From Crenobacter caeni (GTDB lineage: Bacteria > Pseudomonadota > Gammaproteobacteria > Burkholderiales > Chromobacteriaceae): a DNA stretch of 64,000 nucleotides. The stretch spans positions 248,001 through 312,000 of the forward strand of contig NZ_JAAGAA010000002.1 of assembly GCF_010435965.1 (NCBI RefSeq). Reading direction: 5' to 3'. Made by a program: the position numbers and the translations under genes. Every line of letters begins with the position of its first letter. The stretch's first letter is position 1. The notes under the pieces are model-generated. The model searched no databases. It saw nothing but the letters and a program-made list of their open reading frames with translations, and had not been told where the DNA came from. Shown piece by piece: positions 1 to 64,000 of this stretch.

Positions 1-467
1 TATCGGTGGCCTTCGGCAACATCTGGGGCGGCAAACTGGCTGACATGAAGGGCCCGATCCGCGCGCTACAGATCATCTTCACCCTGCTAGCCCTGGTGCT
101 GCTGGCGCTGACCTTCACCGCACCGTCGACCCCGCTGGTGATCGCCACCGTACTGGCCTGGGGCGCAGTCGCCTTCGGCAACGTGGCCGGCCTGCAGGTC
201 TACGTGGTGCAGCAGGCCGAGCGTGAAGCCCCGCAAGCGGTGGATGTCGCCTCCGGCCTGAATATCGCGGCCTTCAACGTCGGAATCGCGCTGGGTGCCT
301 GGATTGGCGGCGTGATCGTCAGCACCCTCGGCCTGCTGGCCACCCCGTGGATCGGTGCCCTGATCGTGGTCGCGGCACTGGGCCTGACCACCTGGGCCGG
401 CCGTCTCGACAAAAAAGCAGGCATCGACCCGCTGGCCAAACCGGCCCACGCCGTCGGCGTGCATTAA
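1..467 (+). CDS. MFS transporter, C-terminal part (cut by window edge)
   Basis: This is the last roughly 154 residues of a major facilitator superfamily permease; the start lies before the window. The visible part has about four long hydrophobic helices separated by short loops. A charged cytoplasmic loop near its start contains GGKLADMKG, similar to the inter-helix loop motif of drug/sugar efflux MFS proteins such as the AraJ/YdhP group. It probably exports a small molecule by proton antiport, but the substrate cannot be read from this fragment. The protein ends in a short hydrophilic tail, and a GC-rich hairpin follows the stop codon. Confidence 0.8.
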   Translation, partial: SVAFGNIWGGKLADMKGPIRALQIIFTLLALVLLALTFTAPSTPLVIATVLAWGAVAFGNVAGLQVYVVQQAEREAPQAVDVASGLNIAAFNVGIALGAWIGGVIVSTLGLLATPWIGALIVVAALGLTTWAGRLDKKAGIDPLAKPAHAVGVH

Positions 468-487
468 GCGAGCCTGACCTTCCCCGA

Positions 488-509
488 GCCTCCGCCTTCC
501 GGCGGAGGC
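488..509 (+). terminator. hairpin after MFS gene
   Basis: A perfect 9-bp stem (GCCTCCGCC / GGCGGAGGC) with a TTCC loop lies about 20 bases after the MFS stop. It is not followed by a clear T-run, so it may be a weak or factor-assisted terminator. Confidence 0.5.
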
Positions 510-645
510 TTGCGCATGTCCGTATGGCCCGGCCGCACAGGCCGGCGATTATTGCCGTCGAGACAATAGCGTCTTGCCTGGCGCCGGCTTTTTCCGCCGG
601 CGCTGGGTGGGGACAATAACGACATCAGTATCTGGGGGACACATC

Positions 646-1629
646 ATGAAAAACTGTATGCAAGCCTGGACCTGGACACAGCCGGGCCAGCCGACCGACC
701 TGATTCTGCGCCATCTGGAGCGGCCAAGGCCGCAGGTGGGCGAGGTGCTGGTCGAAAACCATGCGGTCGGCCTCAACCCGGTCGACTGGAAGTTCATCGA
801 CTGGGGCCACCCGCGCTGGCAGGACGGCCATATCCCCGGCGTGGACGGTGCAGGCGTGGTGATCGCCGTCGGCGAGGGCGTCACGCTGCCGGTAGGCAGC
901 CGCGTCGCCTACCACCAGAACCTGTTCCGTGACGGCAGCTTTGCCAGCCATACCGTGCTCGCTGCCGACATGGTGATGTGCGTGCCGGGCTCGCTCGACT
1001 TCGCCACCGCCGCCAGCCTGCCGTGTCCGGCGCTGACCGCGAGCCAGGCCGTCGCCAAGCTGCCGCCGGCCAAAGGCGTGCCAGTGCTGGTCACACGCGT
1101 CGGCGGGGCTGTCGGCACTTTTGTCGTCCAGTTGCTGGCACGGGCCGGTTTCGAAGTGTGGGCCGCCGCCAGCGGCCGCCATCACCCGCGTCTGGCAAGC
1201 CTAGGCGCCCGACATTGTGTCGACGAGTGCTCGGTCGACTGGTATGAGCGGCTGCAACGCATGGGCACGCCGTTTTACGCGGTGATCGACAGCGCAAGCG
1301 GCACGGCGGCGGCGCGGCTTGCGCCGCTGATCGCTTACAACGGGCACCTGGTCTGCATCCAGGACCGGCAGGAAGCGCCGCCGCTGCCCGCGTTCACCAG
1401 TGCGCTGTCGTTGCACGAGGTGGCGCTCAACAGCGTGCACGAGTACGCGGACGCGCCGGCGCGCGCCGCGTTGATGGCAAGCGGCGAAGCGCTGCTCGCG
1501 GACGTCGCGCAGCAGCGCCTGCACGGCGTGCCGCTGGAGGCCTTCCCCTTTGACGCGCTGCCCGAGGCCTTGCAGGCGATGAAGGACGGCTCAGCCAGCG
1601 CGCGGCCGGTGCTGCAGTTAATAGGATAA
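646..1629 (+). CDS. zinc-independent alcohol dehydrogenase / quinone oxidoreductase-like protein
   Basis: This is a 327-residue medium-chain dehydrogenase/reductase. The N-terminal GroES-like part contains HIPGVDGAGVV near residue 62, the usual hinge motif of the quinone oxidoreductase branch. A Rossmann fold follows near residue 150 with a glycine-rich GGAVGTF turn in place of the commoner AGGVG. I see no structural or catalytic zinc ligands, so NAD(P)H-dependent reduction of quinones or reactive carbonyls is the likely chemistry. I chose the ATG at 646 because GGGGGA sits just before it; an in-frame start at 574 has no such site. It is a paralogue of the dehydrogenase at 2606-3616 on the other strand. 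Confidence 0.85.
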   Translation: MKNCMQAWTWTQPGQPTDLILRHLERPRPQVGEVLVENHAVGLNPVDWKFIDWGHPRWQDGHIPGVDGAGVVIAVGEGVTLPVGSRVAYHQNLFRDGSFASHTVLAADMVMCVPGSLDFATAASLPCPALTASQAVAKLPPAKGVPVLVTRVGGAVGTFVVQLLARAGFEVWAAASGRHHPRLASLGARHCVDECSVDWYERLQRMGTPFYAVIDSASGTAAARLAPLIAYNGHLVCIQDRQEAPPLPAFTSALSLHEVALNSVHEYADAPARAALMASGEALLADVAQQRLHGVPLEAFPFDALPEALQAMKDGSASARPVLQLIG

Positions 1630-1683
1630 GCTGCTTGAGCGGCGCCATGCCGGCGCCGACAGACGTTATCCAGGAGGAGAGCC

Positions 1684-2586
1684 GTGGCCGAGTTCGAGTT
1701 GATCAACCCCTTGTGGCTGCGCTCCTTGCTGGCGGTGGTGGCGACCGGCAGCTTCACGCGTGCGGCCGAGCGGCTGGATATCACGCAGGCGGCGGTCAGC
1801 CAGCATATCCGCCATCTCGAGGACCGTTACGGGCGACTGCTGCTGCGCGAGCGGCGGCAGGTCGAGCTGACGCCGCAGGGGCGGCTGCTGTTCGAATACG
1901 CCGAGGCGCTTGCCGCCGCCACCGCCCGCCTGCGGGCGCGTCTGGCCGACGACGACCCGACGCAGGGAACGGTGTCGCTGGCGACGCCTGGTAGCATCGG
2001 GCTCGCCCTCTATCCGTGCCTGCTCGATTTGCAGGCGAGCCACCCCGGCTTGCAGATCAGCCACCGTTTCGCGCCCAGCGCGCAGATTGCCGCCATGCTG
2101 CTGGACGGGCAGATCGAATTCGGCCTCTCCACGCGCCCGCCGGACGATGCGCGGCTTGAGGCGAGCGAATTCGTCGACGAGGCGCTGCGGCTGGTGCTGC
2201 CGGCAGGGCACCCCAAACCCGACTGGGGCGCCTTGCAGCGTCTGGGCATGATCGGCCACCCGGACTGCGCGGACATGGCGGCGAGGCTCTTCGCCCGCTG
2301 CTACCCGGGGCAGCGGGTGTCGACGCTCCCCGAGCGCGGCTTCGTCAACCAGATCGGCCTGATCCTCGAGCCGGTCGCCCGCGGCCTCGGCTTTACCGTG
2401 CTGCCGCAGTTTGCGCTCAGCGCGTTTGGCCGTCCGGCCGGGCTTTATGTGGTGGAGCAGGACCCGCCGGTGGTCGACATGCTATGGCTGGTCACCCGGC
2501 GCGAGTGGCCGCTGAGCGCGGCCGCGTCGCATGCGCTGGAGGCGATGCGTGCGCATCTGGCGGCCATGCAAGGGCGGGTCTTGTAG
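1684..2586 (+). CDS. LysR family transcriptional regulator
   Basis: This is a 300-residue LysR-type regulator. The N-terminal winged helix-turn-helix is clear (GSFTRAAERLDITQAAVSQH, about residues 20-40), and a periplasmic-binding-protein-like effector domain follows. The start is a GTG preceded by AGGAGGAG. It lies about 55 bases after the first dehydrogenase gene on the same strand, and it converges on the second dehydrogenase with a 19-base gap. This places it between two paralogous oxidoreductases and suggests, without proof, that it controls one or both. The effector is unknown. Confidence 0.9.
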   Translation: MAEFELINPLWLRSLLAVVATGSFTRAAERLDITQAAVSQHIRHLEDRYGRLLLRERRQVELTPQGRLLFEYAEALAAATARLRARLADDDPTQGTVSLATPGSIGLALYPCLLDLQASHPGLQISHRFAPSAQIAAMLLDGQIEFGLSTRPPDDARLEASEFVDEALRLVLPAGHPKPDWGALQRLGMIGHPDCADMAARLFARCYPGQRVSTLPERGFVNQIGLILEPVARGLGFTVLPQFALSAFGRPAGLYVVEQDPPVVDMLWLVTRREWPLSAAASHALEAMRAHLAAMQGRVL

Positions 2587-2605
2587 AAACACATTCTAAA
2601 GGGCT

Positions 2606-3616
2606 TCAGCCCGGGGCGGCTAGATCGAGCACCAGCTTGCCGCGCACCCGTCCGGCCAGTTGCCGGTGCAAGGCGGCGGTCAGTTGCGCGGCGTCGGCCG
2701 GGATCACTTCGATCGGCAGCGGGGCGATCCTGCCTTGCTGCAGCATCGCCAGCACCTCGTCGCCCATCCGTGCGAGATCGTGCTGATGGGCAAGGTCGCC
2801 GCTGCTCCACGCGCCGCCCAGCGCGATTACGTGGATGCCCGGCGCACGCGCGAAGAGATCGATGCCCGCCGTGTCGGGCAGGCCGAGCAGGCTGGCGAAC
2901 TGCCCGCCGAACTTCATCAGCTGCAGGTCGCGGCGCGCGGTGTCGCCGCCGACGCCGTCGAGCACCGCGTCGACGCCCGCACCTTCCGTCAGCGCGCGCA
3001 CCTGCGCGGCCACGTCTTCCTTGCGGTAGTCGATCACCGCGTCGGCGCCGAGCGACGCGACGTAGCTTGCGTTGGACGCCGACGCGGTGGCGATCACGCG
3101 CGCGCCCAGTGCCTTGGCTATCTGTACGGCAAAGCCGCCGACGCCGCCGGCGGCCGCCTCGATCAGCACGGTCTGCCCCGCCTGCAGGCGCAGCCGGCGC
3201 GACAGCGCCTGCCACGCGGTGAGCGCCGCGCAGGGCAGGCTGGCCGCGGTGACGGGGTCGATGTCAGCGGGCACGGTGCTCACGCCGTGCGCCGGCGTCA
3301 CCACCCACTGGGCAAAGGTGCCGGGGCGGGCAAGCGCTGTGTGCGCGATGACGCGCTGGCCGAGCCAGCTGGTGTCCACCCCGTCGCCCACCTCGTCGAT
3401 GACGCCGGCGGCGTCGACGCCGGGCACATGCGGCCTGCGCCAGGCCGGATGGCCGCTCGCGCACAGCTTGGCGTCGACCGGGTTGAGCGCGGCGGCGGCG
3501 ACGCGCAGCCTGACTTCACCCGCCGATGGCACCGGGCGCGGCAGCCTGGCGGCCTGCAGCGTGAAGTCGGGCTGGGCGTGCGCCAGCACGAAGGCCTGCA
3601 TGGTGGTCTCTGGCAT
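2606..3616 (-). CDS. NADPH:quinone reductase-like zinc-independent dehydrogenase
   Basis: This is a 336-residue medium-chain dehydrogenase/reductase. It has the HVPGVDAAGVI hinge near residue 60 and a canonical AAAGGVGGFAVQ nucleotide-binding turn near residue 150. No zinc ligands are apparent, which fits the quinone reductase branch. The ATG at 3616 is supported by AAGGAAG upstream; the frame stays open much further upstream, but that part overlaps the glyoxalase gene and reads as nonsense. It lies 89 bases downstream of the glyoxalase-fold gene on the same strand, so the two probably form an operon for handling electrophilic carbonyls or quinones. The substrate is not known. Confidence 0.87.
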   Translation of the reverse strand: MPETTMQAFVLAHAQPDFTLQAARLPRPVPSAGEVRLRVAAAALNPVDAKLCASGHPAWRRPHVPGVDAAGVIDEVGDGVDTSWLGQRVIAHTALARPGTFAQWVVTPAHGVSTVPADIDPVTAASLPCAALTAWQALSRRLRLQAGQTVLIEAAAGGVGGFAVQIAKALGARVIATASASNASYVASLGADAVIDYRKEDVAAQVRALTEGAGVDAVLDGVGGDTARRDLQLMKFGGQFASLLGLPDTAGIDLFARAPGIHVIALGGAWSSGDLAHQHDLARMGDEVLAMLQQGRIAPLPIEVIPADAAQLTAALHRQLAGRVRGKLVLDLAAPG

Positions 3617-3705
3617 GGCGTCTTCCTTTTGCGGATCCAGTGGGGCAGTTCCGTCATTCTGTTGCGGGTGGACCCGGGCGAGGTGGCCGCCTGAGGCGGC
3701 CCCGA

Positions 3706-4203
3706 TCAGCCCTGGTAGGCGCCGGCCGAGTAGGTCAGCTCGTAGCTGTGGCTGTAGATCTCGACGATATTGCCGAACGGGTCTTCCATATACACCATGC
3801 GGTACGGCTTCTCGCCCGGGAAGTACTCGCGCACCGGCATGCGCTGCTTGCCGCCGGCGGCGACGATCTTGGCGGCCAGCCCTTCGACGTCCGGGTCCTG
3901 CACGCTGAAGTGGAACACGCCGGTCTTCCAGAATTCGAAGTTGTTCTCGCGCCGTTCGCTGTTGGGGAACTCGAACAGCTCGACGCCGACCCTGTCGCCG
4001 GTCGACAGGTGGGCGATGCGGAACGAACCCCAGCCCGGGCCGAACACGTCGTTGCACATCACGCCGATGGCCGAGTCGTCCTCGCGGATGGTGGTCGGCG
4101 GCATGATCAGGTACCAGCCCATCACTTCGGTGTAGAACTTGACGGCGGCTTCGAGGTCGGTGACGGTGATGCCGATATGGCTGAAATTGCGTGGGTAGCT
4201 CAT
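3706..4203 (-). CDS. VOC (glyoxalase/bleomycin-resistance) family protein
   Basis: This is a 165-residue protein of the vicinal oxygen chelate fold. It starts with the typical FSHIGITVTDLEAAVKFYTEVMGW segment (in two pieces: FSHIGITVTDLE, then AVKFYTEVMGW) and ends with YMEDPFGNIVEIYSHSYE, where the last Glu is the usual metal-ligand position. Metal ligands at the start (His) and end (Glu) of the half-repeats are visible. The family includes lactoylglutathione lyase, dioxygenases and fosfomycin/bleomycin-resistance proteins, so the reaction cannot be fixed. AAGGAA precedes the ATG. It heads an operon with the quinone-reductase-like gene downstream. Confidence 0.88.
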   Translation of the reverse strand: MSYPRNFSHIGITVTDLEAAVKFYTEVMGWYLIMPPTTIREDDSAIGVMCNDVFGPGWGSFRIAHLSTGDRVGVELFEFPNSERRENNFEFWKTGVFHFSVQDPDVEGLAAKIVAAGGKQRMPVREYFPGEKPYRMVYMEDPFGNIVEIYSHSYELTYSAGAYQG

Positions 4204-4357
4204 GGCGTTTCCTTATGGGGTATCTGGAAGCGGCCATTCTAGGAAGGCGTATCCATTAGTTGAACGGGCTGCTGCTTATGGATTTCATAAAGTTTGCTAA
4301 TGCATATGGGACGCACCAGCGGCAGCGCTGCATGGAAGCCTGCAGCAGAGGGGAGGC

Positions 4358-5491
4358 ATGATGGCGGGTAACGGTATCGCGCAGCGCAGTGGGCGGGCAT
4401 GTCTTCTTTTTTCGCGGCCGCTGGTCGCGGCCGTGTTGTGCGCGGGGTTTGCGCTGGTGCTGGCGGGCTGCGGCAACCGCTATTACCGCGGCCCGGTGAC
4501 GCCCCACTTCGACGGCCGGCAGTTCGACAACCCGTGGGCGCCGATGCCGGAGAAGTTTTGGGACTTTCTCAAGTGGCGGGTAATCGCAGCGCCCGGCTAC
4601 TGGCCGGAGTCGGTCAAGGTGTCCACCTCCGTCCCTCCGCGCCGGGTAACGGGCGACGCGCTGCGGGTCACCTATGTCGGGCACGCCAGCGTGCTGCTGC
4701 AAACGCAAGGGGTGAACATCCTGACTGACCCGATCTGGTCGGCGCGCGCCAGCCCGTTCGGCTTTGCCGGCCCCAGGCGAGTGGCCGCCCCGGGCGTGCG
4801 TTTCGAAGACCTGCCGCCAATCGACGTGGTGCTGATCAGCCACAACCATTACGACCATATGGACCTGCCGACGCTGGCCCGGCTGTTCGACGCGTTCGAC
4901 CCGCTGGTGCTCGCGCCGCTCGGCAACGACACCATCCTGCAGGGAGAAATGCCGGGTTTGCGCGTCAAGGCGCTGGACTGGGGGCAGGGCGTCGCGTTCG
5001 GCCCGCTACTGCGCTTCACGCTCGAGCCGATGCAGCACTGGTCGGCGCGCGGCGTGTTCGACCGGCGTCATGCCTTGTGGGGGGCTTTCGTGGTCGAGGC
5101 GCCGGGTGGCCCCATCTACTTCCTGGGCGACGCGGGCTACGCGAAAGCCCTGTCGACGCAGGTGCTGGCCAAGTACGGCAAGCCCAGGTTCAGCCTGCTG
5201 CCGGTGGGCGCCTACGCGCCGCGCTGGTTCATGCAGTACGCGCACATGACGCCGGCCGAGGCGGTACAGACCTACCTCGACCTGGGCAAGACCTACGCGA
5301 TGGGCACGCAGTACGAGGTGTTCGCCATGGCCGACGAGGCGTACGCGGCGCCCCGCCAGGCGCTGGCGGCCGCCATGGCGGCCAAGGGCATACCGGCTGA
5401 GCGCTTCAAGCTGCCCGCGGTCGGGGGCTGGTTCATGGTGCCGCCGCTTGATCCGGCGGACGGCGACCAAGGGATAAAGCAGGCACACTGA
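4358..5491 (+). CDS. MBL-fold metallohydrolase lipoprotein (NAPE-PLD-like)
   Basis: The protein has 377 residues or slightly fewer. A hydrophobic N-terminal stretch ends in a lipobox (LAGC, near residue 37), so it is probably an outer- or inner-membrane lipoprotein facing the periplasm. The metal site SHNHYDHMD fits the HxHxDH signature of the metallo-beta-lactamase fold, and a later FLGDAGY segment supplies the bridging Asp. The overall pattern (YVGHASVLLQ, NILTDPIWS, PMQHWSARG) resembles the N-acyl-phosphatidylethanolamine phospholipase D-like group, so a phospholipid or similar ester may be the substrate. Two ATGs are adjacent (4358 and 4361); spacing from GGGGAGG favours the second. Confidence 0.87.
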   Translation: MMAGNGIAQRSGRACLLFSRPLVAAVLCAGFALVLAGCGNRYYRGPVTPHFDGRQFDNPWAPMPEKFWDFLKWRVIAAPGYWPESVKVSTSVPPRRVTGDALRVTYVGHASVLLQTQGVNILTDPIWSARASPFGFAGPRRVAAPGVRFEDLPPIDVVLISHNHYDHMDLPTLARLFDAFDPLVLAPLGNDTILQGEMPGLRVKALDWGQGVAFGPLLRFTLEPMQHWSARGVFDRRHALWGAFVVEAPGGPIYFLGDAGYAKALSTQVLAKYGKPRFSLLPVGAYAPRWFMQYAHMTPAEAVQTYLDLGKTYAMGTQYEVFAMADEAYAAPRQALAAAMAAKGIPAERFKLPAVGGWFMVPPLDPADGDQGIKQAH

Positions 5492-5555
5492 CCCCGGCTG
5501 CGGCCCGCCGTTCTGGCGCGGGCGGCGGGGGAATGATCGTGAAAGGGGGAAACGG

Positions 5556-6098
5556 ATGCGATTTGCTTCTTTACGCACGGGTTTGCTCGCGGCGGGCTGC
5601 CTGCTGCTTGGCGCCTGCTCGACGCTGCCGCCTGCGGGCATCACGCCGGTGACGGGGTTCGAGCCGGCGCGCTACACCGGCAAGTGGTACGAGATCGCGC
5701 GGCTCGACCACGTGTTCGAGCGCGGGCTGAGCGACGTGAGCGCCGACTACACGCAAAAGGCGGACGGCTCGCTCAGGGTGCTCAACCGTGGCTACGACGC
5801 GGCGGGTGCGCGCTGGAAAGAGGCGGAGGGTCGGGCGCTGTTTAACACCTCGCCCGATGTCGCCTCGCTCAAGGTGTCCTTCTTCGGCCCGTTCTACGCC
5901 GGCTACCACGTGGTCGCGCTGGATCCGCATTACCAGTGGGCGCTGGTCGCCGGCAACAACCGCGACTACCTGTGGATCCTCGCGCGCGAGAAGACGCTGC
6001 CAGCCGACATCAAGGCGGCCTTGCTCGCGAAGGCCGCCGAGCTTGGCTACGCGACCGGGAAGCTGATCTGGGTGACGCAGACGCGGCCGGATGCCTGA
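5556..6098 (+). CDS. blc: outer-membrane lipocalin lipoprotein Blc
   Basis: This is a 180-residue bacterial lipocalin. The signal sequence ends in a lipobox (LLGAC, Cys near residue 21). The first lipocalin signature GKWYEIARLDHVFE follows near residue 42, and the later YLWILAR segment matches the third conserved region. Blc-type proteins sit at the inner face of the outer membrane and bind lysophospholipids or fatty acids. In E. coli blc is expressed in stationary phase under RpoS. It follows the MBL-fold lipoprotein by 64 bases on the same strand, so the two envelope lipoproteins may act on related lipids. That link is inference. Confidence 0.92.
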   Translation: MRFASLRTGLLAAGCLLLGACSTLPPAGITPVTGFEPARYTGKWYEIARLDHVFERGLSDVSADYTQKADGSLRVLNRGYDAAGARWKEAEGRALFNTSPDVASLKVSFFGPFYAGYHVVALDPHYQWALVAGNNRDYLWILAREKTLPADIKAALLAKAAELGYATGKLIWVTQTRPDA

Positions 6099-6112
6099 TC
6101 CGGCCGGTCGGC

Positions 6113-6877
6113 TCATTCCCCGTCCGCGGGCTCGGCTTGCCCGGGCAGGCCGTCCTGCCAGCGCTTGCCCGCCCAGTTGCGCCCGGCGTGGCTGCCGTCG
6201 CAGAAGGGCTTGTTTTCGGACGCGCCGCAGCGGCACAGGGTGACGCGGTTGCGGATCTCGTAGCTCGTCCCGTCCGCCGATTCGACGCGGATGCCGCCCT
6301 TCACCCACAAGGGCCCCGAGCAATGCGCAGGCGGGTCCTCGATCAGCCCGAGCGCGGGTTCGAGCACGTCTTCCAGCGGCGTGCCGCTCGCCTTGTCCCA
6401 CGCCAACAGGCGCCCGGCCGGGCAATGGTTGGCCTCGTACCTGACGTGGTCGGCCGCGTGCGGCTGCGGCAGGCCGACCAGGTTCCAGATCCGTCCCTTG
6501 CCGTCGCAGAAGCGGGCAAACGCGCAGTAATCCGGGTTGTCGGTGAGCTGGACCTTGGGCCCGTCGAAGGTCTCGGCGCCTTGCAGGATGGGCGTGCTGC
6601 TGGCCGTCTCGCTGCCGTCGAAGCCTACCTCGGCGTGGCTGCCGTCGCAGAACGGCTTGTTTTTCGACGCGCCGCAGCGGCACAGCGCGGCGGGTTCTGC
6701 TAGCGGGTAGTCGGCGCCCTCGGCGTAGGTCCACGAATTGCCGTCCTCGTTGTTGCAGATGAATTGCTGCGTAAGCGGCGGCTGGCCGTACACGAGATAA
6801 GGGCCGTCCTTGAGGACGACGATGCGGTAGCGCGCGTCGGCCGCCTTCGATCCGGGGGAGACTTTATCCTTGCTCAT
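6113..6877 (-). CDS. double CDGSH iron-sulfur protein
   Basis: The 254-residue protein carries two nearly identical CDGSH iron-sulfur motifs of the CxC-x8-C-x3-H type. One has Cys66, Cys68, Cys77 and His81; the other has Cys215, Cys217, Cys226 and His230. Each should bind a redox-active [2Fe-2S] cluster by three Cys and one His. The region between them has additional cysteines and a FCDGKGRIWNLV segment typical of larger bacterial CDGSH proteins. Its partner and pathway are unknown; redox sensing or iron-sulfur transfer are the usual suggestions. It converges on blc with a 14-base gap and lies downstream of the pirin gene on the minus strand. Confidence 0.9.
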   Translation of the reverse strand: MSKDKVSPGSKAADARYRIVVLKDGPYLVYGQPPLTQQFICNNEDGNSWTYAEGADYPLAEPAALCRCGASKNKPFCDGSHAEVGFDGSETASSTPILQGAETFDGPKVQLTDNPDYCAFARFCDGKGRIWNLVGLPQPHAADHVRYEANHCPAGRLLAWDKASGTPLEDVLEPALGLIEDPPAHCSGPLWVKGGIRVESADGTSYEIRNRVTLCRCGASENKPFCDGSHAGRNWAGKRWQDGLPGQAEPADGE

Positions 6878-6904
6878 GGCGTGTTTCCTCGTGGCGGGTG
6901 TATG

Positions 6905-7621
6905 TCAGCGCACCGGGTGTTCGTGCGCTCGCAAGTCGAAAACCAGTACTTCGGCGTTCTCACCGTCGCTGAAGGTGAGCGACGTCTCCTCGCGCACGCG
7001 CGCGCCGTCGCCCGCGGCGAAGCGCTCGCCGTTGACCGAGAGCGCGCCGCGGGCGACGTGCACGTAGGCGTAGCGGCCGGCGACGGCGAGGCTCGTCTGC
7101 TCCGCGCCGTCGAAAAGCCCCGCATACACGCGCACGTCCTGCCACACCGGCAGCGAGCCGTTCGCCTCGTCCGGCGAGATGATCAGCCGCAACTGGCCGC
7201 GCCGCTCGGACGCGGGGAAGTGGCGCTGCTGGTAGCGTACCGGCCCGCCCGTGCGGTCCGGCACGATCCAGATCTGCAGGAAATGCACCGGCTCGCTGGC
7301 CGACGCGTTGTACTCGCTGTGGAACACCCCGCCGCCGGCACTCATCATCTGCACGTCGCCCGGACGGCAGACTTCCTCGTGGCCGGCCGAATCCTTGTGT
7401 GCAAGGCCGCCCTCCAGCACGTAGGAGAAGATCTCCATGTCGCGGTGCGGGTGGCTGCCGAAGCCTTGCCCCGGCTCGACGGTGTCGTCGTTGATTACCA
7501 GCAGGTCGGAGAAGCCGACCTCGCGCGGGTCGTAGTAGTGGCTGAACGAGAAGGTGTGGCGCGAGTGCAGCCAGCCCAGCTGCGAGAGGCCGCGCGCGCC
7601 GGCGCGCCGAAATTCGATCAT
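6905..7621 (-). CDS. pirin family protein
   Basis: This is a 238-residue bicupin. The N-terminal cupin contains the metal site GFGSHPHRDMEIFSYVLEG (two His with a third His and Glu further on, in HSEYN). A second, degenerate cupin forms the C-terminal half. Pirins of this size include YhhW-type quercetin dioxygenases and redox-sensing regulators; the biological substrate is uncertain. The frame is open upstream, but MIEFRRAGARG is the family's normal start. It is followed by the CDGSH protein on the same strand after 27 bases, which suggests a shared redox or iron-related role. Confidence 0.92.
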   Translation of the reverse strand: MIEFRRAGARGLSQLGWLHSRHTFSFSHYYDPREVGFSDLLVINDDTVEPGQGFGSHPHRDMEIFSYVLEGGLAHKDSAGHEEVCRPGDVQMMSAGGGVFHSEYNASASEPVHFLQIWIVPDRTGGPVRYQQRHFPASERRGQLRLIISPDEANGSLPVWQDVRVYAGLFDGAEQTSLAVAGRYAYVHVARGALSVNGERFAAGDGARVREETSLTFSDGENAEVLVFDLRAHEHPVR

Positions 7622-7734
7622 GGGAAAGCCGCCTGTTTGCGGGGCGCGGCCAGCCGGAAGGCACCGCGCGGGGTGGAGGGACAGAACCTCCAACAGCATG
7701 GACGCTGCCCGGTCAAAAACCAAGCCGCGCCCGG

Positions 7735-8238
7735 CTAGCCCTGGGGGGCGTCGGCTTCGTCCAGCCAGTAAAGCGGGTTGGGTAGCGCGGCGAGTAGCGC
7801 CGGCAAGTCGCGCGCGGCGAACGCGAAGGTTTGTTCGGGCAGTCCCGGCGTGAACATCAGCGAGTGCATCGAGACGAGTGCCGGGTCGACCAGCAGCGGG
7901 ATATGCGCGGACAGCGCGAACGGGCAGAGCGCGCCGGGCAGGCAGCCGGTCACGGCCTGAATCTCCTCGTCCGCGCACACCGATACGCGCTGGCCGAGCA
8001 GGGCCTTCACCCTTTTCGCGTCGAGCCGGCTGTCGCGGTGGGTGAGCAGCAGCGCGTGGCTGCCGTCCTTGCAGCGCAGGAACAGGCTCTTGGTCGGCTC
8101 GGCGGTCCAGCCAAGCGCCCGGCCGACGCGTTCGTCGGTCTCGTAGTCGAGGATGGGTTCGTGCTGCCACGCTTGGTACCCGACCCGGGTTTCGGTGAAC
8201 AGCGCGACGCAGCGCGCGTGGATGGCTTGCAGGGTCAT
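7735..8238 (-). CDS. YbaK/prolyl-tRNA editing-domain protein
   Basis: This is a 167-residue stand-alone member of the YbaK/ProX editing family. These proteins hydrolyse mis-acylated tRNAs such as Cys- or Ala-tRNA(Pro). The conserved Lys in EPTKSLFLRCKDG and the later LPG and SAHIPLLVDPAL segments fit the family. The start ATG at 8238 has GGAAG a few bases upstream. It follows argO by 14 bases on the same strand and is probably cotranscribed. Which amino acid it clears cannot be told from the sequence. Confidence 0.85.
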   Translation of the reverse strand: MTLQAIHARCVALFTETRVGYQAWQHEPILDYETDERVGRALGWTAEPTKSLFLRCKDGSHALLLTHRDSRLDAKRVKALLGQRVSVCADEEIQAVTGCLPGALCPFALSAHIPLLVDPALVSMHSLMFTPGLPEQTFAFAARDLPALLAALPNPLYWLDEADAPQG

Positions 8239-8252
8239 GATGTCTTCCGTGT

Positions 8253-8879
8253 TCAGGGTTGCCAAAGGGTGCGCGCGAGCTGGATTGCGAGGATCAGCAT
8301 CAGGGTGCCTACGGCGGCGTCCACGGCGCGCTTGACGCGCGGCCGGCTCAGGGTGGCCGCGTAGCGGGCGGCGCCCAGCGAGAGCCCGCTGAACCAGCAA
8401 AGCGCCGCCAGCGCGCTGCCCAGTGCGAACCACGGCCGCTCGTGCGCGGCCAGCTGGCCGCCAATCGCGCTCAGGATCACCAGCGTGTCGAGGTAGACAT
8501 GCGGGTTGAGCAGGGTGACCGCCAGCGTGGCGAGCGCGACGGCGAAGCGGCTGCTGCGCGCCGCCTGGCCGGCGCCGGGGGCGTCGGCCGGCGCGGGACG
8601 CCAGGCGTTTTTCAGCGCGAACAGGCCGTAAGAAACAAGGAACAGGCAGCCGGCGGCGGTGACCACCGACAGCAGGGCGGGCGACTGGCCCAGCGCGGCA
8701 CCGGCGCCGAACACGCCGAGGCTGACCAGCGCGATGTCGCAGGCGACGCAAATGGCCGCCACCATCAGGTGGTGGTGGCGGCGGATGCCCTGTTCAAGGA
8801 CGAAGGCGTTTTGCGCGCCGATCGGCACGATCATGGCCAGGCTGAGGGTCAGGCCCTGCCAGAGTGGGGTGGTCAGCAT
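8253..8879 (-). CDS. argO: LysE/ArgO family amino-acid exporter
   Basis: This is a 208-residue inner-membrane protein with about six hydrophobic segments. The N-terminal GLTLSLAMIVPIGAQNAFVL is characteristic of the LysE/ArgO basic amino-acid exporters. It is divergent from an ArgP-type LysR regulator across 100 bases. In E. coli and Corynebacterium that arrangement lets the regulator sense Arg or Lys and switch on export. Export of arginine (and possibly lysine or canavanine) is therefore the likely function. Its ribosome-binding site (AAGGA) lies in one arm of an inverted repeat described separately. Confidence 0.93.
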   Translation of the reverse strand: MLTTPLWQGLTLSLAMIVPIGAQNAFVLEQGIRRHHHLMVAAICVACDIALVSLGVFGAGAALGQSPALLSVVTAAGCLFLVSYGLFALKNAWRPAPADAPGAGQAARSSRFAVALATLAVTLLNPHVYLDTLVILSAIGGQLAAHERPWFALGSALAALCWFSGLSLGAARYAATLSRPRVKRAVDAAVGTLMLILAIQLARTLWQP

Positions 8880-8888
8880 GGTGGGTGT

Positions 8889-8916
8889 TCCTTATGGGGT
8901 GCTTGCAGCATAAGGA
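8889..8916 (-). promoter_or_regulatory. inverted repeat covering the argO ribosome-binding site
   Basis: Seven-base arms TCCTTAT (8889-8895) and ATAAGGA (8910-8916) flank 14 bases. On the argO transcript the downstream arm contains the AAGGA ribosome-binding site, so the pair could fold and hide it. The same 100-base gap must also hold the ArgP operator and both promoters; it is AT-rich compared with its surroundings. Confidence 0.45.
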
Positions 8917-8979
8917 ATGGTTTGTCTTTAGCAAATCTAATAATCTTAATGAATTATCAGTGCTGCTAATGGTGCGTGC

Positions 8980-9876
8980 ATGCGCGGACTCGATTACCAG
9001 TGGCTCGCGGCGCTCGACGCGGTGGTGTCTTGCGGCGGTTTCGACAAGGGGGCGCAGGCGCTGTGCGTGACGCAGTCGGCCGTCTCCCAGCGCATCAAGC
9101 AGCTGGAGCGCTGGCTCGCCCAGCCGGTGCTGGTACGCGCGACCCCGCCGCGGCCGACCGCCGCCGGCCGTCGCCTGCTCGGTTTTTACCGGCGGGTCCT
9201 GCTGCTGGAGCAGGAACTGCTGCCCGGCCTGTCGCCAGACGGGGGCGGCGCGCCGCTGCCGGTCGCCATCGCCACCAACGCCGACAGCCTGGCCACCTGG
9301 TTGCTGCCGGCGCTCGCGCCGCTGATGCAGGGCGGCCAACTGGTGCTCAACCTGATGGTCGACGACGAGAGCCGTACCCTGAACCGGCTGCGTTCGGGCG
9401 AGGCGGTGGTCGCCATCAGCAGCGAGCCCGCGCCGATGGCCGGCTGCGTCAGCGACTACCTGGGGCAGCTGGACTACCTGTGCGTGGCGAGCCCCGGCTT
9501 TGCCCGCCGCCACTTCCCGCACGGGGTGGACGCGGCGGCGATGGCGCGCGCGCCCGCGGTGGTGTACGACCGGAACGACGACATGCACGCGGGTTTCCTC
9601 GCCGCGCACTTCGCGCTGGCCCCGGTCGGCTGGCCGCGCCATGTCGCGCGCTCGTCCGAGGCTTTCGTCAAGCTGGCAGTACTGGGCGCCGCCTATTGCC
9701 TGGCCCCGGCGCCTATGGTCGGCGGCGCGCTCGCGCGTGGCGAACTGGTCGAGCTGACGCCGGGGCAGGGCGTCAGCCGCGCCCTGTACTGGCACCGCTG
9801 GAGCCTGGAAAGCGGGGTGCTGTCGGCCCTGTCGGACGCCTGCATCCGCCACGCCCGCGGCGTGCTGCGCCAGTGA
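8980..9876 (+). CDS. argP: ArgP/LysG-type LysR regulator
   Basis: This is a 298-residue LysR-type regulator. The opening MRGLDYQWLAALDAVVSCGG and the helix-turn-helix CVTQSAVSQRIKQLE match the ArgP (IciA)/LysG branch better than generic LysR proteins. In characterised members it binds the intergenic region and activates the exporter with Arg or Lys as co-effector. The divergent argO supports this assignment. No strong ribosome-binding site precedes the ATG. Confidence 0.92.
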   Translation: MRGLDYQWLAALDAVVSCGGFDKGAQALCVTQSAVSQRIKQLERWLAQPVLVRATPPRPTAAGRRLLGFYRRVLLLEQELLPGLSPDGGGAPLPVAIATNADSLATWLLPALAPLMQGGQLVLNLMVDDESRTLNRLRSGEAVVAISSEPAPMAGCVSDYLGQLDYLCVASPGFARRHFPHGVDAAAMARAPAVVYDRNDDMHAGFLAAHFALAPVGWPRHVARSSEAFVKLAVLGAAYCLAPAPMVGGALARGELVELTPGQGVSRALYWHRWSLESGVLSALSDACIRHARGVLRQ

Positions 9877-10032
9877 GCGGGCGCGCGGGGCTACGGTTCC
9901 CGTTTGCAGGACGCCTGTTGCAGGACAACCTGGGCGCGTGTGACGGCCCCGAGGCGGGGCAGGACGGATGGTGGCGCGCCTTTTTCCGGCGAGGCGGCTA
10001 TACCGGCAGTATTTGCCGGGCGGAGCCTGACC

Positions 10033-11805
10033 ATGCACCCCATGCTGACCGAACTTGCCCTGTTGCTGGCGGCCGCGGTGTTCGTGGTACCGCTGTTTCG
10101 CCGGCTGGGGCTGGGCGCCGTGTTGGGTTATCTCTTGGCCGGCCTGCTGATCGGCCCGTCCCTGCTCGGGCTGGTCGACGACGTCGAGCGGATCTCCGCG
10201 CTGTCCGAACTTGGCGTCGTCCTGCTGCTGTTCGTGATCGGACTCGAGCTTGCGCCGGCGCGGCTGTGGGTGATGCGCCGGGCAGTGTTCGGGCTGGGCG
10301 GCGCGCAGGTTCTCAGTACGGCGCTGCTGTTCGGCGGCGTCGCGTGGTGGCTGAGCATCCCGTGGCAGGGGGCGCTGGTGGTCGGCACCGCGTTGGCGCT
10401 CTCGTCGACCGCGCTGGTGATCCAGTCGCTCGCCGAACGCAAGCAACTCGCGAGTGAAGTCGGCCGCGATGCGTTTGCCGTGTTGCTGATGCAGGATCTG
10501 TCCGCGATCCCGCTGATGTCGTTGATGCCGGCGCTGGCGGGGCAGGCCGGTGGCTTTGACGCCTGGCACGCGCTGCGGCTCCTGGTGCTGGTAGGCGCCC
10601 TGTTGCTGGGCGGACGCTACCTGCTGCGCCCCTTGTTGCGCTATGTCGCGCAGGCAAGGAGCAGCGAGGTGTTTACCGCGTCGGCCCTGCTGGTGGTCAC
10701 CGCTGCCGCGCTGCTGGCCGAATGGGCCGGGCTGTCGATGTCGCTGGGGGCGTTCCTGGCTGGCGTGCTGCTGTCCGGTTCCGAGTACCGGCATGCGCTG
10801 GAGGCGGACATCAACCCGTTCAAGGGCCTGTTGCTCGGGCTCTTCTTCATGGCGGTGGGGATGGGGGTGAGGCTGGACCTGATCGTCGCCGCGCCGCTGT
10901 TGGTGTGCACCTTGCTATTGGCCTGGATGGCCGGCAAATACCTGTTGTTGCTGCTGCTCTCGTTCGCCGCCGGCCGGCGCGGCGCGACGCCGTGGCGGTT
11001 CGCGCTGATGATGATGGTCGGCGGCGAGTTTGCCTTCGTGTTGTTGGCGCTGGCGCGCAGCCACCAGCTGTTGCAGGCGGCTGCCGCCGAATTGCTGACG
11101 GTGGTGGTCACCCTCAGCATGCTGCTCTCGCCGGTGCTGGTGGTGCTGGCCGAGAAGGCGGCGGCCTTGCGCCGGCCGCCTGAGCGGCCTGCCGACACCA
11201 TAGACGAACGTACGCCGGTGCTGATCATCGGCTTCGGCCGGGTCGGCCAGATCGTCGCCCGCCTGTTGCAGGCACACGGCCTGCCGTTTACCGCGATCGA
11301 TATCGACGCCGGCCATATCGAGTTTGTCCGCCGTTTCGGCAACCGCGTCTACTACGGCGACGCCCGCAACGCCGAACTGTTGCGTACTGCCGGTGCGGCC
11401 GACGCATCGCTGATCGTGCTGGCCATCGGCAAGGTCGACGTCTCGCTCGAAGTGGCTCGCCTGATCCGCGACGCTTTCCCCGGGCGGCCGCTGCTGGCAC
11501 GTGCACGCAACCGTCAGCACGTCTACCAACTCTGGCAACTGGGTATCGAGCAACTCTGGCGCGAGACCTTCGCGTCTTCGCTGGAAATGGCGGAAGCCGC
11601 CTTGGTCCGTCTTGGGGTTGCCCCCGAGCGGGCGAGGCAGAATGTCGGGCGCTTTCGCGAACGCGACGAGGCGCTGTTGCGCCAGCAGGCCGAACTCTCG
11701 CGCGACGAGGCAGCGCTCGCTCAGTCGAGCCGGCAGGCGCTGGCCGAACTGCAGGCGCTGTTCGAGCAGGCGTCGGCCAGCGAAGGCCGGGAGCGCGAGC
11801 GTTGA
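10033..11805 (+). CDS. CPA2 family cation:proton antiporter (KefB/KefC-like)
   Basis: The protein has 590 residues. About twelve hydrophobic segments fill residues 1-380. A cytosolic TrkA-N (Rossmann) domain begins near residue 395 with VLIIGFGRVGQIVARLLQ, the dinucleotide-binding glycine motif. The last 80 residues are charged and probably helical. The layout is that of KefB/KefC/YbaL potassium efflux systems, which are gated by nucleotides or glutathione adducts. No KefF/KefG partner is adjacent. I use the ATG at 10033, preceded by GGAG; earlier in-frame codons lie in non-conserved sequence. The 156-base gap before it contains a direct repeat TTGCAGGAC at 9904 and 9918. Confidence 0.9.
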   Translation: MHPMLTELALLLAAAVFVVPLFRRLGLGAVLGYLLAGLLIGPSLLGLVDDVERISALSELGVVLLLFVIGLELAPARLWVMRRAVFGLGGAQVLSTALLFGGVAWWLSIPWQGALVVGTALALSSTALVIQSLAERKQLASEVGRDAFAVLLMQDLSAIPLMSLMPALAGQAGGFDAWHALRLLVLVGALLLGGRYLLRPLLRYVAQARSSEVFTASALLVVTAAALLAEWAGLSMSLGAFLAGVLLSGSEYRHALEADINPFKGLLLGLFFMAVGMGVRLDLIVAAPLLVCTLLLAWMAGKYLLLLLLSFAAGRRGATPWRFALMMMVGGEFAFVLLALARSHQLLQAAAAELLTVVVTLSMLLSPVLVVLAEKAAALRRPPERPADTIDERTPVLIIGFGRVGQIVARLLQAHGLPFTAIDIDAGHIEFVRRFGNRVYYGDARNAELLRTAGAADASLIVLAIGKVDVSLEVARLIRDAFPGRPLLARARNRQHVYQLWQLGIEQLWRETFASSLEMAEAALVRLGVAPERARQNVGRFRERDEALLRQQAELSRDEAALAQSSRQALAELQALFEQASASEGRERER

Positions 11806-11923
11806 CCGCGGCCGAGGTCGCCTGGGTCTTGATAGGGCATTGAACGGGCAGGCCGGTCGGCCGCCCGCCACCGCCCATGTCCAGGGAAAGCAGAGCAGGG
11901 CTGGGTTCCGGACGGGATGACGG

Positions 11924-12370
11924 TCAGCGCGTCAGCGACCAGCGACCGCTGCGGTCGATCGGCAGGTCGGTGAGACCGTTGACGTCGTTGATGCGCCCCT
12001 GCAGCCGGTAGTCTACGCCGCCCCCCGAACTGAGCAGGCTGCCGGCCTGGCGCAGCCAGTCGGCGAGCGAGGTGCGCATGCGGAAGTTCACCACCGCGCT
12101 GCCGCGGGCCGGCACTTCGAACGCCTGGTCGCTCAGGCCGTCGGCCAGCTTGTCGCCGTTGACGAACAGCGTGAAATTCATGCCGCGCGCGCTCAAGGCA
12201 AAAGCGTTGGGGTTGCTCACGCGCAAGGCCACGTCGAAGTTCTGCTCGAACAGCGTGGACTTGCCGGCGGGCTTGATGTCGCTGAGGCTGACCTCGGGTT
12301 TTTTCAGGCTAAGCGTCGAGCACGCGGCGAGCGTGAGAACGAGTAGTGCGGCGAAGAGTCGCTTGAACAT
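11924..12370 (-). CDS. LEA type 2-like lipoprotein
   Basis: This is a 148-residue lipoprotein. Its signal sequence ends with LTLAAC, with the lipid-attachment Cys at residue 17. The mature part has the WHy/LEA14-like beta-sandwich pattern (VALRVSNPNAFAL, then a basic-hydrophobic strand series and SAVVNFRM). Members of this family are periplasmic and associated with stress or desiccation, without a known molecular function. It starts 3 bases after the stop of the LysR gene and is presumably cotranscribed with it. Confidence 0.85.
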   Translation of the reverse strand: MFKRLFAALLVLTLAACSTLSLKKPEVSLSDIKPAGKSTLFEQNFDVALRVSNPNAFALSARGMNFTLFVNGDKLADGLSDQAFEVPARGSAVVNFRMRTSLADWLRQAGSLLSSGGGVDYRLQGRINDVNGLTDLPIDRSGRWSLTR

Positions 12371-12373
12371 TGT

Positions 12374-13267
12374 TCATCCTTTCGTCTGATCGAGGGTGGC
12401 CCGCGTGGTGTCCAGCCACGCGCGGGCGGCGTGCGTGAGGTAGCCGTCGCGCCGCCAGATCAGCGCAAGGTGCCAGTTTAGCGCGTCCTCGGCCAGCGTC
12501 GTGATCTCGAACGCGTCCGCCGGCAGCCGCCGCGCGACCGAGCGCGGCAACAGGGCGACGCCCAGGCCGGCGCTGACCAGCTCGCTGATGAAGTCCCAGT
12601 GCGCGCTGCGCCCGGCAACGTCGAGCGTCTGCCCCAGCGCGGCGAATGCCGCGGCGATGCGGTGTGACAGCGTGAAGTCTTCTGGGTAGAGGATGAAGCG
12701 CTCGGCGGCGATCATCGTCAGCGTCACCGAGGCCACTCCCCGCCAGCGGCTGCCCGCCGGGGAGATCAGGCACAGCGGGTCGCACACTACCTCCAGCGTG
12801 TCGAATACGCTGGTGTCGACCGGCAGCACGGCGACGCCGATCTCCAGCTCGCCCGCCTTCACCCGTTGCTCGATGGCGCGCGCACCGTCTTCGACCAGCT
12901 TGAGCGCCACCTTCGGGTAGCGTGCGCGGTAGGCGCCGACGATGGGCGCGAAGCGCGCGGCACCGACCATCGGCGGCAGGCCGAGCACCAGTTCGCCTTG
13001 TTCTAGCGAGGACAGCTCGGCCAGCCGGGCGCTTAGGCGGCGCGCGCCGGCGAGCAGTGCCTCGCCCTCGTCGAACACCACGCGGCCGGCGTCGGTCGGC
13101 CGCACCTGGCGGCGGTCGCGCTCGAGCAGCGTCTGGCCCAGCTCTTCTTCCAGCTGACGCACCATCTTGCTGATGGTCGGCTGGGTGACGCACAGGGTGT
13201 CGGCTGCCCGCGTGAAGCTCTGCTGGCGGACCACTTCGGTAAAGTAACGCAGCGCGCGCAGGTCCAT
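12374..13267 (-). CDS. LysR family regulator, probable controller of lrgAB
   Basis: This is a 297-residue LysR-type regulator with MDLRALRYFTEVVRQQSF at the start and a helix-turn-helix containing CVTQPTISKMVRQLE. The ATG at 13267 is supported by AAAGGAA; an in-frame ATG 9 codons upstream lacks such support. It is divergent from the lrgA-lrgB pair across 114 bases, the same arrangement as CidR with cidAB, where the regulator senses overflow metabolism. Control of lrgAB is therefore likely. The effector is not evident. Confidence 0.9.
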   Translation of the reverse strand: MDLRALRYFTEVVRQQSFTRAADTLCVTQPTISKMVRQLEEELGQTLLERDRRQVRPTDAGRVVFDEGEALLAGARRLSARLAELSSLEQGELVLGLPPMVGAARFAPIVGAYRARYPKVALKLVEDGARAIEQRVKAGELEIGVAVLPVDTSVFDTLEVVCDPLCLISPAGSRWRGVASVTLTMIAAERFILYPEDFTLSHRIAAAFAALGQTLDVAGRSAHWDFISELVSAGLGVALLPRSVARRLPADAFEITTLAEDALNWHLALIWRRDGYLTHAARAWLDTTRATLDQTKG

Positions 13268-13381
13268 TGCATTCCTTTGTGGAATCGTTGCCATTACTTT
13301 AATTCATTTTTTGCATCAAATGGCGCGCCTTATACTGCGAGTGTCCCGATCGGCCGTCCCGGCTGTCCATCCATCGCCATC
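13268..13381 (+). promoter_or_regulatory. divergent control region LysR / lrgAB
   Basis: This AT-richer gap contains a TATACT -10-like hexamer at 13331-13336 for lrgA, with a T-rich -35 region 17 bases upstream. LysR boxes probably lie in the TTACTTTAATTC stretch, but I cannot define one. No clear ribosome-binding site precedes the chosen lrgA ATG. Confidence 0.35.
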
Positions 13382-13801
13382 ATGTCCGAACCTAATTCAC
13401 GCATTTCTTCCATCCTGCTCACCGTGGGGCAGGTCGCCTTGCTGTCCCTGATCTGGATGGCGGCGCAATACGTCTCCGTACACTATCTGCCGCAACTGCC
13501 AGGCGGCGTGCTGGGCATGCTCGCGCTGCTTGCCCTGTTCGCCAGCGGCAAGGTGTCGCCTACCTGGTTCGAGCGCGGCGCAGGCTGGCTGCTCGCCGAG
13601 CTGTTGCTGTTCTTCATTCCGGCGGTGATCGCCATCGTGAATTTCGGCGAGCTGTTTGCCGACGCGGGCGCGCGCATCGTGCTGGTGATCGTGCTCTCCA
13701 CCGCGCTGGTGATGCTCTCCACCGCGTTCGCGGTCGAATGGACGGGCCGCCTCGTCAGGCTGCGCCGTCGCCGCGTGCGCCTGGCCGCGCTGGAGGTGTG
13801 A
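13382..13801 (+). CDS. lrgA: CidA/LrgA family holin-like protein
   Basis: This is a 139-residue inner-membrane protein with four hydrophobic segments. The first includes YLPQLPGGVLGMLALL, the conserved P-G-x-x-L-G-M pattern of CidA/LrgA proteins. These proteins were first described as holin/antiholin-like and are now also linked to export of metabolic by-products such as pyruvate. It is followed by lrgB after one base and is preceded by a divergent LysR regulator. A longer frame to 13277 exists but overlaps the promoter region. Confidence 0.9.
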   Translation: MSEPNSRISSILLTVGQVALLSLIWMAAQYVSVHYLPQLPGGVLGMLALLALFASGKVSPTWFERGAGWLLAELLLFFIPAVIAIVNFGELFADAGARIVLVIVLSTALVMLSTAFAVEWTGRLVRLRRRRVRLAALEV

Positions 13802-13802
13802 C

Positions 13803-14486
13803 ATGCTGTCCGTGCTCGGGGTATTCAGTTTTGCGGTGACCCTGCTCGCCTATTTCGGCGCCAAGCGCCTGCACGCGCGCCTACACCGCTGGTGGTCGGC
13901 GCCGATCTTCCTGGTGCCGGTGCTCTTGGTGTTGCTCCTGCTTGCCTGCCGTATCCCGTACGCGGCGTACTGGCAGACCACGCATTGGCTGAGCTGGCTG
14001 CTCGGGCCGGCGACGGTCGCCTTCGCGCTGCCGATCTGGCGCCACCGCGCGCTGATCGCCCGCCAGTGGCTGCAACTGGCCGCCGGCGTGACGGTCGGGG
14101 TGCTGGTCGGCGTCGGCAGCTCGGTCGCGCTGGCCCGCCTGCTGGATCTGCCGCCGGCGCTGCAGCACGCGCTCGCGCCGCGCTCGATCAGCACGCCGTT
14201 CGCGCTGGCGGCCGCCCCCTCGTTCGGCGGCGACGGCCAACTGGTCGCGATCTTCGTGGTGATCACCGGCGTGGTCGGCATGGTGCTCGGCGAAGCGCTG
14301 CTGGCGCTGGTGCGGGTGCGCGGCAGCGCGGCGCGCGGCGCGCTGTTCGGTGCGGCCGCGCACGGCGCCGGCACCGCCAAGGCTTGCGAGATCGGCGAGG
14401 AGGAGGGCGTGGTCGCCAGCCTGACCATGATGCTGTGCGGGGTGGTCACCGTGCTGCTCGCTCCCTTGCTCGCCCACCTGCTGTAG
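13803..14486 (+). CDS. lrgB: LrgB/CidB family membrane protein
   Basis: This 227-residue protein has about six transmembrane segments. SISTPFALAAAPSFGG and the C-terminal GAAAHGAGTAKACEIGEEEG are diagnostic of the LrgB family (the latter is close to the HGIGTAKA motif). It works with LrgA in a membrane module related to cell-death control or pyruvate transport. The two genes are separated by one base and end at a strong shared hairpin. Confidence 0.94.
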   Translation: MLSVLGVFSFAVTLLAYFGAKRLHARLHRWWSAPIFLVPVLLVLLLLACRIPYAAYWQTTHWLSWLLGPATVAFALPIWRHRALIARQWLQLAAGVTVGVLVGVGSSVALARLLDLPPALQHALAPRSISTPFALAAAPSFGGDGQLVAIFVVITGVVGMVLGEALLALVRVRGSAARGALFGAAAHGAGTAKACEIGEEEGVVASLTMMLCGVVTVLLAPLLAHLL

Positions 14487-14501
14487 ACCTCACTCTTCAA
14501 C

Positions 14502-14534
14502 AAAAAAGGCGGCGCCCCATCGGGCGCCGCCTTT
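14502..14534. terminator. bidirectional terminator between lrgB and the OmpA-like gene
   Basis: A perfect 10-bp stem (14508-14517 with 14522-14531, loop CATC) is flanked by A6 on the left and TTT on the right. It can stop transcripts from both strands and works better for the minus strand, where six T residues follow the stem. Confidence 0.9.
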
Positions 14535-14552
14535 CTGTCAGCCGTTACCGGC

Positions 14553-15212
14553 TTACTGCTGCGGTTTCGGGTTGATCAGGATCTCGACGCGGCGGTTCTT
14601 GGCGCGGCCGTCGGCGGTTGCGTTGGTGGCCACCGGGCTTTCCGGGCCGTAGCCGCGGGTGCTGATGCGGCTGCCGGCGACGCCGTCGGCGCGCAGCACG
14701 TTGGCGACGGCCTGCGCACGCTGCTGCGACAGCTTCATGTTGTAGGCGAGGGCGCCGCTGCTGTCGGTGTAGCCGTTGACGGTGATGGTGGTCTCCGGGT
14801 ACTGGTTGAGCACGCGGGCGACATCGCCCAGCGCGCGCTGCGCCGCGCCGCTGACCGCGTAGCTGTTCAGCGCGAAGGTGATGTTCTCCGGCATGACGAG
14901 CTTGATCTGGTCGCCGACGCGCTCGACCTGGACCTGCGTGTTGGCGAGCTTGGCGCGCAGCTCTTTTTCCTGGTTATCCATATAGAGGCCGACGCCGGCG
15001 CCGATCGCACCGCAGGCGAGCGCGGCGTTGCGCGCGCCCTTGCCGCCGGAAATCAGCGCGCCGGCGATGCCGCACGCGGCGGCGGCGCCCAGGCCGTAAG
15101 TCGCGGTCTTGTTCATTTCCTGCTGGCCGGTCAGCGGATTGGTGGTACAACCGGTGACAGCGAGCGCGCCGGCGACGATGGCGGCGATCAGTACCTGCTT
15201 TTTGTTCAGCAT
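14553..15212 (-). CDS. OmpA family lipoprotein (YiaD-like)
   Basis: This is a 219-residue lipoprotein with a lipobox (LAVTGC, Cys near residue 22). A glycine-rich zipper follows at about residues 40-75. The C-terminal OmpA domain runs from about residue 110 to the end, with GYTDSSGALAYNMKLSQQRA and GYGPESPVATNATADGRAKN carrying the peptidoglycan-binding Asp and Arg. It should be an outer-membrane lipoprotein anchored to peptidoglycan. I chose the ATG at 15212 because a signal sequence starts there and GGGAG lies upstream. Confidence 0.92.
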   Translation of the reverse strand: MLNKKQVLIAAIVAGALAVTGCTTNPLTGQQEMNKTATYGLGAAAACGIAGALISGGKGARNAALACGAIGAGVGLYMDNQEKELRAKLANTQVQVERVGDQIKLVMPENITFALNSYAVSGAAQRALGDVARVLNQYPETTITVNGYTDSSGALAYNMKLSQQRAQAVANVLRADGVAGSRISTRGYGPESPVATNATADGRAKNRRVEILINPKPQQ

Positions 15213-15382
15213 GTCTTGTTCTCCCTCGGGGTGGGTGAGGCACGGCCTGCCGCGGGCAGGCGTGCGAAGTTGCAAAACCAATGTTAGATAGTACCATCCT
15301 GCATTGCCATCGCCGGTAGCCCATGTCGGGCAGCTCATGCCGGATGGCGCATTTCGGACATGACCCGTTTTGAAGGATAGCG

Positions 15383-15868
15383 ATGGACGCGATCAACCCG
15401 CATGAATTGACGATGTCGGTACTGATGACGCCCGATATGGCGAATTTCTCCGGCAACGTGCACGGCGGCGTGCTGCTCAAGCTGCTCGACCAGGTCGCGT
15501 ACGCGTGCGCGAGCCGTTACGCCGGCCACTACGTGGTCACGCTGTCGGTCGACCAGGTGCTGTTCAAGCAGCCGATTCACGTCGGCGAACTGGTGACCTT
15601 CCTCGCCGCGGTCAACCATGTCGGCCGCACCTCGATGGAGGTCGGCATCAAGGTGGTCGCCGAGGACATCCGCGCGCGCACCGTCCGCCACACCAACAGC
15701 TGCTACTTCACGATGGTCGCGATGGAAGACGGCCAGCCGGCGGCGGTGCCGCCGCTGGAATTGCGCGACGAGGCGCAGCACAAGCGTTTTCGCGAGGCGG
15801 CAATCCGCAAGAAGATGCGCGTCGAGGCTGCCGAGCGGATGCGCCGCGAGGTCGGGGGTGACGCATGA
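15383..15868 (+). CDS. acyl-CoA thioesterase (hotdog fold, YciA-like)
   Basis: This 161-residue single hotdog domain has NFSGNVHGGVLLKLLDQVAY, where the Asn-x-x-Gly-x-x-His-Gly-Gly pattern and the following Asp are the usual catalytic features of the YciA/BACH branch. VGRTSMEVGIKV and the highly charged C-terminus are also typical. It should hydrolyse acyl-CoA in the cytosol; chain-length preference cannot be told. Its stop overlaps the ATG of the pseudouridine synthase gene, so the two are translationally coupled. Confidence 0.9.
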   Translation: MDAINPHELTMSVLMTPDMANFSGNVHGGVLLKLLDQVAYACASRYAGHYVVTLSVDQVLFKQPIHVGELVTFLAAVNHVGRTSMEVGIKVVAEDIRARTVRHTNSCYFTMVAMEDGQPAAVPPLELRDEAQHKRFREAAIRKKMRVEAAERMRREVGGDA

Positions 15869-16524
15869 GCGCGCCGCCCTTCACGCTGGTGCACGCCGAC
15901 GCGCGCTTTTACGTGGTCGCCAAGGCCGCCGGCGTCGGCTTCCACCGCGAGGGCGACACGCCGGGGTTGATGGATTACCTGCGCGAGGGGCTGGCCGATA
16001 CGGCCCTGTGGCCGGTGCATAGGCTGGACTTGGTCACCTCCGGGCTGATTGTCGTCGCCCGCTCGGCCGCTGTCGCCGCGGCGCTGGGCGCGGCGTTTGC
16101 CGCGCACGAGGTGGAGAAGACCTACCTTGCGCTGTCGGACCGCAAGCCGAAGAAGAAGCAGGGGTGGGTGCGCGGCGACATGGTGAAGGCGCGCGGCGGC
16201 GCGTGGCGGCTCACGCATACGCTGGATTCGCCGGCCGTCACCCGTTTTGACAGCGTATCGCTCGCGCCCGGCGTGCGGCTCTTCATGCTCTACCCGCAGA
16301 CCGGACGCACCCACCAGCTGCGCGTCGCGCTCAAGAGCGTGTCCGCGCCCATCCTGGGCGACGCGCTGTACGGCGGCAGTCCCGCCGACCGCGTCTACCT
16401 GCACGCCTACCGCCTGGCGTTCCGGCTGGGCGGCGAGGCGTTCGATTTCACCTGCCCGCCTGCGGGCGGCCTGTTCGACACGCCCGCGCTGGCGGGCGTG
16501 CTCGCCCAAGAGGCAGCGCGCTGA
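15865..16524 (+). CDS. RluA family RNA pseudouridine synthase
   Basis: This is a 219-residue catalytic-domain-only member of the RluA family. The motif VHRLDLVTSG places the catalytic Asp at residue 55. LYPQTGRTHQLRVALKSV and GDALYGG are the other conserved blocks. It lacks an S4 domain, which fits the small TIGR01621-like branch. The target uridine, in rRNA or tRNA, cannot be predicted. The start overlaps the thioesterase stop by four bases, and it converges on rpoS with a 3-base gap. Confidence 0.9.
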   Translation: MSAPPFTLVHADARFYVVAKAAGVGFHREGDTPGLMDYLREGLADTALWPVHRLDLVTSGLIVVARSAAVAAALGAAFAAHEVEKTYLALSDRKPKKKQGWVRGDMVKARGGAWRLTHTLDSPAVTRFDSVSLAPGVRLFMLYPQTGRTHQLRVALKSVSAPILGDALYGGSPADRVYLHAYRLAFRLGGEAFDFTCPPAGGLFDTPALAGVLAQEAAR

Positions 16525-16527
16525 CGC

Positions 16528-17472
16528 TTACAGCAGCAGCGTGGCGTCGATGCCCTGCTGGCGCAGGATGCGCTTGAGGTGGTCGAGCGCCTCGATTTGT
16601 GTCTGGCGCACCCGCTCGCGGCTGAGCCCGAGCTCGCCGGCCAGCGATTCGAGCGTCTGCGTGTCGTGCGCGTTGAGCCCGAAGCGGCGCTCGATCACGT
16701 AGCGCTGGCGCTCGGAGAGTTGCGCGAGGCAGTCCTGCACGTAGGCGTCGACCCGGCCGTGGTGCAGTTGCAGCTCGGGCGCTTCCTGTTCCTCGTCGCA
16801 GATGGCGTCGCCCAGCGTCAGCATCGGGTCGTCGTCCAGCGGCGCGTCGAGCGAGCAGGTCCGCTCGTTCAGCAGCAGCATCTGGCGGACCTGCTGGACG
16901 GGCACGTCCATCCGGGCGGCGATCTCGTCTTCGCTGGGCGCGTGGCCGTTGGCGTTTTCCAGCGCGCGCGCGGTGCGCAGGTAGCCGTTCAGCTCCTTGA
17001 CCACGTGCACCGGCAGGCGCACCGTGCGCGACAGGTTCATGATCGCGCGCTCGACGTTCTGGCGGATCCACCAGATCGCGTAGGTCGAGAAGCGGAAGCC
17101 ACGGGACGGGTCGAACTTGTCCAGCGCGTGCATCAGCCCGAGGTTGCCTTCTTCCACCAGATCAAGGAAGCTGACCCCGCGGCCCGTGTAGCGCTTGGCG
17201 ACCGAAATGACCAGACGCAGGTTGCGTTCGATCATTTCCTGGCGGGCTTTGAAATCACCTTCCTTGATCCGGAGGGCGAGCTGGCGTTCTTCTTCGGCGC
17301 TCAACAGCGGGCGGCGGCCGATGTCGTTGAGGTAGATCTGGGCGATGTCGAAGGTTTCGTCGTTCTGGGCGTCGGCGCTGGCGATTTCATCCGGCGCGTC
17401 GTCCGCCCTCAGTTCGTTTTCTTCTTCTTCAGCGCTGTTGGCGCACTCCGTGACGTACAGGTTTGCAAGCAT
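16528..17472 (-). CDS. rpoS: RNA polymerase sigma factor RpoS
   Basis: This is a 314-residue sigma-70 family factor. Region 1.2 begins near residue 43 ([20 protein letters not shown]). Region 2 includes [20 protein letters not shown] and [18 protein letters not shown], and region 4 ends with [19 protein letters not shown]. The short acidic N-terminus and total length fit RpoS rather than RpoD or RpoH. AAAGGAA lies 7 bases before the ATG. The usual upstream neighbour nlpD is absent; feoB lies upstream on the same strand instead. The leader between them contains a hairpin and a palindrome. Confidence 0.95.
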
Positions 17473-17505
17473 GCCATGTTCCTTTGGGTAGGGCTTTTAT
17501 TGGCG

Positions 17506-17552
17506 TGGCAGCATTCTGGTGCTGCCATATCATTGAATCCTAAATTAGGATT
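17506..17552 (-). promoter_or_regulatory. rpoS leader hairpin and palindrome
   Basis: The stem TGGCAGCA / TGCTGCCA (17506-17513 with 17520-17527) lies 34-55 bases before the rpoS start. A palindrome with 8-base arms AATCCTAA / TTAGGATT around one base lies at 17536-17552. The hairpin could be an mRNA control element and the palindrome a dimeric operator near the promoter. Both are inferences. Confidence 0.4.
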
Positions 17553-17641
17553 TGTTGATATGCTAAGTCTGTTTTTGGCGAAGTGCAAATGGTTTTTTTG
17601 CATGAGCCGGGGACGGGCCGCTAGCGCGGAGGAAGGGCGTC

Positions 17642-19408
17642 CTACAGGCGGCTGGCAAGCTGGAAGAAGACGAAGCTGACCAGCCAGGCCAGCAGCAGCG
17701 ACCAGCCGACCGACAGCAGGGTGAAGCGCGCGCTCTTCGACTCGCGGCGGATCGCGGCGACGGTCGACAGGCAGGGCACGTAGATCAGCGTGAACAGCAG
17801 GAAGCTCATCGCCGACACCCAGTCGAGTTGGGCGGCGAGCGCGGTGGTCAGCTGGCCGTCGCTGACACCGTAGACGACGGCAAGCGAGCCCAGCAGGATT
17901 TCCTTGGCGACGAAACCGAACAGCAGCACGACCGCCAGCGGCTCCGGAATGCCGATCGGATCAAGCAGCGGCGAGAGCACGTGGCCGATCGCGTCGGCGA
18001 CGCTGCCGTAGCCGCCGGCGGGCAGGCGGGTCAGCAGCCAGACGAGGACGACGCCGGCGACGATGAAGGTCGACGCCAGGCGCAGGAAGGCGGCCACCTC
18101 GCCCCAGGCGCGGGTGAGCACGTGGCGCGCTGAAGGTAGCCGGTAGGGCGGCACTTCGAGCAAATAGGCCTCGGACGCGCACAGCCGGCGCTTGAAGAGC
18201 CAGGCGGTCAGCATGGCGGCGGCGAGGCTCACCGCGTAGAAGGCGGCGAGCACCCAGGGCGCGTGCCGCGGCGAGAACAGCGCCGCGCTGAAGAACAGCA
18301 CCACCTGCAGCCGCGCCGAGCACAGCGAGAACGGGATGATCAGCATCGAGAGCAGCCTTTGCCTGCGCTCGCGCAGCACGCGGGTGCCCATCACCGCCGG
18401 CACGTTGCAGCCGAAGCCCATCAATTGCAGCACGAAGCCGCGGCCGTCCAGCCCCAGCCTCGCCATCAGCGCGTCGGTCAGGTAGGCGGCGCGCGCGAGG
18501 TAGCCGCTGTCCTCGATCAGCGCCATCAGCACGAAAAACACGAAGATGATCGGCGCGAAGGTGGCGACCGTGCTCACCCCCTGCCACAGGCCGTCCAGCA
18601 GCAGGCTCGCCAGCCAGCTAGGCAGGTGCGTAGCCAGCGGCGCGAGCCACGCCTCGCGCATGCCCTGCAGCGCGTTGCCCAGCATTTCCTGCAGCGGGCC
18701 GCCGATCAGGTAGGTGCCGTTAAAGAGCGCGGCCATGATCGCCGCGAAGGCGGCAAGTCCCAGCCACGGGTGCATCAGCACCTGGTCGAGGCGGTGGCTC
18801 AGCCTTTTGGGCAAGGTCGGCGGCAGGCGCCAGACGCCCGCGAGCAGTGCCTCTGCCTGCTCGACGGCCTCATGGGTGTCGGGCAGCCCGGCCAGGCGCG
18901 CGCGTTGCGGGGTGCCTGCCTGGCGGGCGAGCGTGGCGAGTGCCTTTTGCAATTCGGCCCAGCCCTGGCCGCTGCGGGTGCTCACCAGCACCAGCGGTGC
19001 ACCCAGGCGATGGGAGAGCGCCGCAGCGTCGATGTCGATGCCGAGCAGTTCGGCTTCGTCGGCCATGTTGAGCACGATCAGGCAGGGCAGGCCGGTAGCG
19101 GTCAGCTGGATGGCCAGCGGCAGCTGGCGGTCGAGCTGGGCGGCGTTGAGCACCAGCACCAGCGCGTTGAAGTCGCGCGCGCCGAGCACGTCGCGCACCA
19201 CCGCCTCGTCGTCGGTGTAGCCGGAGAGGTCGTGGATGCCGGGCAGGTCGGTCAGCTCGACCATCTGGTTGCCCAGAAGCAGGCGCGCGTGGGCGAGTTC
19301 GACGGTCAGCCCGGGCCAGTTGCCGACGCGCTGCGAGAGGCCGGTGAGCCGGTTGAACAGCGAGGACTTGCCAGTGTTGGGCAGGCCGACCAGCGCGAAC
19401 TGCCTCAT
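17642..19408 (-). CDS. feoB: ferrous iron transporter FeoB
   Basis: The protein has 588 residues, shorter than the roughly 770 of E. coli FeoB. The N-terminal G domain has the P-loop GLPNTGKSSLFN, the G3 motif DLPG and the G4 motif NMAD. The membrane part from about residue 220 contains the two Gate-type regions, with GFGCNVPAVMGTR carrying the conserved Cys, and FVAKEILLGSLAVVYG. It imports Fe2+ across the inner membrane. It overlaps feoA by four bases. No FeoC gene follows. A Fur-like palindrome precedes the operon. Confidence 0.96.
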   Translation of the reverse strand: MRQFALVGLPNTGKSSLFNRLTGLSQRVGNWPGLTVELAHARLLLGNQMVELTDLPGIHDLSGYTDDEAVVRDVLGARDFNALVLVLNAAQLDRQLPLAIQLTATGLPCLIVLNMADEAELLGIDIDAAALSHRLGAPLVLVSTRSGQGWAELQKALATLARQAGTPQRARLAGLPDTHEAVEQAEALLAGVWRLPPTLPKRLSHRLDQVLMHPWLGLAAFAAIMAALFNGTYLIGGPLQEMLGNALQGMREAWLAPLATHLPSWLASLLLDGLWQGVSTVATFAPIIFVFFVLMALIEDSGYLARAAYLTDALMARLGLDGRGFVLQLMGFGCNVPAVMGTRVLRERRQRLLSMLIIPFSLCSARLQVVLFFSAALFSPRHAPWVLAAFYAVSLAAAMLTAWLFKRRLCASEAYLLEVPPYRLPSARHVLTRAWGEVAAFLRLASTFIVAGVVLVWLLTRLPAGGYGSVADAIGHVLSPLLDPIGIPEPLAVVLLFGFVAKEILLGSLAVVYGVSDGQLTTALAAQLDWVSAMSFLLFTLIYVPCLSTVAAIRRESKSARFTLLSVGWSLLLAWLVSFVFFQLASRL

Positions 19409-19632
19409 GCGCGCTGGTCGACTTCGATATGGCGGGCGAGGCTGCCGCGCAACAGGAACTGGGTGGTGCCGACTTCCAGCATCAGCGGGCCGCCGAAGGC
19501 GGCGCGGCGCGCGAGGTGAACGGTCTGGCCGGGGCGCAAGCCGAAGGCGGCGACCCGGCGCAGGGTGTCGTCGTCCAGGTCAAGCCGGGTCACGATGCCG
19601 CGCGTCCCCGCGCGTAGCCTGTCAAGCGTCAT
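19405..19632 (-). CDS. feoA: ferrous iron transport protein FeoA
   Basis: This is a 75-residue SH3-like FeoA protein that should bind FeoB in the cytosol and support Fe2+ uptake. VTRLDLDDDTLRRVAAFGLRPG (in two pieces: VTRLDLDDDTL and RRVAAFGLRPG) is the family's core. I chose the ATG at 19632; a longer version from a TTG at 19668 would begin inside the Fur-like palindrome and is less likely. The stop overlaps the feoB start. Confidence 0.9.
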   Translation of the reverse strand: MTLDRLRAGTRGIVTRLDLDDDTLRRVAAFGLRPGQTVHLARRAAFGGPLMLEVGTTQFLLRGSLARHIEVDQRA

Positions 19633-19649
19633 GCAAAAGCCGTCTGTCT

Positions 19650-19670
19650 GATTGGGAACGATTCCCAATC
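19650..19670. promoter_or_regulatory. Fur-like operator upstream of feoAB
   Basis: Nine-base arms GATTGGGAA and TTCCCAATC flank three bases. On the minus strand the central 19 bases match the AATGAGAAT-N-ATTCTCATT type of Fur box at 14 positions. It ends 18 bases upstream of the feoA start. Iron-dependent repression of feoAB is expected. Confidence 0.65.
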
Positions 19671-19771
19671 TATGCCTGTGGCAAACAGGGTGTCAATGAC
19701 TTGGGTCAAGGGATGGCTATGTGCGGGCGCAGGCAGTAAAATCGCGCGATTGAAATGAAGGGATCAGCAAG

Positions 19772-20347
19772 ATGAGCATCAAGTCCGACAAGTGGATTCG
19801 CCGGCAGTGCGAAGTGGCCGAGCACCCGATGATCGAGCCGTTCGAGGCCGACCAGGTCCGCCACATCGACGGCCAGAAGGTGATCTCCTTCGGCACGTCG
19901 AGCTACGGCTACGATATCCGCTGCGCGGACGAGTTCAAGGTGTTCACCAACATCAACAGCACCATCGTCGACCCGAAGAATTTCGACCCGGACTCCTTCG
20001 TCGAGGTGTCGGGCAAGGGCTACTGCATCATCCCGCCCAACAGCTTCGCGCTGGCGCGCACCGTCGAGTACTTCCGCATCCCGCGCTCGGTGCTGACCGT
20101 GTGCCTGGGCAAGTCGACTTATGCGCGCTGCGGCATCATCGTCAACGTGACCCCGTTCGAGCCGGAGTGGGAAGGCTACGTGACGCTGGAGTTCTCCAAC
20201 ACCACGCCGCTGCCGGCCAAGATCTACGCCAACGAGGGCGTCGCGCAGGTGCTGTTCTTCGAGTCGGACGAAGTCTGCGACGTCTCGTACAAGGACCGCG
20301 GCGGCAAGTACCAGGGGCAGGTCGGCGTCACGCTGCCGCGCACCTGA
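19772..20347 (+). CDS. dcd: dCTP deaminase
   Basis: This 191-residue enzyme converts dCTP to dUTP for thymidylate synthesis. It has the family signature segments [17 protein letters not shown] and [20 protein letters not shown], followed by EFSN with the catalytic Glu. The length is close to the E. coli enzyme (193). The gene is divergent from feoA and has a -10-like TAAAAT at 19736-19741. A strong hairpin follows its stop. Confidence 0.96.
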
Positions 20348-20367
20348 CAGTCTGCGGGCTGGACAGC

Positions 20368-20390
20368 AACGGGCGCTGCAGGCGCCCGTT
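20368..20390 (+). terminator. hairpin terminator after dcd
   Basis: A 9-bp perfect stem AACGGGCGC / GCGCCCGTT with a 5-base loop lies 21 bases after the dcd stop. Only a short T-run (ATTT) follows a few bases later. Confidence 0.7.
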
Positions 20391-20483
20391 CGCATTTACA
20401 TTTGCCAACAGTTTGCTGCTCGACCGCGCCGGCAACGCTGGCGAGAATGCAGGCTAATACGATCGAACCCGAGTGAAACGAAC

Positions 20484-20768
20484 ATGAAGTTGCGATACCT
20501 GTTGCCCATTGCCCTGTTGGGCTTCTCTTCCGTCGGAGCGCAGGCTGCGTCCACTTCCGATCTGATCGTCGGCGGCGCGCTCGGTGGCGCTGCCGGTGCG
20601 GTGATCGGCGATGCGGTCGGCGGGCGGGACGGCGCGGTGATCGGCGGGGCGCTGGGCGCCGGCGTCGGCGTCGCCGTCGTCAACAAGCACAGCAAGCCCA
20701 CCTACTACCCGTACCATCACGGCCACAAGCACAAGAAGAAGTACCGCAAGTGGCGGCACCACGACTGA
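20484..20768 (+). CDS. glycine-zipper protein with His/Lys-rich tail
   Basis: This is a small 94-residue exported protein. A signal peptide ends near residue 21 (SVGAQA). A glycine zipper follows at about residues 28-66, with repeated GG-x3-G and AGAVIG units, a pattern that inserts or packs in membranes. The last 25 residues are rich in Tyr, His, Lys and Arg (HHGHKHKKK) and could bind metal or anionic surfaces. The function is unknown. It has its own downstream terminator and is probably monocistronic. Confidence 0.75.
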   Translation: MKLRYLLPIALLGFSSVGAQAASTSDLIVGGALGGAAGAVIGDAVGGRDGAVIGGALGAGVGVAVVNKHSKPTYYPYHHGHKHKKKYRKWRHHD

Positions 20769-20787
20769 ACGTCGTCGCACTATCTAG

Positions 20788-20816
20788 AACGCCCCGGCCA
20801 TCCCAGCCGGGGCGTT
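20788..20816. terminator. terminator after the glycine-zipper gene
   Basis: An 11-bp stem AACGCCCCGGC / GCCGGGGCGTT with a 7-base loop is followed by TCGTTTT. It separates this gene from the convergent mscS-like gene. Confidence 0.8.
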
Positions 20817-20822
20817 TCGTTT

Positions 20823-21884
20823 TCAGGCGCGGGGCGCGCTGTCGGCTTCGACGAACAGCGTGCGGCTGGGGAAGGCGAAGTCGGCGCCGTGGCGGTGCAC
20901 GATGTCGACGATCGCGAGCAGCACCTCCTGCTGCACCGCGAGCCACTTGGCCCAGTCGGTGGTGCGCGTGTAGCAGTACACCATGATGTTCAGCGACGAC
21001 TCGCCGAAGGCGTTGAAGTTGACCAAGAGGCTCTGCGTCTGGTCGATCTCGGGGTGGGCGGCGAGCATCGCGTGGATGTCGGCGACCACCGGCGCGACGC
21101 GCGCGCTGTCCTCGTAGCGCAGGCCAACGGTGGTGGTGATCCGCCGGTTGCTCATGCGCTGCGGGTTCTCGACGGCGATGGTCGAGAACACCGAGTTGGG
21201 CACGTAGAGCGGGCGGTTCTGGAAGGTGAAGATGCGGGTCAGCCGCCAGCCGATATGTTCGACCGTGCCCTCGATATTGCGGTCGGGCGAGCTGATCCAG
21301 TCGCCGACCTTGAACGGGCGGTCGAGGAAGATCATCAGCCCGCCGAAGAAGTTGCTGAGGATATCCTTGCCGGCCAGGCCGATGATCAGGCCGCCCGCGC
21401 CGCCGAAGGCGAGCAGGCCGGACAGGCTGAGGCCGAACTGCTGGCCGACGCCGAGGAAGACCACCAGCAGCACGCTGGCCTTGGCGAGCTTGGCGACCGC
21501 GTTGGCCGAGGTCGCATCACTGCCGGCGTCGACGTGGATGTGCTCGGACGCGTCGATGTAGCGGAACGCGCCCCACAGCACGGAGAGCGCCAGCGCGCAG
21601 GCGCGTAAGGGCGCAATCCACGGCAGCAGTTCGGGCAGCAGGTGGCGCGCGGCGACGTCGAGCAGCAGGCTGGCGCTGACAACGCCGATCACCGCGAGCG
21701 CGACCGGAGACGCCTGCTGCCAGAACGCCTTGAGCAGGCCGCGGCGCAAGGAGGCTTCGCCGCGCGCCAGGCGGCGCAGCAGCAGATACCAGCCGGCGAA
21801 GGCGAGCAGCGTGAAGAACAGGATGAGGCCGACTTCCCATAGGGTGCGCGGCGCGAAAGCAGGATCGGATAGCGGTTCGGTCAT
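20823..21884 (-). CDS. MscS-family mechanosensitive ion channel
   Basis: The protein has 353 residues. Four or more hydrophobic segments fill the N-terminal half, followed by the pore helix [20 protein letters not shown] near residue 160 and the beta domain [21 protein letters not shown]. These are the hallmarks of MscS. The extra N-terminal helices resemble YnaI/YbdG types rather than the minimal MscS. It should open under membrane tension to release osmolytes. It follows the trmB-like gene by 65 bases on the same strand. Confidence 0.92.
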
Positions 21885-21949
21885 GGCGTGGCGAAAACTT
21901 GGTCAGCCTTCATTGAAGACGGTGGCCGGCATTTCTGCCGCCACCGGTG

Positions 21950-22615
21950 TCAGTCCGGGCGGCCAAGGTCGTGGCGTACCCGCCACAGCCGGTGGCCGGA
22001 GCCCAGGTACTTGCGTTCGAACGCGGTCAGCGCATCGTCGGGGTGCCAGGCCTCGACCGGCACGGTTTCGCCGGTCAGCGCCTTGAGCGCGTACGCGTGC
22101 TCGTCGGCGTAGATCCGCCAGTTGGTACGCAATTCCAGCACGCCGCCCAGGCGCAACAGCAGCGGGAACACCGGGTGGCCGTGCCAGCGCCTTTGCAGGT
22201 GCTGCGGCTTGGGCCACGGGTTGGGGTAGAGCATCCAGTGCTGGGCGAGCCGTACGCCATCGTCCGCCATCAGCCGCCACAAATCGATGAGGTCGGCGCG
22301 CACGAACAGCGCGTTGTCGGGGACGGGCTCCGCCTTGCCGCGGCCGAGGCGGTCGGCCGACTGGTCGACGCCGACCACGAAATGGTCGGGGTGCTCGCGG
22401 GCGAGCCTGAGCGTGGAGACGCCGACGCCGCAGCCGGTGTCGAGGATCAGGGGCGCTGCGCCGCCCCACGCCGCGCGCACCTGGCGCCAGGCGTCGACGT
22501 TGAACGCCGCGTACGGCTTGCGGTAGGGGTGGGCCGCGTGGCGGCCGAGCACGTCAGCGAGGCGCTCATGGATGCCCGCCTGCGCGCTCACGATCTCGCG
22601 CGAATTGTCCTGCAT
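21950..22615 (-). CDS. TrmB-like tRNA (guanine-N7)-methyltransferase
   Basis: This 221-residue SAM-dependent methyltransferase has the SAM-binding motif ILDTGCGVGVSTL near residue 57. It also has LYPNPWPKPQHLQRRWH, the equivalent of the conserved DPWPKKRH-x-RR motif of TrmB, which makes m7G46 in tRNA. LELRTNWRIYADEHA fits the family's TD-x-x-x-Y block. The motif is divergent (YPNPWPK), so it may be a TrmB paralogue with another RNA target. It starts 7 bases after mutL and is in the same transcription unit. Confidence 0.75.
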   Translation of the reverse strand: MQDNSREIVSAQAGIHERLADVLGRHAAHPYRKPYAAFNVDAWRQVRAAWGGAAPLILDTGCGVGVSTLRLAREHPDHFVVGVDQSADRLGRGKAEPVPDNALFVRADLIDLWRLMADDGVRLAQHWMLYPNPWPKPQHLQRRWHGHPVFPLLLRLGGVLELRTNWRIYADEHAYALKALTGETVPVEAWHPDDALTAFERKYLGSGHRLWRVRHDLGRPD

Positions 22616-22622
22616 GGGTTCT

Positions 22623-24494
22623 TCACTGGCCGCGCATGAACAGGCGGTCCAGGTCCTTCATGGTCAGCCGCGTCCAGGTCGGGCGGCCGTGGTTGCATTG
22701 TCCGGAGCGCTCGGTTGCCTCCATGTCGCGCAACAGCGCGTTCATCTCGGCAAGGTTGAGCGCGCGGTTGGCGCGCACCGCGCCGTGGCAGGCCATGGTC
22801 GCCAACAGCTCGTTGCGCCGCTCGGTCAGCGCGGCGCTGACGCCGTGGGTACGCACGTCGGCGAGCACCGCGCGCGCAAGCTCGACCGGGTCGGCGTCGG
22901 CCAGCCACAGCGGCACCGCGCGCACCGCGAGCTGGGTTGGCGACAGCGGCGCGAGTTCCAGCCCCAGCCGCTTCAGCGCGTCGCCGTGCTCGTCGGCGGT
23001 GGCGACCTCGAAGCGGTCGGCGCCGAACGATACCGGCAGCAGCAAGGGCTGCAAGGGCAGGTTGTCGGTCTCGAGCGCGCATTTCATGCGCTCGTAGACG
23101 ATGCGCTCGTGCGCGGCGTGCATGTCGACCAGGATCAGCCCGTCGGCCGCCTGCGCGAGGATGTACACGCCGTGCAGCTGCGCCAGCGCGAAACCCAGCG
23201 GCGGCACGCCGTCGGTGTCGGCATCCGGCATCGGCGCCGGCGCGCTGATGGTGGGGGATGCGTCCGCCGCGCGTTCCTCGGCGCGGATGGCGGAGAACAT
23301 CGCGTCGTACACGCCGACCGCCTCGCGGGCGACGGCAAGCGGGATGCGCTGCTGCTCGAAGCGTTGCGGCAGCGGGGCGCGCCCGGGCGTGCCCGCGCGG
23401 GGCGCTGTATCAGCCGCGGCGGGAAACAGCGGCGCCGTGGCGGACGGCGCCGGCTGCGCGGCATCGGGCGCGGCGAGCTGGGCGTCGACGGCAGCGCGGC
23501 CTTCGCCCGCACCCGCCGCGAGTACCTTGTGCACCGAGTGGAACAGGAACTGGTGGATGGCCTGGCTCTCGCGAAAGCGCACCTCGACCTTGGTCGGGTG
23601 CACGTTGACGTCGACGCCGGCTGGGTCGAGGGTGAAAAACAGCGCGTACGCCGGGTGGCGCTCGTGGTGCAGCACGTCGCGGTACGCCTGGCGCAGCGCG
23701 TGCTGCGCGGTCTTGTCGCGCACGAAGCGGCCGTTCACGTAGAAGAACTGCGCGTCGCGGCTCGCCTTGGAGAAGGTGGGCGACGCGACGAGGCCGCGTA
23801 GGGTGAGGCCGCCCGCCTCGCTGTCGACAATCAGCGAGGCGTCGACGAAGTCGCGGCCGAGGATGGCGCCGACGCGGTCGGCCAGGCTTTGCACCGGCAA
23901 GCGGGCGGTGACCTTGCCGTTGTGGCGCAGGATCATCTCGACGCCGGGGTGGGCCAGCGCGACGCGCTCGAACGCGGCCGCGCAGTGCGCGTACTCGGTC
24001 GCCTCGCTCTTCAGGAACTTGCGGCGCGCCGGCGTGTTGAAGTAGAGGTCGACCATCTCGACCGTGGTGCCTTCCGGGTGCGCGGCCGGCTCGACCGGGT
24101 GCAGGGTGCCGTCGATGGCGATGATCTGGTGCGCGTGTGCCTCGCCATGCGGGCGGCTCACCAGCGTCAGTCGCGACACCGAGGCGACGCTGGCGAGGCC
24201 CTCGCCGCGAAAGCCCAGCGTCGCCACCCGCTCCAGTTCGTCCAGCGAGCCGATCTTGCTGGTCGCGTGGCGGTCGAGCGCCAGCGGCAAGTCGTCCGCG
24301 GCGATGCCGCTGCCGTCGTCGTTGACGCGGATCAGCTTGATGCCGCCTTGCGCGATGTCGACGGTGATGCGCCGCGCGCCGGCGTCCAGGCTGTTCTCCA
24401 GCATCTCCTTGAGAGCAGAGGCCGGCCGTTCGACCACCTCGCCGGCGGCGATCTGGTTGACCAGGTGGTCGGGCAGCTTGCGGATGCGCTTCAT
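22623..24494 (-). CDS. mutL: DNA mismatch repair protein MutL
   Basis: This is a 623-residue MutL. The N-terminal GHKL ATPase motifs are complete: NSLDAGA, DDGSGI, ATSKI and [12 protein letters not shown]. The C-terminal dimerization domain contains [12 protein letters not shown], which fits the endonuclease motif DQHA-x2-E-x4-E except for Met in place of Gln. A nicking MutL fits an organism without MutH. A low-complexity linker rich in Ala and Pro lies near residues 340-430. The ATG overlaps the dedA stop (ATGA), so the two are coupled. Confidence 0.95.
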
Positions 24495-25144
24495 CGTGCG
24501 CCGGCCCGCGCCGCGGCGCGCTTGTGGCGCCAGAACTCGATGATGCCCGGCAGGATGGACACGAAGATGATGCCGAAGATCAACAGCGTCAGGTTCTGCT
24601 TGACGATGGGCATGTTGCCGAAGAAGTAGCCGGCGTAGCCGAAGCTCGCGACCCACAGTACGGCGCCGGTGACGTTGTAAAAGGCGAAGTGGCGGTAGCC
24701 CATCTTGCCGATGCCGGCGACAAACGGCGCGAAGGTGCGCACGATGGGCACGAAGCGGGCGAGGATGATGGTCTTGCCGCCGTGCTTCTCGTAGAAGGCG
24801 TGCGTCTTCTCCAGATACTCGGGGCGGATCAGCCTAGGGAAGCGGGCCGCCAGCTTCTCGCCGAAATAACGGCCGATCGCGTAGTTGACCCCGTCGCCGA
24901 TCACGGCGGCGACGATCAAGAGGGCGACCATCGCGTGGATGTTCATCTCGCCCAGCGCGGCCAAGGTGCCTGCGACAAACAGCAGCGAGTCGCCCGGCAG
25001 GAAGGGCGTGACCACGAGGCCGGTCTCGCAGAACACGATCAGGAACAGGATCGCGTAGATCCACGGCCCGTACGCGGCGGCCAGCTCCGCCAGGTGCACG
25101 TCGATGTGCAGGATGAAGTCGATGATGAACTGCAGGTATTCCAT
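24491..25144 (-). CDS. DedA family membrane protein
   Basis: This 217-residue inner-membrane protein has about six hydrophobic segments. The DedA/SNARE-associated core is clear: [20 protein letters not shown] and, later, [20 protein letters not shown] with the conserved Arg residues. DedA proteins act as flippases for undecaprenyl phosphate or phospholipids and affect membrane potential. It heads the dedA-mutL-trmB unit, downstream of the secDF terminator. Confidence 0.93.
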
Positions 25145-25216
25145 ATCAGGGTCCTCGGTGCTTGCCGGAACCCCCGCTGCGGGGCAGGGGCTCGGGCAAG
25201 CAGGGTGGGGGAGGCG

Positions 25217-25244
25217 AAAAGGGCCGGCGGTGCCGGCCCTTTTT
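25217..25244 (-). terminator. terminator after secF
   Basis: The stem AAAAGGGCCGGC / GCCGGCCCTTTT (3-base loop) lies 15-42 bases beyond the secF stop. On the minus strand the 3' arm ends in CCCTTTT, a good intrinsic terminator for the tgt-yajC-secDF unit. Confidence 0.85.
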
Positions 25245-25258
25245 GCGGGCGGGGTCGG

Positions 25259-26194
25259 TCAGACCACCGCTTCCTGTTTCTGCTTGGGCGGCTTGATCAT
25301 GTGCTCGCGCTTGATCCCCAGCGCCAGTGCCAGCGGGCTTGCCACCAGCACCGACGAGTAGATGCCGAACACGATGCCGATGGTCAGCGCCATCGCGAAG
25401 CCGTGCAGCGCGGCACCGCCGAACAAGAGCATCGACAGCACCATCGCCTCGGTCGAGCCGTGGGTGATCATGGTGCGGCTGATCGTCGAAGTGATCGCGT
25501 GGTCGATCACTTCGGCCGTGGTCATGTGCTTCATGCCGGGCTTGCGGAAGTTCTCGCGGATCCGGTCGAACACCACCACCGACTCGTTGACCGAGTAGCC
25601 GAGCACGGCGAGCACGCCGGCGAGTACGGTCAGCGAGAACTCCCACTGGAACAGCGCGAAGCAGCCCAGGATGATCACCACGTCGTGCATGTTGGCGATG
25701 ATCGCCGACACCGCGAAGCGCCATTCGAAGCGCAGCGCGAGGTAGGCGATGATGCCCAGGCACACCACGGTCAGCGCGATCAGGCCGTTCTCGACCAGTT
25801 CGGCGCCGACCGACGGGCCGACGAACTCGACCTTGCGCAGCTCGACCTGGGTGTCGCCAGCCTTGAGCGCGGTGAGCACCTGGTTGGAGAGCTGGGCGGC
25901 GCTGACGTCCTTCTTCACCGGCAGGCGGATCAGCACGTCGCGGCTGGTGCCCAGGCTCTGTACCTGCGCTTCGCCGAGCTTCAGGCGGTCGACCCGCCCT
26001 CGGACGTCGGCGAGGTTGGCGGACTGCGTGTACTGCACTTCCATCACCGTGCCGCCGGTGAATTCGACGCTCAGGTTCAGCCCCTTGCTGAACAGGAAGA
26101 ACACGGCAAGGATGAAGGTCACCAGCGAGATGGTCGTGGTGAGCTTGCCGTAGCTCATGAACGGGATGTCCCGTTTGATGCGGAAAAGCTCCAT
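25259..26194 (-). CDS. secF: protein translocase subunit SecF
   Basis: This 311-residue inner-membrane protein is a partner of SecD that uses the proton gradient to help pull preproteins through SecYEG. The first transmembrane helix is at residues 15-35, followed by VEFTGGTVMEVQ and a periplasmic domain. Five C-terminal helices include VLAVLGYSVNESVVVFDRIR, the conserved proton-path motif, and RTMITHGSTEA. It begins 9 bases after secD. Confidence 0.97.
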   Translation of the reverse strand: MELFRIKRDIPFMSYGKLTTTISLVTFILAVFFLFSKGLNLSVEFTGGTVMEVQYTQSANLADVRGRVDRLKLGEAQVQSLGTSRDVLIRLPVKKDVSAAQLSNQVLTALKAGDTQVELRKVEFVGPSVGAELVENGLIALTVVCLGIIAYLALRFEWRFAVSAIIANMHDVVIILGCFALFQWEFSLTVLAGVLAVLGYSVNESVVVFDRIRENFRKPGMKHMTTAEVIDHAITSTISRTMITHGSTEAMVLSMLLFGGAALHGFAMALTIGIVFGIYSSVLVASPLALALGIKREHMIKPPKQKQEAVV

Positions 26195-26203
26195 GGTGTC
26201 CCC

Positions 26204-28054
26204 TTACTTGGCCTCTTGTTCCGGTTTCCAAATCTGGCCGACCGAAATCGAGCTCAGGCGACGGCGGCGTCCGTACCACAGGTTGACGAAGCCGCGCGAG
26301 ACCAGCACCGCCGAGAACATCGAGGTGAGGATGCCCAGGCAGTGCACGACGGCGAAGCCGCGGACCGGGCCCGAGCCGAAGATCAGCAGCGCAAGGCCGG
26401 CGATCATCGTCGTCACGTTCGAGTCGAGAATGGTCGCCCACGCGTGCTGGTAGCCGGCCTGGATCGCCGACTGCGGCGGCATGCCGTTACGCAGCTCCTC
26501 GCGGACCCGCTCGTTGATCAGCACGTTGGCGTCGATCGCCATGCCCAGCGTCAGCGCGATCGCCGCGATGCCCGGCAGCGTCAGCGTCGCCTGCAGCATC
26601 GACAACAGCGCGACCAGCATCAGCACGTTCACGCCGAGCGAGAGCACCGAGATCAGGCCGAACACGTGGTAGTAGACCAGCATGAACACGGCGATCGCGG
26701 CGAAGCCCCACAGCGTCGAGTTGAAGCCCTTCTGGATGTTTTCCTTGCCCAGGCTCGGGCCGACGGTGCGCTCCTCGATGATCTGCATCGGCGCCGCCAG
26801 CGAGCCTGCGCGCAGCAACAGCGCGGTGTCGTTGGCTTCGGCCGGGTTCATCGAGCCGGAAATCTGCACGCGGCCGCCGCCGATCTCGGAGCGGATCACC
26901 GGCGCGGTCACCACCTCGGCCTTGCCCTTCTCGACCAGGATCATCGCCATGCGGCGGCCGATGTTCTCGGCGGTGACCTGGCGGAAGATGCCGGCGCCGG
27001 TCGAATCCAGGCCGATGTGCACGGCCGGCGCGCCGTTCTCGTCGAAGCCCGGCTGCGCGTCGTTGATGTTGTCGCCGGTCAGCTCGACGTCCTTCTTGAC
27101 CAGGATCTTGGTCGGGCCACGCGGGGTCATCTCGTCGAGCAGTTCGTAGCCCATCGGCACGCTGCCAGCCATCGCCTCGTTCACCTTGCCCGGGTCGTCC
27201 TCGACCAGGCGTACCTGCAGGGTCGCGGTGCGGCCGAGGATGTCCTTGGCCTTGGCGGTGTCCTGTACGCCCGGCAACTGCACCACGATGCGGTTGGGGC
27301 CGGCCTGCTGGATCACCGGCTCGGCGACGCCCAATTCGTTGACGCGGTTGTGCAGCGTGGTGATGTTCTGCTTGACCGCATCCGATTCGATGCGGGTGAT
27401 CTCTTCGGGCTTGAGCGCGAGTTTCAGCGTGTAGTTCGCGTCGTCGGCCTTCAGGTTAAGGCCGGGCAGGGTGCGCACGATCGCCTTCTCGGCGGCCGCG
27501 AGCGTTTCCTGGTCGCGCAGCTGTACGGTCAGCGTTTCACCGTCACGGCGGATCGTGCCGTAACGGATCTTCTTGTCCTTGAGCTCGCGGCGGATGTCGC
27601 CGGCGTAGCGCTCCATGGTCTTGTCGAGCGCGGCCTTCATGTCCACTTCGAGCAGGAAGTGCACGCCGCCACGCAGGTCGAGGCCGAGGAACATCGGGTT
27701 GGCGTGGATCTTGGTCAGCCACTGCGGCGACGCGGAGAGCAGGTTGAGCGCGATGATGTAGTTGTCGCCCAGCGCCTGTTCGATCACGTCGCGCGCCTTG
27801 ATCTGCACGTCGGTGTCCTTGAAGCGCACCTTGAGGCTGCCGCCGTCAAGGTAGACGCCGTCCGGCGTGATCTGGTGCGCCTTGAGCGCGCCTTCGACGC
27901 GTTCCATCACGGCGGTGTCGACCGGCATCGACTGGCGGGTGCTCGAGATCTGCACCGCCGGGGTCTCGCCGTAGAAGTTGGGCAGCGTGTACAGCGCCGA
28001 GACGATCAGCGCCACCACGATGACGAGGTATTTCCAGAGCGGGTAGCGGTTCAT
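26204..28054 (-). CDS. secD: protein translocase subunit SecD
   Basis: This 616-residue inner-membrane protein acts with SecF in Sec-dependent export. It has the short N-terminal helix (KYLVIVVALIVSALYTLPN), the GLDLRGGVHFLLEVD motif and a large periplasmic P1 domain. The C-terminal membrane part includes LTLGMAIDANVLINERVREE with the key Asp. I place the start at the ATG at 28054; a TTG 8 codons upstream is also in frame. No strong ribosome-binding site is visible, and a strong hairpin lies just upstream. Confidence 0.96.
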   Translation of the reverse strand: MNRYPLWKYLVIVVALIVSALYTLPNFYGETPAVQISSTRQSMPVDTAVMERVEGALKAHQITPDGVYLDGGSLKVRFKDTDVQIKARDVIEQALGDNYIIALNLLSASPQWLTKIHANPMFLGLDLRGGVHFLLEVDMKAALDKTMERYAGDIRRELKDKKIRYGTIRRDGETLTVQLRDQETLAAAEKAIVRTLPGLNLKADDANYTLKLALKPEEITRIESDAVKQNITTLHNRVNELGVAEPVIQQAGPNRIVVQLPGVQDTAKAKDILGRTATLQVRLVEDDPGKVNEAMAGSVPMGYELLDEMTPRGPTKILVKKDVELTGDNINDAQPGFDENGAPAVHIGLDSTGAGIFRQVTAENIGRRMAMILVEKGKAEVVTAPVIRSEIGGGRVQISGSMNPAEANDTALLLRAGSLAAPMQIIEERTVGPSLGKENIQKGFNSTLWGFAAIAVFMLVYYHVFGLISVLSLGVNVLMLVALLSMLQATLTLPGIAAIALTLGMAIDANVLINERVREELRNGMPPQSAIQAGYQHAWATILDSNVTTMIAGLALLIFGSGPVRGFAVVHCLGILTSMFSAVLVSRGFVNLWYGRRRRLSSISVGQIWKPEQEAK

Positions 28055-28072
28055 GGGAATGGGCAGGAAAGA

Positions 28073-28100
28073 GGACAAGCCGCCCGCGGGCGGCTTGTCC
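28073..28100 (-). promoter_or_regulatory. strong hairpin between yajC and secD
   Basis: A perfect 12-bp stem (28073-28084 with 28089-28100, loop CGCG) fills most of the gap between the yajC stop and the secD start. On the minus strand it is followed by CTCTTTCC, a poor U-run. It could partly terminate transcription, stabilise the yajC mRNA end or limit secD translation. Confidence 0.6.
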
Positions 28101-28108
28101 TTGGGGGG

Positions 28109-28429
28109 TTACAGGGACTTGAGCGTGCCTTTTTCCAGCTTGCCGGCGACGGCGGAGCGCTGGATGGTGATCTCGACCTTGTCGGCGATCTCGATGTTCA
28201 GGTACTGCTCGGACACCTTGGTCACGCGACCGACGATGCCGCCCTGGGTGGCCACTTCGTCGCCCTTCTGGACTTCCGACAGCATCTTCTGGTGTTCCTT
28301 CATGCGCTTTTGCTGCGGGCGCACCAGCAGGAACCAGAACAGCACGAAGATCACGATCATCGGCAGGAACTGCATGAAATCGAAGCCGGCTACAGCAGTA
28401 CCTGCTGCGTGGGCGGGGGCAATAAACAT
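28109..28429 (-). CDS. yajC: preprotein translocase subunit YajC
   Basis: This 106-residue single-pass membrane protein is an accessory of SecDF. The transmembrane helix FLPMIVIFVLFWFLLVRPQQKR at about residues 21-42 ends in the typical RPQQKR stop-transfer (read as two pieces, FLPMIVIFVLF and WFLLVRPQQKR). The cytosolic domain contains GDEVATQGGIVGRV. It lies between tgt and secD in the conserved order. Confidence 0.96.
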   Translation of the reverse strand: MFIAPAHAAGTAVAGFDFMQFLPMIVIFVLFWFLLVRPQQKRMKEHQKMLSEVQKGDEVATQGGIVGRVTKVSEQYLNIEIADKVEITIQRSAVAGKLEKGTLKSL

Positions 28430-28519
28430 CGTTAACTCCCTCTAAGGGTGGAATGGGGCCGCTAGGGTGAACCGGTGATTGTAGCGACGGCGGGTGGCTT
28501 TTCCAACCATGCCCGCCGC

Positions 28520-28555
28520 GGAACCCGTCCGACCGTGTTGCGCGGACGGGGTTCC
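28520..28555. terminator. hairpin after tgt
   Basis: Arms GGAACCCGTCCG (28520-28531) and CGGACGGGGTTCC (28543-28555), with one bulged G, form a stable stem just beyond the tgt stop. There is no T-run, so it may be partial or serve mRNA stability between tgt and yajC. Confidence 0.45.
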
Positions 28556-28560
28556 CTGTG

Positions 28561-29724
<1,164 letters not shown>

Positions 29725-29746
29725 TCAAGTTTTTTGCAAAAAGTGC

Positions 29747-29775
29747 TTGCCAGGCGGCACGGGGGTCTGTACTAT
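29747..29775 (+). promoter_or_regulatory. sigma-70 promoter of tRNA-Val
   Basis: TTGCCA (29747-29752), a 17-base spacer and TACTAT (29770-29775) form a good housekeeping promoter. The start point near 29782 leaves a leader of about 50 bases before the tRNA. Confidence 0.65.
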
Positions 29776-29830
29776 TCGCCTCACTGATTCGGCGCTGAAC
29801 TCCAAAACGAAGCGAAGCGGCGAAATCGAC

Positions 29831-29907
29831 AGGCACGTAGCTCAGCTGGTTAGAGCACCACCTTGACATGGTGGGGGTCGTTGGTTCGAATCCAATCGTG
29901 CCTACCA
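29831..29907 (+). tRNA. tRNA-Val (GAC)
   Basis: This is a complete 77-base cloverleaf. The acceptor stem AGGCACG pairs with CGTGCCT, the D-loop is AGCTGGTTAGA, and the anticodon loop TTGACAT has GAC. The T-arm contains GGTTCGAATCC, and CCA is encoded. It reads GUC and GUU valine codons. It is followed by a structured region and a terminator before thrS. Confidence 0.97.
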
Positions 29908-29918
29908 ATATACCGAAA

Positions 29919-30035
29919 CACATGAAGGAACCGCGGAAATGTTCCGAACTACCGAGACCACACGAACTCGTTGACCGGGCCCGGTGGTGCTTCATGTGAT
30001 ATAAAAAAGTGCGGCTCGAGCCGCACTTTTTTTTT
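29919..30035 (+). promoter_or_regulatory. structured region and terminator between tRNA-Val and thrS
   Basis: Nine-base arms CACATGAAG (29919-29927) and CTTCATGTG (29990-29998) enclose smaller hairpins such as GGAAC / GTTCC. Immediately after comes an ideal intrinsic terminator: stem GTGCGGC / GCCGCAC (30009-30026) flanked by A6 and followed by nine T. The terminator ends 48 bases before the thrS ATG. It ends the tRNA transcript, or with the upstream structure it attenuates thrS. Confidence 0.75.
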
Positions 30036-30083
30036 GCCCATTTTTTGTGCCTTGTGGTGCGCCCTCAAAAAGCTGGAGTTGTC

Positions 30084-31985
30084 ATGCCCGATATCCGCCT
30101 TCCCGATGGTTCTGTCCGCTCGTACGAACAGGCCGTGACCGTTCACGACGTAGCCGCCTCGATCGGCGCTGGCCTCGCCCGTGCCGCGCTGGCCGGCCGG
30201 GTCGACGGCGAGCTGGTGGATACCTCCTACCTGATCGACCGCGACGCGGACCTTGCCATCATCACCGACAAGGACGCCGACGGACTGTCGGTGATCCGCC
30301 ACTCGACCGCCCACCTGTTGGCGTACGCGGTGAAGACGCTGTTCCCTGACGCGCAGGTCACCATCGGGCCGGAAATCGAGAACGGCTTCTACTACGACTT
30401 CAGCTACAAGCGCCCGTTTACGCCGGAAGACTTGGTCGCGATCGAGAAGAAGATGGCCGAGCTCGCCAAACAGGACATTCCGGTCGAGCGCTACACGCTG
30501 CCGCGCGACGAGGCCATCGCCTACTTCAAGAGCATCGGCGAACACTACAAGGCCGAGATCATCGAGGCGATCCCGCAGGGTGAAGTGCTGTCCCTTTATA
30601 AGGAAGGCGATTTCACCGACCTGTGCCGCGGCCCGCACGTGCCGTCGACCGGCAAGCTCAAGGTGTTCAAGCTGATGAAGCTCGCCGGTGCCTACTGGCG
30701 CGGCGACAGCAAGAACGAGATGCTGCAGCGCATCTACGGCACTGCGTGGGCGAAGAAGGAAGACCTCGCCGCTTACCTGCACATGCTGGAAGAAGCCGAG
30801 AAGCGCGACCACCGCAAGCTGGGCAAGGTGCTCGACCTCTTCCACCTGCAGGACGAGGCGCCGGGCATGGTGTTCTGGCACCCGAAGGGCTGGACGCTGT
30901 GGCAGAACATCGAGCAGTACATGCGCCGTACCCTGACCGCCGCCGGCTACCAGGAAATCAAGACGCCGATGGTGATGGATCGCACGCTGTGGGAGAAGTC
31001 CGGCCACTGGGAAAACTACCGTGACAACATGTTCACCACCGAGTCGGAAAAGCGTGACTACGCGGTGAAGCCGATGAACTGCCCGGGTCACGTGCAGGTG
31101 TTCAACCAGGGCCTGCGTTCGTACCGCGACCTGCCGTTGCGTCTGGCCGAATTCGGCGCCTGCCACCGCAACGAGCCGTCCGGTGCGCTGCACGGCCTGA
31201 TGCGCGTGCGCGGCTTCGTGCAGGACGACGCACACATCTTCTGCACCGAAGAGCAGATCAATTCGGAGGCGCGTGCGTTCAACGAGCTGACCATGGCGGT
31301 GTACCAGCACTTCGGCTTCGACAATGTCGCGATCAAGCTGAGCCTGCGCCCCGAGAAGCGCGCTGGTTCCGACGAGGTGTGGGACAAGGCCGAACAAGGT
31401 CTGCGTGACGCGCTGTCCGCTTGTGGCGTCGAATGGGAAGAGCTTCCGGGCGAGGGTGCGTTCTACGGCCCGAAGATCGAGTACCACATCAAGGATGCGC
31501 TGGGCCGCTCCTGGCAGTGCGGCACGCTGCAACTCGACTTCGTGTTGCCCGAGCGTCTGGACGCCGAGTATGTGACCGAGGACAACGGCCGCAAGCGCCC
31601 GGTGATGCTGCACCGCGCGATCCTGGGCTCGCTCGAGCGTTTCATCGGCATCCTGATCGAAAACCATGCCGGCGCCTTCCCGCTGTGGCTCTCGCCGGTG
31701 CAGATGGTGGTGATGAACATCTCCGAGGCGCAGGCGGATTACGCGGCCGAAGTCGCACAAACGCTGAAAAATCAAGGCTTCCGCGTGGAGCTTGACTTGA
31801 GGAACGAGAAGATCGGTTATAAAATCCGCGAGCACAGCCTGCAAAAGTTGCCGTACCAGATCATCGTCGGCGACAAGGAGAAGGCTGACGGACTGGTGGC
31901 AGTCCGGGCGCGCGGCGAAGATCTGGGTCAGCTGACCCTGGACGCCTTCTCGGCCCGGCTGGCTGCGGAACTTCCGCAGGCCTGA
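30084..31985 (+). CDS. thrS: threonine-tRNA ligase
   Basis: This is a 633-residue class II synthetase. An N-terminal TGS domain (residues 1-62) is followed by the editing domain with [11 protein letters not shown]. The catalytic core contains motif 2 ([20 protein letters not shown]), and the zinc-binding Cys lies in NCPGHVQVF. The anticodon-binding domain is at the C-terminus. I use the ATG at 30084, preceded by GGAG; the frame extends further upstream through the terminator. It heads the thrS-infC-rpmI-rplT block. Confidence 0.98.
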
Positions 31986-32017
31986 GCCCCGGATTCGATC
32001 GATTATCTATAGGAGAT

Positions 32018-32542
32018 TTGGCTATCGCTCAGGAACGCGAACCACGGATCAACGGCGAGATTACCGCTCGCGAGGTCCGTCTGGTAGGGAATGAAGGTGA
32101 GCAGCTCGGTATTGTGAGCATGCGGGAGGCGCTGGCACTTGCCGAAGAGCGCGACGTTGATCTGGTGGAGATTTCCCCGAACGCGCAGCCTCCGGTTGTC
32201 AAGCTGATGGACTACGGCAAGTACAAGTACGAGCTGTCCAAGAAGCGGCAGGAAGCCAAGGCCAAGCAAAAGCAGATCCAGATCAAGGAAGTGAAGTTCC
32301 GTCCGGGTACTGACGACGGCGACTACAACGTCAAGTTGCGCAACCTGATCCGCTTCCTGCAGGACGGCGACAAGGCCAAAGTGACCTTGCGCTTCCGAGG
32401 CCGCGAAATGGCCCACCAGGATATCGGCCTTGCGCTCTTGAAGCGCGTCGAGGCTGATCTGGTCGAGGTTGGCACCGTCGAGCAGTTCCCGCGTCTCGAA
32501 GGCCGCCAGATGGTCATGATGATTGCCCCGAAAAAGAAATAA
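32018..32542 (+). CDS. infC: translation initiation factor IF-3, probable non-AUG start
   Basis: The protein has about 172-174 residues. It blocks premature 50S joining and checks the start codon. The N-domain ([20 protein letters not shown]) and C-domain ([34 protein letters not shown]) are complete. No ATG or GTG lies at the expected start. A TTG at 32018 is only two bases from GGAG (32012-32015). The ATC at 32024 has 8-base spacing and gives the usual short N-terminus, so AUC is the more likely start. IF-3 genes of other bacteria use rare AUU starts for self-repression. Confidence 0.95.
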
Positions 32543-32553
32543 TCGGGTATAAT

Positions 32554-32620
32554 CGTCGTCTTGACACGGCAGGGTGACCTGCCGTGTCGGTTTTATGGCT
32601 TCAAAGCCATGCAAAAGCGT
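32554..32620 (+). promoter_or_regulatory. infC-rpmI intergenic leader with two hairpins
   Basis: CGGGTATAATCGTC (32554-32567) contains a consensus -10 hexamer and could start a transcript for rpmI-rplT. Two hairpins follow: GACACGGCAGG / CCTGCCGTGTC (32573-32598, followed by GGTTTTAT) and ATGGCT / AGCCAT (32605-32620). About 80 further bases lead to rpmI. In E. coli this spacer holds the L20 autoregulatory site. The same role is plausible here. Confidence 0.55.
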
Positions 32621-32700
32621 GATGTAGCGGTTCCCAAGCGGCCAGCGCAAGCCGGTCCACCCTGCATCTAATCTAACTCAATTCTGCTGGGGTATTTTCC

Positions 32701-32898
32701 ATGCCGAAAATGAAGACCAAATCGAGCGCCAAAAAGCGCCTGAAGGTTCTGGGCAATGGTGGTGTGAAGCGTTCCTTCGCGTTCAAACGTCACATCCTGA
32801 CCAAGAAGACCACCAAGAACAAGCGCCAACTGCGTGGCACCACCATGGTGGATGCAACCAATATGGCCTCTGTTCGTGCAATGCTGCCCTACGCCTAA
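32701..32898 (+). CDS. rpmI: 50S ribosomal protein L35
   Basis: This 65-residue basic protein has the standard L35 sequence ([20 protein letters not shown] at the start) and the usual length. It is part of the 50S subunit. It is followed by rplT after 10 bases. Its translation in other bacteria is repressed by L20 acting on the leader. Confidence 0.98.
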
Positions 32899-32908
32899 GG
32901 AGTAATAA

Positions 32909-33265
32909 ATGCCTCGTGTAAAACGCGGTGTAACCGCTCGCGCCCGTCACAAGAAAATCCTCGCTCTGGCGAAAGGCTACCGCGGCCGTCGCAAGAACGT
33001 ATACCGCATCGCCAAGCAGGCGGTGATGAAGGCCGGTCAGTACGCTTACCGTGACCGCCGCCAGAAGAAGCGCCAGTTCCGCCAGCTGTGGATCGCCCGT
33101 ATCAACGCCGCTGCGCGTGAGTGCGGTCTGTCGTACAGCAAGTTCATGAACGGCCTGAAGAAAGCCGCTATCGAAATCGACCGCAAGGTCCTGGCCGACC
33201 TGGCCGTGTTCGACAAGCCGGCCTTCGCACAGATCGTCGAGCAGGCTAAAGCCAAGCTCGCCTGA
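32909..33265 (+). CDS. rplT: 50S ribosomal protein L20
   Basis: This 118-residue protein is an assembly factor and structural part of the 50S subunit. The extended basic N-terminus ([20 protein letters not shown]) and the globular C-domain match the family. A strong terminator lies right after it. In E. coli and Bacillus, L20 binds its own operon leader, so the hairpins before rpmI may be its target. Confidence 0.98.
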
Positions 33266-33282
33266 TCGCGGGTCGCTGCAAG

Positions 33283-33308
33283 GGGAGGCGCGAGCCTCCC
33301 TTTTTTTT
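33283..33308 (+). terminator. terminator after rplT
   Basis: A 7-bp stem GGGAGGC / GCCTCCC with a GCGA loop is followed by eight T. It is a textbook intrinsic terminator for the thrS-rplT unit. Confidence 0.95.
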
Positions 33309-33327
33309 CGTGAAACTTCCAAGAGAG

Positions 33328-34363
<1,036 letters not shown>

Positions 34364-34381
34364 TCGCGGCGGAGACCAAAC

Positions 34382-36742
34382 ATGCAATTTTCCGAAAAGT
34401 GGCTGAGAAGCTGGGTCAACCCGTCGCTGTCCAGTGACGAGCTTTCTTACCTGCTGACGATGGCCGGCCTCGAAGTCGAGGAAACCGAGCCGGCGGCGCC
34501 CGCGTTCAGCGGCGTCGTCGTCGCCGAAGTGAAGGAAGTCGCCAAGCACGAGAACGCCGACCGCCTGCGCGTGACCAAGGTCGATGTCGGCCTCGGGGAA
34601 CTGGTGCAGATCGTGTGCGGCGCGCCGAACGTCGCCGTCGGCCTGAAAGTGCCATGCGCGCTGCCTGGCGCCGTGCTGCCGGGCGACTTCAAGATCAAGC
34701 CGACCAAGATGCGCGGTGTCGAATCGAATGGCATGCTGTGCTCGGGCAAGGAAATCGGCGTGCCCGACGAGGTCGACGGCCTGTTGGTGCTGGATGCGGA
34801 CGCGCCGGTCGGCGCGAGCATCCGCGACTACCTGTCGCTCGACGACACGCTGTTCACGCTGAAGATCACCCCCAACCGCGCCGACTGCCTGTCGATCCGC
34901 GGCCTCGCGCGCGAAGTCGCCGCGCTCACCGGCAGCGAGCTTAGCCCGCTGGTACCGCAAGCGGTGGCGCCGAGCATCGACGACACGAAGACCGTCCGGC
35001 TTGACGCAGGCAAGGCGTGTGGCCGCTATATCGGTCGTGTCGTGAAGGGCGTGGACGCAGCCGCGCCGACGCCGCGCTGGATGCGCGAGCGCCTCGAACG
35101 CGCCGGCCTGCGCTCGATCTCGGCGATTGTCGACATTACCAACTACGTGCTGCTCGAGCAGGGCCAGCCCATGCACGCGTTCGATCTCGCCCGCCTCGAC
35201 GGCGGCGTCACCGTGCGCTTCGCGCAAGAAGGCGAGACGCTGGTCTGCCTGAACGAGAAAGAAGTGACGCTGTCGGCCGATACCCTGGTGATCGCCGACG
35301 ACGTGAAGGCCTTGGCGATCGCCGGCGTGATGGGCGGGCTGGAGAGTGGCGTGACCACCGCCAGCCGCGACATCTTCCTCGAGAGCGCGTTCTTCGCGCC
35401 CGAGGTAGTCGCCGGCAAGGCGCGCCGTCTGGGCTTCGGTTCCGACTCTTCGTTCCGTTACGAGCGCGGCGTCGACTTCATGCTGCAGCGTGAAGCGATC
35501 GAACGTGCGACCGCGCTGGTGCTGGAGATCTGCGGCGGCGCTGCCGGCCCGCTGACCGAGGCGGTTGGCGAGCTGCCCGAGCGCGCCGAGGTGAAGCTGC
35601 GCACCGCGCGCGTCGCGCGCGTGCTCGGCGTGAGCCTGACGGCCGACGAGATCGCCGCCATCCTTGCGCGCCTGGCGCTGCCCGCGCGCGCCGTCGACGA
35701 CGGTTTTGTCGTCACCGCGCCGAGCTTCCGCTTCGACATCCGCATCGAGGAAGACCTGATCGAGGAAGTGGCCCGCGTCTACGGCTACGACAACATCCCG
35801 TCCGACGCGCCGAAGAGCGGCCAGCGCATGCTGGCGCAGCCCGAAGAGCTGCGTCCGCGCGAGGCGGTGCGTCAGATGGTCGCTTCGCGCGACTACCAGG
35901 AGATCGTCAGCTACGCCTTCGTTGAGGAGCGCTGGGAAGCCGACTTTGCCGGCAACGCCGACCCGGTACGCCTGATCAACCCGATCGCCAGCCAGATGAG
36001 CGTGATGCGCTCGACGCTGATCGGCGGCCTGGTCGACACCCTGTGCGGCAACCTCAACCGCAAGCAGCCGCGCGTGCGCGTGTTCGAGATCGCCCGCGTG
36101 TTCAAGAAGGACGGCGAGGCCTTCGTGCAGCCGGAAAAGGTTGCCGCGCTGGCTTGGGGGGCGCGTGCACCCGAGCAGTGGGGCATGCGTGCCGAACGCG
36201 TCGACTTCTACGACGTGAAGGCCGACGTCGAGGCGCTGCTGTTCCCGCGCGTGGCCGAGTTCCGCCGCGCCGCGCATCCCGCGCTGCACCCGGGGCGCGC
36301 GGCCGAGGTGCTGGTCGACGGCGAAGTGGTCGGCGTACTGGGCGAGCTGCACCCGCGCTGGGTGCAGGCGTACGACCTGCCGTCGGCGCCGGTGCTGTTC
36401 GAGCTCGACTTTGCCGCGCTGCAATCGCGCACGCCAGTCAAGGCGCGTGCGGTGTCGCGTTTCCAGGGCGTGCGGCGCGACCTCGCTTTCGTCGTCGCCG
36501 AATCGGTCGAAGCCGCTGCGCTGCTCTCGACGCTGCGCAAGGTCGCGGGCGAACTGGTGACCGAGGTCGCGCTGTTTGACGTGTATCGCGGCAAGGGCGT
36601 GGAAGAGGGCAAGAAGAGCCTCGCGCTGCGCGTGCAGCTGCAGGCGATGGACCGCACGCTGAACGACGAGGACGTCGAGGCGGTGATCGCCGCGATGGTC
36701 GCCGCGGCTGCCGAAGAGCACCACGCCGTGTTGCGCTTCTGA
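34382..36742 (+). CDS. pheT: phenylalanine-tRNA ligase beta subunit
   Basis: This 786-residue beta subunit has an N-terminal tRNA-binding OB domain (residues 40-150, NADRLRVTKVDVG). The B3/B4 editing module clears Tyr-tRNA(Phe). The B5 domains and a catalytic-like core (FEIARVFKKDG) follow, and a C-terminal ferredoxin-like anticodon-binding domain (SRFQGVRRDLAFVV) ends the protein. It follows pheS after 18 bases, and a terminator-like hairpin separates it from ihfA. Confidence 0.97.
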   Translation: MQFSEKWLRSWVNPSLSSDELSYLLTMAGLEVEETEPAAPAFSGVVVAEVKEVAKHENADRLRVTKVDVGLGELVQIVCGAPNVAVGLKVPCALPGAVLPGDFKIKPTKMRGVESNGMLCSGKEIGVPDEVDGLLVLDADAPVGASIRDYLSLDDTLFTLKITPNRADCLSIRGLAREVAALTGSELSPLVPQAVAPSIDDTKTVRLDAGKACGRYIGRVVKGVDAAAPTPRWMRERLERAGLRSISAIVDITNYVLLEQGQPMHAFDLARLDGGVTVRFAQEGETLVCLNEKEVTLSADTLVIADDVKALAIAGVMGGLESGVTTASRDIFLESAFFAPEVVAGKARRLGFGSDSSFRYERGVDFMLQREAIERATALVLEICGGAAGPLTEAVGELPERAEVKLRTARVARVLGVSLTADEIAAILARLALPARAVDDGFVVTAPSFRFDIRIEEDLIEEVARVYGYDNIPSDAPKSGQRMLAQPEELRPREAVRQMVASRDYQEIVSYAFVEERWEADFAGNADPVRLINPIASQMSVMRSTLIGGLVDTLCGNLNRKQPRVRVFEIARVFKKDGEAFVQPEKVAALAWGARAPEQWGMRAERVDFYDVKADVEALLFPRVAEFRRAAHPALHPGRAAEVLVDGEVVGVLGELHPRWVQAYDLPSAPVLFELDFAALQSRTPVKARAVSRFQGVRRDLAFVVAESVEAAALLSTLRKVAGELVTEVALFDVYRGKGVEEGKKSLALRVQLQAMDRTLNDEDVEAVIAAMVAAAAEEHHAVLRF

Positions 36743-36766
36743 TATCCTATTGTTTTTTAAACACGA

Positions 36767-36796
36767 ATCCCCCGCCTTGGGCGGGGGATCATTTTT
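36767..36796 (+). terminator. terminator-like hairpin between pheT and ihfA
   Basis: A 9-bp stem ATCCCCCGC / GCGGGGGAT with a CTTGG loop is followed by CATTTTTG. It lies 24 bases before the ihfA start, so ihfA is expressed by read-through or from another promoter. Confidence 0.8.
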
Positions 36797-36820
36797 GAGT
36801 TGGCCGTTTCGAGGTATTGC

Positions 36821-37117
36821 ATGACTTTGACAAAAGCCGAGTTGGCTGACCTGCTGTTCGATCGGGTTGGTTTGAACAAGCGCGAAGCCAAGGACATGGT
36901 GGAGTCTTTTTTCGAGGAAATCCGTGTCGCGTTGGAGGTCGGTGACAGCGTGAAGCTGTCCGGCTTCGGTAACTTCCAGCTGCGCGACAAGCCGCAGCGT
37001 CCCGGTCGCAACCCCAAGACCGGGGAGGAAATTCCCATCACCGCTCGCCGTGTGGTAACTTTTCATGCGAGTCAGAAACTGAAAGGCATGGTCGAGCAAA
37101 ACCATGAAGGCCGCTGA
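36821..37117 (+). CDS. ihfA: integration host factor subunit alpha
   Basis: This 98-residue HU/IHF-family DNA-bending protein has [20 protein letters not shown] at the start. The beta-arm [20 protein letters not shown] carries the conserved Pro that intercalates DNA. It pairs with IhfB, which is not in this window. The ATG at 36821 follows GAGG. The usual pheST-ihfA-merR order is kept. It overlaps the MerR gene by 14 bases. IHF is a typical co-activator at sigma-54 promoters such as the fliK promoter here. Confidence 0.97.
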
Positions 37118-37451
37118 ACTGCCGGCGATCCCGGCCAAGCGCTACTTCACCATCGGTGAAGTCAGCGAGCTGACCGGGGTCAAGCCCCATATCCTGCGCT
37201 ACTGGGAACAGGAGTTCTCCCAGCTCTCGCGCGTGCAACGCCGCGGTAACCGCCGCTATTACCAGCACCGCGAGGTGTTGATGGTGCGCCGGATCCGCGG
37301 CTTGCTGTACGACGACGGTTTCACCATCCAGGGGGCACGCCAGCGCCTGGCGCAGCAGGGCGAGCAGCCGCTGCCCGTCACCGCGCAGGAAGTGCGCAAG
37401 GAATTGCAGTCCATCCTCGACTGGCTCGATCTTGGGCTTGGCAAAAGCTGA
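37104..37451 (+). CDS. MerR family transcriptional regulator (ihfA-linked)
   Basis: This 115-residue protein has an N-terminal MerR winged helix-turn-helix ([20 protein letters not shown] and WEQEFSQL), a wing with RRGNRRYY and a short helix. It lacks a long C-terminal effector domain and metal-binding cysteines, so it is not a metal sensor. This small MerR protein is almost always found right after ihfA in beta- and gammaproteobacteria. Its targets are not known to me. The tRNA-Pro promoter begins within its last codons. Confidence 0.92.
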
Positions 37452-37466
37452 GTTTGCAAATATAAT
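37438..37466 (+). promoter_or_regulatory. sigma-70 promoter of tRNA-Pro
   Basis: TTGGCA (37438-37443), 17 bases and a perfect TATAAT (37461-37466) give a start about 8 bases before the tRNA. The -35 box overlaps the last codons of the MerR gene. Confidence 0.8.
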
Positions 37467-37480
37467 GCGCTCTCTTCGGT

Positions 37481-37558
<78 letters not shown>

Positions 37559-37564
37559 AGTTTC

Positions 37565-37602
37565 AAAGAAAAAGGCTACCGGTAACGGTGGCCTTTTTCT
37601 TT
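37565..37602 (+). terminator. terminator after tRNA-Pro
   Basis: Long arms AAAGAAAAAGGCTACCG and CGGTGGCCTTTTTCTTT pair over 17 positions with one G-T wobble and a GTAA loop. The T-rich 3' arm completes an intrinsic terminator. Confidence 0.9.
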
Positions 37603-37702
37603 GTCTGATGCCCGCCGCACGGAACGGCCATCCTTTGCCGCGCGGCAACCTTGGCGTGCCCAGCTGCCGGCATGACTGTTACTTTTATGTCATATGATGG
37701 GC

Positions 37703-37755
37703 TTGTGCGTTCGTTCAGTCTTCGTATAATCAATCCAATTATCATGTATACGATA
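37703..37755 (+). promoter_or_regulatory. promoter and probable auto-operator of the GntR gene
   Basis: TTGTGC (37703-37708), a 16-base spacer and TATAAT (37725-37730) precede a palindrome-like TATCATGTATACGATA (37740-37755) at the expected start point. Its core ATGTATACGA matches the TNGTATACNA type of GntR/FCD operator at nearly every position. Self-repression is expected. Confidence 0.6.
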
Positions 37756-37775
37756 GGGCAGGATCCGGATTCCCG

Positions 37776-38444
37776 ATGACCATCATGCAGCCGATCAAGC
37801 GCCAGACCCTGACCAGCGCCGTGACCGAGTCGTTGCGCAAGCGCATCCTGTCCGGCGAGTTTGCCGACGGCCAGCAGCTGCGCCAGGAAGCGCTATCGAA
37901 CGAGTACGGTGTCAGCCGTGTCCCGGTGCGCGAGGCGCTGCGCCAGCTCGAGGCCGAGGGCCTGATCCAGATCATCGACCACAAGGGCGCGCTGGTTTCC
38001 AAGCTGTCGTTCGAGGACGTGCTCGAGTTCCTGGAGATCCGCTCGCAACTGGAGAGCGCGCTGCTTGCCGCGTCTATCCCGCGCCAGACCGAAGACGACC
38101 TGGCGCTGGCCCAGGCTACGCTCGACGAATTCGAGGAGGCGCTGCAAAGCGGCGACGTGCGCCACTGGGGCGAGCTCAACTCGCGCTTCCACCTTGCCCT
38201 GTATCGTTCGGCCGAACGCCCGAACACGCTGGCGCTGATCGAGTCGCTGCACAACAAGACCGACCGCTACACCCGCATGCAGATCCTGTTCACCGAGACG
38301 ATGGCGCGCGCGCACGAAGAGCACAGCCGCCTGTTGCGCTTGTGCCGGGAGCGCAGGGTCGAAGAGGCTGCCGAGTTCATCCGTTTCCATATCCTGTCCG
38401 CCGGCCGCGCGCTCGAAGCGTACCTGCAGGAACAGTCCGCCTGA
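37776..38444 (+). CDS. GntR/FCD family transcriptional regulator
   Basis: This is a 222-residue FadR-subfamily GntR regulator. The winged helix-turn-helix (LRQEALSNEYGVSRVPVREA) lies at about residues 36-55. The FCD domain spans residues 80-215 and holds the Asp/His metal-ligand pattern (NSRFHLALY and later EEHSRLL and FHILSAG). FCD proteins sense organic acids or sugar acids. No catabolic gene is adjacent, so its targets beyond itself are unknown. No strong ribosome-binding site is seen; the ATG at 37785 is an alternative start. Confidence 0.92.
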   Translation: MTIMQPIKRQTLTSAVTESLRKRILSGEFADGQQLRQEALSNEYGVSRVPVREALRQLEAEGLIQIIDHKGALVSKLSFEDVLEFLEIRSQLESALLAASIPRQTEDDLALAQATLDEFEEALQSGDVRHWGELNSRFHLALYRSAERPNTLALIESLHNKTDRYTRMQILFTETMARAHEEHSRLLRLCRERRVEEAAEFIRFHILSAGRALEAYLQEQSA

Positions 38445-38469
38445 ACGCCTGATTCCCTGCTGACACCCG

Positions 38470-38496
38470 CGACAGGCCGGCTTGACCGGCCTGTCG
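38470..38496. terminator. hairpin between the convergent GntR and binding-protein genes
   Basis: A perfect 11-bp stem CGACAGGCCGG / CCGGCCTGTCG with a CTTGA loop lies between the two stop codons. No T-run is present on either strand, so it may act mainly as an mRNA 3' end structure. Confidence 0.55.
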
Positions 38497-38497
38497 G

Positions 38498-39688
38498 CTA
38501 TGGTGCGCGCGTCAGGTCGGGACGGAGCCTTGCCTTGTCCTGCGGGTGGGCAAAGCCGACCCGGCCGCCGCGCACCACGCCGATCAGCGGAATGCGCGCG
38601 TCGACGGCCTCGTGGTCGTGACGGGAAAACGGCCGGTGGTAGCGCGCCAGCACGCCGTCGACCGGTTCGCGCAGCTGCTCCAGCGCCGCGACGACCGCGT
38701 CGGGCTGGTGGCTGCCCGCCTGCCTGAGGGCAGCTGCCCATAGCAGCAGGGCGTCGTGTCCCTGTGCCGCCGCGACCGGCGAGCTGATGCGGCGGGTGTG
38801 CTGGCGCGTGCGCAGGGTGCCTACGAAGGCCTGCTGCACGGGGTCGTTGCCGTCTTCGATCAGGGTCTGCACCATGCGGGCGCCTTCCGCTGCCGGGCCG
38901 GCATGGTCGATGAAGTTGGGCAGCGCGAGCGTCCAGCTGCCCATCAGTGGAACCCGCCAGCCCTGCTGGGCCATCGCGTCGGCGATCGCGGCCAGCTGCG
39001 GACCCAGCGCGTAGGTGAAGACGAGTTCGGCGCCGGCCTCGCGGGCGGCGCGCACCGCGCCGCCCAGGTCGCGCTCGTGCGCGCCGAAACGCTGCACGAG
39101 CACCGGGGTGAGCCCGCGCCGTGCGAGGGCGTGCGTCAGTTCGCGTTCGCCGCCTGCACCGTACGCCGAGCTGTCGGCGAGGATGGCGACCCTTCTGAGG
39201 CCCTGCTCGCCGATGGCCTCGCGCACGATCAGCTCGGCCTGCAAGGTATCCGGCGTGGCGACGCGGAAGATGTAGTGGGTGGCTTCGCCGGCATGGCGGC
39301 GGGTCAGTTCGCTGGCGGTCGCCACCGCGATCAGCGTCGGCACCTGGCGTGCCTGCAACAGGTCGAGCGCGGGCAGCGCCACCGGGGTGTTGACGAAGCC
39401 GATGACCGCGTCGACGGCGGGTGGCGTGCTCAGCGCGCGGGCGTGGCTTGTGCCGACGGCAGGCACGCCGCCGTCGTCGCGTTCGACGAGTTCGACCCGG
39501 CGGCCGAGTATGCCGCCTGTCCGGTTGATCTCTTCGGCGGCCAGGCGGATGCCGGCGCGCATGGCCAGCCCCATTGGCGCCGAACCGCCGGTGAATGCAC
39601 CGATCACGCCGACGCGCAGCGGGGGCGGGGCGGCGTGCACGGGGCTGGCGACGGCCAGCAAGCAGAGGGCCAGTACGAGGCGAAGCAT
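38498..39688 (-). CDS. branched-chain-amino-acid-type periplasmic solute-binding protein, orphan
   Basis: This 396-residue protein has a signal peptide cleaved near residue 20 (SPVHA-A). The mature part is a type I periplasmic-binding fold of the LivJ/Leu-Ile-Val group: LRVGVIGAFTGGSAPMGLAM at the start, EINRTGGILGRRVELVERDD, and VIGFVNTPVALPALDLLQAR. No permease or ATPase gene is near. It is divergent from a membrane histidine kinase with a large extracytoplasmic domain, so it may present a ligand to that sensor. I chose the ATG at 39688, where the signal peptide begins. Confidence 0.88.
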   Translation of the reverse strand: MLRLVLALCLLAVASPVHAAPPPLRVGVIGAFTGGSAPMGLAMRAGIRLAAEEINRTGGILGRRVELVERDDGGVPAVGTSHARALSTPPAVDAVIGFVNTPVALPALDLLQARQVPTLIAVATASELTRRHAGEATHYIFRVATPDTLQAELIVREAIGEQGLRRVAILADSSAYGAGGERELTHALARRGLTPVLVQRFGAHERDLGGAVRAAREAGAELVFTYALGPQLAAIADAMAQQGWRVPLMGSWTLALPNFIDHAGPAAEGARMVQTLIEDGNDPVQQAFVGTLRTRQHTRRISSPVAAAQGHDALLLWAAALRQAGSHQPDAVVAALEQLREPVDGVLARYHRPFSRHDHEAVDARIPLIGVVRGGRVGFAHPQDKARLRPDLTRAP

Positions 39689-39818
39689 GACGGTTCCGGC
39701 ATTGGATGGCGCCATTGTCGCCCGAATTACCCGGCCAGTGAATGCATTTTGTATATCTTGTCTGCCGCCGCCGTGCCTGCTCGGTTAGAATCAAGGCTCC
39801 ACTATCCATCCTTTTCGC

Positions 39819-42473
39819 ATGCCGAGGCTGTACCCGCCCAACGGCGCGCTGTTTTCGCGGCTCGACACCCGCTGGCTGCGCCTGATCCCGAACACCCTGA
39901 TCCTGTTGTTCGTGCTGACAATGGGGACGGCGGTGTGGATGCTCGACGAGCGCGAGGCGAGGGTGCGTTCTGGCGAGCTCATGCGCGACAGCCAGTGGGC
40001 CGAACAGACCCTGCAATTGCGCCTCGAGGATGCCCTGTCGCTGCTGTACGCCTTTGCGCAGGCTCTGCCCGCCGGCGGGGGCGGCATGGAGGCGCAGATC
40101 GCCGAACTGGTCGCCAATACACCCGAGCTTGCGCTGGTGGCGCGGCTGGGCCGGGACGGGGAGCCGGAGTGGGGCGCGCGATCGAGTGACGCGCGCCTCG
40201 GTTTCATGCGTGAAATCGAAGGTGCGCGGGCCTGGGCCGAATTGCCCGAGCATGACGGTGCGCAGTTTGTCGGGCCGTTCAAGGATGCCGACGGCCGCTG
40301 GGGCATTCCCATCCTGCTGCCCTTGCGCGAAGGCAGGGTGTTCAAGGGCGCGCTGGTCGCGGTATTCGACGCCGAAGGTTTCCTGCGCCGCCTGCCGCCG
40401 GCGTGGTTCGCCAAGAAATACCAGTTGTCGCTGATTGGCGGCGAAGAAACCGAGGTCGCCAAGAGCGGTGAGCGGAGCTTGCTGCCCGGTGCGGTGGCGA
40501 GGCTCGCCTTGCCCGGCACCGGCATGCGCGTCGAAGCGCGCCCGCTTCGCCAGCCGCTGACACCGCTGCCCAGCCTGCAGCTTTTGGCCATCGGCGGGCT
40601 CTCGCTGCTGACGCTGGTCAGCCTGCTTTCCCTGTCGCGCCATATCCGCGCGCGGATCGACGCCGAACACGAGCGCAACCGCATCTACCGGCTGTCGCAG
40701 GAAATGCTGGCCGTCGTGCGTGCGGACATGACGCTTGCCGAACTCAACCCGGCGCTGTGCCGCCTGTTCGGCTACGACGAGGCGCGCCTGCTGGGGACTT
40801 CCCTGCTCAGCTACCTTGCGCCCGACGCGCGCGAAGCGGTGCGTGCCGAGCTGGAGGAGATCCTCGCGCACGCGCTGAACGACCGCATGGTCGAGACGGT
40901 GGTCGCTGGGCGGGACGGCCGGCAGCGCTGGGTACTGTGGGCCGTCAGCCCCTTGCCCGGCAGCCAGACGCTGTTCCTGTCCGGGCGCGACCTGACCGCG
41001 ACGCGGCGCGCCGAACAGGCCTTGCGTGCCGAGTCCGCTTACCGCAAGGCGATGGAAGATTCGCTGTCGGTCGGCGTGCGGGCGATCGACCTTGACGGGC
41101 GCATCCTGCACGTGAACCCCGCGTTCTGCCGGATTACCGGCTACGCGGTCGAAGAGCTGGTCGGCCAGTTGCCGCCTTATCCTTACTGGCTGCCGGGCGA
41201 AGAGGGCGAGCGCTGCATGCGGGCGCTCGGCGCGGCGATGGCCGGCGGCTTTGCCGAAGAGGGGTACGAGCAGGTCTACCAGCGCAAGGGGGGCGCGCTG
41301 TTCTACGGCCACCTCTTGATGTCGCCGCTGATCGGCGCCGACGGCGTGCAGACCGGCTGGATGGCGGCGATGACCGACATCACCGAACGCGAGGAGGCGA
41401 GGCGGCGCCTGATGGCCGAGCACGAGCGTTTCGTCGCGGTATTCGAGGGGCTGGGCGCGGCCGTCGCGGTGGTCGACGCCGACAGCGCCGAGCGCTACTT
41501 CAGCAACGCCCGCTACCACGAGCTGATCGGCGGCGTGGAGGGCGAGCATTGCTGCGACCTGACGCTGGCGAGGCTGCAGGCCGGGCAGGCCGAGGACGAC
41601 TACGAACTTTGCTGGCCGTCGGGCGGGCTCGAGCGCTGGCTGTCGGTGCGCCGCCGCGCGATCCGTTGGGTCAACGGGCGCGACGCGCGCATGGTGATGG
41701 TGTTCGATACCACCCGCGAGCACCTGGCGAGCGAAGAGTACGCGCAGCAGCTGCAGCGCATGCAGGCCAAGAGCCGCCTGATCAGCATGGGCGAGATGGC
41801 GTCCACCCTCGCGCACGAATTGAACCAGCCGCTGTCCGCGATCGCCAACTACCAGCGCGGTTGCATCGAACGGCTGCACCAGGGGCGTGCCGACCCGGCG
41901 GCGCTGCTGCCGGTGATGGAAAAGGTCGCCGTGCAGGCCGAACGGGCCGGGCAGATCGTCCACCGCGTGCGCGACTTCGTCAAACAAAGTGCGCCGGTGC
42001 GCTCGCCGCACGCGCTCGCCGAGCTGGTCGACGCCACGCTGGCGCTGGCCGAGATCGAGGCGAGGCGTCAGTCGGCGCGGGTCGAGGTGAGGCTGCCGTC
42101 AGGCTTGCCGCCGGTAGAGGTCGACGCGGTGCTGATCGAGCAGGTGCTGTTCAACCTGATCAGGAACGGTTTTGACGCGATGCGCGCCTTGCCTCCCGCA
42201 CGCCGCGTCGTCGTGCTCAGCGCGACGGCCGGCACGCGCCAGGTCGAGCTGACCGTCGCCGACCAGGGCCCGGGTGTGCCCGAGTCGCTGCGCGCTTCGC
42301 TGTTTGACGCCTTCTTCACCACCAAGCCTGACGGCATGGGGATGGGGCTCAATATCTGCCGCACCATCGTCGAGCAGCACCGCGGCCACTTGTGGCTCGG
42401 GCACGCCGACGCTGGTGCCGTTTTCCACCTCACCTTGCCGATCGCCGAACAGATATGTCCAAGCCTGCCCTGA
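39819..42473 (+). CDS. membrane PAS-domain sensor histidine kinase (FixL-like)
   Basis: The protein has 884 residues. Transmembrane helices at about residues 24-43 and 252-272 enclose a periplasmic sensor domain of roughly 200 residues. Two PAS domains (about 290-400 and 405-530) and a third PAS-like region (about 540-640) follow. The phosphoacceptor motif ASTLAHELNQPLSAI places the His near residue 667, and the ATPase domain has NLIRNGFDAM and GMGMGLNICRTIVEQH. The HELNQPL form is typical of FixL/DctB-type kinases. It overlaps its FixJ-type regulator gene by 19 bases and diverges from an orphan binding protein. The stimulus is unknown. Confidence 0.93.
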   Translation: MPRLYPPNGALFSRLDTRWLRLIPNTLILLFVLTMGTAVWMLDEREARVRSGELMRDSQWAEQTLQLRLEDALSLLYAFAQALPAGGGGMEAQIAELVANTPELALVARLGRDGEPEWGARSSDARLGFMREIEGARAWAELPEHDGAQFVGPFKDADGRWGIPILLPLREGRVFKGALVAVFDAEGFLRRLPPAWFAKKYQLSLIGGEETEVAKSGERSLLPGAVARLALPGTGMRVEARPLRQPLTPLPSLQLLAIGGLSLLTLVSLLSLSRHIRARIDAEHERNRIYRLSQEMLAVVRADMTLAELNPALCRLFGYDEARLLGTSLLSYLAPDAREAVRAELEEILAHALNDRMVETVVAGRDGRQRWVLWAVSPLPGSQTLFLSGRDLTATRRAEQALRAESAYRKAMEDSLSVGVRAIDLDGRILHVNPAFCRITGYAVEELVGQLPPYPYWLPGEEGERCMRALGAAMAGGFAEEGYEQVYQRKGGALFYGHLLMSPLIGADGVQTGWMAAMTDITEREEARRRLMAEHERFVAVFEGLGAAVAVVDADSAERYFSNARYHELIGGVEGEHCCDLTLARLQAGQAEDDYELCWPSGGLERWLSVRRRAIRWVNGRDARMVMVFDTTREHLASEEYAQQLQRMQAKSRLISMGEMASTLAHELNQPLSAIANYQRGCIERLHQGRADPAALLPVMEKVAVQAERAGQIVHRVRDFVKQSAPVRSPHALAELVDATLALAEIEARRQSARVEVRLPSGLPPVEVDAVLIEQVLFNLIRNGFDAMRALPPARRVVVLSATAGTRQVELTVADQGPGVPESLRASLFDAFFTTKPDGMGMGLNICRTIVEQHRGHLWLGHADAGAVFHLTLPIAEQICPSLP

Positions 42474-43081
42474 CCGTCCACGTCGTTGACGACGACGAAG
42501 CCTTCCGCGATTCCCTGTTGTGGCTGCTCGACAGCCACGGTTACCCTGCGCGCGGCCACGACAGCGCCGAGGCCTTGCTCGAAACCATCTCGCCTGCCGA
42601 GTCGGCCTGCCTGGTCGCCGACGTGCGCATGCCCGGCCTGTCCGGGCTCGAGCTGCTCGATGAAATGCGCGCGCGGGACGTGCGCTGGCCGGTGATCTTC
42701 ATCACCGGGCACGGCGACTTGCCGATGGCGGTGCAGGCGCTCAGGCAGGGGGCGTTCGATTTCCACGAGAAACCGTTCGACCAGGCGGCGCTGTTCGCGT
42801 CCGTTGACCGTGCGCTGGCGCTGGCGTCGCAGCAGCAGGCGCAGGCGCAGTCACGGGCCCGGGTGGGCGCGCGCCTGGAGTCGCTGACCCAGCGCGAGCG
42901 CGAGGTGCTCGAGCTGGTGGTGCAGGGCAAGATGAACAAGCTGATCGCCGACGCGCTGGGGATCAGCATCAAGACCGTCGAGGTGCACCGCGGCAAGATG
43001 ATGGACAAGATGCAGGTGCGTTCGGTTGCCGAGCTGATCCACGCGGTGATGAGCGCGGCGGACGAACGCGCACTGCCTTGA
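42455..43081 (+). CDS. FixJ/NarL-type response regulator
   Basis: This 208-residue regulator has a receiver domain (acidic pair VVDDDEAF near residue 11, phospho-acceptor Asp56 in VADVRMPG, Thr in FITGHGD, Lys in HEKPFD). A linker leads to a LuxR-type helix-turn-helix (LTQREREVLELVVQGKMNKL, IKTVEVHRGKMMDKM). The layout is that of FixJ and TtrR. It overlaps the kinase gene, so the two are translationally coupled and form one system. Targets may include the divergent binding protein or the downstream flagellar operon. Confidence 0.95.
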   Translation: MSKPALTVHVVDDDEAFRDSLLWLLDSHGYPARGHDSAEALLETISPAESACLVADVRMPGLSGLELLDEMRARDVRWPVIFITGHGDLPMAVQALRQGAFDFHEKPFDQAALFASVDRALALASQQQAQAQSRARVGARLESLTQREREVLELVVQGKMNKLIADALGISIKTVEVHRGKMMDKMQVRSVAELIHAVMSAADERALP

Positions 43082-43093
43082 GCCTGCCTGCCA

Positions 43094-43120
43094 TAAAGCA
43101 TGTGGCGTATTGGTCGATAA
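43094..43120 (+). promoter_or_regulatory. sigma-28 (FliA) promoter upstream of the flgP/flgT-like operon
   Basis: TAAA (43094-43097), exactly 15 bases, then GTCGATAA (43113-43120) match the flagellar sigma-28 consensus TAAA-N15-GCCGATAA at 11 of 12 positions. The start point would be near 43128, about 28 bases before the flgP-like ATG. Confidence 0.75.
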
Positions 43121-43155
43121 AGTATCATTCCCCCATCGTCCACGCGGTAAAACCG

Positions 43156-43878
43156 ATGAAAGTCTGCAAATCTATCCTCGCCGGTGTGCTCGCCGGTGTT
43201 TCGGGCCTTGCGGCGGCCGGCGGGCTGCCTGCCGCGCGTACGGGCGGCTGGATGGTCGTCGCCGAGGCGCCGGCCGGCGTCACCAGCCAGCCGGCAACGG
43301 GGCGGGGCGGCACCTTGCTCGGTGGCGGCTACGCCGGCGTCGGCGAGCCGCCGCGCGTCGTGGTGCAGGAGAAAGTCGTCGTCAAGACCGAAGCTGCGCC
43401 CGTCGCCGCCTTCGACGCGTACCGCGTGCGGGTGACCGGCCGCGGCGCACCGCCGTTCGCTAGTTCGCTGTCGGCGCCGCAGCGCCGCTTGCTGGCGATC
43501 CGTGCGTCGCAGCTCGACGCCTACCGCGCGATCGCCGAAGAGGTGCAGGGCTTCCGCCTGACCGGCAGCAGCGCGGTGTCCAACCTGATCGCGGTCAACG
43601 ACATCTTCCGTGTCTACGTCGATGCCTACCTGCGCGGCGTACGCATCGTCTCGACCCAGGTCAAGGTCGACGGCAGCGCCGAGACGGTCGCCGAGCTGGT
43701 GCTCGACGAGTCGTTCTACAAGGCGTACCAGAACGCGCTGCGCCAACAAGGCGCACTGGCTGCGCCGCCGGTGCAGCGTGCCGCCGAGGCGATGCCCGCG
43801 CCTGCACAACCGCAAAAGCTCTCCGCGTGCACCGGCAACGGCTGCGCCTGGGGCAGCGACTTCTACCTGTCCAAATGA
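43156..43878 (+). CDS. FlgP/LPP20-like exported protein
   Basis: This 240-residue protein has a signal peptide (residues 1-21) without a clear lipobox Cys, unlike Vibrio FlgP. An LPP20-type domain lies at about residues 105-205: RRLLAIRASQLDAYRAIAEE, then IFRVYVDAYLRGVRIVSTQV and AELVLDESFYKAY. A Gly- and Val-rich segment precedes it. In Vibrio and Campylobacter, FlgP forms outer rings around the flagellar basal body. The sigma-28 promoter and the coupled FlgT-like gene support a flagellar role. The short frame upstream to 43078 is not used. The gene's stop overlaps the next start. Confidence 0.75.
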   Translation: MKVCKSILAGVLAGVSGLAAAGGLPAARTGGWMVVAEAPAGVTSQPATGRGGTLLGGGYAGVGEPPRVVVQEKVVVKTEAAPVAAFDAYRVRVTGRGAPPFASSLSAPQRRLLAIRASQLDAYRAIAEEVQGFRLTGSSAVSNLIAVNDIFRVYVDAYLRGVRIVSTQVKVDGSAETVAELVLDESFYKAYQNALRQQGALAAPPVQRAAEAMPAPAQPQKLSACTGNGCAWGSDFYLSK

Positions 43879-45152
43879 GCATGCGGCGCCTGACCTGCCT
43901 GCTGGCGTGCGTGTTTGCCACGGCGGCACACGGCGCGCGCTACGAGGCCGAGGGGATCGCTTCGCTGGGGGCCGGGCGCAGCGCGGCGCGAGAACTCGCG
44001 CTGGACGACGCCAGACGCCAGGTCGCGGTGCAGCAGGGCGGGCGCTACGCCGGACAGAGCGAGTCGGCGTCCGGCGTGCTCGCCGAGTCGTCGATGCTGG
44101 CCGCCCCGCCCGTGCAGGGGACGGTTCGCGTCGTCGGCGAGCGCGAGGCAGACGGCCTGCTCTACCTGCGCGTGGTCGTCGACGACGAGCCGGCCATTCC
44201 GGCCCCTGCGGTGATCCCGGCCTCCACGCCGGTCAGCGCCGCCCCGGCGTGTGCCGGGAGCACCTTGCCCGACGGGCGTTTCCTCAAGCGGCGCGCGCTG
44301 ACGACCTTCTTCCCGCTGGATGTGCCGCGCGAGGCGGCGGGTCTGGGCGAAATATCCGCCTGGCTGCCCGCCGAACTGGCGCGCCGCCTGTCGATGCGCG
44401 ACGTCGCCAGTGTGGAGGATGGCAGCCGCTACACCCTGTTCGCAGGCCAGGGGGCGTCGCCGCTGGCCGGTCGCGCCGCCGCGCGCGGTTTTGCCGAGCG
44501 CAGCGGCGCGCAGTTCGTGCTCGCCGGGCGTGTCGTCGACACCGCCGTGGTACGCCAGGCGCCGCGCTTTTCGCTGTTCGGTGCGCCGGGGACGACGGCC
44601 GGCGCTGCCGACTACACCGGCCCGTTTGCCGGTCTGGTCGGCGGCAGCCTGAAGGTTTCGCCCACCGCGCGCCGTTTCGTGGTCGACGTCTGGCTGTACG
44701 ACGGGCTGACCGGCGCCTTGCTGATGGACGAGCGTTTCGAGGGTGAGGCCAGCGGAGATGTCGCGCCGTCGTCGGCGCGCGCGTTCACGCCCTGGCAACT
44801 GGGCAGCAGCGACTATGGACGGATGCTGTCCGCCGTGCTCGACCGGGCGGTCGAGCGCTTGGCGCTCAATATCGGCTGCCTGCCGTTTACCGCGCGCGTC
44901 GCGCGTGCAGAGGGCGGGCAGGTGGTGGTCGACGCCGGTGCGGTAGACGGGCTGAAGGCCGGCGACCGGCTGATGGTGTACCGGCCGCAGCCGGCGAGCG
45001 AGGTGCGCGACGCGGCCGGGCGCGATATCGGCATGAGCGAGGTACTGGTCGGCGACCTGATGCTCAGCCAGGTGCAGCCCCGCCTTGCCATCGGCGTGAT
45101 GCGCGGCGGCGCGGCGCAGACCGGCGACCTGTTGCGTTTCCCGCGGCGTTGA
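43875..45152 (+). CDS. FlgT-like flagellar H-ring protein
   Basis: This 425-residue exported protein has a signal peptide ending near HGA (residue 20). The N-domain YEAEGIASLGAGRSAARELA and ALDDARRQVAVQQGG fits the FlgT N-terminal domain. A middle domain begins near residue 135 with FLKRRALTTFFPLDVP. A C-terminal beta domain ends with the SH3-like AGDRLMVYRPQPASEVRD. FlgT builds the H-ring of sodium-driven polar flagella in Vibrio. Residues 95-125 form a Pro/Ala linker. ATGA overlap couples it to the FlgP-like gene. The assignment rests on domain pattern and context. Confidence 0.72.
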   Translation: MSMRRLTCLLACVFATAAHGARYEAEGIASLGAGRSAARELALDDARRQVAVQQGGRYAGQSESASGVLAESSMLAAPPVQGTVRVVGEREADGLLYLRVVVDDEPAIPAPAVIPASTPVSAAPACAGSTLPDGRFLKRRALTTFFPLDVPREAAGLGEISAWLPAELARRLSMRDVASVEDGSRYTLFAGQGASPLAGRAAARGFAERSGAQFVLAGRVVDTAVVRQAPRFSLFGAPGTTAGAADYTGPFAGLVGGSLKVSPTARRFVVDVWLYDGLTGALLMDERFEGEASGDVAPSSARAFTPWQLGSSDYGRMLSAVLDRAVERLALNIGCLPFTARVARAEGGQVVVDAGAVDGLKAGDRLMVYRPQPASEVRDAAGRDIGMSEVLVGDLMLSQVQPRLAIGVMRGGAAQTGDLLRFPRR

Positions 45153-45185
45153 GCGGGCGGGAAACCGCGTCGTTCATCTGGTACT

Positions 45186-45200
45186 TGATAACCATTATCA
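45186..45200. promoter_or_regulatory. Fur box upstream of fbpA
   Basis: TGATAACCATTATCA matches the 7-1-7 Fur consensus TGATAATNATTATCA at all but one defined position. A further ATTGCGATTATCATTTT stretch to 45216 suggests a second overlapping site. It lies about 50 bases before the fbpA start. Confidence 0.85.
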
Positions 45201-45247
45201 TTGCGATTATCATTTTCGCACCTAATCCGATAACCGGGAGTTGTGAC

Positions 45248-46240
45248 GTGAAGAAGACGCTGATGATGGGGGCGGTGCTGGCCGCTGTGGCCGGTGTTGC
45301 ACAGGCCGAAGAGCTGGTGGTCTACGGCGCGCGTGGCGAGCAGCTGGTCAAGCCGCTGTTCGACGCCTACCAGAAGGAAACCGGCGACAGCGTCCGCTAC
45401 GTGATGGACAAGGAAGGCCCGCTGATGGAGCGGATGAAGGCCGAGGGCGCGAACTCGCCGGCCGACATCCTGCTGACCGTCGACGCGGGCAACCTGTGGC
45501 AGGCCAGCCAGATGGGCCTCCTTAAGCCGTACAAGTCCAAGCTGATCGACGCCAACGTGCCGGCCCACCTGCGTGACCCGGCGCACAACTGGACCGGCCT
45601 GTCGATCCGCGCGCGCACCATCTTCTACAACACCCAGAAGGTCAAGCCGGCCGACCTTGCAAGCTACGCCGACCTCGCCTCGTCCAAGTGGAAGGGCAAG
45701 CTGTGCCTGCGCACCTCGAAGAAGGTGTACAACCAGTCGCTGGTCGCGATGATGCTGGCCGAGCAGGGCAAGGTCGCCACCGAGAAGACCGTCAAGGGCT
45801 GGGTCGACAACCTGGCGACCGACGTCTTCCCGGACGACACCAAGCTGCTCGAAGCGATCGCTGCCGGCCAGTGCGACGTCGGCATCGCCAACACCTACTA
45901 CTACGGCCGCCTGATGGAGAAGAAGCCGGACCTGCCGCTGGGCATCTTCTGGGCCGACCAGAAGGGCAAGGGCACCCACGTCAACATCTCCGGCGCCGGC
46001 TTGGCGCGCTACACCAAGAAGGAAGCTGCGGCGACCCGCCTCATCGAATGGCTGTCGTCGACCAAGGCGCAGAACCTGTTCGCCGACGTGAACATGGAAT
46101 ACCCGGTCAACCCGAAGGTGAAGCCGGACGTCAAGGTGGCCGCATGGGGCCCGTTCAAGCAGAACCTGATCAACGTCTCCAACGCCGGCAGCCGCCAGGC
46201 CGAGGCGGTGATGCTGATGGACCGTGCCGGTTACCGCTAA
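45248..46240 (+). CDS. fbpA: ferric iron ABC transporter substrate-binding protein
   Basis: This 330-residue periplasmic protein has a signal peptide ending AQA near residue 19. It belongs to the FbpA/FutA transferrin-like class: LVVYGARGEQLVKPLFDAYQ, GIANTYYYGRL with the paired Tyr iron ligands, and NISGAGLARYTKK. The start is GTG with GGGAG 7 bases upstream. The mRNA starts under a strong Fur box. A terminator separates it from fbpB, which usually lets the binding protein be made in excess. Confidence 0.94.
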   Translation: MKKTLMMGAVLAAVAGVAQAEELVVYGARGEQLVKPLFDAYQKETGDSVRYVMDKEGPLMERMKAEGANSPADILLTVDAGNLWQASQMGLLKPYKSKLIDANVPAHLRDPAHNWTGLSIRARTIFYNTQKVKPADLASYADLASSKWKGKLCLRTSKKVYNQSLVAMMLAEQGKVATEKTVKGWVDNLATDVFPDDTKLLEAIAAGQCDVGIANTYYYGRLMEKKPDLPLGIFWADQKGKGTHVNISGAGLARYTKKEAAATRLIEWLSSTKAQNLFADVNMEYPVNPKVKPDVKVAAWGPFKQNLINVSNAGSRQAEAVMLMDRAGYR

Positions 46241-46252
46241 GCGATGACCTGC

Positions 46253-46283
46253 CGGCGGCGGCCTCCGGGCTGCCGCCGTTTTT
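46253..46283 (+). terminator. terminator between fbpA and fbpB
   Basis: An 11-bp GC-rich stem (46253-46263 with 46268-46278, one G-T wobble, loop TCCG) is followed by TTTTT. It lies 12 bases after the fbpA stop. Confidence 0.85.
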
Positions 46284-46307
46284 ATGCGGGTATAATCGTC
46301 AGTCTTG

Positions 46308-47981
46308 ATGATGCCCGGAACCCGGGCGCCGTTGCGGCGCCTGCCCAAGATGTCTGCTTTGCCTGCCTTGAAAACTGCCGCCGTCTGGCGCTGGCGCTTG
46401 CCGGTGCTCTTGCTCAGCCTGTGCACGCTGGTGCCGCTGGGCGTGCTGCTGCCTGCCTTGTTCAACCCGGACCCCGGGATCTGGGCGCACCTGATCGACT
46501 ACCTGCTGCCGCAACTGGCCGTCAATACCGCGATTCTGCTCATTGGCGTCGGCGCCGGCGTGCTCGCCATCGGCGTCACGCTCGCGTGGCTGGTCGCCGT
46601 GTACGAGTTTCCGGGGCGGCGCTTCTTTAACTGGGCGCTGATGCTGCCGCTGGCGATGCCTGCCTACGTGTTGGGTTTCTCCCAACTTGGCCTGTTCGAC
46701 TACACCGGCCCCGTGCAGACGCTCGCGCGGGCGTGGACGGGGTCGTCGGAGTGGGTGCCGTCGGTGCGTTCCAGTGGCGGCGTGGTGCTGGTGCTGTCGC
46801 TGGCGTTCTACCCCTACGTCTATCTGCTCGCGCGCGGTGCGTTCGCGACGCAGGGGCGGCGCGCGCTCGAGGTCGGCCAGTCGCTCGGCCTGTCGCGTGC
46901 CGAGGGCTTCTGGCGCGTCGCGCTGCCGATGGCGCGGCCGTGGATCATGGGCGGGCTGATGCTCGCGCTGATGGAGACGCTGGCCGACTTCGGCACCGTC
47001 GCCGTGTTCAACTTCGACGCGTTCACCTCGGCGATCTACAAGGCCTGGTTCAGCTTCTTCTCGCTGGACACCGCCAAGCAGCTCGCGTCGATGCTGGTGT
47101 TCATCGTGTTCGTGCTGGTGGTGTTCGAGCAGCGCGCGCGCGGCCGGCGCGCGTACACCGCCAGCGCGCGCGGCGGGCAGCAGCCGAGGATCGCGCTTGC
47201 CGGCGTGCAGGGGTGGGCGGCGGCGGCATGGGCGACGCTGGTGCTCTTGATGGCCTTCGTGCTGCCCTTCGGCCAGGTGCTGTGGTGGGCGTACCAGGGT
47301 TGGGCCGAGGAAGCGAACGCGGTGCTCGTCGACAACGCGCTGCGCTCGCTCATGCTCTCGGCGATGGCGGCGCTGTTGGTCGGCGCGGCCGCGCTGCTGC
47401 TCGCGTATGCGGTGCGCCGCGACGGCGGCGGCTTCAACCGGCTGTTGTCGCGCGTCGCGACGCTCGGCTACGCGGTGCCCGGGACGGTGCTCGCGGTCGG
47501 CGTGTTCGTGCCGGTGGCGTGGCTCGACAACCAGCTGATCGCGCTCTTCGGCGCGTGGCTGCCCGAGGGTACCGGCTCGATCCTGAAGGGCTCGCTCGCG
47601 GTCCTTTTGCTCGCCTACGTCGCGCGCTTCATGGCGGTCGGCCACGCACCGGTCGACGCCGCGATGCACCGAATCAGCCGCTCGCAGGAAGAGGCCGCGC
47701 GCAATTTGGGGCTGACCGGCGCGCGCCTGGTTGCCCGCCTGCACCTGCCGCTGCTTAAGGGCGGCCTCTTTACCGCCCTCCTGATGGTATTTGTCGACGT
47801 GATGAAGGAGATGCCGATCACGCTGATGACCCGCCCCTTCGGCTGGGACACGCTGGCGGTGCGCATCTTCACCCTGACCAGCGAAGGCGAGTGGGAGCGC
47901 GCCGCCTTGCCGGCCGTGCTGCTGGTGCTCTCCGGCCTGCTGCCGGTGATCCTACTCTCGCGTGAGGAAAACAAAGGATGA
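46308..47981 (+). CDS. fbpB: ferric iron ABC transporter permease
   Basis: The protein has about 557 residues and two fused permease halves of the FbpB/AfuB type. Each half carries an EAA-like loop: EVGQSLGLSRAEGFWRVALP near residue 190 and EAARNLGLTGARLVARLHLP near residue 465. About twelve transmembrane segments are visible. It forms the channel for Fe3+ delivered by FbpA and is energised by FbpC. A TATAAT at 46291-46296 lies only 12 bases before the tandem ATGs (46308, 46311), with no ribosome-binding site; an ATG at 46350 is an alternative. It overlaps fbpC by four bases. Confidence 0.92.
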   Translation: MMPGTRAPLRRLPKMSALPALKTAAVWRWRLPVLLLSLCTLVPLGVLLPALFNPDPGIWAHLIDYLLPQLAVNTAILLIGVGAGVLAIGVTLAWLVAVYEFPGRRFFNWALMLPLAMPAYVLGFSQLGLFDYTGPVQTLARAWTGSSEWVPSVRSSGGVVLVLSLAFYPYVYLLARGAFATQGRRALEVGQSLGLSRAEGFWRVALPMARPWIMGGLMLALMETLADFGTVAVFNFDAFTSAIYKAWFSFFSLDTAKQLASMLVFIVFVLVVFEQRARGRRAYTASARGGQQPRIALAGVQGWAAAAWATLVLLMAFVLPFGQVLWWAYQGWAEEANAVLVDNALRSLMLSAMAALLVGAAALLLAYAVRRDGGGFNRLLSRVATLGYAVPGTVLAVGVFVPVAWLDNQLIALFGAWLPEGTGSILKGSLAVLLLAYVARFMAVGHAPVDAAMHRISRSQEEAARNLGLTGARLVARLHLPLLKGGLFTALLMVFVDVMKEMPITLMTRPFGWDTLAVRIFTLTSEGEWERAALPAVLLVLSGLLPVILLSREENKG

Positions 47982-49027
47982 CGAAGGATCTGCTGGTTTT
48001 CGAGTCGGTCAGCCACGCCTACGGCGTAGCGCGCGTGATCGACGACATGAGCTTCACTCTGCATGATGGCGAGATCGGCTGCCTGCTCGGCAGTTCGGGC
48101 TGCGGCAAGACGACGGTGCTGCGCGCCATCGCCGGCTTCGAGCCGATCGCCGCGGGCAGCATCCGGCTGGGCGGGCGGCTGCTCGCCGGCGACGGCGTCA
48201 GCGTGCCTGCGCACGAGCGCGAGATCGGCATGGTGTTCCAGGACTACGCACTGTTTCCGCACCTGAATGTCGAGGATAACGTCGGCTTCGGCCTGTCCGC
48301 GCTGCCTCGTGCCGAGCGGCGCGCGCGGGTCGAAGCGATGCTGGACCTGGTCGGGCTGGGTGCCGAGGCGCGCCGCTACCCGCACGAGCTCTCCGGCGGC
48401 CAGCAGCAGCGCGTCGCGCTGGCACGGGCGCTCGCGCCCAGGCCGCGCCTGTTGCTGCTGGACGAGCCGTTCTCCAACCTCGACGTCGACCTGCGCGAGC
48501 GGCTCGGCCGCGAGGTGCGCGACATCCTCAAGCACGAAGGCGTCAGCGCGATCCTGGTCACCCACGACCAGCACGAGGCATTCGCGGTCGCCGACAAGGT
48601 CGGCGTGATGCAGGGCGGGCGCCTCCTGCAGTGGGCGACGCCGTACACGCTCTACCACGAGCCGGCGCAGCGCTTTGTCGCCGACTTCATCGGGCAGGGG
48701 GTGCTGGTGCCGGGCAGAGTGACCGCGCCGCGCTGCCTGAGCCTGGAGCTGGGCGAGTTCTGCGGCCTGTTGCCGCTGGGTTTTGCCGCCGGCGACGACG
48801 TCGACGTACTGCTGCGCCCGGACGACGTGGTGCACGACGACGCAAGCCCGGTGCAGGCGACGGTGGTCGCCCGCGTGTTCCGCGGCGCCGACTTCCTGTA
48901 TACGCTCGCGTTGCCGTCCGGCCAGCGGGTGCTCTCGCAGGTGGCGAGCCACCACGACCACGCGCTGGGCGAGCCGATCGGCATCCGCCTCGAACTCGAC
49001 CACCTGATCGCGTTCAGGCGCCAATGA
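47978..49027 (+). CDS. fbpC: ferric iron ABC transporter ATP-binding protein
   Basis: This 349-residue ATPase energises FbpB. Walker A is GSSGCGKT, the Q-loop lies in GMVFQDYALFPHL, the signature is LSGGQQQR, Walker B is LLLLDEPFSNLD and the H-loop is VTHDQ. A C-terminal TOBE-like regulatory domain begins near residue 240. Its ATG overlaps the fbpB stop. A bidirectional terminator follows. Confidence 0.96.
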   Translation: MTKDLLVFESVSHAYGVARVIDDMSFTLHDGEIGCLLGSSGCGKTTVLRAIAGFEPIAAGSIRLGGRLLAGDGVSVPAHEREIGMVFQDYALFPHLNVEDNVGFGLSALPRAERRARVEAMLDLVGLGAEARRYPHELSGGQQQRVALARALAPRPRLLLLDEPFSNLDVDLRERLGREVRDILKHEGVSAILVTHDQHEAFAVADKVGVMQGGRLLQWATPYTLYHEPAQRFVADFIGQGVLVPGRVTAPRCLSLELGEFCGLLPLGFAAGDDVDVLLRPDDVVHDDASPVQATVVARVFRGADFLYTLALPSGQRVLSQVASHHDHALGEPIGIRLELDHLIAFRRQ

Positions 49028-49055
49028 AAGAAGCCCCGCTGCGCGGGGCTTCTTT
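49027..49055. terminator. bidirectional terminator between fbpC and pbpG
   Basis: A 13-bp stem AAAGAAGCCCCGC / GCGGGGCTTCTTT with a TGC loop lies between the convergent genes. Both strands end the stem in CTTCTTT, so it can serve both. Confidence 0.9.
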
Positions 49056-49075
49056 ACGTCAGCGATTGACCGGGT

Positions 49076-49936
49076 TTAGCCGGCCAGCCAGTGGCCCGGC
49101 TGGGCCTCGAGCCAGGTCTTGATGGTGCGCGCGTCGTTGGTGCGCGCGCTGGGCGCGTTGGCGTCGAGCAGCACGATCACCAGCGGCTGGCCGCCGACGG
49201 TCGCCTGCATCACCACGCAGCGGCCGGCTTCCTGGATGTAGCCGGTCTTGGACAGGCCGATGTTCCACTCGCCCTCGCGCACCAGCGCGTTGCTGTTGCG
49301 GTAGTGCAACGCGCGGCCGCCTCGGCCGTACACGTCGTGTTCGGTCGAGGTGCTGTACTGGCGGATCAGCGGGTAGCCGTACGCCGCGCGCACCATGCGC
49401 GAGAGGTCCTGCGCGGTCGAGCTGTTGCGCATGTCGAGCCCGGTCGGGTCGTAGAACACCGTGTCGCGCATGCCGAGCGCGCGGGCCTTGGCGTTCATGC
49501 GCGCGACGAAGGCTTGCGTGCCGCCTGGGTAGTAGCGGGACAAGACGTGCGAGGCGCGGTTTTCCGACGACATCAGCGCGAGCAGCAGCATCTCGCGGCG
49601 GGTCAGCGAGGTGCCGACGGCCAGCCGCGAGCTGGTGTTCTTCAGGCGGTCGATCTCTGCGTCGGAAATGGTCAGCACCTCGTCCATCGGCAGGCCGGCG
49701 TCGAGCATCACCATCGCCGTCATCAGCTTGGTGATCGACGCGATCGGCACGCGCGCATTCGCGTTTTTCTGGTACAGGGTGTCGCCGGTGCTGGTGTTGA
49801 CGACCAGCACCGAGTTGGAACTGAGGTGCGGCGCGCTCTGCTGGAACGCGGCAAGATGGTAAACTGGCTGTGCTGCCTGGGCGAGCGGGGAGAGGGCGAA
49901 CACGCCAGCTGCGAGGGCAGAGATGAGTTTCAGCAT
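49076..49936 (-). CDS. pbpG: D-alanyl-D-alanine endopeptidase (PBP7-type)
   Basis: This 286-residue periplasmic penicillin-binding protein has a signal peptide ending AQA near residue 22. The active-site motifs are complete: SITK (in PIASITKLMTAMV), SEN (in MSSENRASHVL) and KTG (in LSKTGYIQEAG). It should cleave peptidoglycan cross-links (DD-endopeptidase). The ATG at 49936 has GGAG nine bases upstream; an earlier in-frame ATG at 49951 is possible. Confidence 0.94.
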   Translation of the reverse strand: MLKLISALAAGVFALSPLAQAAQPVYHLAAFQQSAPHLSSNSVLVVNTSTGDTLYQKNANARVPIASITKLMTAMVMLDAGLPMDEVLTISDAEIDRLKNTSSRLAVGTSLTRREMLLLALMSSENRASHVLSRYYPGGTQAFVARMNAKARALGMRDTVFYDPTGLDMRNSSTAQDLSRMVRAAYGYPLIRQYSTSTEHDVYGRGGRALHYRNSNALVREGEWNIGLSKTGYIQEAGRCVVMQATVGGQPLVIVLLDANAPSARTNDARTIKTWLEAQPGHWLAG

Positions 49937-50055
49937 CCCGTGAGGCTCCATGTGACGGGTTGTCGATTGCGTATGTGCGCGATTTTAAGCGTAAAACCCG
50001 TTGCTGCGCAGCCGTTTTATAGGTCGGCTGCGACAGACTTTCGCCGGAGACGAAA

Positions 50056-54567
<4,512 letters not shown>

Positions 54568-54582
54568 TTAAGGAGTCAGGGC

Positions 54583-54903
54583 ATGTCGGCGCAGGGAATC
54601 AACCAGTTGCTCGGCGAGATGCGCGCGATGCAGGCGCTGGCGGCGGGCAAGGGTGCCGCCGCTCCCCAGGCCGCACCCGCGGTCGAGTTCGGCGACGTGC
54701 TGAAGGCGACACTCGAACAGGTCAACAGCGTGCAGCAGGCGTCGCAGGACTTGCAGAAGCGTTTCGAGCTGGGCGACGAATCGGTCAATGTGCAGGACGT
54801 CATGGTGTCGATGCAGAAGGCGAGCCTGAGCTTCCAGACCATGACGCAGGCGCGCAACAAGCTGGTGTCGGCTTACCAGGAAATTATGAACACCCAGGTC
54901 TGA
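54583..54903 (+). CDS. fliE: flagellar hook-basal body complex protein FliE
   Basis: This 106-residue rod-MS-ring adaptor is the first axial protein exported. FGDVLKATLEQVNSVQQASQ and the C-terminal VQDVMVSMQKASLSFQTMTQ with RNKLVSAYQEIM are the family pattern. AAGGAG precedes the ATG. It lies 15 bases after the flrC-like gene, too close for a separate promoter to be obvious, so the activator probably shares its transcript. Confidence 0.96.
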   Translation: MSAQGINQLLGEMRAMQALAAGKGAAAPQAAPAVEFGDVLKATLEQVNSVQQASQDLQKRFELGDESVNVQDVMVSMQKASLSFQTMTQARNKLVSAYQEIMNTQV

Positions 54904-54952
54904 TGTCGTCGGCGTTCCGATGGCTGGGGACATCGGATGAAACTTCTCCCAT

Positions 54953-56674
54953 ATGGCTGAATTGGTCGACAACACGACGCCGGCCTGGAAAGGCCGGGTA
55001 GCAGAGGCGGCAAACCGCTTCAAGGCGCTGCCCAACAACAAGAAGTTGCTCTTCTTCGCCGCGCTCGCCGCGGTGTTTTCGCTGGTCGTCGCGCTGGTGC
55101 TGTTCAACCGCGCGCCGGACGAGCGCGTGCTGTTCTCCAACCTGTCCGACGGCGACGGCGGCCAGATCACCGCCGCCTTGCAGCAGATGAACGTGCCGTA
55201 CAAGCTGGGCGAAGGCGGCGTGATCTCGGTGCCGGCCGACCAACTGTACGACGTGCGTCTCAAGCTTGCCGCACAGGGCCTGCCCAAGGCCGGCGGTACC
55301 GGCTTCGAACTGATGGACGGGCAGAAATTCGGCATCAGCCAGTTCTCCGAGCAGGTCAACTACCAGCGCGCCGTCGAGGGCGAGCTTGCCCGCACCATCG
55401 AGTCGGTGTCCGCCGTCCGCCAGGCGCGCGTCCACCTGGCGATCCCCAAGCAAAGCGTGTTCGTGCGCGAGCGCGAACTGCCGACCGCGTCGGTGATGCT
55501 GACCCTGCACCCCGGCCGGGTGATGGACGCCGCGCAAACCGCGGGCATCATGCACCTGATCTCCAGCTCGGTGCCCAACCTGCCCTTGAAGAACGTCTCC
55601 ATCGTCGACCAGGACGGCAACCTGATTTCCGGTGCGACCGAGCTTGAAAACGGCTCGGGTCTCGACCGCCGCCAGCTGGGGCTGGTGCGCCAGATCGAGA
55701 AGGACTACGCGCAGCGCGTCGAGTCCATCCTCGAGCCCATTTTCGGCAAGGGTAACGCGCACGCGCAGGTGACCGCGCAGGTCGACTTCTCCGAGCTTGA
55801 GCAGACCTCCGAGACCTACCGCCCGAACTCGTCGCCCAACCCGTCGGCGACGCGCAGCCAGCAGATCATGGAAAGCCTGGGCAATGGCGCGCCCACACCG
55901 TCCGGCGTGCCGGGCGCGCTATCCAACCAGCCGCCGTCGGCGGCGTCGGCGCCGCTGTCCTTGCCACCGGGCGCCGCGCCCGGCACCGTCACGCTGTCGG
56001 GACAGCCCTTGACGCCCACCGGCGCTACCCGCCGCGAGATCACCACCAACTACGAAGTCGACAAGACCATCCAGCACCTGCGCCAGCCCAAGGGGCAGGT
56101 CAAGCGGCTGTCGGCTGCGGTGGTCGTCAATTTCAAGCTGGTGCCGGACAAGGACGGCGCGCTCAAGCCGACCGCGCTGACCGCGCGCGAGATCGAGCAG
56201 GTCAACGCGCTGGTGCGCGAGGCGATCGGCTACAACGCCGAGCGCGGCGACTCGGTCAACGTCGTCAACGCGGCATTCGCCGACGCCGTCTTGCCGCCGA
56301 CGCTGCAGGACAAGGTCGTCGGCTACGTCAGCGACAACGGCGGCGAACTGTTCAAGTACGCGCTGCTGGCGATCGCGCTGGCCTACCTGCTGTTGGGTGT
56401 GGTGCGGCCCATCATGCGCGACATCGTGCGTCCGCCGGCGCCGCCCTTGCCTGAACCTGGCAGCGCCGAGGCGGCTGCCGTCGGCGGCGGCAAGCTGTTG
56501 GCGGTCGCCGGCGACGACGAGGACATGGATGGCCGCACTGGCGGCGTCGAGATGACGCCGCAGGAGAAGCAGCGTCTCGACTACGACGCCGCCTTGCAGG
56601 CGGCGCGCGAACTGGTGAAGACCGACCCGCGCATGGCGGCGCAGATCATCAAGGAGTGGATTGCCGATGAGTGA
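54953..56674 (+). CDS. fliF: flagellar MS-ring protein FliF
   Basis: This 573-residue inner-membrane ring protein has transmembrane helices at about residues 32-50 and 463-482. The ring-building motifs include LPKAGGTGFELMDGQKFGIS and YQRAVEGELARTIESVSAVR. A Pro/Ala/Ser-rich periplasmic segment covers about residues 285-350. The C-terminal DYDAALQAARELVKTDPRMA with QIIKEW is the FliG-binding tail. Its stop overlaps fliG by eight bases. Confidence 0.97.
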   Translation: MAELVDNTTPAWKGRVAEAANRFKALPNNKKLLFFAALAAVFSLVVALVLFNRAPDERVLFSNLSDGDGGQITAALQQMNVPYKLGEGGVISVPADQLYDVRLKLAAQGLPKAGGTGFELMDGQKFGISQFSEQVNYQRAVEGELARTIESVSAVRQARVHLAIPKQSVFVRERELPTASVMLTLHPGRVMDAAQTAGIMHLISSSVPNLPLKNVSIVDQDGNLISGATELENGSGLDRRQLGLVRQIEKDYAQRVESILEPIFGKGNAHAQVTAQVDFSELEQTSETYRPNSSPNPSATRSQQIMESLGNGAPTPSGVPGALSNQPPSAASAPLSLPPGAAPGTVTLSGQPLTPTGATRREITTNYEVDKTIQHLRQPKGQVKRLSAAVVVNFKLVPDKDGALKPTALTAREIEQVNALVREAIGYNAERGDSVNVVNAAFADAVLPPTLQDKVVGYVSDNGGELFKYALLAIALAYLLLGVVRPIMRDIVRPPAPPLPEPGSAEAAAVGGGKLLAVAGDDEDMDGRTGGVEMTPQEKQRLDYDAALQAARELVKTDPRMAAQIIKEWIADE

Positions 56675-57665
56675 AGCGGGCATCCGCCGTAGCGCCGTGC
56701 TGTTGTTCGGCCTCGGCCAGAACGAGGCGATCGAGGTGTTCAAGTACCTCGGCCCCAAGGAAGTGCAGAAGCTGAGCCTGGCGATGGCGCAGGTCAACAA
56801 CGTCAGCCACGGCGAGATCCACGACGTGGTCGCCAAGTTCCGCGAGGAGTGCGCGGCGCGCGCGAGCATCGGTGCGACCGACGAGTACCTGCGCAACGTG
56901 CTGATCGAGGCGCTGGGGCCGGATAAGGCAGCCAACCTGCTCGACAAGATCACCCAGGGCAACGACCACAGCGGCATCGAAAGCCTCAAGTGGATGGACG
57001 CAAGCTCCGCTGCCGACCTGATCCGCAACGAGCACCCGCAGATCATCGCGACTATCCTCGTTCACCTCGAACCGGACCAGTCCAGCGGCATTCTCGCCCA
57101 CTTCCCCGAGCGCCTGCGCAACGAGGTGCTGATCCGTACCGCGACGCTGGAAGGTGTGCAGCCGCAGGCGCTGCGCGAACTGAACGAGGTGCTCACCCAG
57201 CTCTTGTCCGGCTCCGACCGCATCAAGAAGAGCGCGGCCGGCGGCATCAGCCTCACCGCCGACATCCTCAACTTCCTCGGCTCCAACGTCGAGGCGTCCG
57301 CGCTCGGTTATATCCGCGAATACGACCCGGAACTCGCGCAGCGCATCCAGGACAAGATGTTCGTGTTCGAGAACATGCTCGATATCGACGACCGCGCGAT
57401 CCAGACCATCCTGCGCGAAGTGCAGTCCGACTCGCTGGTCATCGCGCTCAAGGGCACCAGCCCCGAGATGCGCGAGAAGATCTTCAAGAACATGTCGCAG
57501 CGCGCGGCCGAGATGCTGCGCGACGACCTGGAGGCGAAGGGGCCGGTCAAGCTCTCCGAGGTCGAGGCCGAGCAGAAGGAGATCCTGAAGGTCGTGCGCA
57601 AGCTGGCCGACGAAGGCCAGATCGTGCTGGCGAGCAAGGGCGGGGACGAGGGCCTTGTCGAATAA
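56667..57665 (+). CDS. fliG: flagellar motor switch protein FliG
   Basis: This 332-residue switch protein has an N-terminal domain (SAVLLFGLGQNEAIEVFKYL) that binds FliF. The middle domain has the EHPQIIATILVHL motif that binds FliM. The C-terminal torque domain contains the charged helix with FKNMSQRAAEMLRDDLEAKG. The ATG at 56667 overlaps the fliF end. It overlaps fliH by about 11 bases. Confidence 0.97.
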   Translation: MSEAGIRRSAVLLFGLGQNEAIEVFKYLGPKEVQKLSLAMAQVNNVSHGEIHDVVAKFREECAARASIGATDEYLRNVLIEALGPDKAANLLDKITQGNDHSGIESLKWMDASSAADLIRNEHPQIIATILVHLEPDQSSGILAHFPERLRNEVLIRTATLEGVQPQALRELNEVLTQLLSGSDRIKKSAAGGISLTADILNFLGSNVEASALGYIREYDPELAQRIQDKMFVFENMLDIDDRAIQTILREVQSDSLVIALKGTSPEMREKIFKNMSQRAAEMLRDDLEAKGPVKLSEVEAEQKEILKVVRKLADEGQIVLASKGGDEGLVE

Positions 57666-58488
57666 CGCGATCATCGGCGCCGAGCGCCTGGGCGACTGGC
57701 AACGCTGGACCATGGGCGAGCTGGGCTCGGCGCAGCCTGGCAAGGCTGCCCAGCATGCGCCGGCAGACCCGCTGGCGCTGCTCTCGCAGGTGACTGCCGA
57801 GGAGGTTGTGCGCGCGCTGGAAGCGTTGCCGCAGGAAGACGCTGCCGGGGCGCCGCCGCTCGAAGCGGTGCTCGCCGAGGCGGCGCCGGCGGTCGGCTAC
57901 CCGACCGCGGCCGAACTGGAAACCATCCATCAGGAAGCGTGGCAGGCCGGCTTCGAGGCCGGCCGCAGCGAAGGCTACGGCGCCGGGCGTGCCGAGGGCG
58001 AGCAGGAAGGCTTCGCCCAGGGGCTGGAAAACGGCCGGCGCGAGGCCGAAGACGCGGCGGCGGCACGCTTTGACGGGTTGTGGCAGCCGCTGCAGGAGAG
58101 CCTGGCCGCCTGGGACGCCGGGCTCGCGTCGCTGCAGGCGTCGCTCGCGCCGCAACTGGCCGCGCTGGCGCTCGAGGTCGGCCGCCGGTTGGCCGGCGAG
58201 CAGCTCGCCGCCGATGCAGAGGCGCTTGCCCGGCTGGTCGACGAGGCGCTCTCGCCGCTCGCATCCGAGCTGACCCGCCTGACGGTGCGCCTGCACCCGG
58301 ACGATGCGGCCGCGCTGGAAGACTTCCTGTCGCGGCAATATCCGCAGCTGTCGGTGCGCTGGCAGGGCGACGCGTCGCTCGCGCGCGGCGGTTGCGTGAT
58401 CGATTCGCCGGTGGTCCGGCTGGACCTCTCGCTGGAGACCCGCACCGCCCAGCTGCGCGAGGCTTTGGGGCTGGACGCGCATGGCTGA
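57655..58488 (+). CDS. fliH: flagellar assembly protein FliH
   Basis: This 277-residue cytosolic regulator of the FliI ATPase has the typical run of AxxxG/GxxxG repeats ([20 protein letters not shown], residues 101-120). A C-terminal V-type-ATPase-E-like domain ([15 protein letters not shown]) follows. The start is TTG at 57655, inside the fliG end, with GAGGG upstream. The N-terminal third is Ala-rich and variable, as is usual in FliH. It overlaps fliI by eight bases. Confidence 0.92.
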
Positions 58489-59869
58489 CTGGCTCGCCCG
58501 CCAGCAGGACTACCTGGACGCGTGCCGGCAGCGCCTGCAGGGCGTGCCGCGCGGCCGCCGCCAAGGGTTTCTGACCAGGGTGACCGGCCTCGTGATGGAG
58601 GCGACCGGCCTGCGCCTGCCGGTGGGCAGCGCCTGCCTGATCGAGTGCGGCCACGGCGAGCGCATCGAGGCCGAGGTGGTCGGCTTCTCGGCCGACCGCC
58701 TGTTCCTGATGCCGCTTGCCCCCATCCAGGGTCTGCTGCCGGGGACCGCGGTCGTCCCGCTGGAAGACAGGGTGCCGCCCCGCTACGGCGAGCCTTTCGC
58801 CGGCAAGTCCCGCGGCAGCGGCCGGCAGGTACCGGTCGGCTCGCGCCTGCTCGGGCGGGTGCTCGACGCGCTCGGGCGGCCGCTAGACGGCCGCGGGCCG
58901 GCCCCGTTTGACGCGACCGCGCCGCTTTACAGTGACCCCCTCAATCCGCTGACGCGCACGCCGGTGCGCGACGTGCTCGACGTCGGCGTGCGCGCGATCA
59001 ACGGCCTGCTGACCGTCGGTCGCGGCCAGCGCCTGGGCCTGTTTGCCGGCTCCGGCGTCGGCAAGTCGGTGCTGTTGGGCATGATGGCGCGCTTCACCCG
59101 TGCCGACGTGGTGGTGGTCGGCCTGATCGGCGAGCGGGGACGCGAGGTCAAGGACTTCATCGAGAACATCCTGGGCGAAGAAGGCCTCGCGCGCTCGGTG
59201 GTGGTCGCCGCGCCGGCCGATACCCCGCCCTTGATGCGGTTGCACGGTGCCGCGTACGCGACCGCGCTGGCCGAGCACTTCCGCGCCGAGGGCAAGGACG
59301 TGCTCCTCCTGATGGATTCGGTGACCCGCTACGCGATGGCGCAGCGCGAGATTGCGCTGGCGATCGGCGAGCCGCCGGTTACCCGCGGCTACCCGCCGTC
59401 GGTGTTCGCCAAGCTGCCGCAGCTGATCGAGCGCGCTGGTAACGGCGAGGCAGGCGGCGGCTCGATCACCGCCTTCTATACCGTGCTCTCCGAGGGAGAC
59501 GACCAGCAGGACCCGATCGCCGATTCGGCACGCGCGATCCTCGACGGCCACTTCGTGCTCTCGCGCACGCTGGCCGAGGCCGGGCATTACCCGGCGATCG
59601 ACATCGAGCAGTCGATCTCGCGGGTGATGGTCGACGTGGTTAGCCGCGAGCACCTGGACGCGGCGCGCCGTTTCAAGCAGCTGTTCTCGCGCTACCAGCG
59701 CAGCCGCGACCTGATCAGCGTCGGCGCCTACGTGCCGGGGTCGGACCCCCTGCTTGACGAGGCGATTCGCCGCCAGTTGCAGCAGGTGGCCTTCCTGACC
59801 CAGCCGCAGCACGAGGCGCATGACTTTGCCTCGTCGTGCGAGCAACTGAAGCAGTCGCTGGCAGGCTGA
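58481..59869 (+). CDS. fliI: flagellum-specific ATPase FliI
   Basis: This 462-residue export ATPase is related to the F1 beta subunit. Walker A is FAGSGVGKS near residue 188, Walker B is [20 protein letters not shown], and [20 protein letters not shown] is the conserved catalytic segment. It works with FliH and FliJ at the cytosolic face of the export gate. Its ATG overlaps fliH. fliJ follows after 4 bases. Confidence 0.97.
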
Positions 59870-59873
59870 CGCC

Positions 59874-60314
59874 GTGGCCGGCAAATTCGACTTCCTGATC
59901 GACCTCGCGCAAAAGGCGCAGCAGCAGGCCGCCGACCGCATGCAGGCGGCGCAGGCGCAGCTTGCGGCACAGGAGGAGCGGCTCGCGCAGGTGGACGCGT
60001 TTATCGCCGATTACCAGGGGCGTCTGGTCGACGCCGGCCGCGGCGGCATGGGGGTCGAGCGCTATCTCGACTTTCGCGCCTTCCTCGGCAAGCTCACCGA
60101 CGCGCGCCAGACGCAGGAGCGCGAGGTCGACCGCGCGCGCCAGCGCTACGTGCTCGAGCGCGAAGCCTGGCTCGCCCAGCGGCGCAAGCTCAAGGCGTAC
60201 CAGACGCTCGCCGAGCGCGAGGCGGCCCGTGCCCAGTTGGTGGAGCGGCGACGGGAGCAGAAGCTGGTCGACGAATTCGCTGCCCGCAATTCCCGGCGTC
60301 CGGGGACTTCCTGA
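59874..60314 (+). CDS. fliJ: flagellar export protein FliJ
   Basis: This 146-residue, almost wholly alpha-helical coiled-coil protein is rich in Gln, Arg and Glu. It fits FliJ in size, position and the opening FDFLIDLAQKAQQQAADRMQ. It connects FliI to the export gate FlhA. The start is GTG. The operon's first transcript may end after it, since a new sigma-54 promoter lies 12 bases downstream. Confidence 0.93.
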   Translation: MAGKFDFLIDLAQKAQQQAADRMQAAQAQLAAQEERLAQVDAFIADYQGRLVDAGRGGMGVERYLDFRAFLGKLTDARQTQEREVDRARQRYVLEREAWLAQRRKLKAYQTLAEREAARAQLVERRREQKLVDEFAARNSRRPGTS

Positions 60315-60326
60315 GCATTTCTTCTG

Positions 60327-60341
60327 TGGCACCATTCTTGC
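60327..60341 (+). promoter_or_regulatory. sigma-54 promoter of fliK
   Basis: TGGCAC-CATTC-TTGC matches the -24/-12 consensus at all core positions, with GG (60328-60329) and GC (60340-60341) 12 bases apart. The start point would be near 60353, thirty bases before the fliK ATG. The FlrC-like activator encoded upstream is the natural regulator. Confidence 0.88.
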
Positions 60342-60382
60342 TTGATTTGGGTAAATCCCGAGTTGAGACCGGTCCTGTTCCG

Positions 60383-61291
60383 ATGACGCTTTCCGTAACG
60401 CTTGCTTCCATGTTGCCCGGCCGCTCTGGCTTGCCGGGCGTGGCCCGCGCCGCCGCCTTGCCCGGCGGCTTGTTTGCCGACCTGCTCGACATGCAGGTCG
60501 GCAGCCTGTCCGCCGCCGCGCCGGCGCCGGGCGAGCGTCCGGCAGGCAAGCCGGCGGCTGACTTGCTTGACGCCGGCTCGCTTCAGGCGAACGCGCAGGC
60601 CGTACCCATGCTGGCGGTGTTGCCGCAGGCGATCCAGCCGCAACCCTTGCCGCAACCCGGACTGTCCATGGAACCCGCTGCGGAGGCAGGGGCAGCCGCG
60701 GCCGATACCCTGCTCGAGCTGACGCGCCAGCTTGCGCACGGCGCAGGGCAGGGCGGCAAGAAATTGCCGCAGCAGGCGGTGGCCGAGCAGCAAGTCTTGC
60801 CGGCCGGCGCGGCGTCTGTTGCCGTGACCGGTGCCGGCGGCGAGCATGCCGGCGCGCCGGTATCGCTGTCGATCGCCACCCCGCTAGGCCGCGACGAGGC
60901 GTGGCAGCGTGCGTTCGCGACCCAGGTCGGCGGCCTCGTGCAGATGAAGGCCGAGAGCGCGCAAATCCAGGTCAGCCCCGCCAACCTGGGGCCGATCGAG
61001 GTGTCGCTCAAGCTCGGCCAGGACCAGGCGCAGCTGACCTTTGTCACCGCGACGCCGCAGGCGCGTGACGCGGTCGAACAGGGCCTTGCCCGCCTCTCCG
61101 GCATGCTCGCGCAAAGCGGCATCCAGCTGACCGACGCGCAGGTCTCCTACGGGGATCGTCGCCAGTCGCACGATCAGGCGCCCGGCAAGGGGCGCGGCCG
61201 GGGCGAAGACGGTGACTTCGTGGTGGCCGAACTGGATGGCGCTGTGCAGTCCGCGCACGCAATTGCATCGGGGCTGAGCATTCGCGCCTGA
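60383..61291 (+). CDS. fliK: flagellar hook-length control protein FliK
   Basis: This 302-residue protein is shorter than E. coli FliK (375). The first 190 residues are Ala/Pro/Gln-rich and unstructured, the ruler part. The C-terminal Flg_hook domain is clear (about residues 205-275): ESAQIQVSPANLGPIEVSLK and DAVEQGLARLSGMLAQSGIQ. It measures hook length and switches export specificity. I reject an open frame from 60326 because it would start inside the sigma-54 promoter; the ATG at 60383 lies just downstream of it. Confidence 0.92.
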   Translation: MTLSVTLASMLPGRSGLPGVARAAALPGGLFADLLDMQVGSLSAAAPAPGERPAGKPAADLLDAGSLQANAQAVPMLAVLPQAIQPQPLPQPGLSMEPAAEAGAAAADTLLELTRQLAHGAGQGGKKLPQQAVAEQQVLPAGAASVAVTGAGGEHAGAPVSLSIATPLGRDEAWQRAFATQVGGLVQMKAESAQIQVSPANLGPIEVSLKLGQDQAQLTFVTATPQARDAVEQGLARLSGMLAQSGIQLTDAQVSYGDRRQSHDQAPGKGRGRGEDGDFVVAELDGAVQSAHAIASGLSIRA

Positions 61292-61391
61292 TTTTGCGTC
61301 TGCCGTCTGGTCAGCAGATGGTCGTTTCTGGGACAATGCGTTCATATATTTTCATGATTTCGTATTGATTTCAGGCGCGAGACCTTAATTC

Positions 61392-61883
61392 ATGGCAGAA
61401 GACAAGAAGAAGGCGGTCAGTGGCGGCGGCGGCAACAAGCTGATGCTGATCGTGATCACCTTGCTGGTGATCCTGATCGCAGCGGTTGGCGGCCTTGGCG
61501 CCTACATGTTCCTGCACCAGCCTGCTTCGGCTGAGGCGCAGGCCGAGCCGCAAATAAAAAAGCCGGATGGGCCGCCGGTGTTCGAGAAAATGGAGCCCTT
61601 CGTCGTCAACCTCGCCGGTGGCGACGCGCTGCTGCAGGTCGAACTGCAGGCGCAGCTCTATGACGCCGAAGCCAAGCAGACCCTGGTCCAGTACATGCCC
61701 AAGATCCGCAGCGGGCTGATCCTGCTCTTGTCGTCCAAGAGTGCCGAAGAGCTGTCGACGGCGGACGGCAAGGTGCGCCTGAAGGCGCAGGTCAAGAAGA
61801 TCATGAACGAGGCGATCGGCCAGCCCGGACCCGAGCCGGTCGAGACCGTCCTCTTTACCTCCTTCATCATCCAGCAGCAGTAA
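61392..61883 (+). CDS. fliL: flagellar basal body-associated protein FliL
   Basis: This 163-residue single-pass inner-membrane protein has its helix at about residues 17-40. The periplasmic domain has FEKMEPFVVNLAGGDALLQV and ends FTSFIIQQQ, the usual FliL terminus. It forms rings around stators and supports torque. The 100-base gap before it has no clear promoter. fliM follows after 6 bases. Confidence 0.95.
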   Translation: MAEDKKKAVSGGGGNKLMLIVITLLVILIAAVGGLGAYMFLHQPASAEAQAEPQIKKPDGPPVFEKMEPFVVNLAGGDALLQVELQAQLYDAEAKQTLVQYMPKIRSGLILLLSSKSAEELSTADGKVRLKAQVKKIMNEAIGQPGPEPVETVLFTSFIIQQQ

Positions 61884-61889
61884 GCGGCG

Positions 61890-62900
61890 ATGGCTGACGA
61901 CATCCTGTCGCAGGAAGAGGTCGACGCGCTGCTGCGCGGGGTGACCGGCGACACCGAGGACGAGGTCGACGGCGGCGACGCCAGTGGCGTACGCAATTAC
62001 GACATCGGCCGCCAGGAGCGCATCGTCCGCGGCCGGATGCCGACGCTCGAGATCATCAACGAGCGTTTCGCGCGCAACCTGCGCATCGGCCTCTTCAACT
62101 TCATCCGCCGCAACGCCGAGATCTCGGTGGGGCCGGTGCGGGTGCAGAAGTACAGCGAGTTCATCCGCAACCTGGTGGTGCCGACCAACCTCAACCTCGT
62201 CCATGTGAAGCCGCTGCGCGGCACCGGCCTGTTGATCTTCGACCCGGACCTGGTGTTCCTGGTGGTCGACAACCTGTTCGGCAGCGACGGGCGCTTTCAC
62301 GTGCGCGTCGAGGGGCGCGACTTCACGCCGACCGAGCAGCGCATCATCCAGCGCATGCTGCAGGTGGTGTTCACCGAGTACCAGAAAGCGTGGGAGCCGG
62401 TCCACCCGATCGAGTTCACCTACCTGCGCAGCGAGATGAACACCCAGTTCGCCAACATCGCGACGCCGACCGAGGTGGTCGTCGCGGTATCCTTCCACAT
62501 CGAACTGGGCGCCGGCGGCGGCGACTTCCACGTCTGTCTGCCTTACTCGATGGTCGAGCCGATCCGCGACGTGCTCTCGAGCACCATGCAGGCGGACCGT
62601 ACCGAGGTGGACAACCGCTGGGTCAGCCTGATGTCGCGCCAGGTGCAGGCCGCCGAGGTGGACCTGGCCGCCACGCTCGCCCACGCGCGCGTCACGCTGG
62701 GCGACGTGCTCGGGCTGAAGGTCGGCGACGTGGTGATGGTCGACATTCCCGAGAAGGTGGTCGCCGACGTGTCGGGCATCCCGGTGCTCGAGGGCCGGTA
62801 CGGCACGGTCGACGGACATTACGCGCTGAGCGTGGACAAGATACTGGCCGGCGTGCACGAGCTGGCCGAAAGTGACAAGGGAGACTCCGAACGTGAGTGA
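61890..62900 (+). CDS. fliM: flagellar motor switch protein FliM
   Basis: This 336-residue switch protein has the N-terminal MADDILSQEEVDALLRGVTG, which is the CheY-P-binding region fused to the QEEVDALL motif. The central CheC-like domain has NLRIGLFNFIRRNAEISVGP, and the C-terminal SpoA domain ends near LSVDKILAG. It overlaps fliN by eight bases. Confidence 0.97.
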   Translation: MADDILSQEEVDALLRGVTGDTEDEVDGGDASGVRNYDIGRQERIVRGRMPTLEIINERFARNLRIGLFNFIRRNAEISVGPVRVQKYSEFIRNLVVPTNLNLVHVKPLRGTGLLIFDPDLVFLVVDNLFGSDGRFHVRVEGRDFTPTEQRIIQRMLQVVFTEYQKAWEPVHPIEFTYLRSEMNTQFANIATPTEVVVAVSFHIELGAGGGDFHVCLPYSMVEPIRDVLSSTMQADRTEVDNRWVSLMSRQVQAAEVDLAATLAHARVTLGDVLGLKVGDVVMVDIPEKVVADVSGIPVLEGRYGTVDGHYALSVDKILAGVHELAESDKGDSERE

Positions 62901-63333
62901 AAACGCTTCGACGCAGGATAGCGCCGACGACGTGATGGACGACTGGGCGGCGGCGTTCGCCGAGCAGGCCGAAGCGACGGCCGGCGCGGCACCTCAGCCG
63001 GAGGCGCAGCCCGCCAGCGGCCTGTTCCAGGAACTCTCGCAGGCCGCGCCGCAAGCGGGCAGCGCGCTGTCGCAGAACCTGGACATGATCCTCGACATTC
63101 CGGTGCAGCTGACCGTCGAGCTTGGCCGCACCAAGATCGCGATCCGCAACCTGTTGCAGCTGGCGCAAGGCTCGATCGTCGAGCTGGACGGGCTCGCCGG
63201 CGAGCCGATGGACGTGCTGGTCAACGGCTGCCTGATCGCGCAGGGCGAGGTGGTCGTCGTCAACGACAAGTTCGGCATCCGCCTGACCGACATCATCACG
63301 CCGACCGAACGGATCCGGCGCCTGCAAAAATGA
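62893..63333 (+). CDS. fliN: flagellar motor switch protein FliN
   Basis: This 146-residue protein has a variable acidic/Ala-rich N-terminus and a C-terminal SpoA domain: [20 protein letters not shown] and [20 protein letters not shown]. The start is GTG at 62893 with GGGAG nine bases upstream; an earlier GTG in frame is less likely. It overlaps both fliM and fliO by a few bases. Confidence 0.96.
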
Positions 63334-63755
63334 GGCGGCTGCTGTCGTCGCTGTGGCTGCTGCCCCCTGCCGCCTTGGCGCAGGCAAACGCCGTGCAGGC
63401 GGCACCGTCCGGCTGGGCGAGCCTCATGCAGGTGCTGCTCTCGCTCGCGCTGGTGCTCGCGCTGATCGTCGGCGCGGCCTGGCTGACCCGGCGCCTCGGT
63501 GGCGGCGCGCTGGGCGCGAGCCGCCACCTGCGTGTGGTCGGCGGCGTGATGGTCGGCCAGAAGGAACGGGTGGTCATCGTCGAGCAGGGCGGCCAGTGGC
63601 TGGTGCTCGGCGTGACTGCCGGCAGCGTGACCCTGCTCGACAAGCAGGCCAAACCCGACGACGCGCCCGAGGCGCCGCAAACGGCGCTGCCCGAGTCGTT
63701 CTCGCGCATCCTCGCGAATACGCTGGCCAAGGCGCGCAAGGGGGGCGGCCAATGA
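63330..63755 (+). CDS. fliO: flagellar biosynthesis protein FliO
   Basis: This 141-residue protein has a signal-like N-terminus, one transmembrane helix at about residues 31-52 ([20 protein letters not shown]) and a cytosolic beta domain with [20 protein letters not shown]. It helps assemble the FliP ring of the export gate. ATGA overlaps link it to fliN and fliP. Confidence 0.93.
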
Positions 63756-64000
63756 GCCGCCGGCTATTGCTGGCGCTATTGCTGGCGCTATTGCTGGCGC
63801 TGCCGGGTGCGGCGCTCGCCGCCGGCCTGCCGCTGATGAGCAGCACGCCCGGTCCGGGGGGCGCGCAGAGCTACTCGCTGTCGCTACAGATGCTGCTCTT
63901 CATGACCGGGCTGTCGTTCATCCCGGCCATGGTGCTGATGATGACCTCGTTCACCCGCATCGTCATCGTGCTCTCCTTGCTGCGCCAGGCGCTGGGGACC
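63752..64000 (+). CDS. fliP: flagellar export gate protein FliP, N-terminal part (cut by window edge)
   Basis: The first 83 residues are present. A cleavable signal peptide (FliP is one of the few flagellar proteins with one) is rich in Leu and includes three identical LLLA units. The first membrane segments follow, with [20 protein letters not shown] and [16 protein letters not shown], a diagnostic FliP sequence. The rest lies beyond the window. The start overlaps the fliO stop. Confidence 0.95.
63764..63799 (+). repeat. 12-base tandem repeat, three copies, in fliP signal sequence
   Basis: CTATTGCTGGCG occurs three times in direct succession at 63764-63775, 63776-63787 and 63788-63799, in frame. 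Each copy encodes Leu-Leu-Leu-Ala with the same CTA and TTG codons, which look uncommon among the mostly G/C-ending Leu codons around them. The unit is a multiple of three, so copy-number change would lengthen or shorten the hydrophobic core without a frameshift. Confidence 0.95.

Follow-up and report, generated by a model that had tools for sequence, protein, structure and literature searches.

We propose that thrS of Crenobacter caeni is controlled by a ribosome-mediated transcription attenuator that senses the charging of Thr-tRNA, a reading to which we assign a probability of about 90%. The window, that is, the whole stretch of DNA analysed, spans 64,000 nucleotides, and all positions count from its first base. 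The preliminary description of 29908-30083 had offered attenuation as one possibility for this region, and that suggestion is now strongly supported by an 11-codon reading frame with five Thr codons (positions 4, 5, 7, 8 and 10), which it had overlooked between the arms of the outer helix (P0), together with a terminator/antiterminator pair. Sequence and its comparison among relatives establish the Thr reading frame, the terminator, the antiterminator complementarity with its covariation in relatives, and the recurrence of P0. By this reading, many Betaproteobacteria appear to sense Thr-tRNA charging through a leader peptide and a terminator, unlike E. coli, and the attenuator would give an essential gene of translation a control that experiments can test. 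The features of the locus are as follows.

29747..29775, forward strand: promoter-like site TTGCCA-17-TACTAT upstream of tRNA-Val, a consensus match only (9/12)
29831..29907, forward strand: tRNA-Val (GAC)
29919..29927, forward strand: P0 5' arm of a 9-bp helix, CACATGAAG, overlapping the leader Shine-Dalgarno
29925..29929, forward strand: leader-peptide Shine-Dalgarno-like AAGGA, 9 nt 5' of the leader ATG
29939..29974, forward strand: leader peptide reading frame MFRTTETTRTR*, with Thr-rich counterparts in relatives
29977..29992, forward strand: candidate antiterminator 5' strand, GGGCC (29977-29981) and GUGCUU (29987-29992)
29990..29998, forward strand: P0 3' arm of the 9-bp helix, CTTCATGTG
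30003..30035, forward strand: intrinsic terminator A6-GTGCGGCTCGAGCCGCAC-T9, from the fold and conservation
30007..30017, forward strand: antiterminator 3' strand, part of the terminator 5' arm, AAGUGCGGCUC
30075..30078, forward strand: thrS Shine-Dalgarno GGAG
30084..31985, forward strand: thrS, threonyl-tRNA synthetase (TIGR00418), the putatively controlled gene, ATG at 30084
32018..32542, forward strand: infC (TIGR00168), same-strand gene 3' of thrS
32909..33265, forward strand: rplT (TIGR01032), same-strand gene 3' of thrS

The site at 29747-29775, the sole promoter-like match that a consensus scan returned within 29600-30200, is the probable start of a tRNA-Val/leader/thrS transcript. Such a transcript would begin before tRNA-Val and continue into the leader, where a ribosome would initiate the 11-codon peptide. 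With plentiful Thr-tRNA(Thr), the ribosome would arrive at the stop codon and cover the start of the antiterminator strand, which begins 2 nt past that codon, such that the terminator at 30003-30035 would form and RNA polymerase would halt before thrS. With scarce Thr-tRNA(Thr), whether from little threonine or from little ThrRS, the ribosome would stall at the Thr codons, 29977-29992 would pair with the terminator 5' arm at 30007-30017, and thrS would be transcribed. In the ribosome-free state, P0 and an inner helix (P1) would mask the leader Shine-Dalgarno and the antiterminator strand and leave termination as the default; we infer that, in a fully transcribed leader, P0 shuts down synthesis of the peptide. 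Translation of the reading frame, stalling and read-through are predicted steps, as is any effect on the genes past thrS, where infC to rplT (32018..33265) may possibly share its control.

Putative threonine leader peptides upstream of thrS

We evaluated the leader reading frame in a set of 132 leaders, comprising 131 thrS loci and L044, whose contig ends before thrS (ten loci with no detectable thrS were left out, L044 excepted); removing 12 that were shorter than 80 nt or contained N left 120, and removing 17 near-duplicates left 103 non-redundant leaders. A Thr-cluster reading frame, defined by three or more Thr within six codons, was found in 63/103, while 100 rounds of shuffling scored for Thr only gave 2.6 +/- 1.7 such leaders (maximum 8), a statistic which, as with all shuffle statistics here, ignores the shared ancestry of the leaders. 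The next commonest amino-acid clusters in the real leaders were those of Phe and Arg (25 each), with the Phe clusters probably stemming from T-runs. Forty of the 103 leaders possessed no Thr cluster, and one of the 63 (L113) was a chance reading frame that we dropped, leaving 62 Thr leaders.

Relatives carry clustered-Thr reading frames at the same place as in the window, including MFKRTTTTRISR (L035), MKHWRTTTTRHSHAS (L017), MQRTSTKTITYLG (L016) and MLNLLTTTPRISSGN (L033), and Shine-Dalgarno-type motifs occur in 27/29 listed leader starts. The peptides further include MTPRTLTETTSERR in Burkholderia (L072), MTPRTTTKVSK in Massilia (L069), MTPRTTSEMYFSC in Comamonas (L109) and MTPRTTTTPTKV in Roseateles (L102), with shorter versions outside the count in L128 (MTPRTQSSTGVLPTA) and L140 (MFRTSTQYGS). 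Leaders of this RTTTT type form a compact peptide family that falls below the size of most annotation. Among 80 named loci, the best 80 of more and found with thrS alone, a Thr-cluster reading frame was carried by 37 (34 plus the three near-duplicates L064-L066) and absent from 43, the latter including Nitrosomonas, Polynucleobacter, Limnohabitans and gammaproteobacterial loci such as Legionella.

All 62 retained Thr leaders have a terminator 3' of the leader stop, vs 2.3 of 62 (maximum 7) when the part downstream of the stop was shuffled, and the terminator starts 22-64 nt past that stop (median 34).

Terminator, antiterminator and outer helix

The two structural elements noted in the preliminary description are present in the window, namely 9-base complementary arms at 29919-29927 and 29990-29998, and at 30003-30035 a terminator made up of an A run, an 18-base palindrome and nine T, whose T-run ends 48 bases before the thrS ATG. 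Folding 29908-30044 gave z = -4.4, with 0/200 shuffles equally stable, and most of this stability comes from the terminator. Folded by themselves, the arms and the sequence between them (29917-29998) gave z = -2.3, with 6/200 shuffles equally stable. A consensus terminator scanner did not list 30003-30035, plain as the hairpin is in the fold and conserved as it is, probably because its A-tract pairs into the T-run.

We assessed the helices for covariation, which the preliminary description had named as a check, in two alignments. Alignment A1 holds 33 of 48 sequences, excluding near-duplicates, six divergent leaders and three that lack the leader reading frame, whereas A2 holds all 45 leader-bearing sequences; antiterminator, terminator and P0 were recounted in A2 with the same outcome, P1 was evaluated in A1 only, and the helix columns were chosen by hand from L017. 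Terminator columns were 98.1% paired in the 45 sequences (at most 61.3% when slid), and RNAalifold on A1 detected the terminator alone. Antiterminator columns were 90.6% paired in A2 (at most 41.0% when slid), with double-sided changes at 4/6 pairs, a count reached by 1/500 shuffles, and 90.9% paired in A1, with double-sided changes at 3/6 pairs; the count of further pair types was reached by 499/500 shuffles in A1 and by 0/500 in A2. Covariation was thus found for both terminator and antiterminator, the latter with examples such as CGAGCC pairing with GGCTCG and TGAGCC with GGCTCA.

When the upstream leader was searched for the sequence most complementary to the terminator 5' arm, its start fell between -11 and +11 nt from the end of the leader stop codon in 52/62 leaders, vs 13.3 +/- 3.0 (maximum 21) when shuffled. 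We also removed the RNA covered by a ribosome and folded the remainder up to the terminator loop. With this masked folding, the mean engagement of the terminator 5' arm with upstream sequence was 0.71 for a ribosome stalled at Thr, 0.46 at the stop, where some antiterminator is thus retained over all leaders, and 0.24 with no ribosome, and stalled exceeded stop in 54/62 leaders (8/62 did not). A footprint of 18 nt widened the contrast (0.71 stalled vs 0.33 at the stop), and shuffling the interval from stop to terminator almost removed it (0.56 vs 0.52).

The outer helix, which joins the leader Shine-Dalgarno region (often GGAG) to the stretch before the terminator, recurs across relatives with less covariation. 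Splitting leaders by locus number and peptide type into two groups, we obtained a mean P0 helix of 8.0 vs 5.1 shuffled in 29 leaders and of 7.2 vs 5.7 shuffled in 33 mostly Burkholderiales-type leaders. P0 columns reached 74.2% pairing across the 45 sequences, against no more than 50.0% after sliding, and P1 columns 74.8% in 33 sequences, with support weaker than that of the other helices in that their double-change pair counts were reached by 187/500 and 127/500 shuffles, respectively.

The window's own switch is less clear-cut than those of its relatives. For a ribosome whose A site holds Thr codon 7 and whose footprint is 12 nt, the free RNA starts at 29969, and GGGCC and GUGCUU both pair with 30007-30017; this fold is less stable than most shuffles, 189/200 of which fold as well. 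Folds from 29960 or 29963, in which codon 4 or 5 occupies the A site, place GGGC in a local hairpin and leave GUGCUU (with GU) to engage the terminator arm by itself, such that the GGGCC pairing appears in one of three stalled folds, whereas the GUGCUU pairing persists with the ribosome at the stop. In none of these stalled folds does stability exceed that of shuffles. The strongest single duplex that the window forms with the terminator arm lies within the Thr codons, not past the stop. Engagement was 0.84 stalled vs 0.60 at the stop with the 12-nt footprint, and a clear difference emerged only with the 18-nt footprint (0.81 vs 0.20). Across the family, then, position, covariation and masked folding all indicate an antiterminator and terminator that exclude one another, whereas for the window alone the case is weak: its anatomy is clear, but its antiterminator is less so than in relatives, and discrimination rests on the family.

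tRNA adjacency and other possible roles for the hairpin

Seeing a strong terminator positioned after a tRNA gene, one might suppose that the hairpin merely ends the tRNA-Val transcript and that thrS has a separate promoter after it, an explanation that we consider improbable. In its favour, a terminator is also found in 18/41 leaders without a Thr cluster, and some relatives (L043, L057) keep only the terminator, and no Thr leader reading frame, in a short tRNA-Val-to-thrS spacer. Against it, a consensus scan of 29908-30110 returned no promoter-like match, which speaks against the separate thrS promoter that the preliminary description had set against its own reading, and in 11/62 leaders the terminator stem ends merely 16-25 nt before thrS, which leaves too little room for such a promoter. 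It would also leave the Thr reading frame and antiterminator without a purpose, and the same parts occur where no tRNA was found within 600 nt (e.g. L101, L102, L120). A tRNA lies at most 600 nt upstream in 39/80 named loci (the best 80 of more), and the proposed thrS attenuator often sits behind a tRNA gene; in the genome set of relatives, found with a query that contained tRNA-Val, adjacency is biased.

We trained a covariance model on 33 leaders, with no thrS sequence included, and searched 300 genomes from the order with it. Of its 30 best loci, 19 came from genomes outside the training alignment, and all 19 were directly upstream of thrS; a run of six codons contained three or more Thr in 15 of these and two in the remaining four, although the model consensus contains Thr codons such that, unlike the thrS position, the Thr content of matches is not independent. 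A lower-scoring match (L177, G049:C1:557900-560100) encodes MQLNRTTTTS* followed by a terminator directly before thrS, with the tRNA-Val gene of that genome 2.2 kb from the thrS leader, and leader and tRNA are therefore separable. The overall tally of 134/300 includes weak matches, many of which we took as ordinary terminators, and is not a prevalence. Within the window's own genome, a second match at C22:278000-278079 on the reverse strand was the leader's palindromic terminator again, read in reverse, and the two next matches retrieved (L146, L147) had no thrS at the locus; these were rejected.

The same retrieval bears on the other product that the preliminary description had suggested, a small RNA matured from the tRNA transcript. 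After attenuation, a tail of about 128 nt would be left behind tRNA-Val, and P0 would give such an RNA a stable outer helix; yet the position of all 19 examined outside-training matches directly upstream of thrS, the existence of leaders with no adjacent tRNA and a conservation that tracks codons make a stable, functional small RNA very improbable. Under attenuation, a short RNA arising from termination and tRNA processing is expected as a by-product.

In E. coli, the same gene is the textbook example of translational autorepression, exerted by the encoded enzyme through ThrRS binding. Such a mechanism, in which ThrRS binds tRNA-Thr-like leader structures and blocks thrS translation, and which the preliminary description had cited from E. 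coli, is the least credible alternative. PMC2965389 mentions that E. coli threonyl-tRNA synthetase regulates itself, but the 48 nt before thrS (30036-30083) are no more stably folded than shuffles (z = +0.3; z = -0.2 for 30036-30110, with the start region added) and the conserved parts are the Thr codons and the terminator/antiterminator.

Codon choice, known systems and neighbouring sequence

In 58/61 cases, the Arg residue that directly precedes the Thr run of a leader is encoded by CGA, a codon that accounts for 2/257 Arg codons across nine genes of the window and for 78/2012 Arg codons (3.9%) in thrS coding starts, and ACT plus ACA make up 132/247 leader Thr codons (53%) vs 237/1403 in thrS starts (17%). 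Pairing of CGAAC with a downstream GTTCG was considered as a reason for CGA and rejected, as GTTCG occurs in only 8/57. We tentatively raise, as a possibility that we hold to be doubtful, that this is a recurrent betaproteobacterial attenuator with a CGA pacing codon, making the leader a two-part sensor, in which slow CGA would synchronise the ribosome with RNA polymerase ahead of the sensing codons. The near-fixed CGA before the Thr codons is in any case an experimentally accessible feature.

Leader-peptide attenuation is classical, and several of the closest known systems are from E. coli. No match to the Rfam models Thr_leader (RF00506, the E. coli thrL attenuator of thrABC) or T-box was found in window positions 20000-40000 (E up to 1) or in 15 relatives (E up to 0.5), and on the leader all Rfam families stayed below their gathering scores, both in that window stretch and in those relatives; matches to HPnc0260 (overlapping the antisense strand of the tRNA), PrrB/RsmZ, BSnc120, CsrC, ctRNA and MicX fell below gathering scores and were rejected. 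The attenuator reading would explain a conserved RNA with no Rfam match in the stretches searched. As in E. coli thrL, a Thr-codon leader peptide is followed by a terminator with an alternative antiterminator, but thrL controls the biosynthesis genes thrABC. As in the E. coli pheM attenuator of pheST, a leader rich in the cognate amino acid precedes an aminoacyl-tRNA synthetase gene, with pheM differing in its Phe codons and in the gene. The literature searched contained no description of a betaproteobacterial thrS leader, and Lopatovskaya et al. 2010, which reportedly treats attenuation of aminoacyl-tRNA operons, might already describe such a case.

The choice of codons within leaders has been treated before, as in PMC1183508, which gives eight ACC codons for the E. 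coli thrL leader; unlike thrL, the thrS leaders are short (mean 13 residues for the Thr leaders) and mix ACC with ACT and ACA. PMC8079986 describes a Streptomyces lividans thrL upstream of thrS, with a proposed leader peptide of 18 residues and two Thr, as leaderless and with one hairpin that has no U-rich stretch; it shares the target thrS with the leaders here but, as described there, is actinobacterial, with two Thr and no clear terminator.

Several minor observations were made on the surrounding sequence. The infC start codon at 32018 appears to be the non-standard TTG. Between rplT and pheS (33280-33360), where no Phe-rich leader was seen by eye, there is a strong terminator-like hairpin with eight T, followed before pheS by a second inverted repeat, CTGACC...GGTCAG, and then TTTTCTT. 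Upstream of the locus, a 1303-aa reading frame on the forward strand (24524-28435) lies antisense to secD and secF and is probably a shadow reading frame of GC-rich coding DNA.
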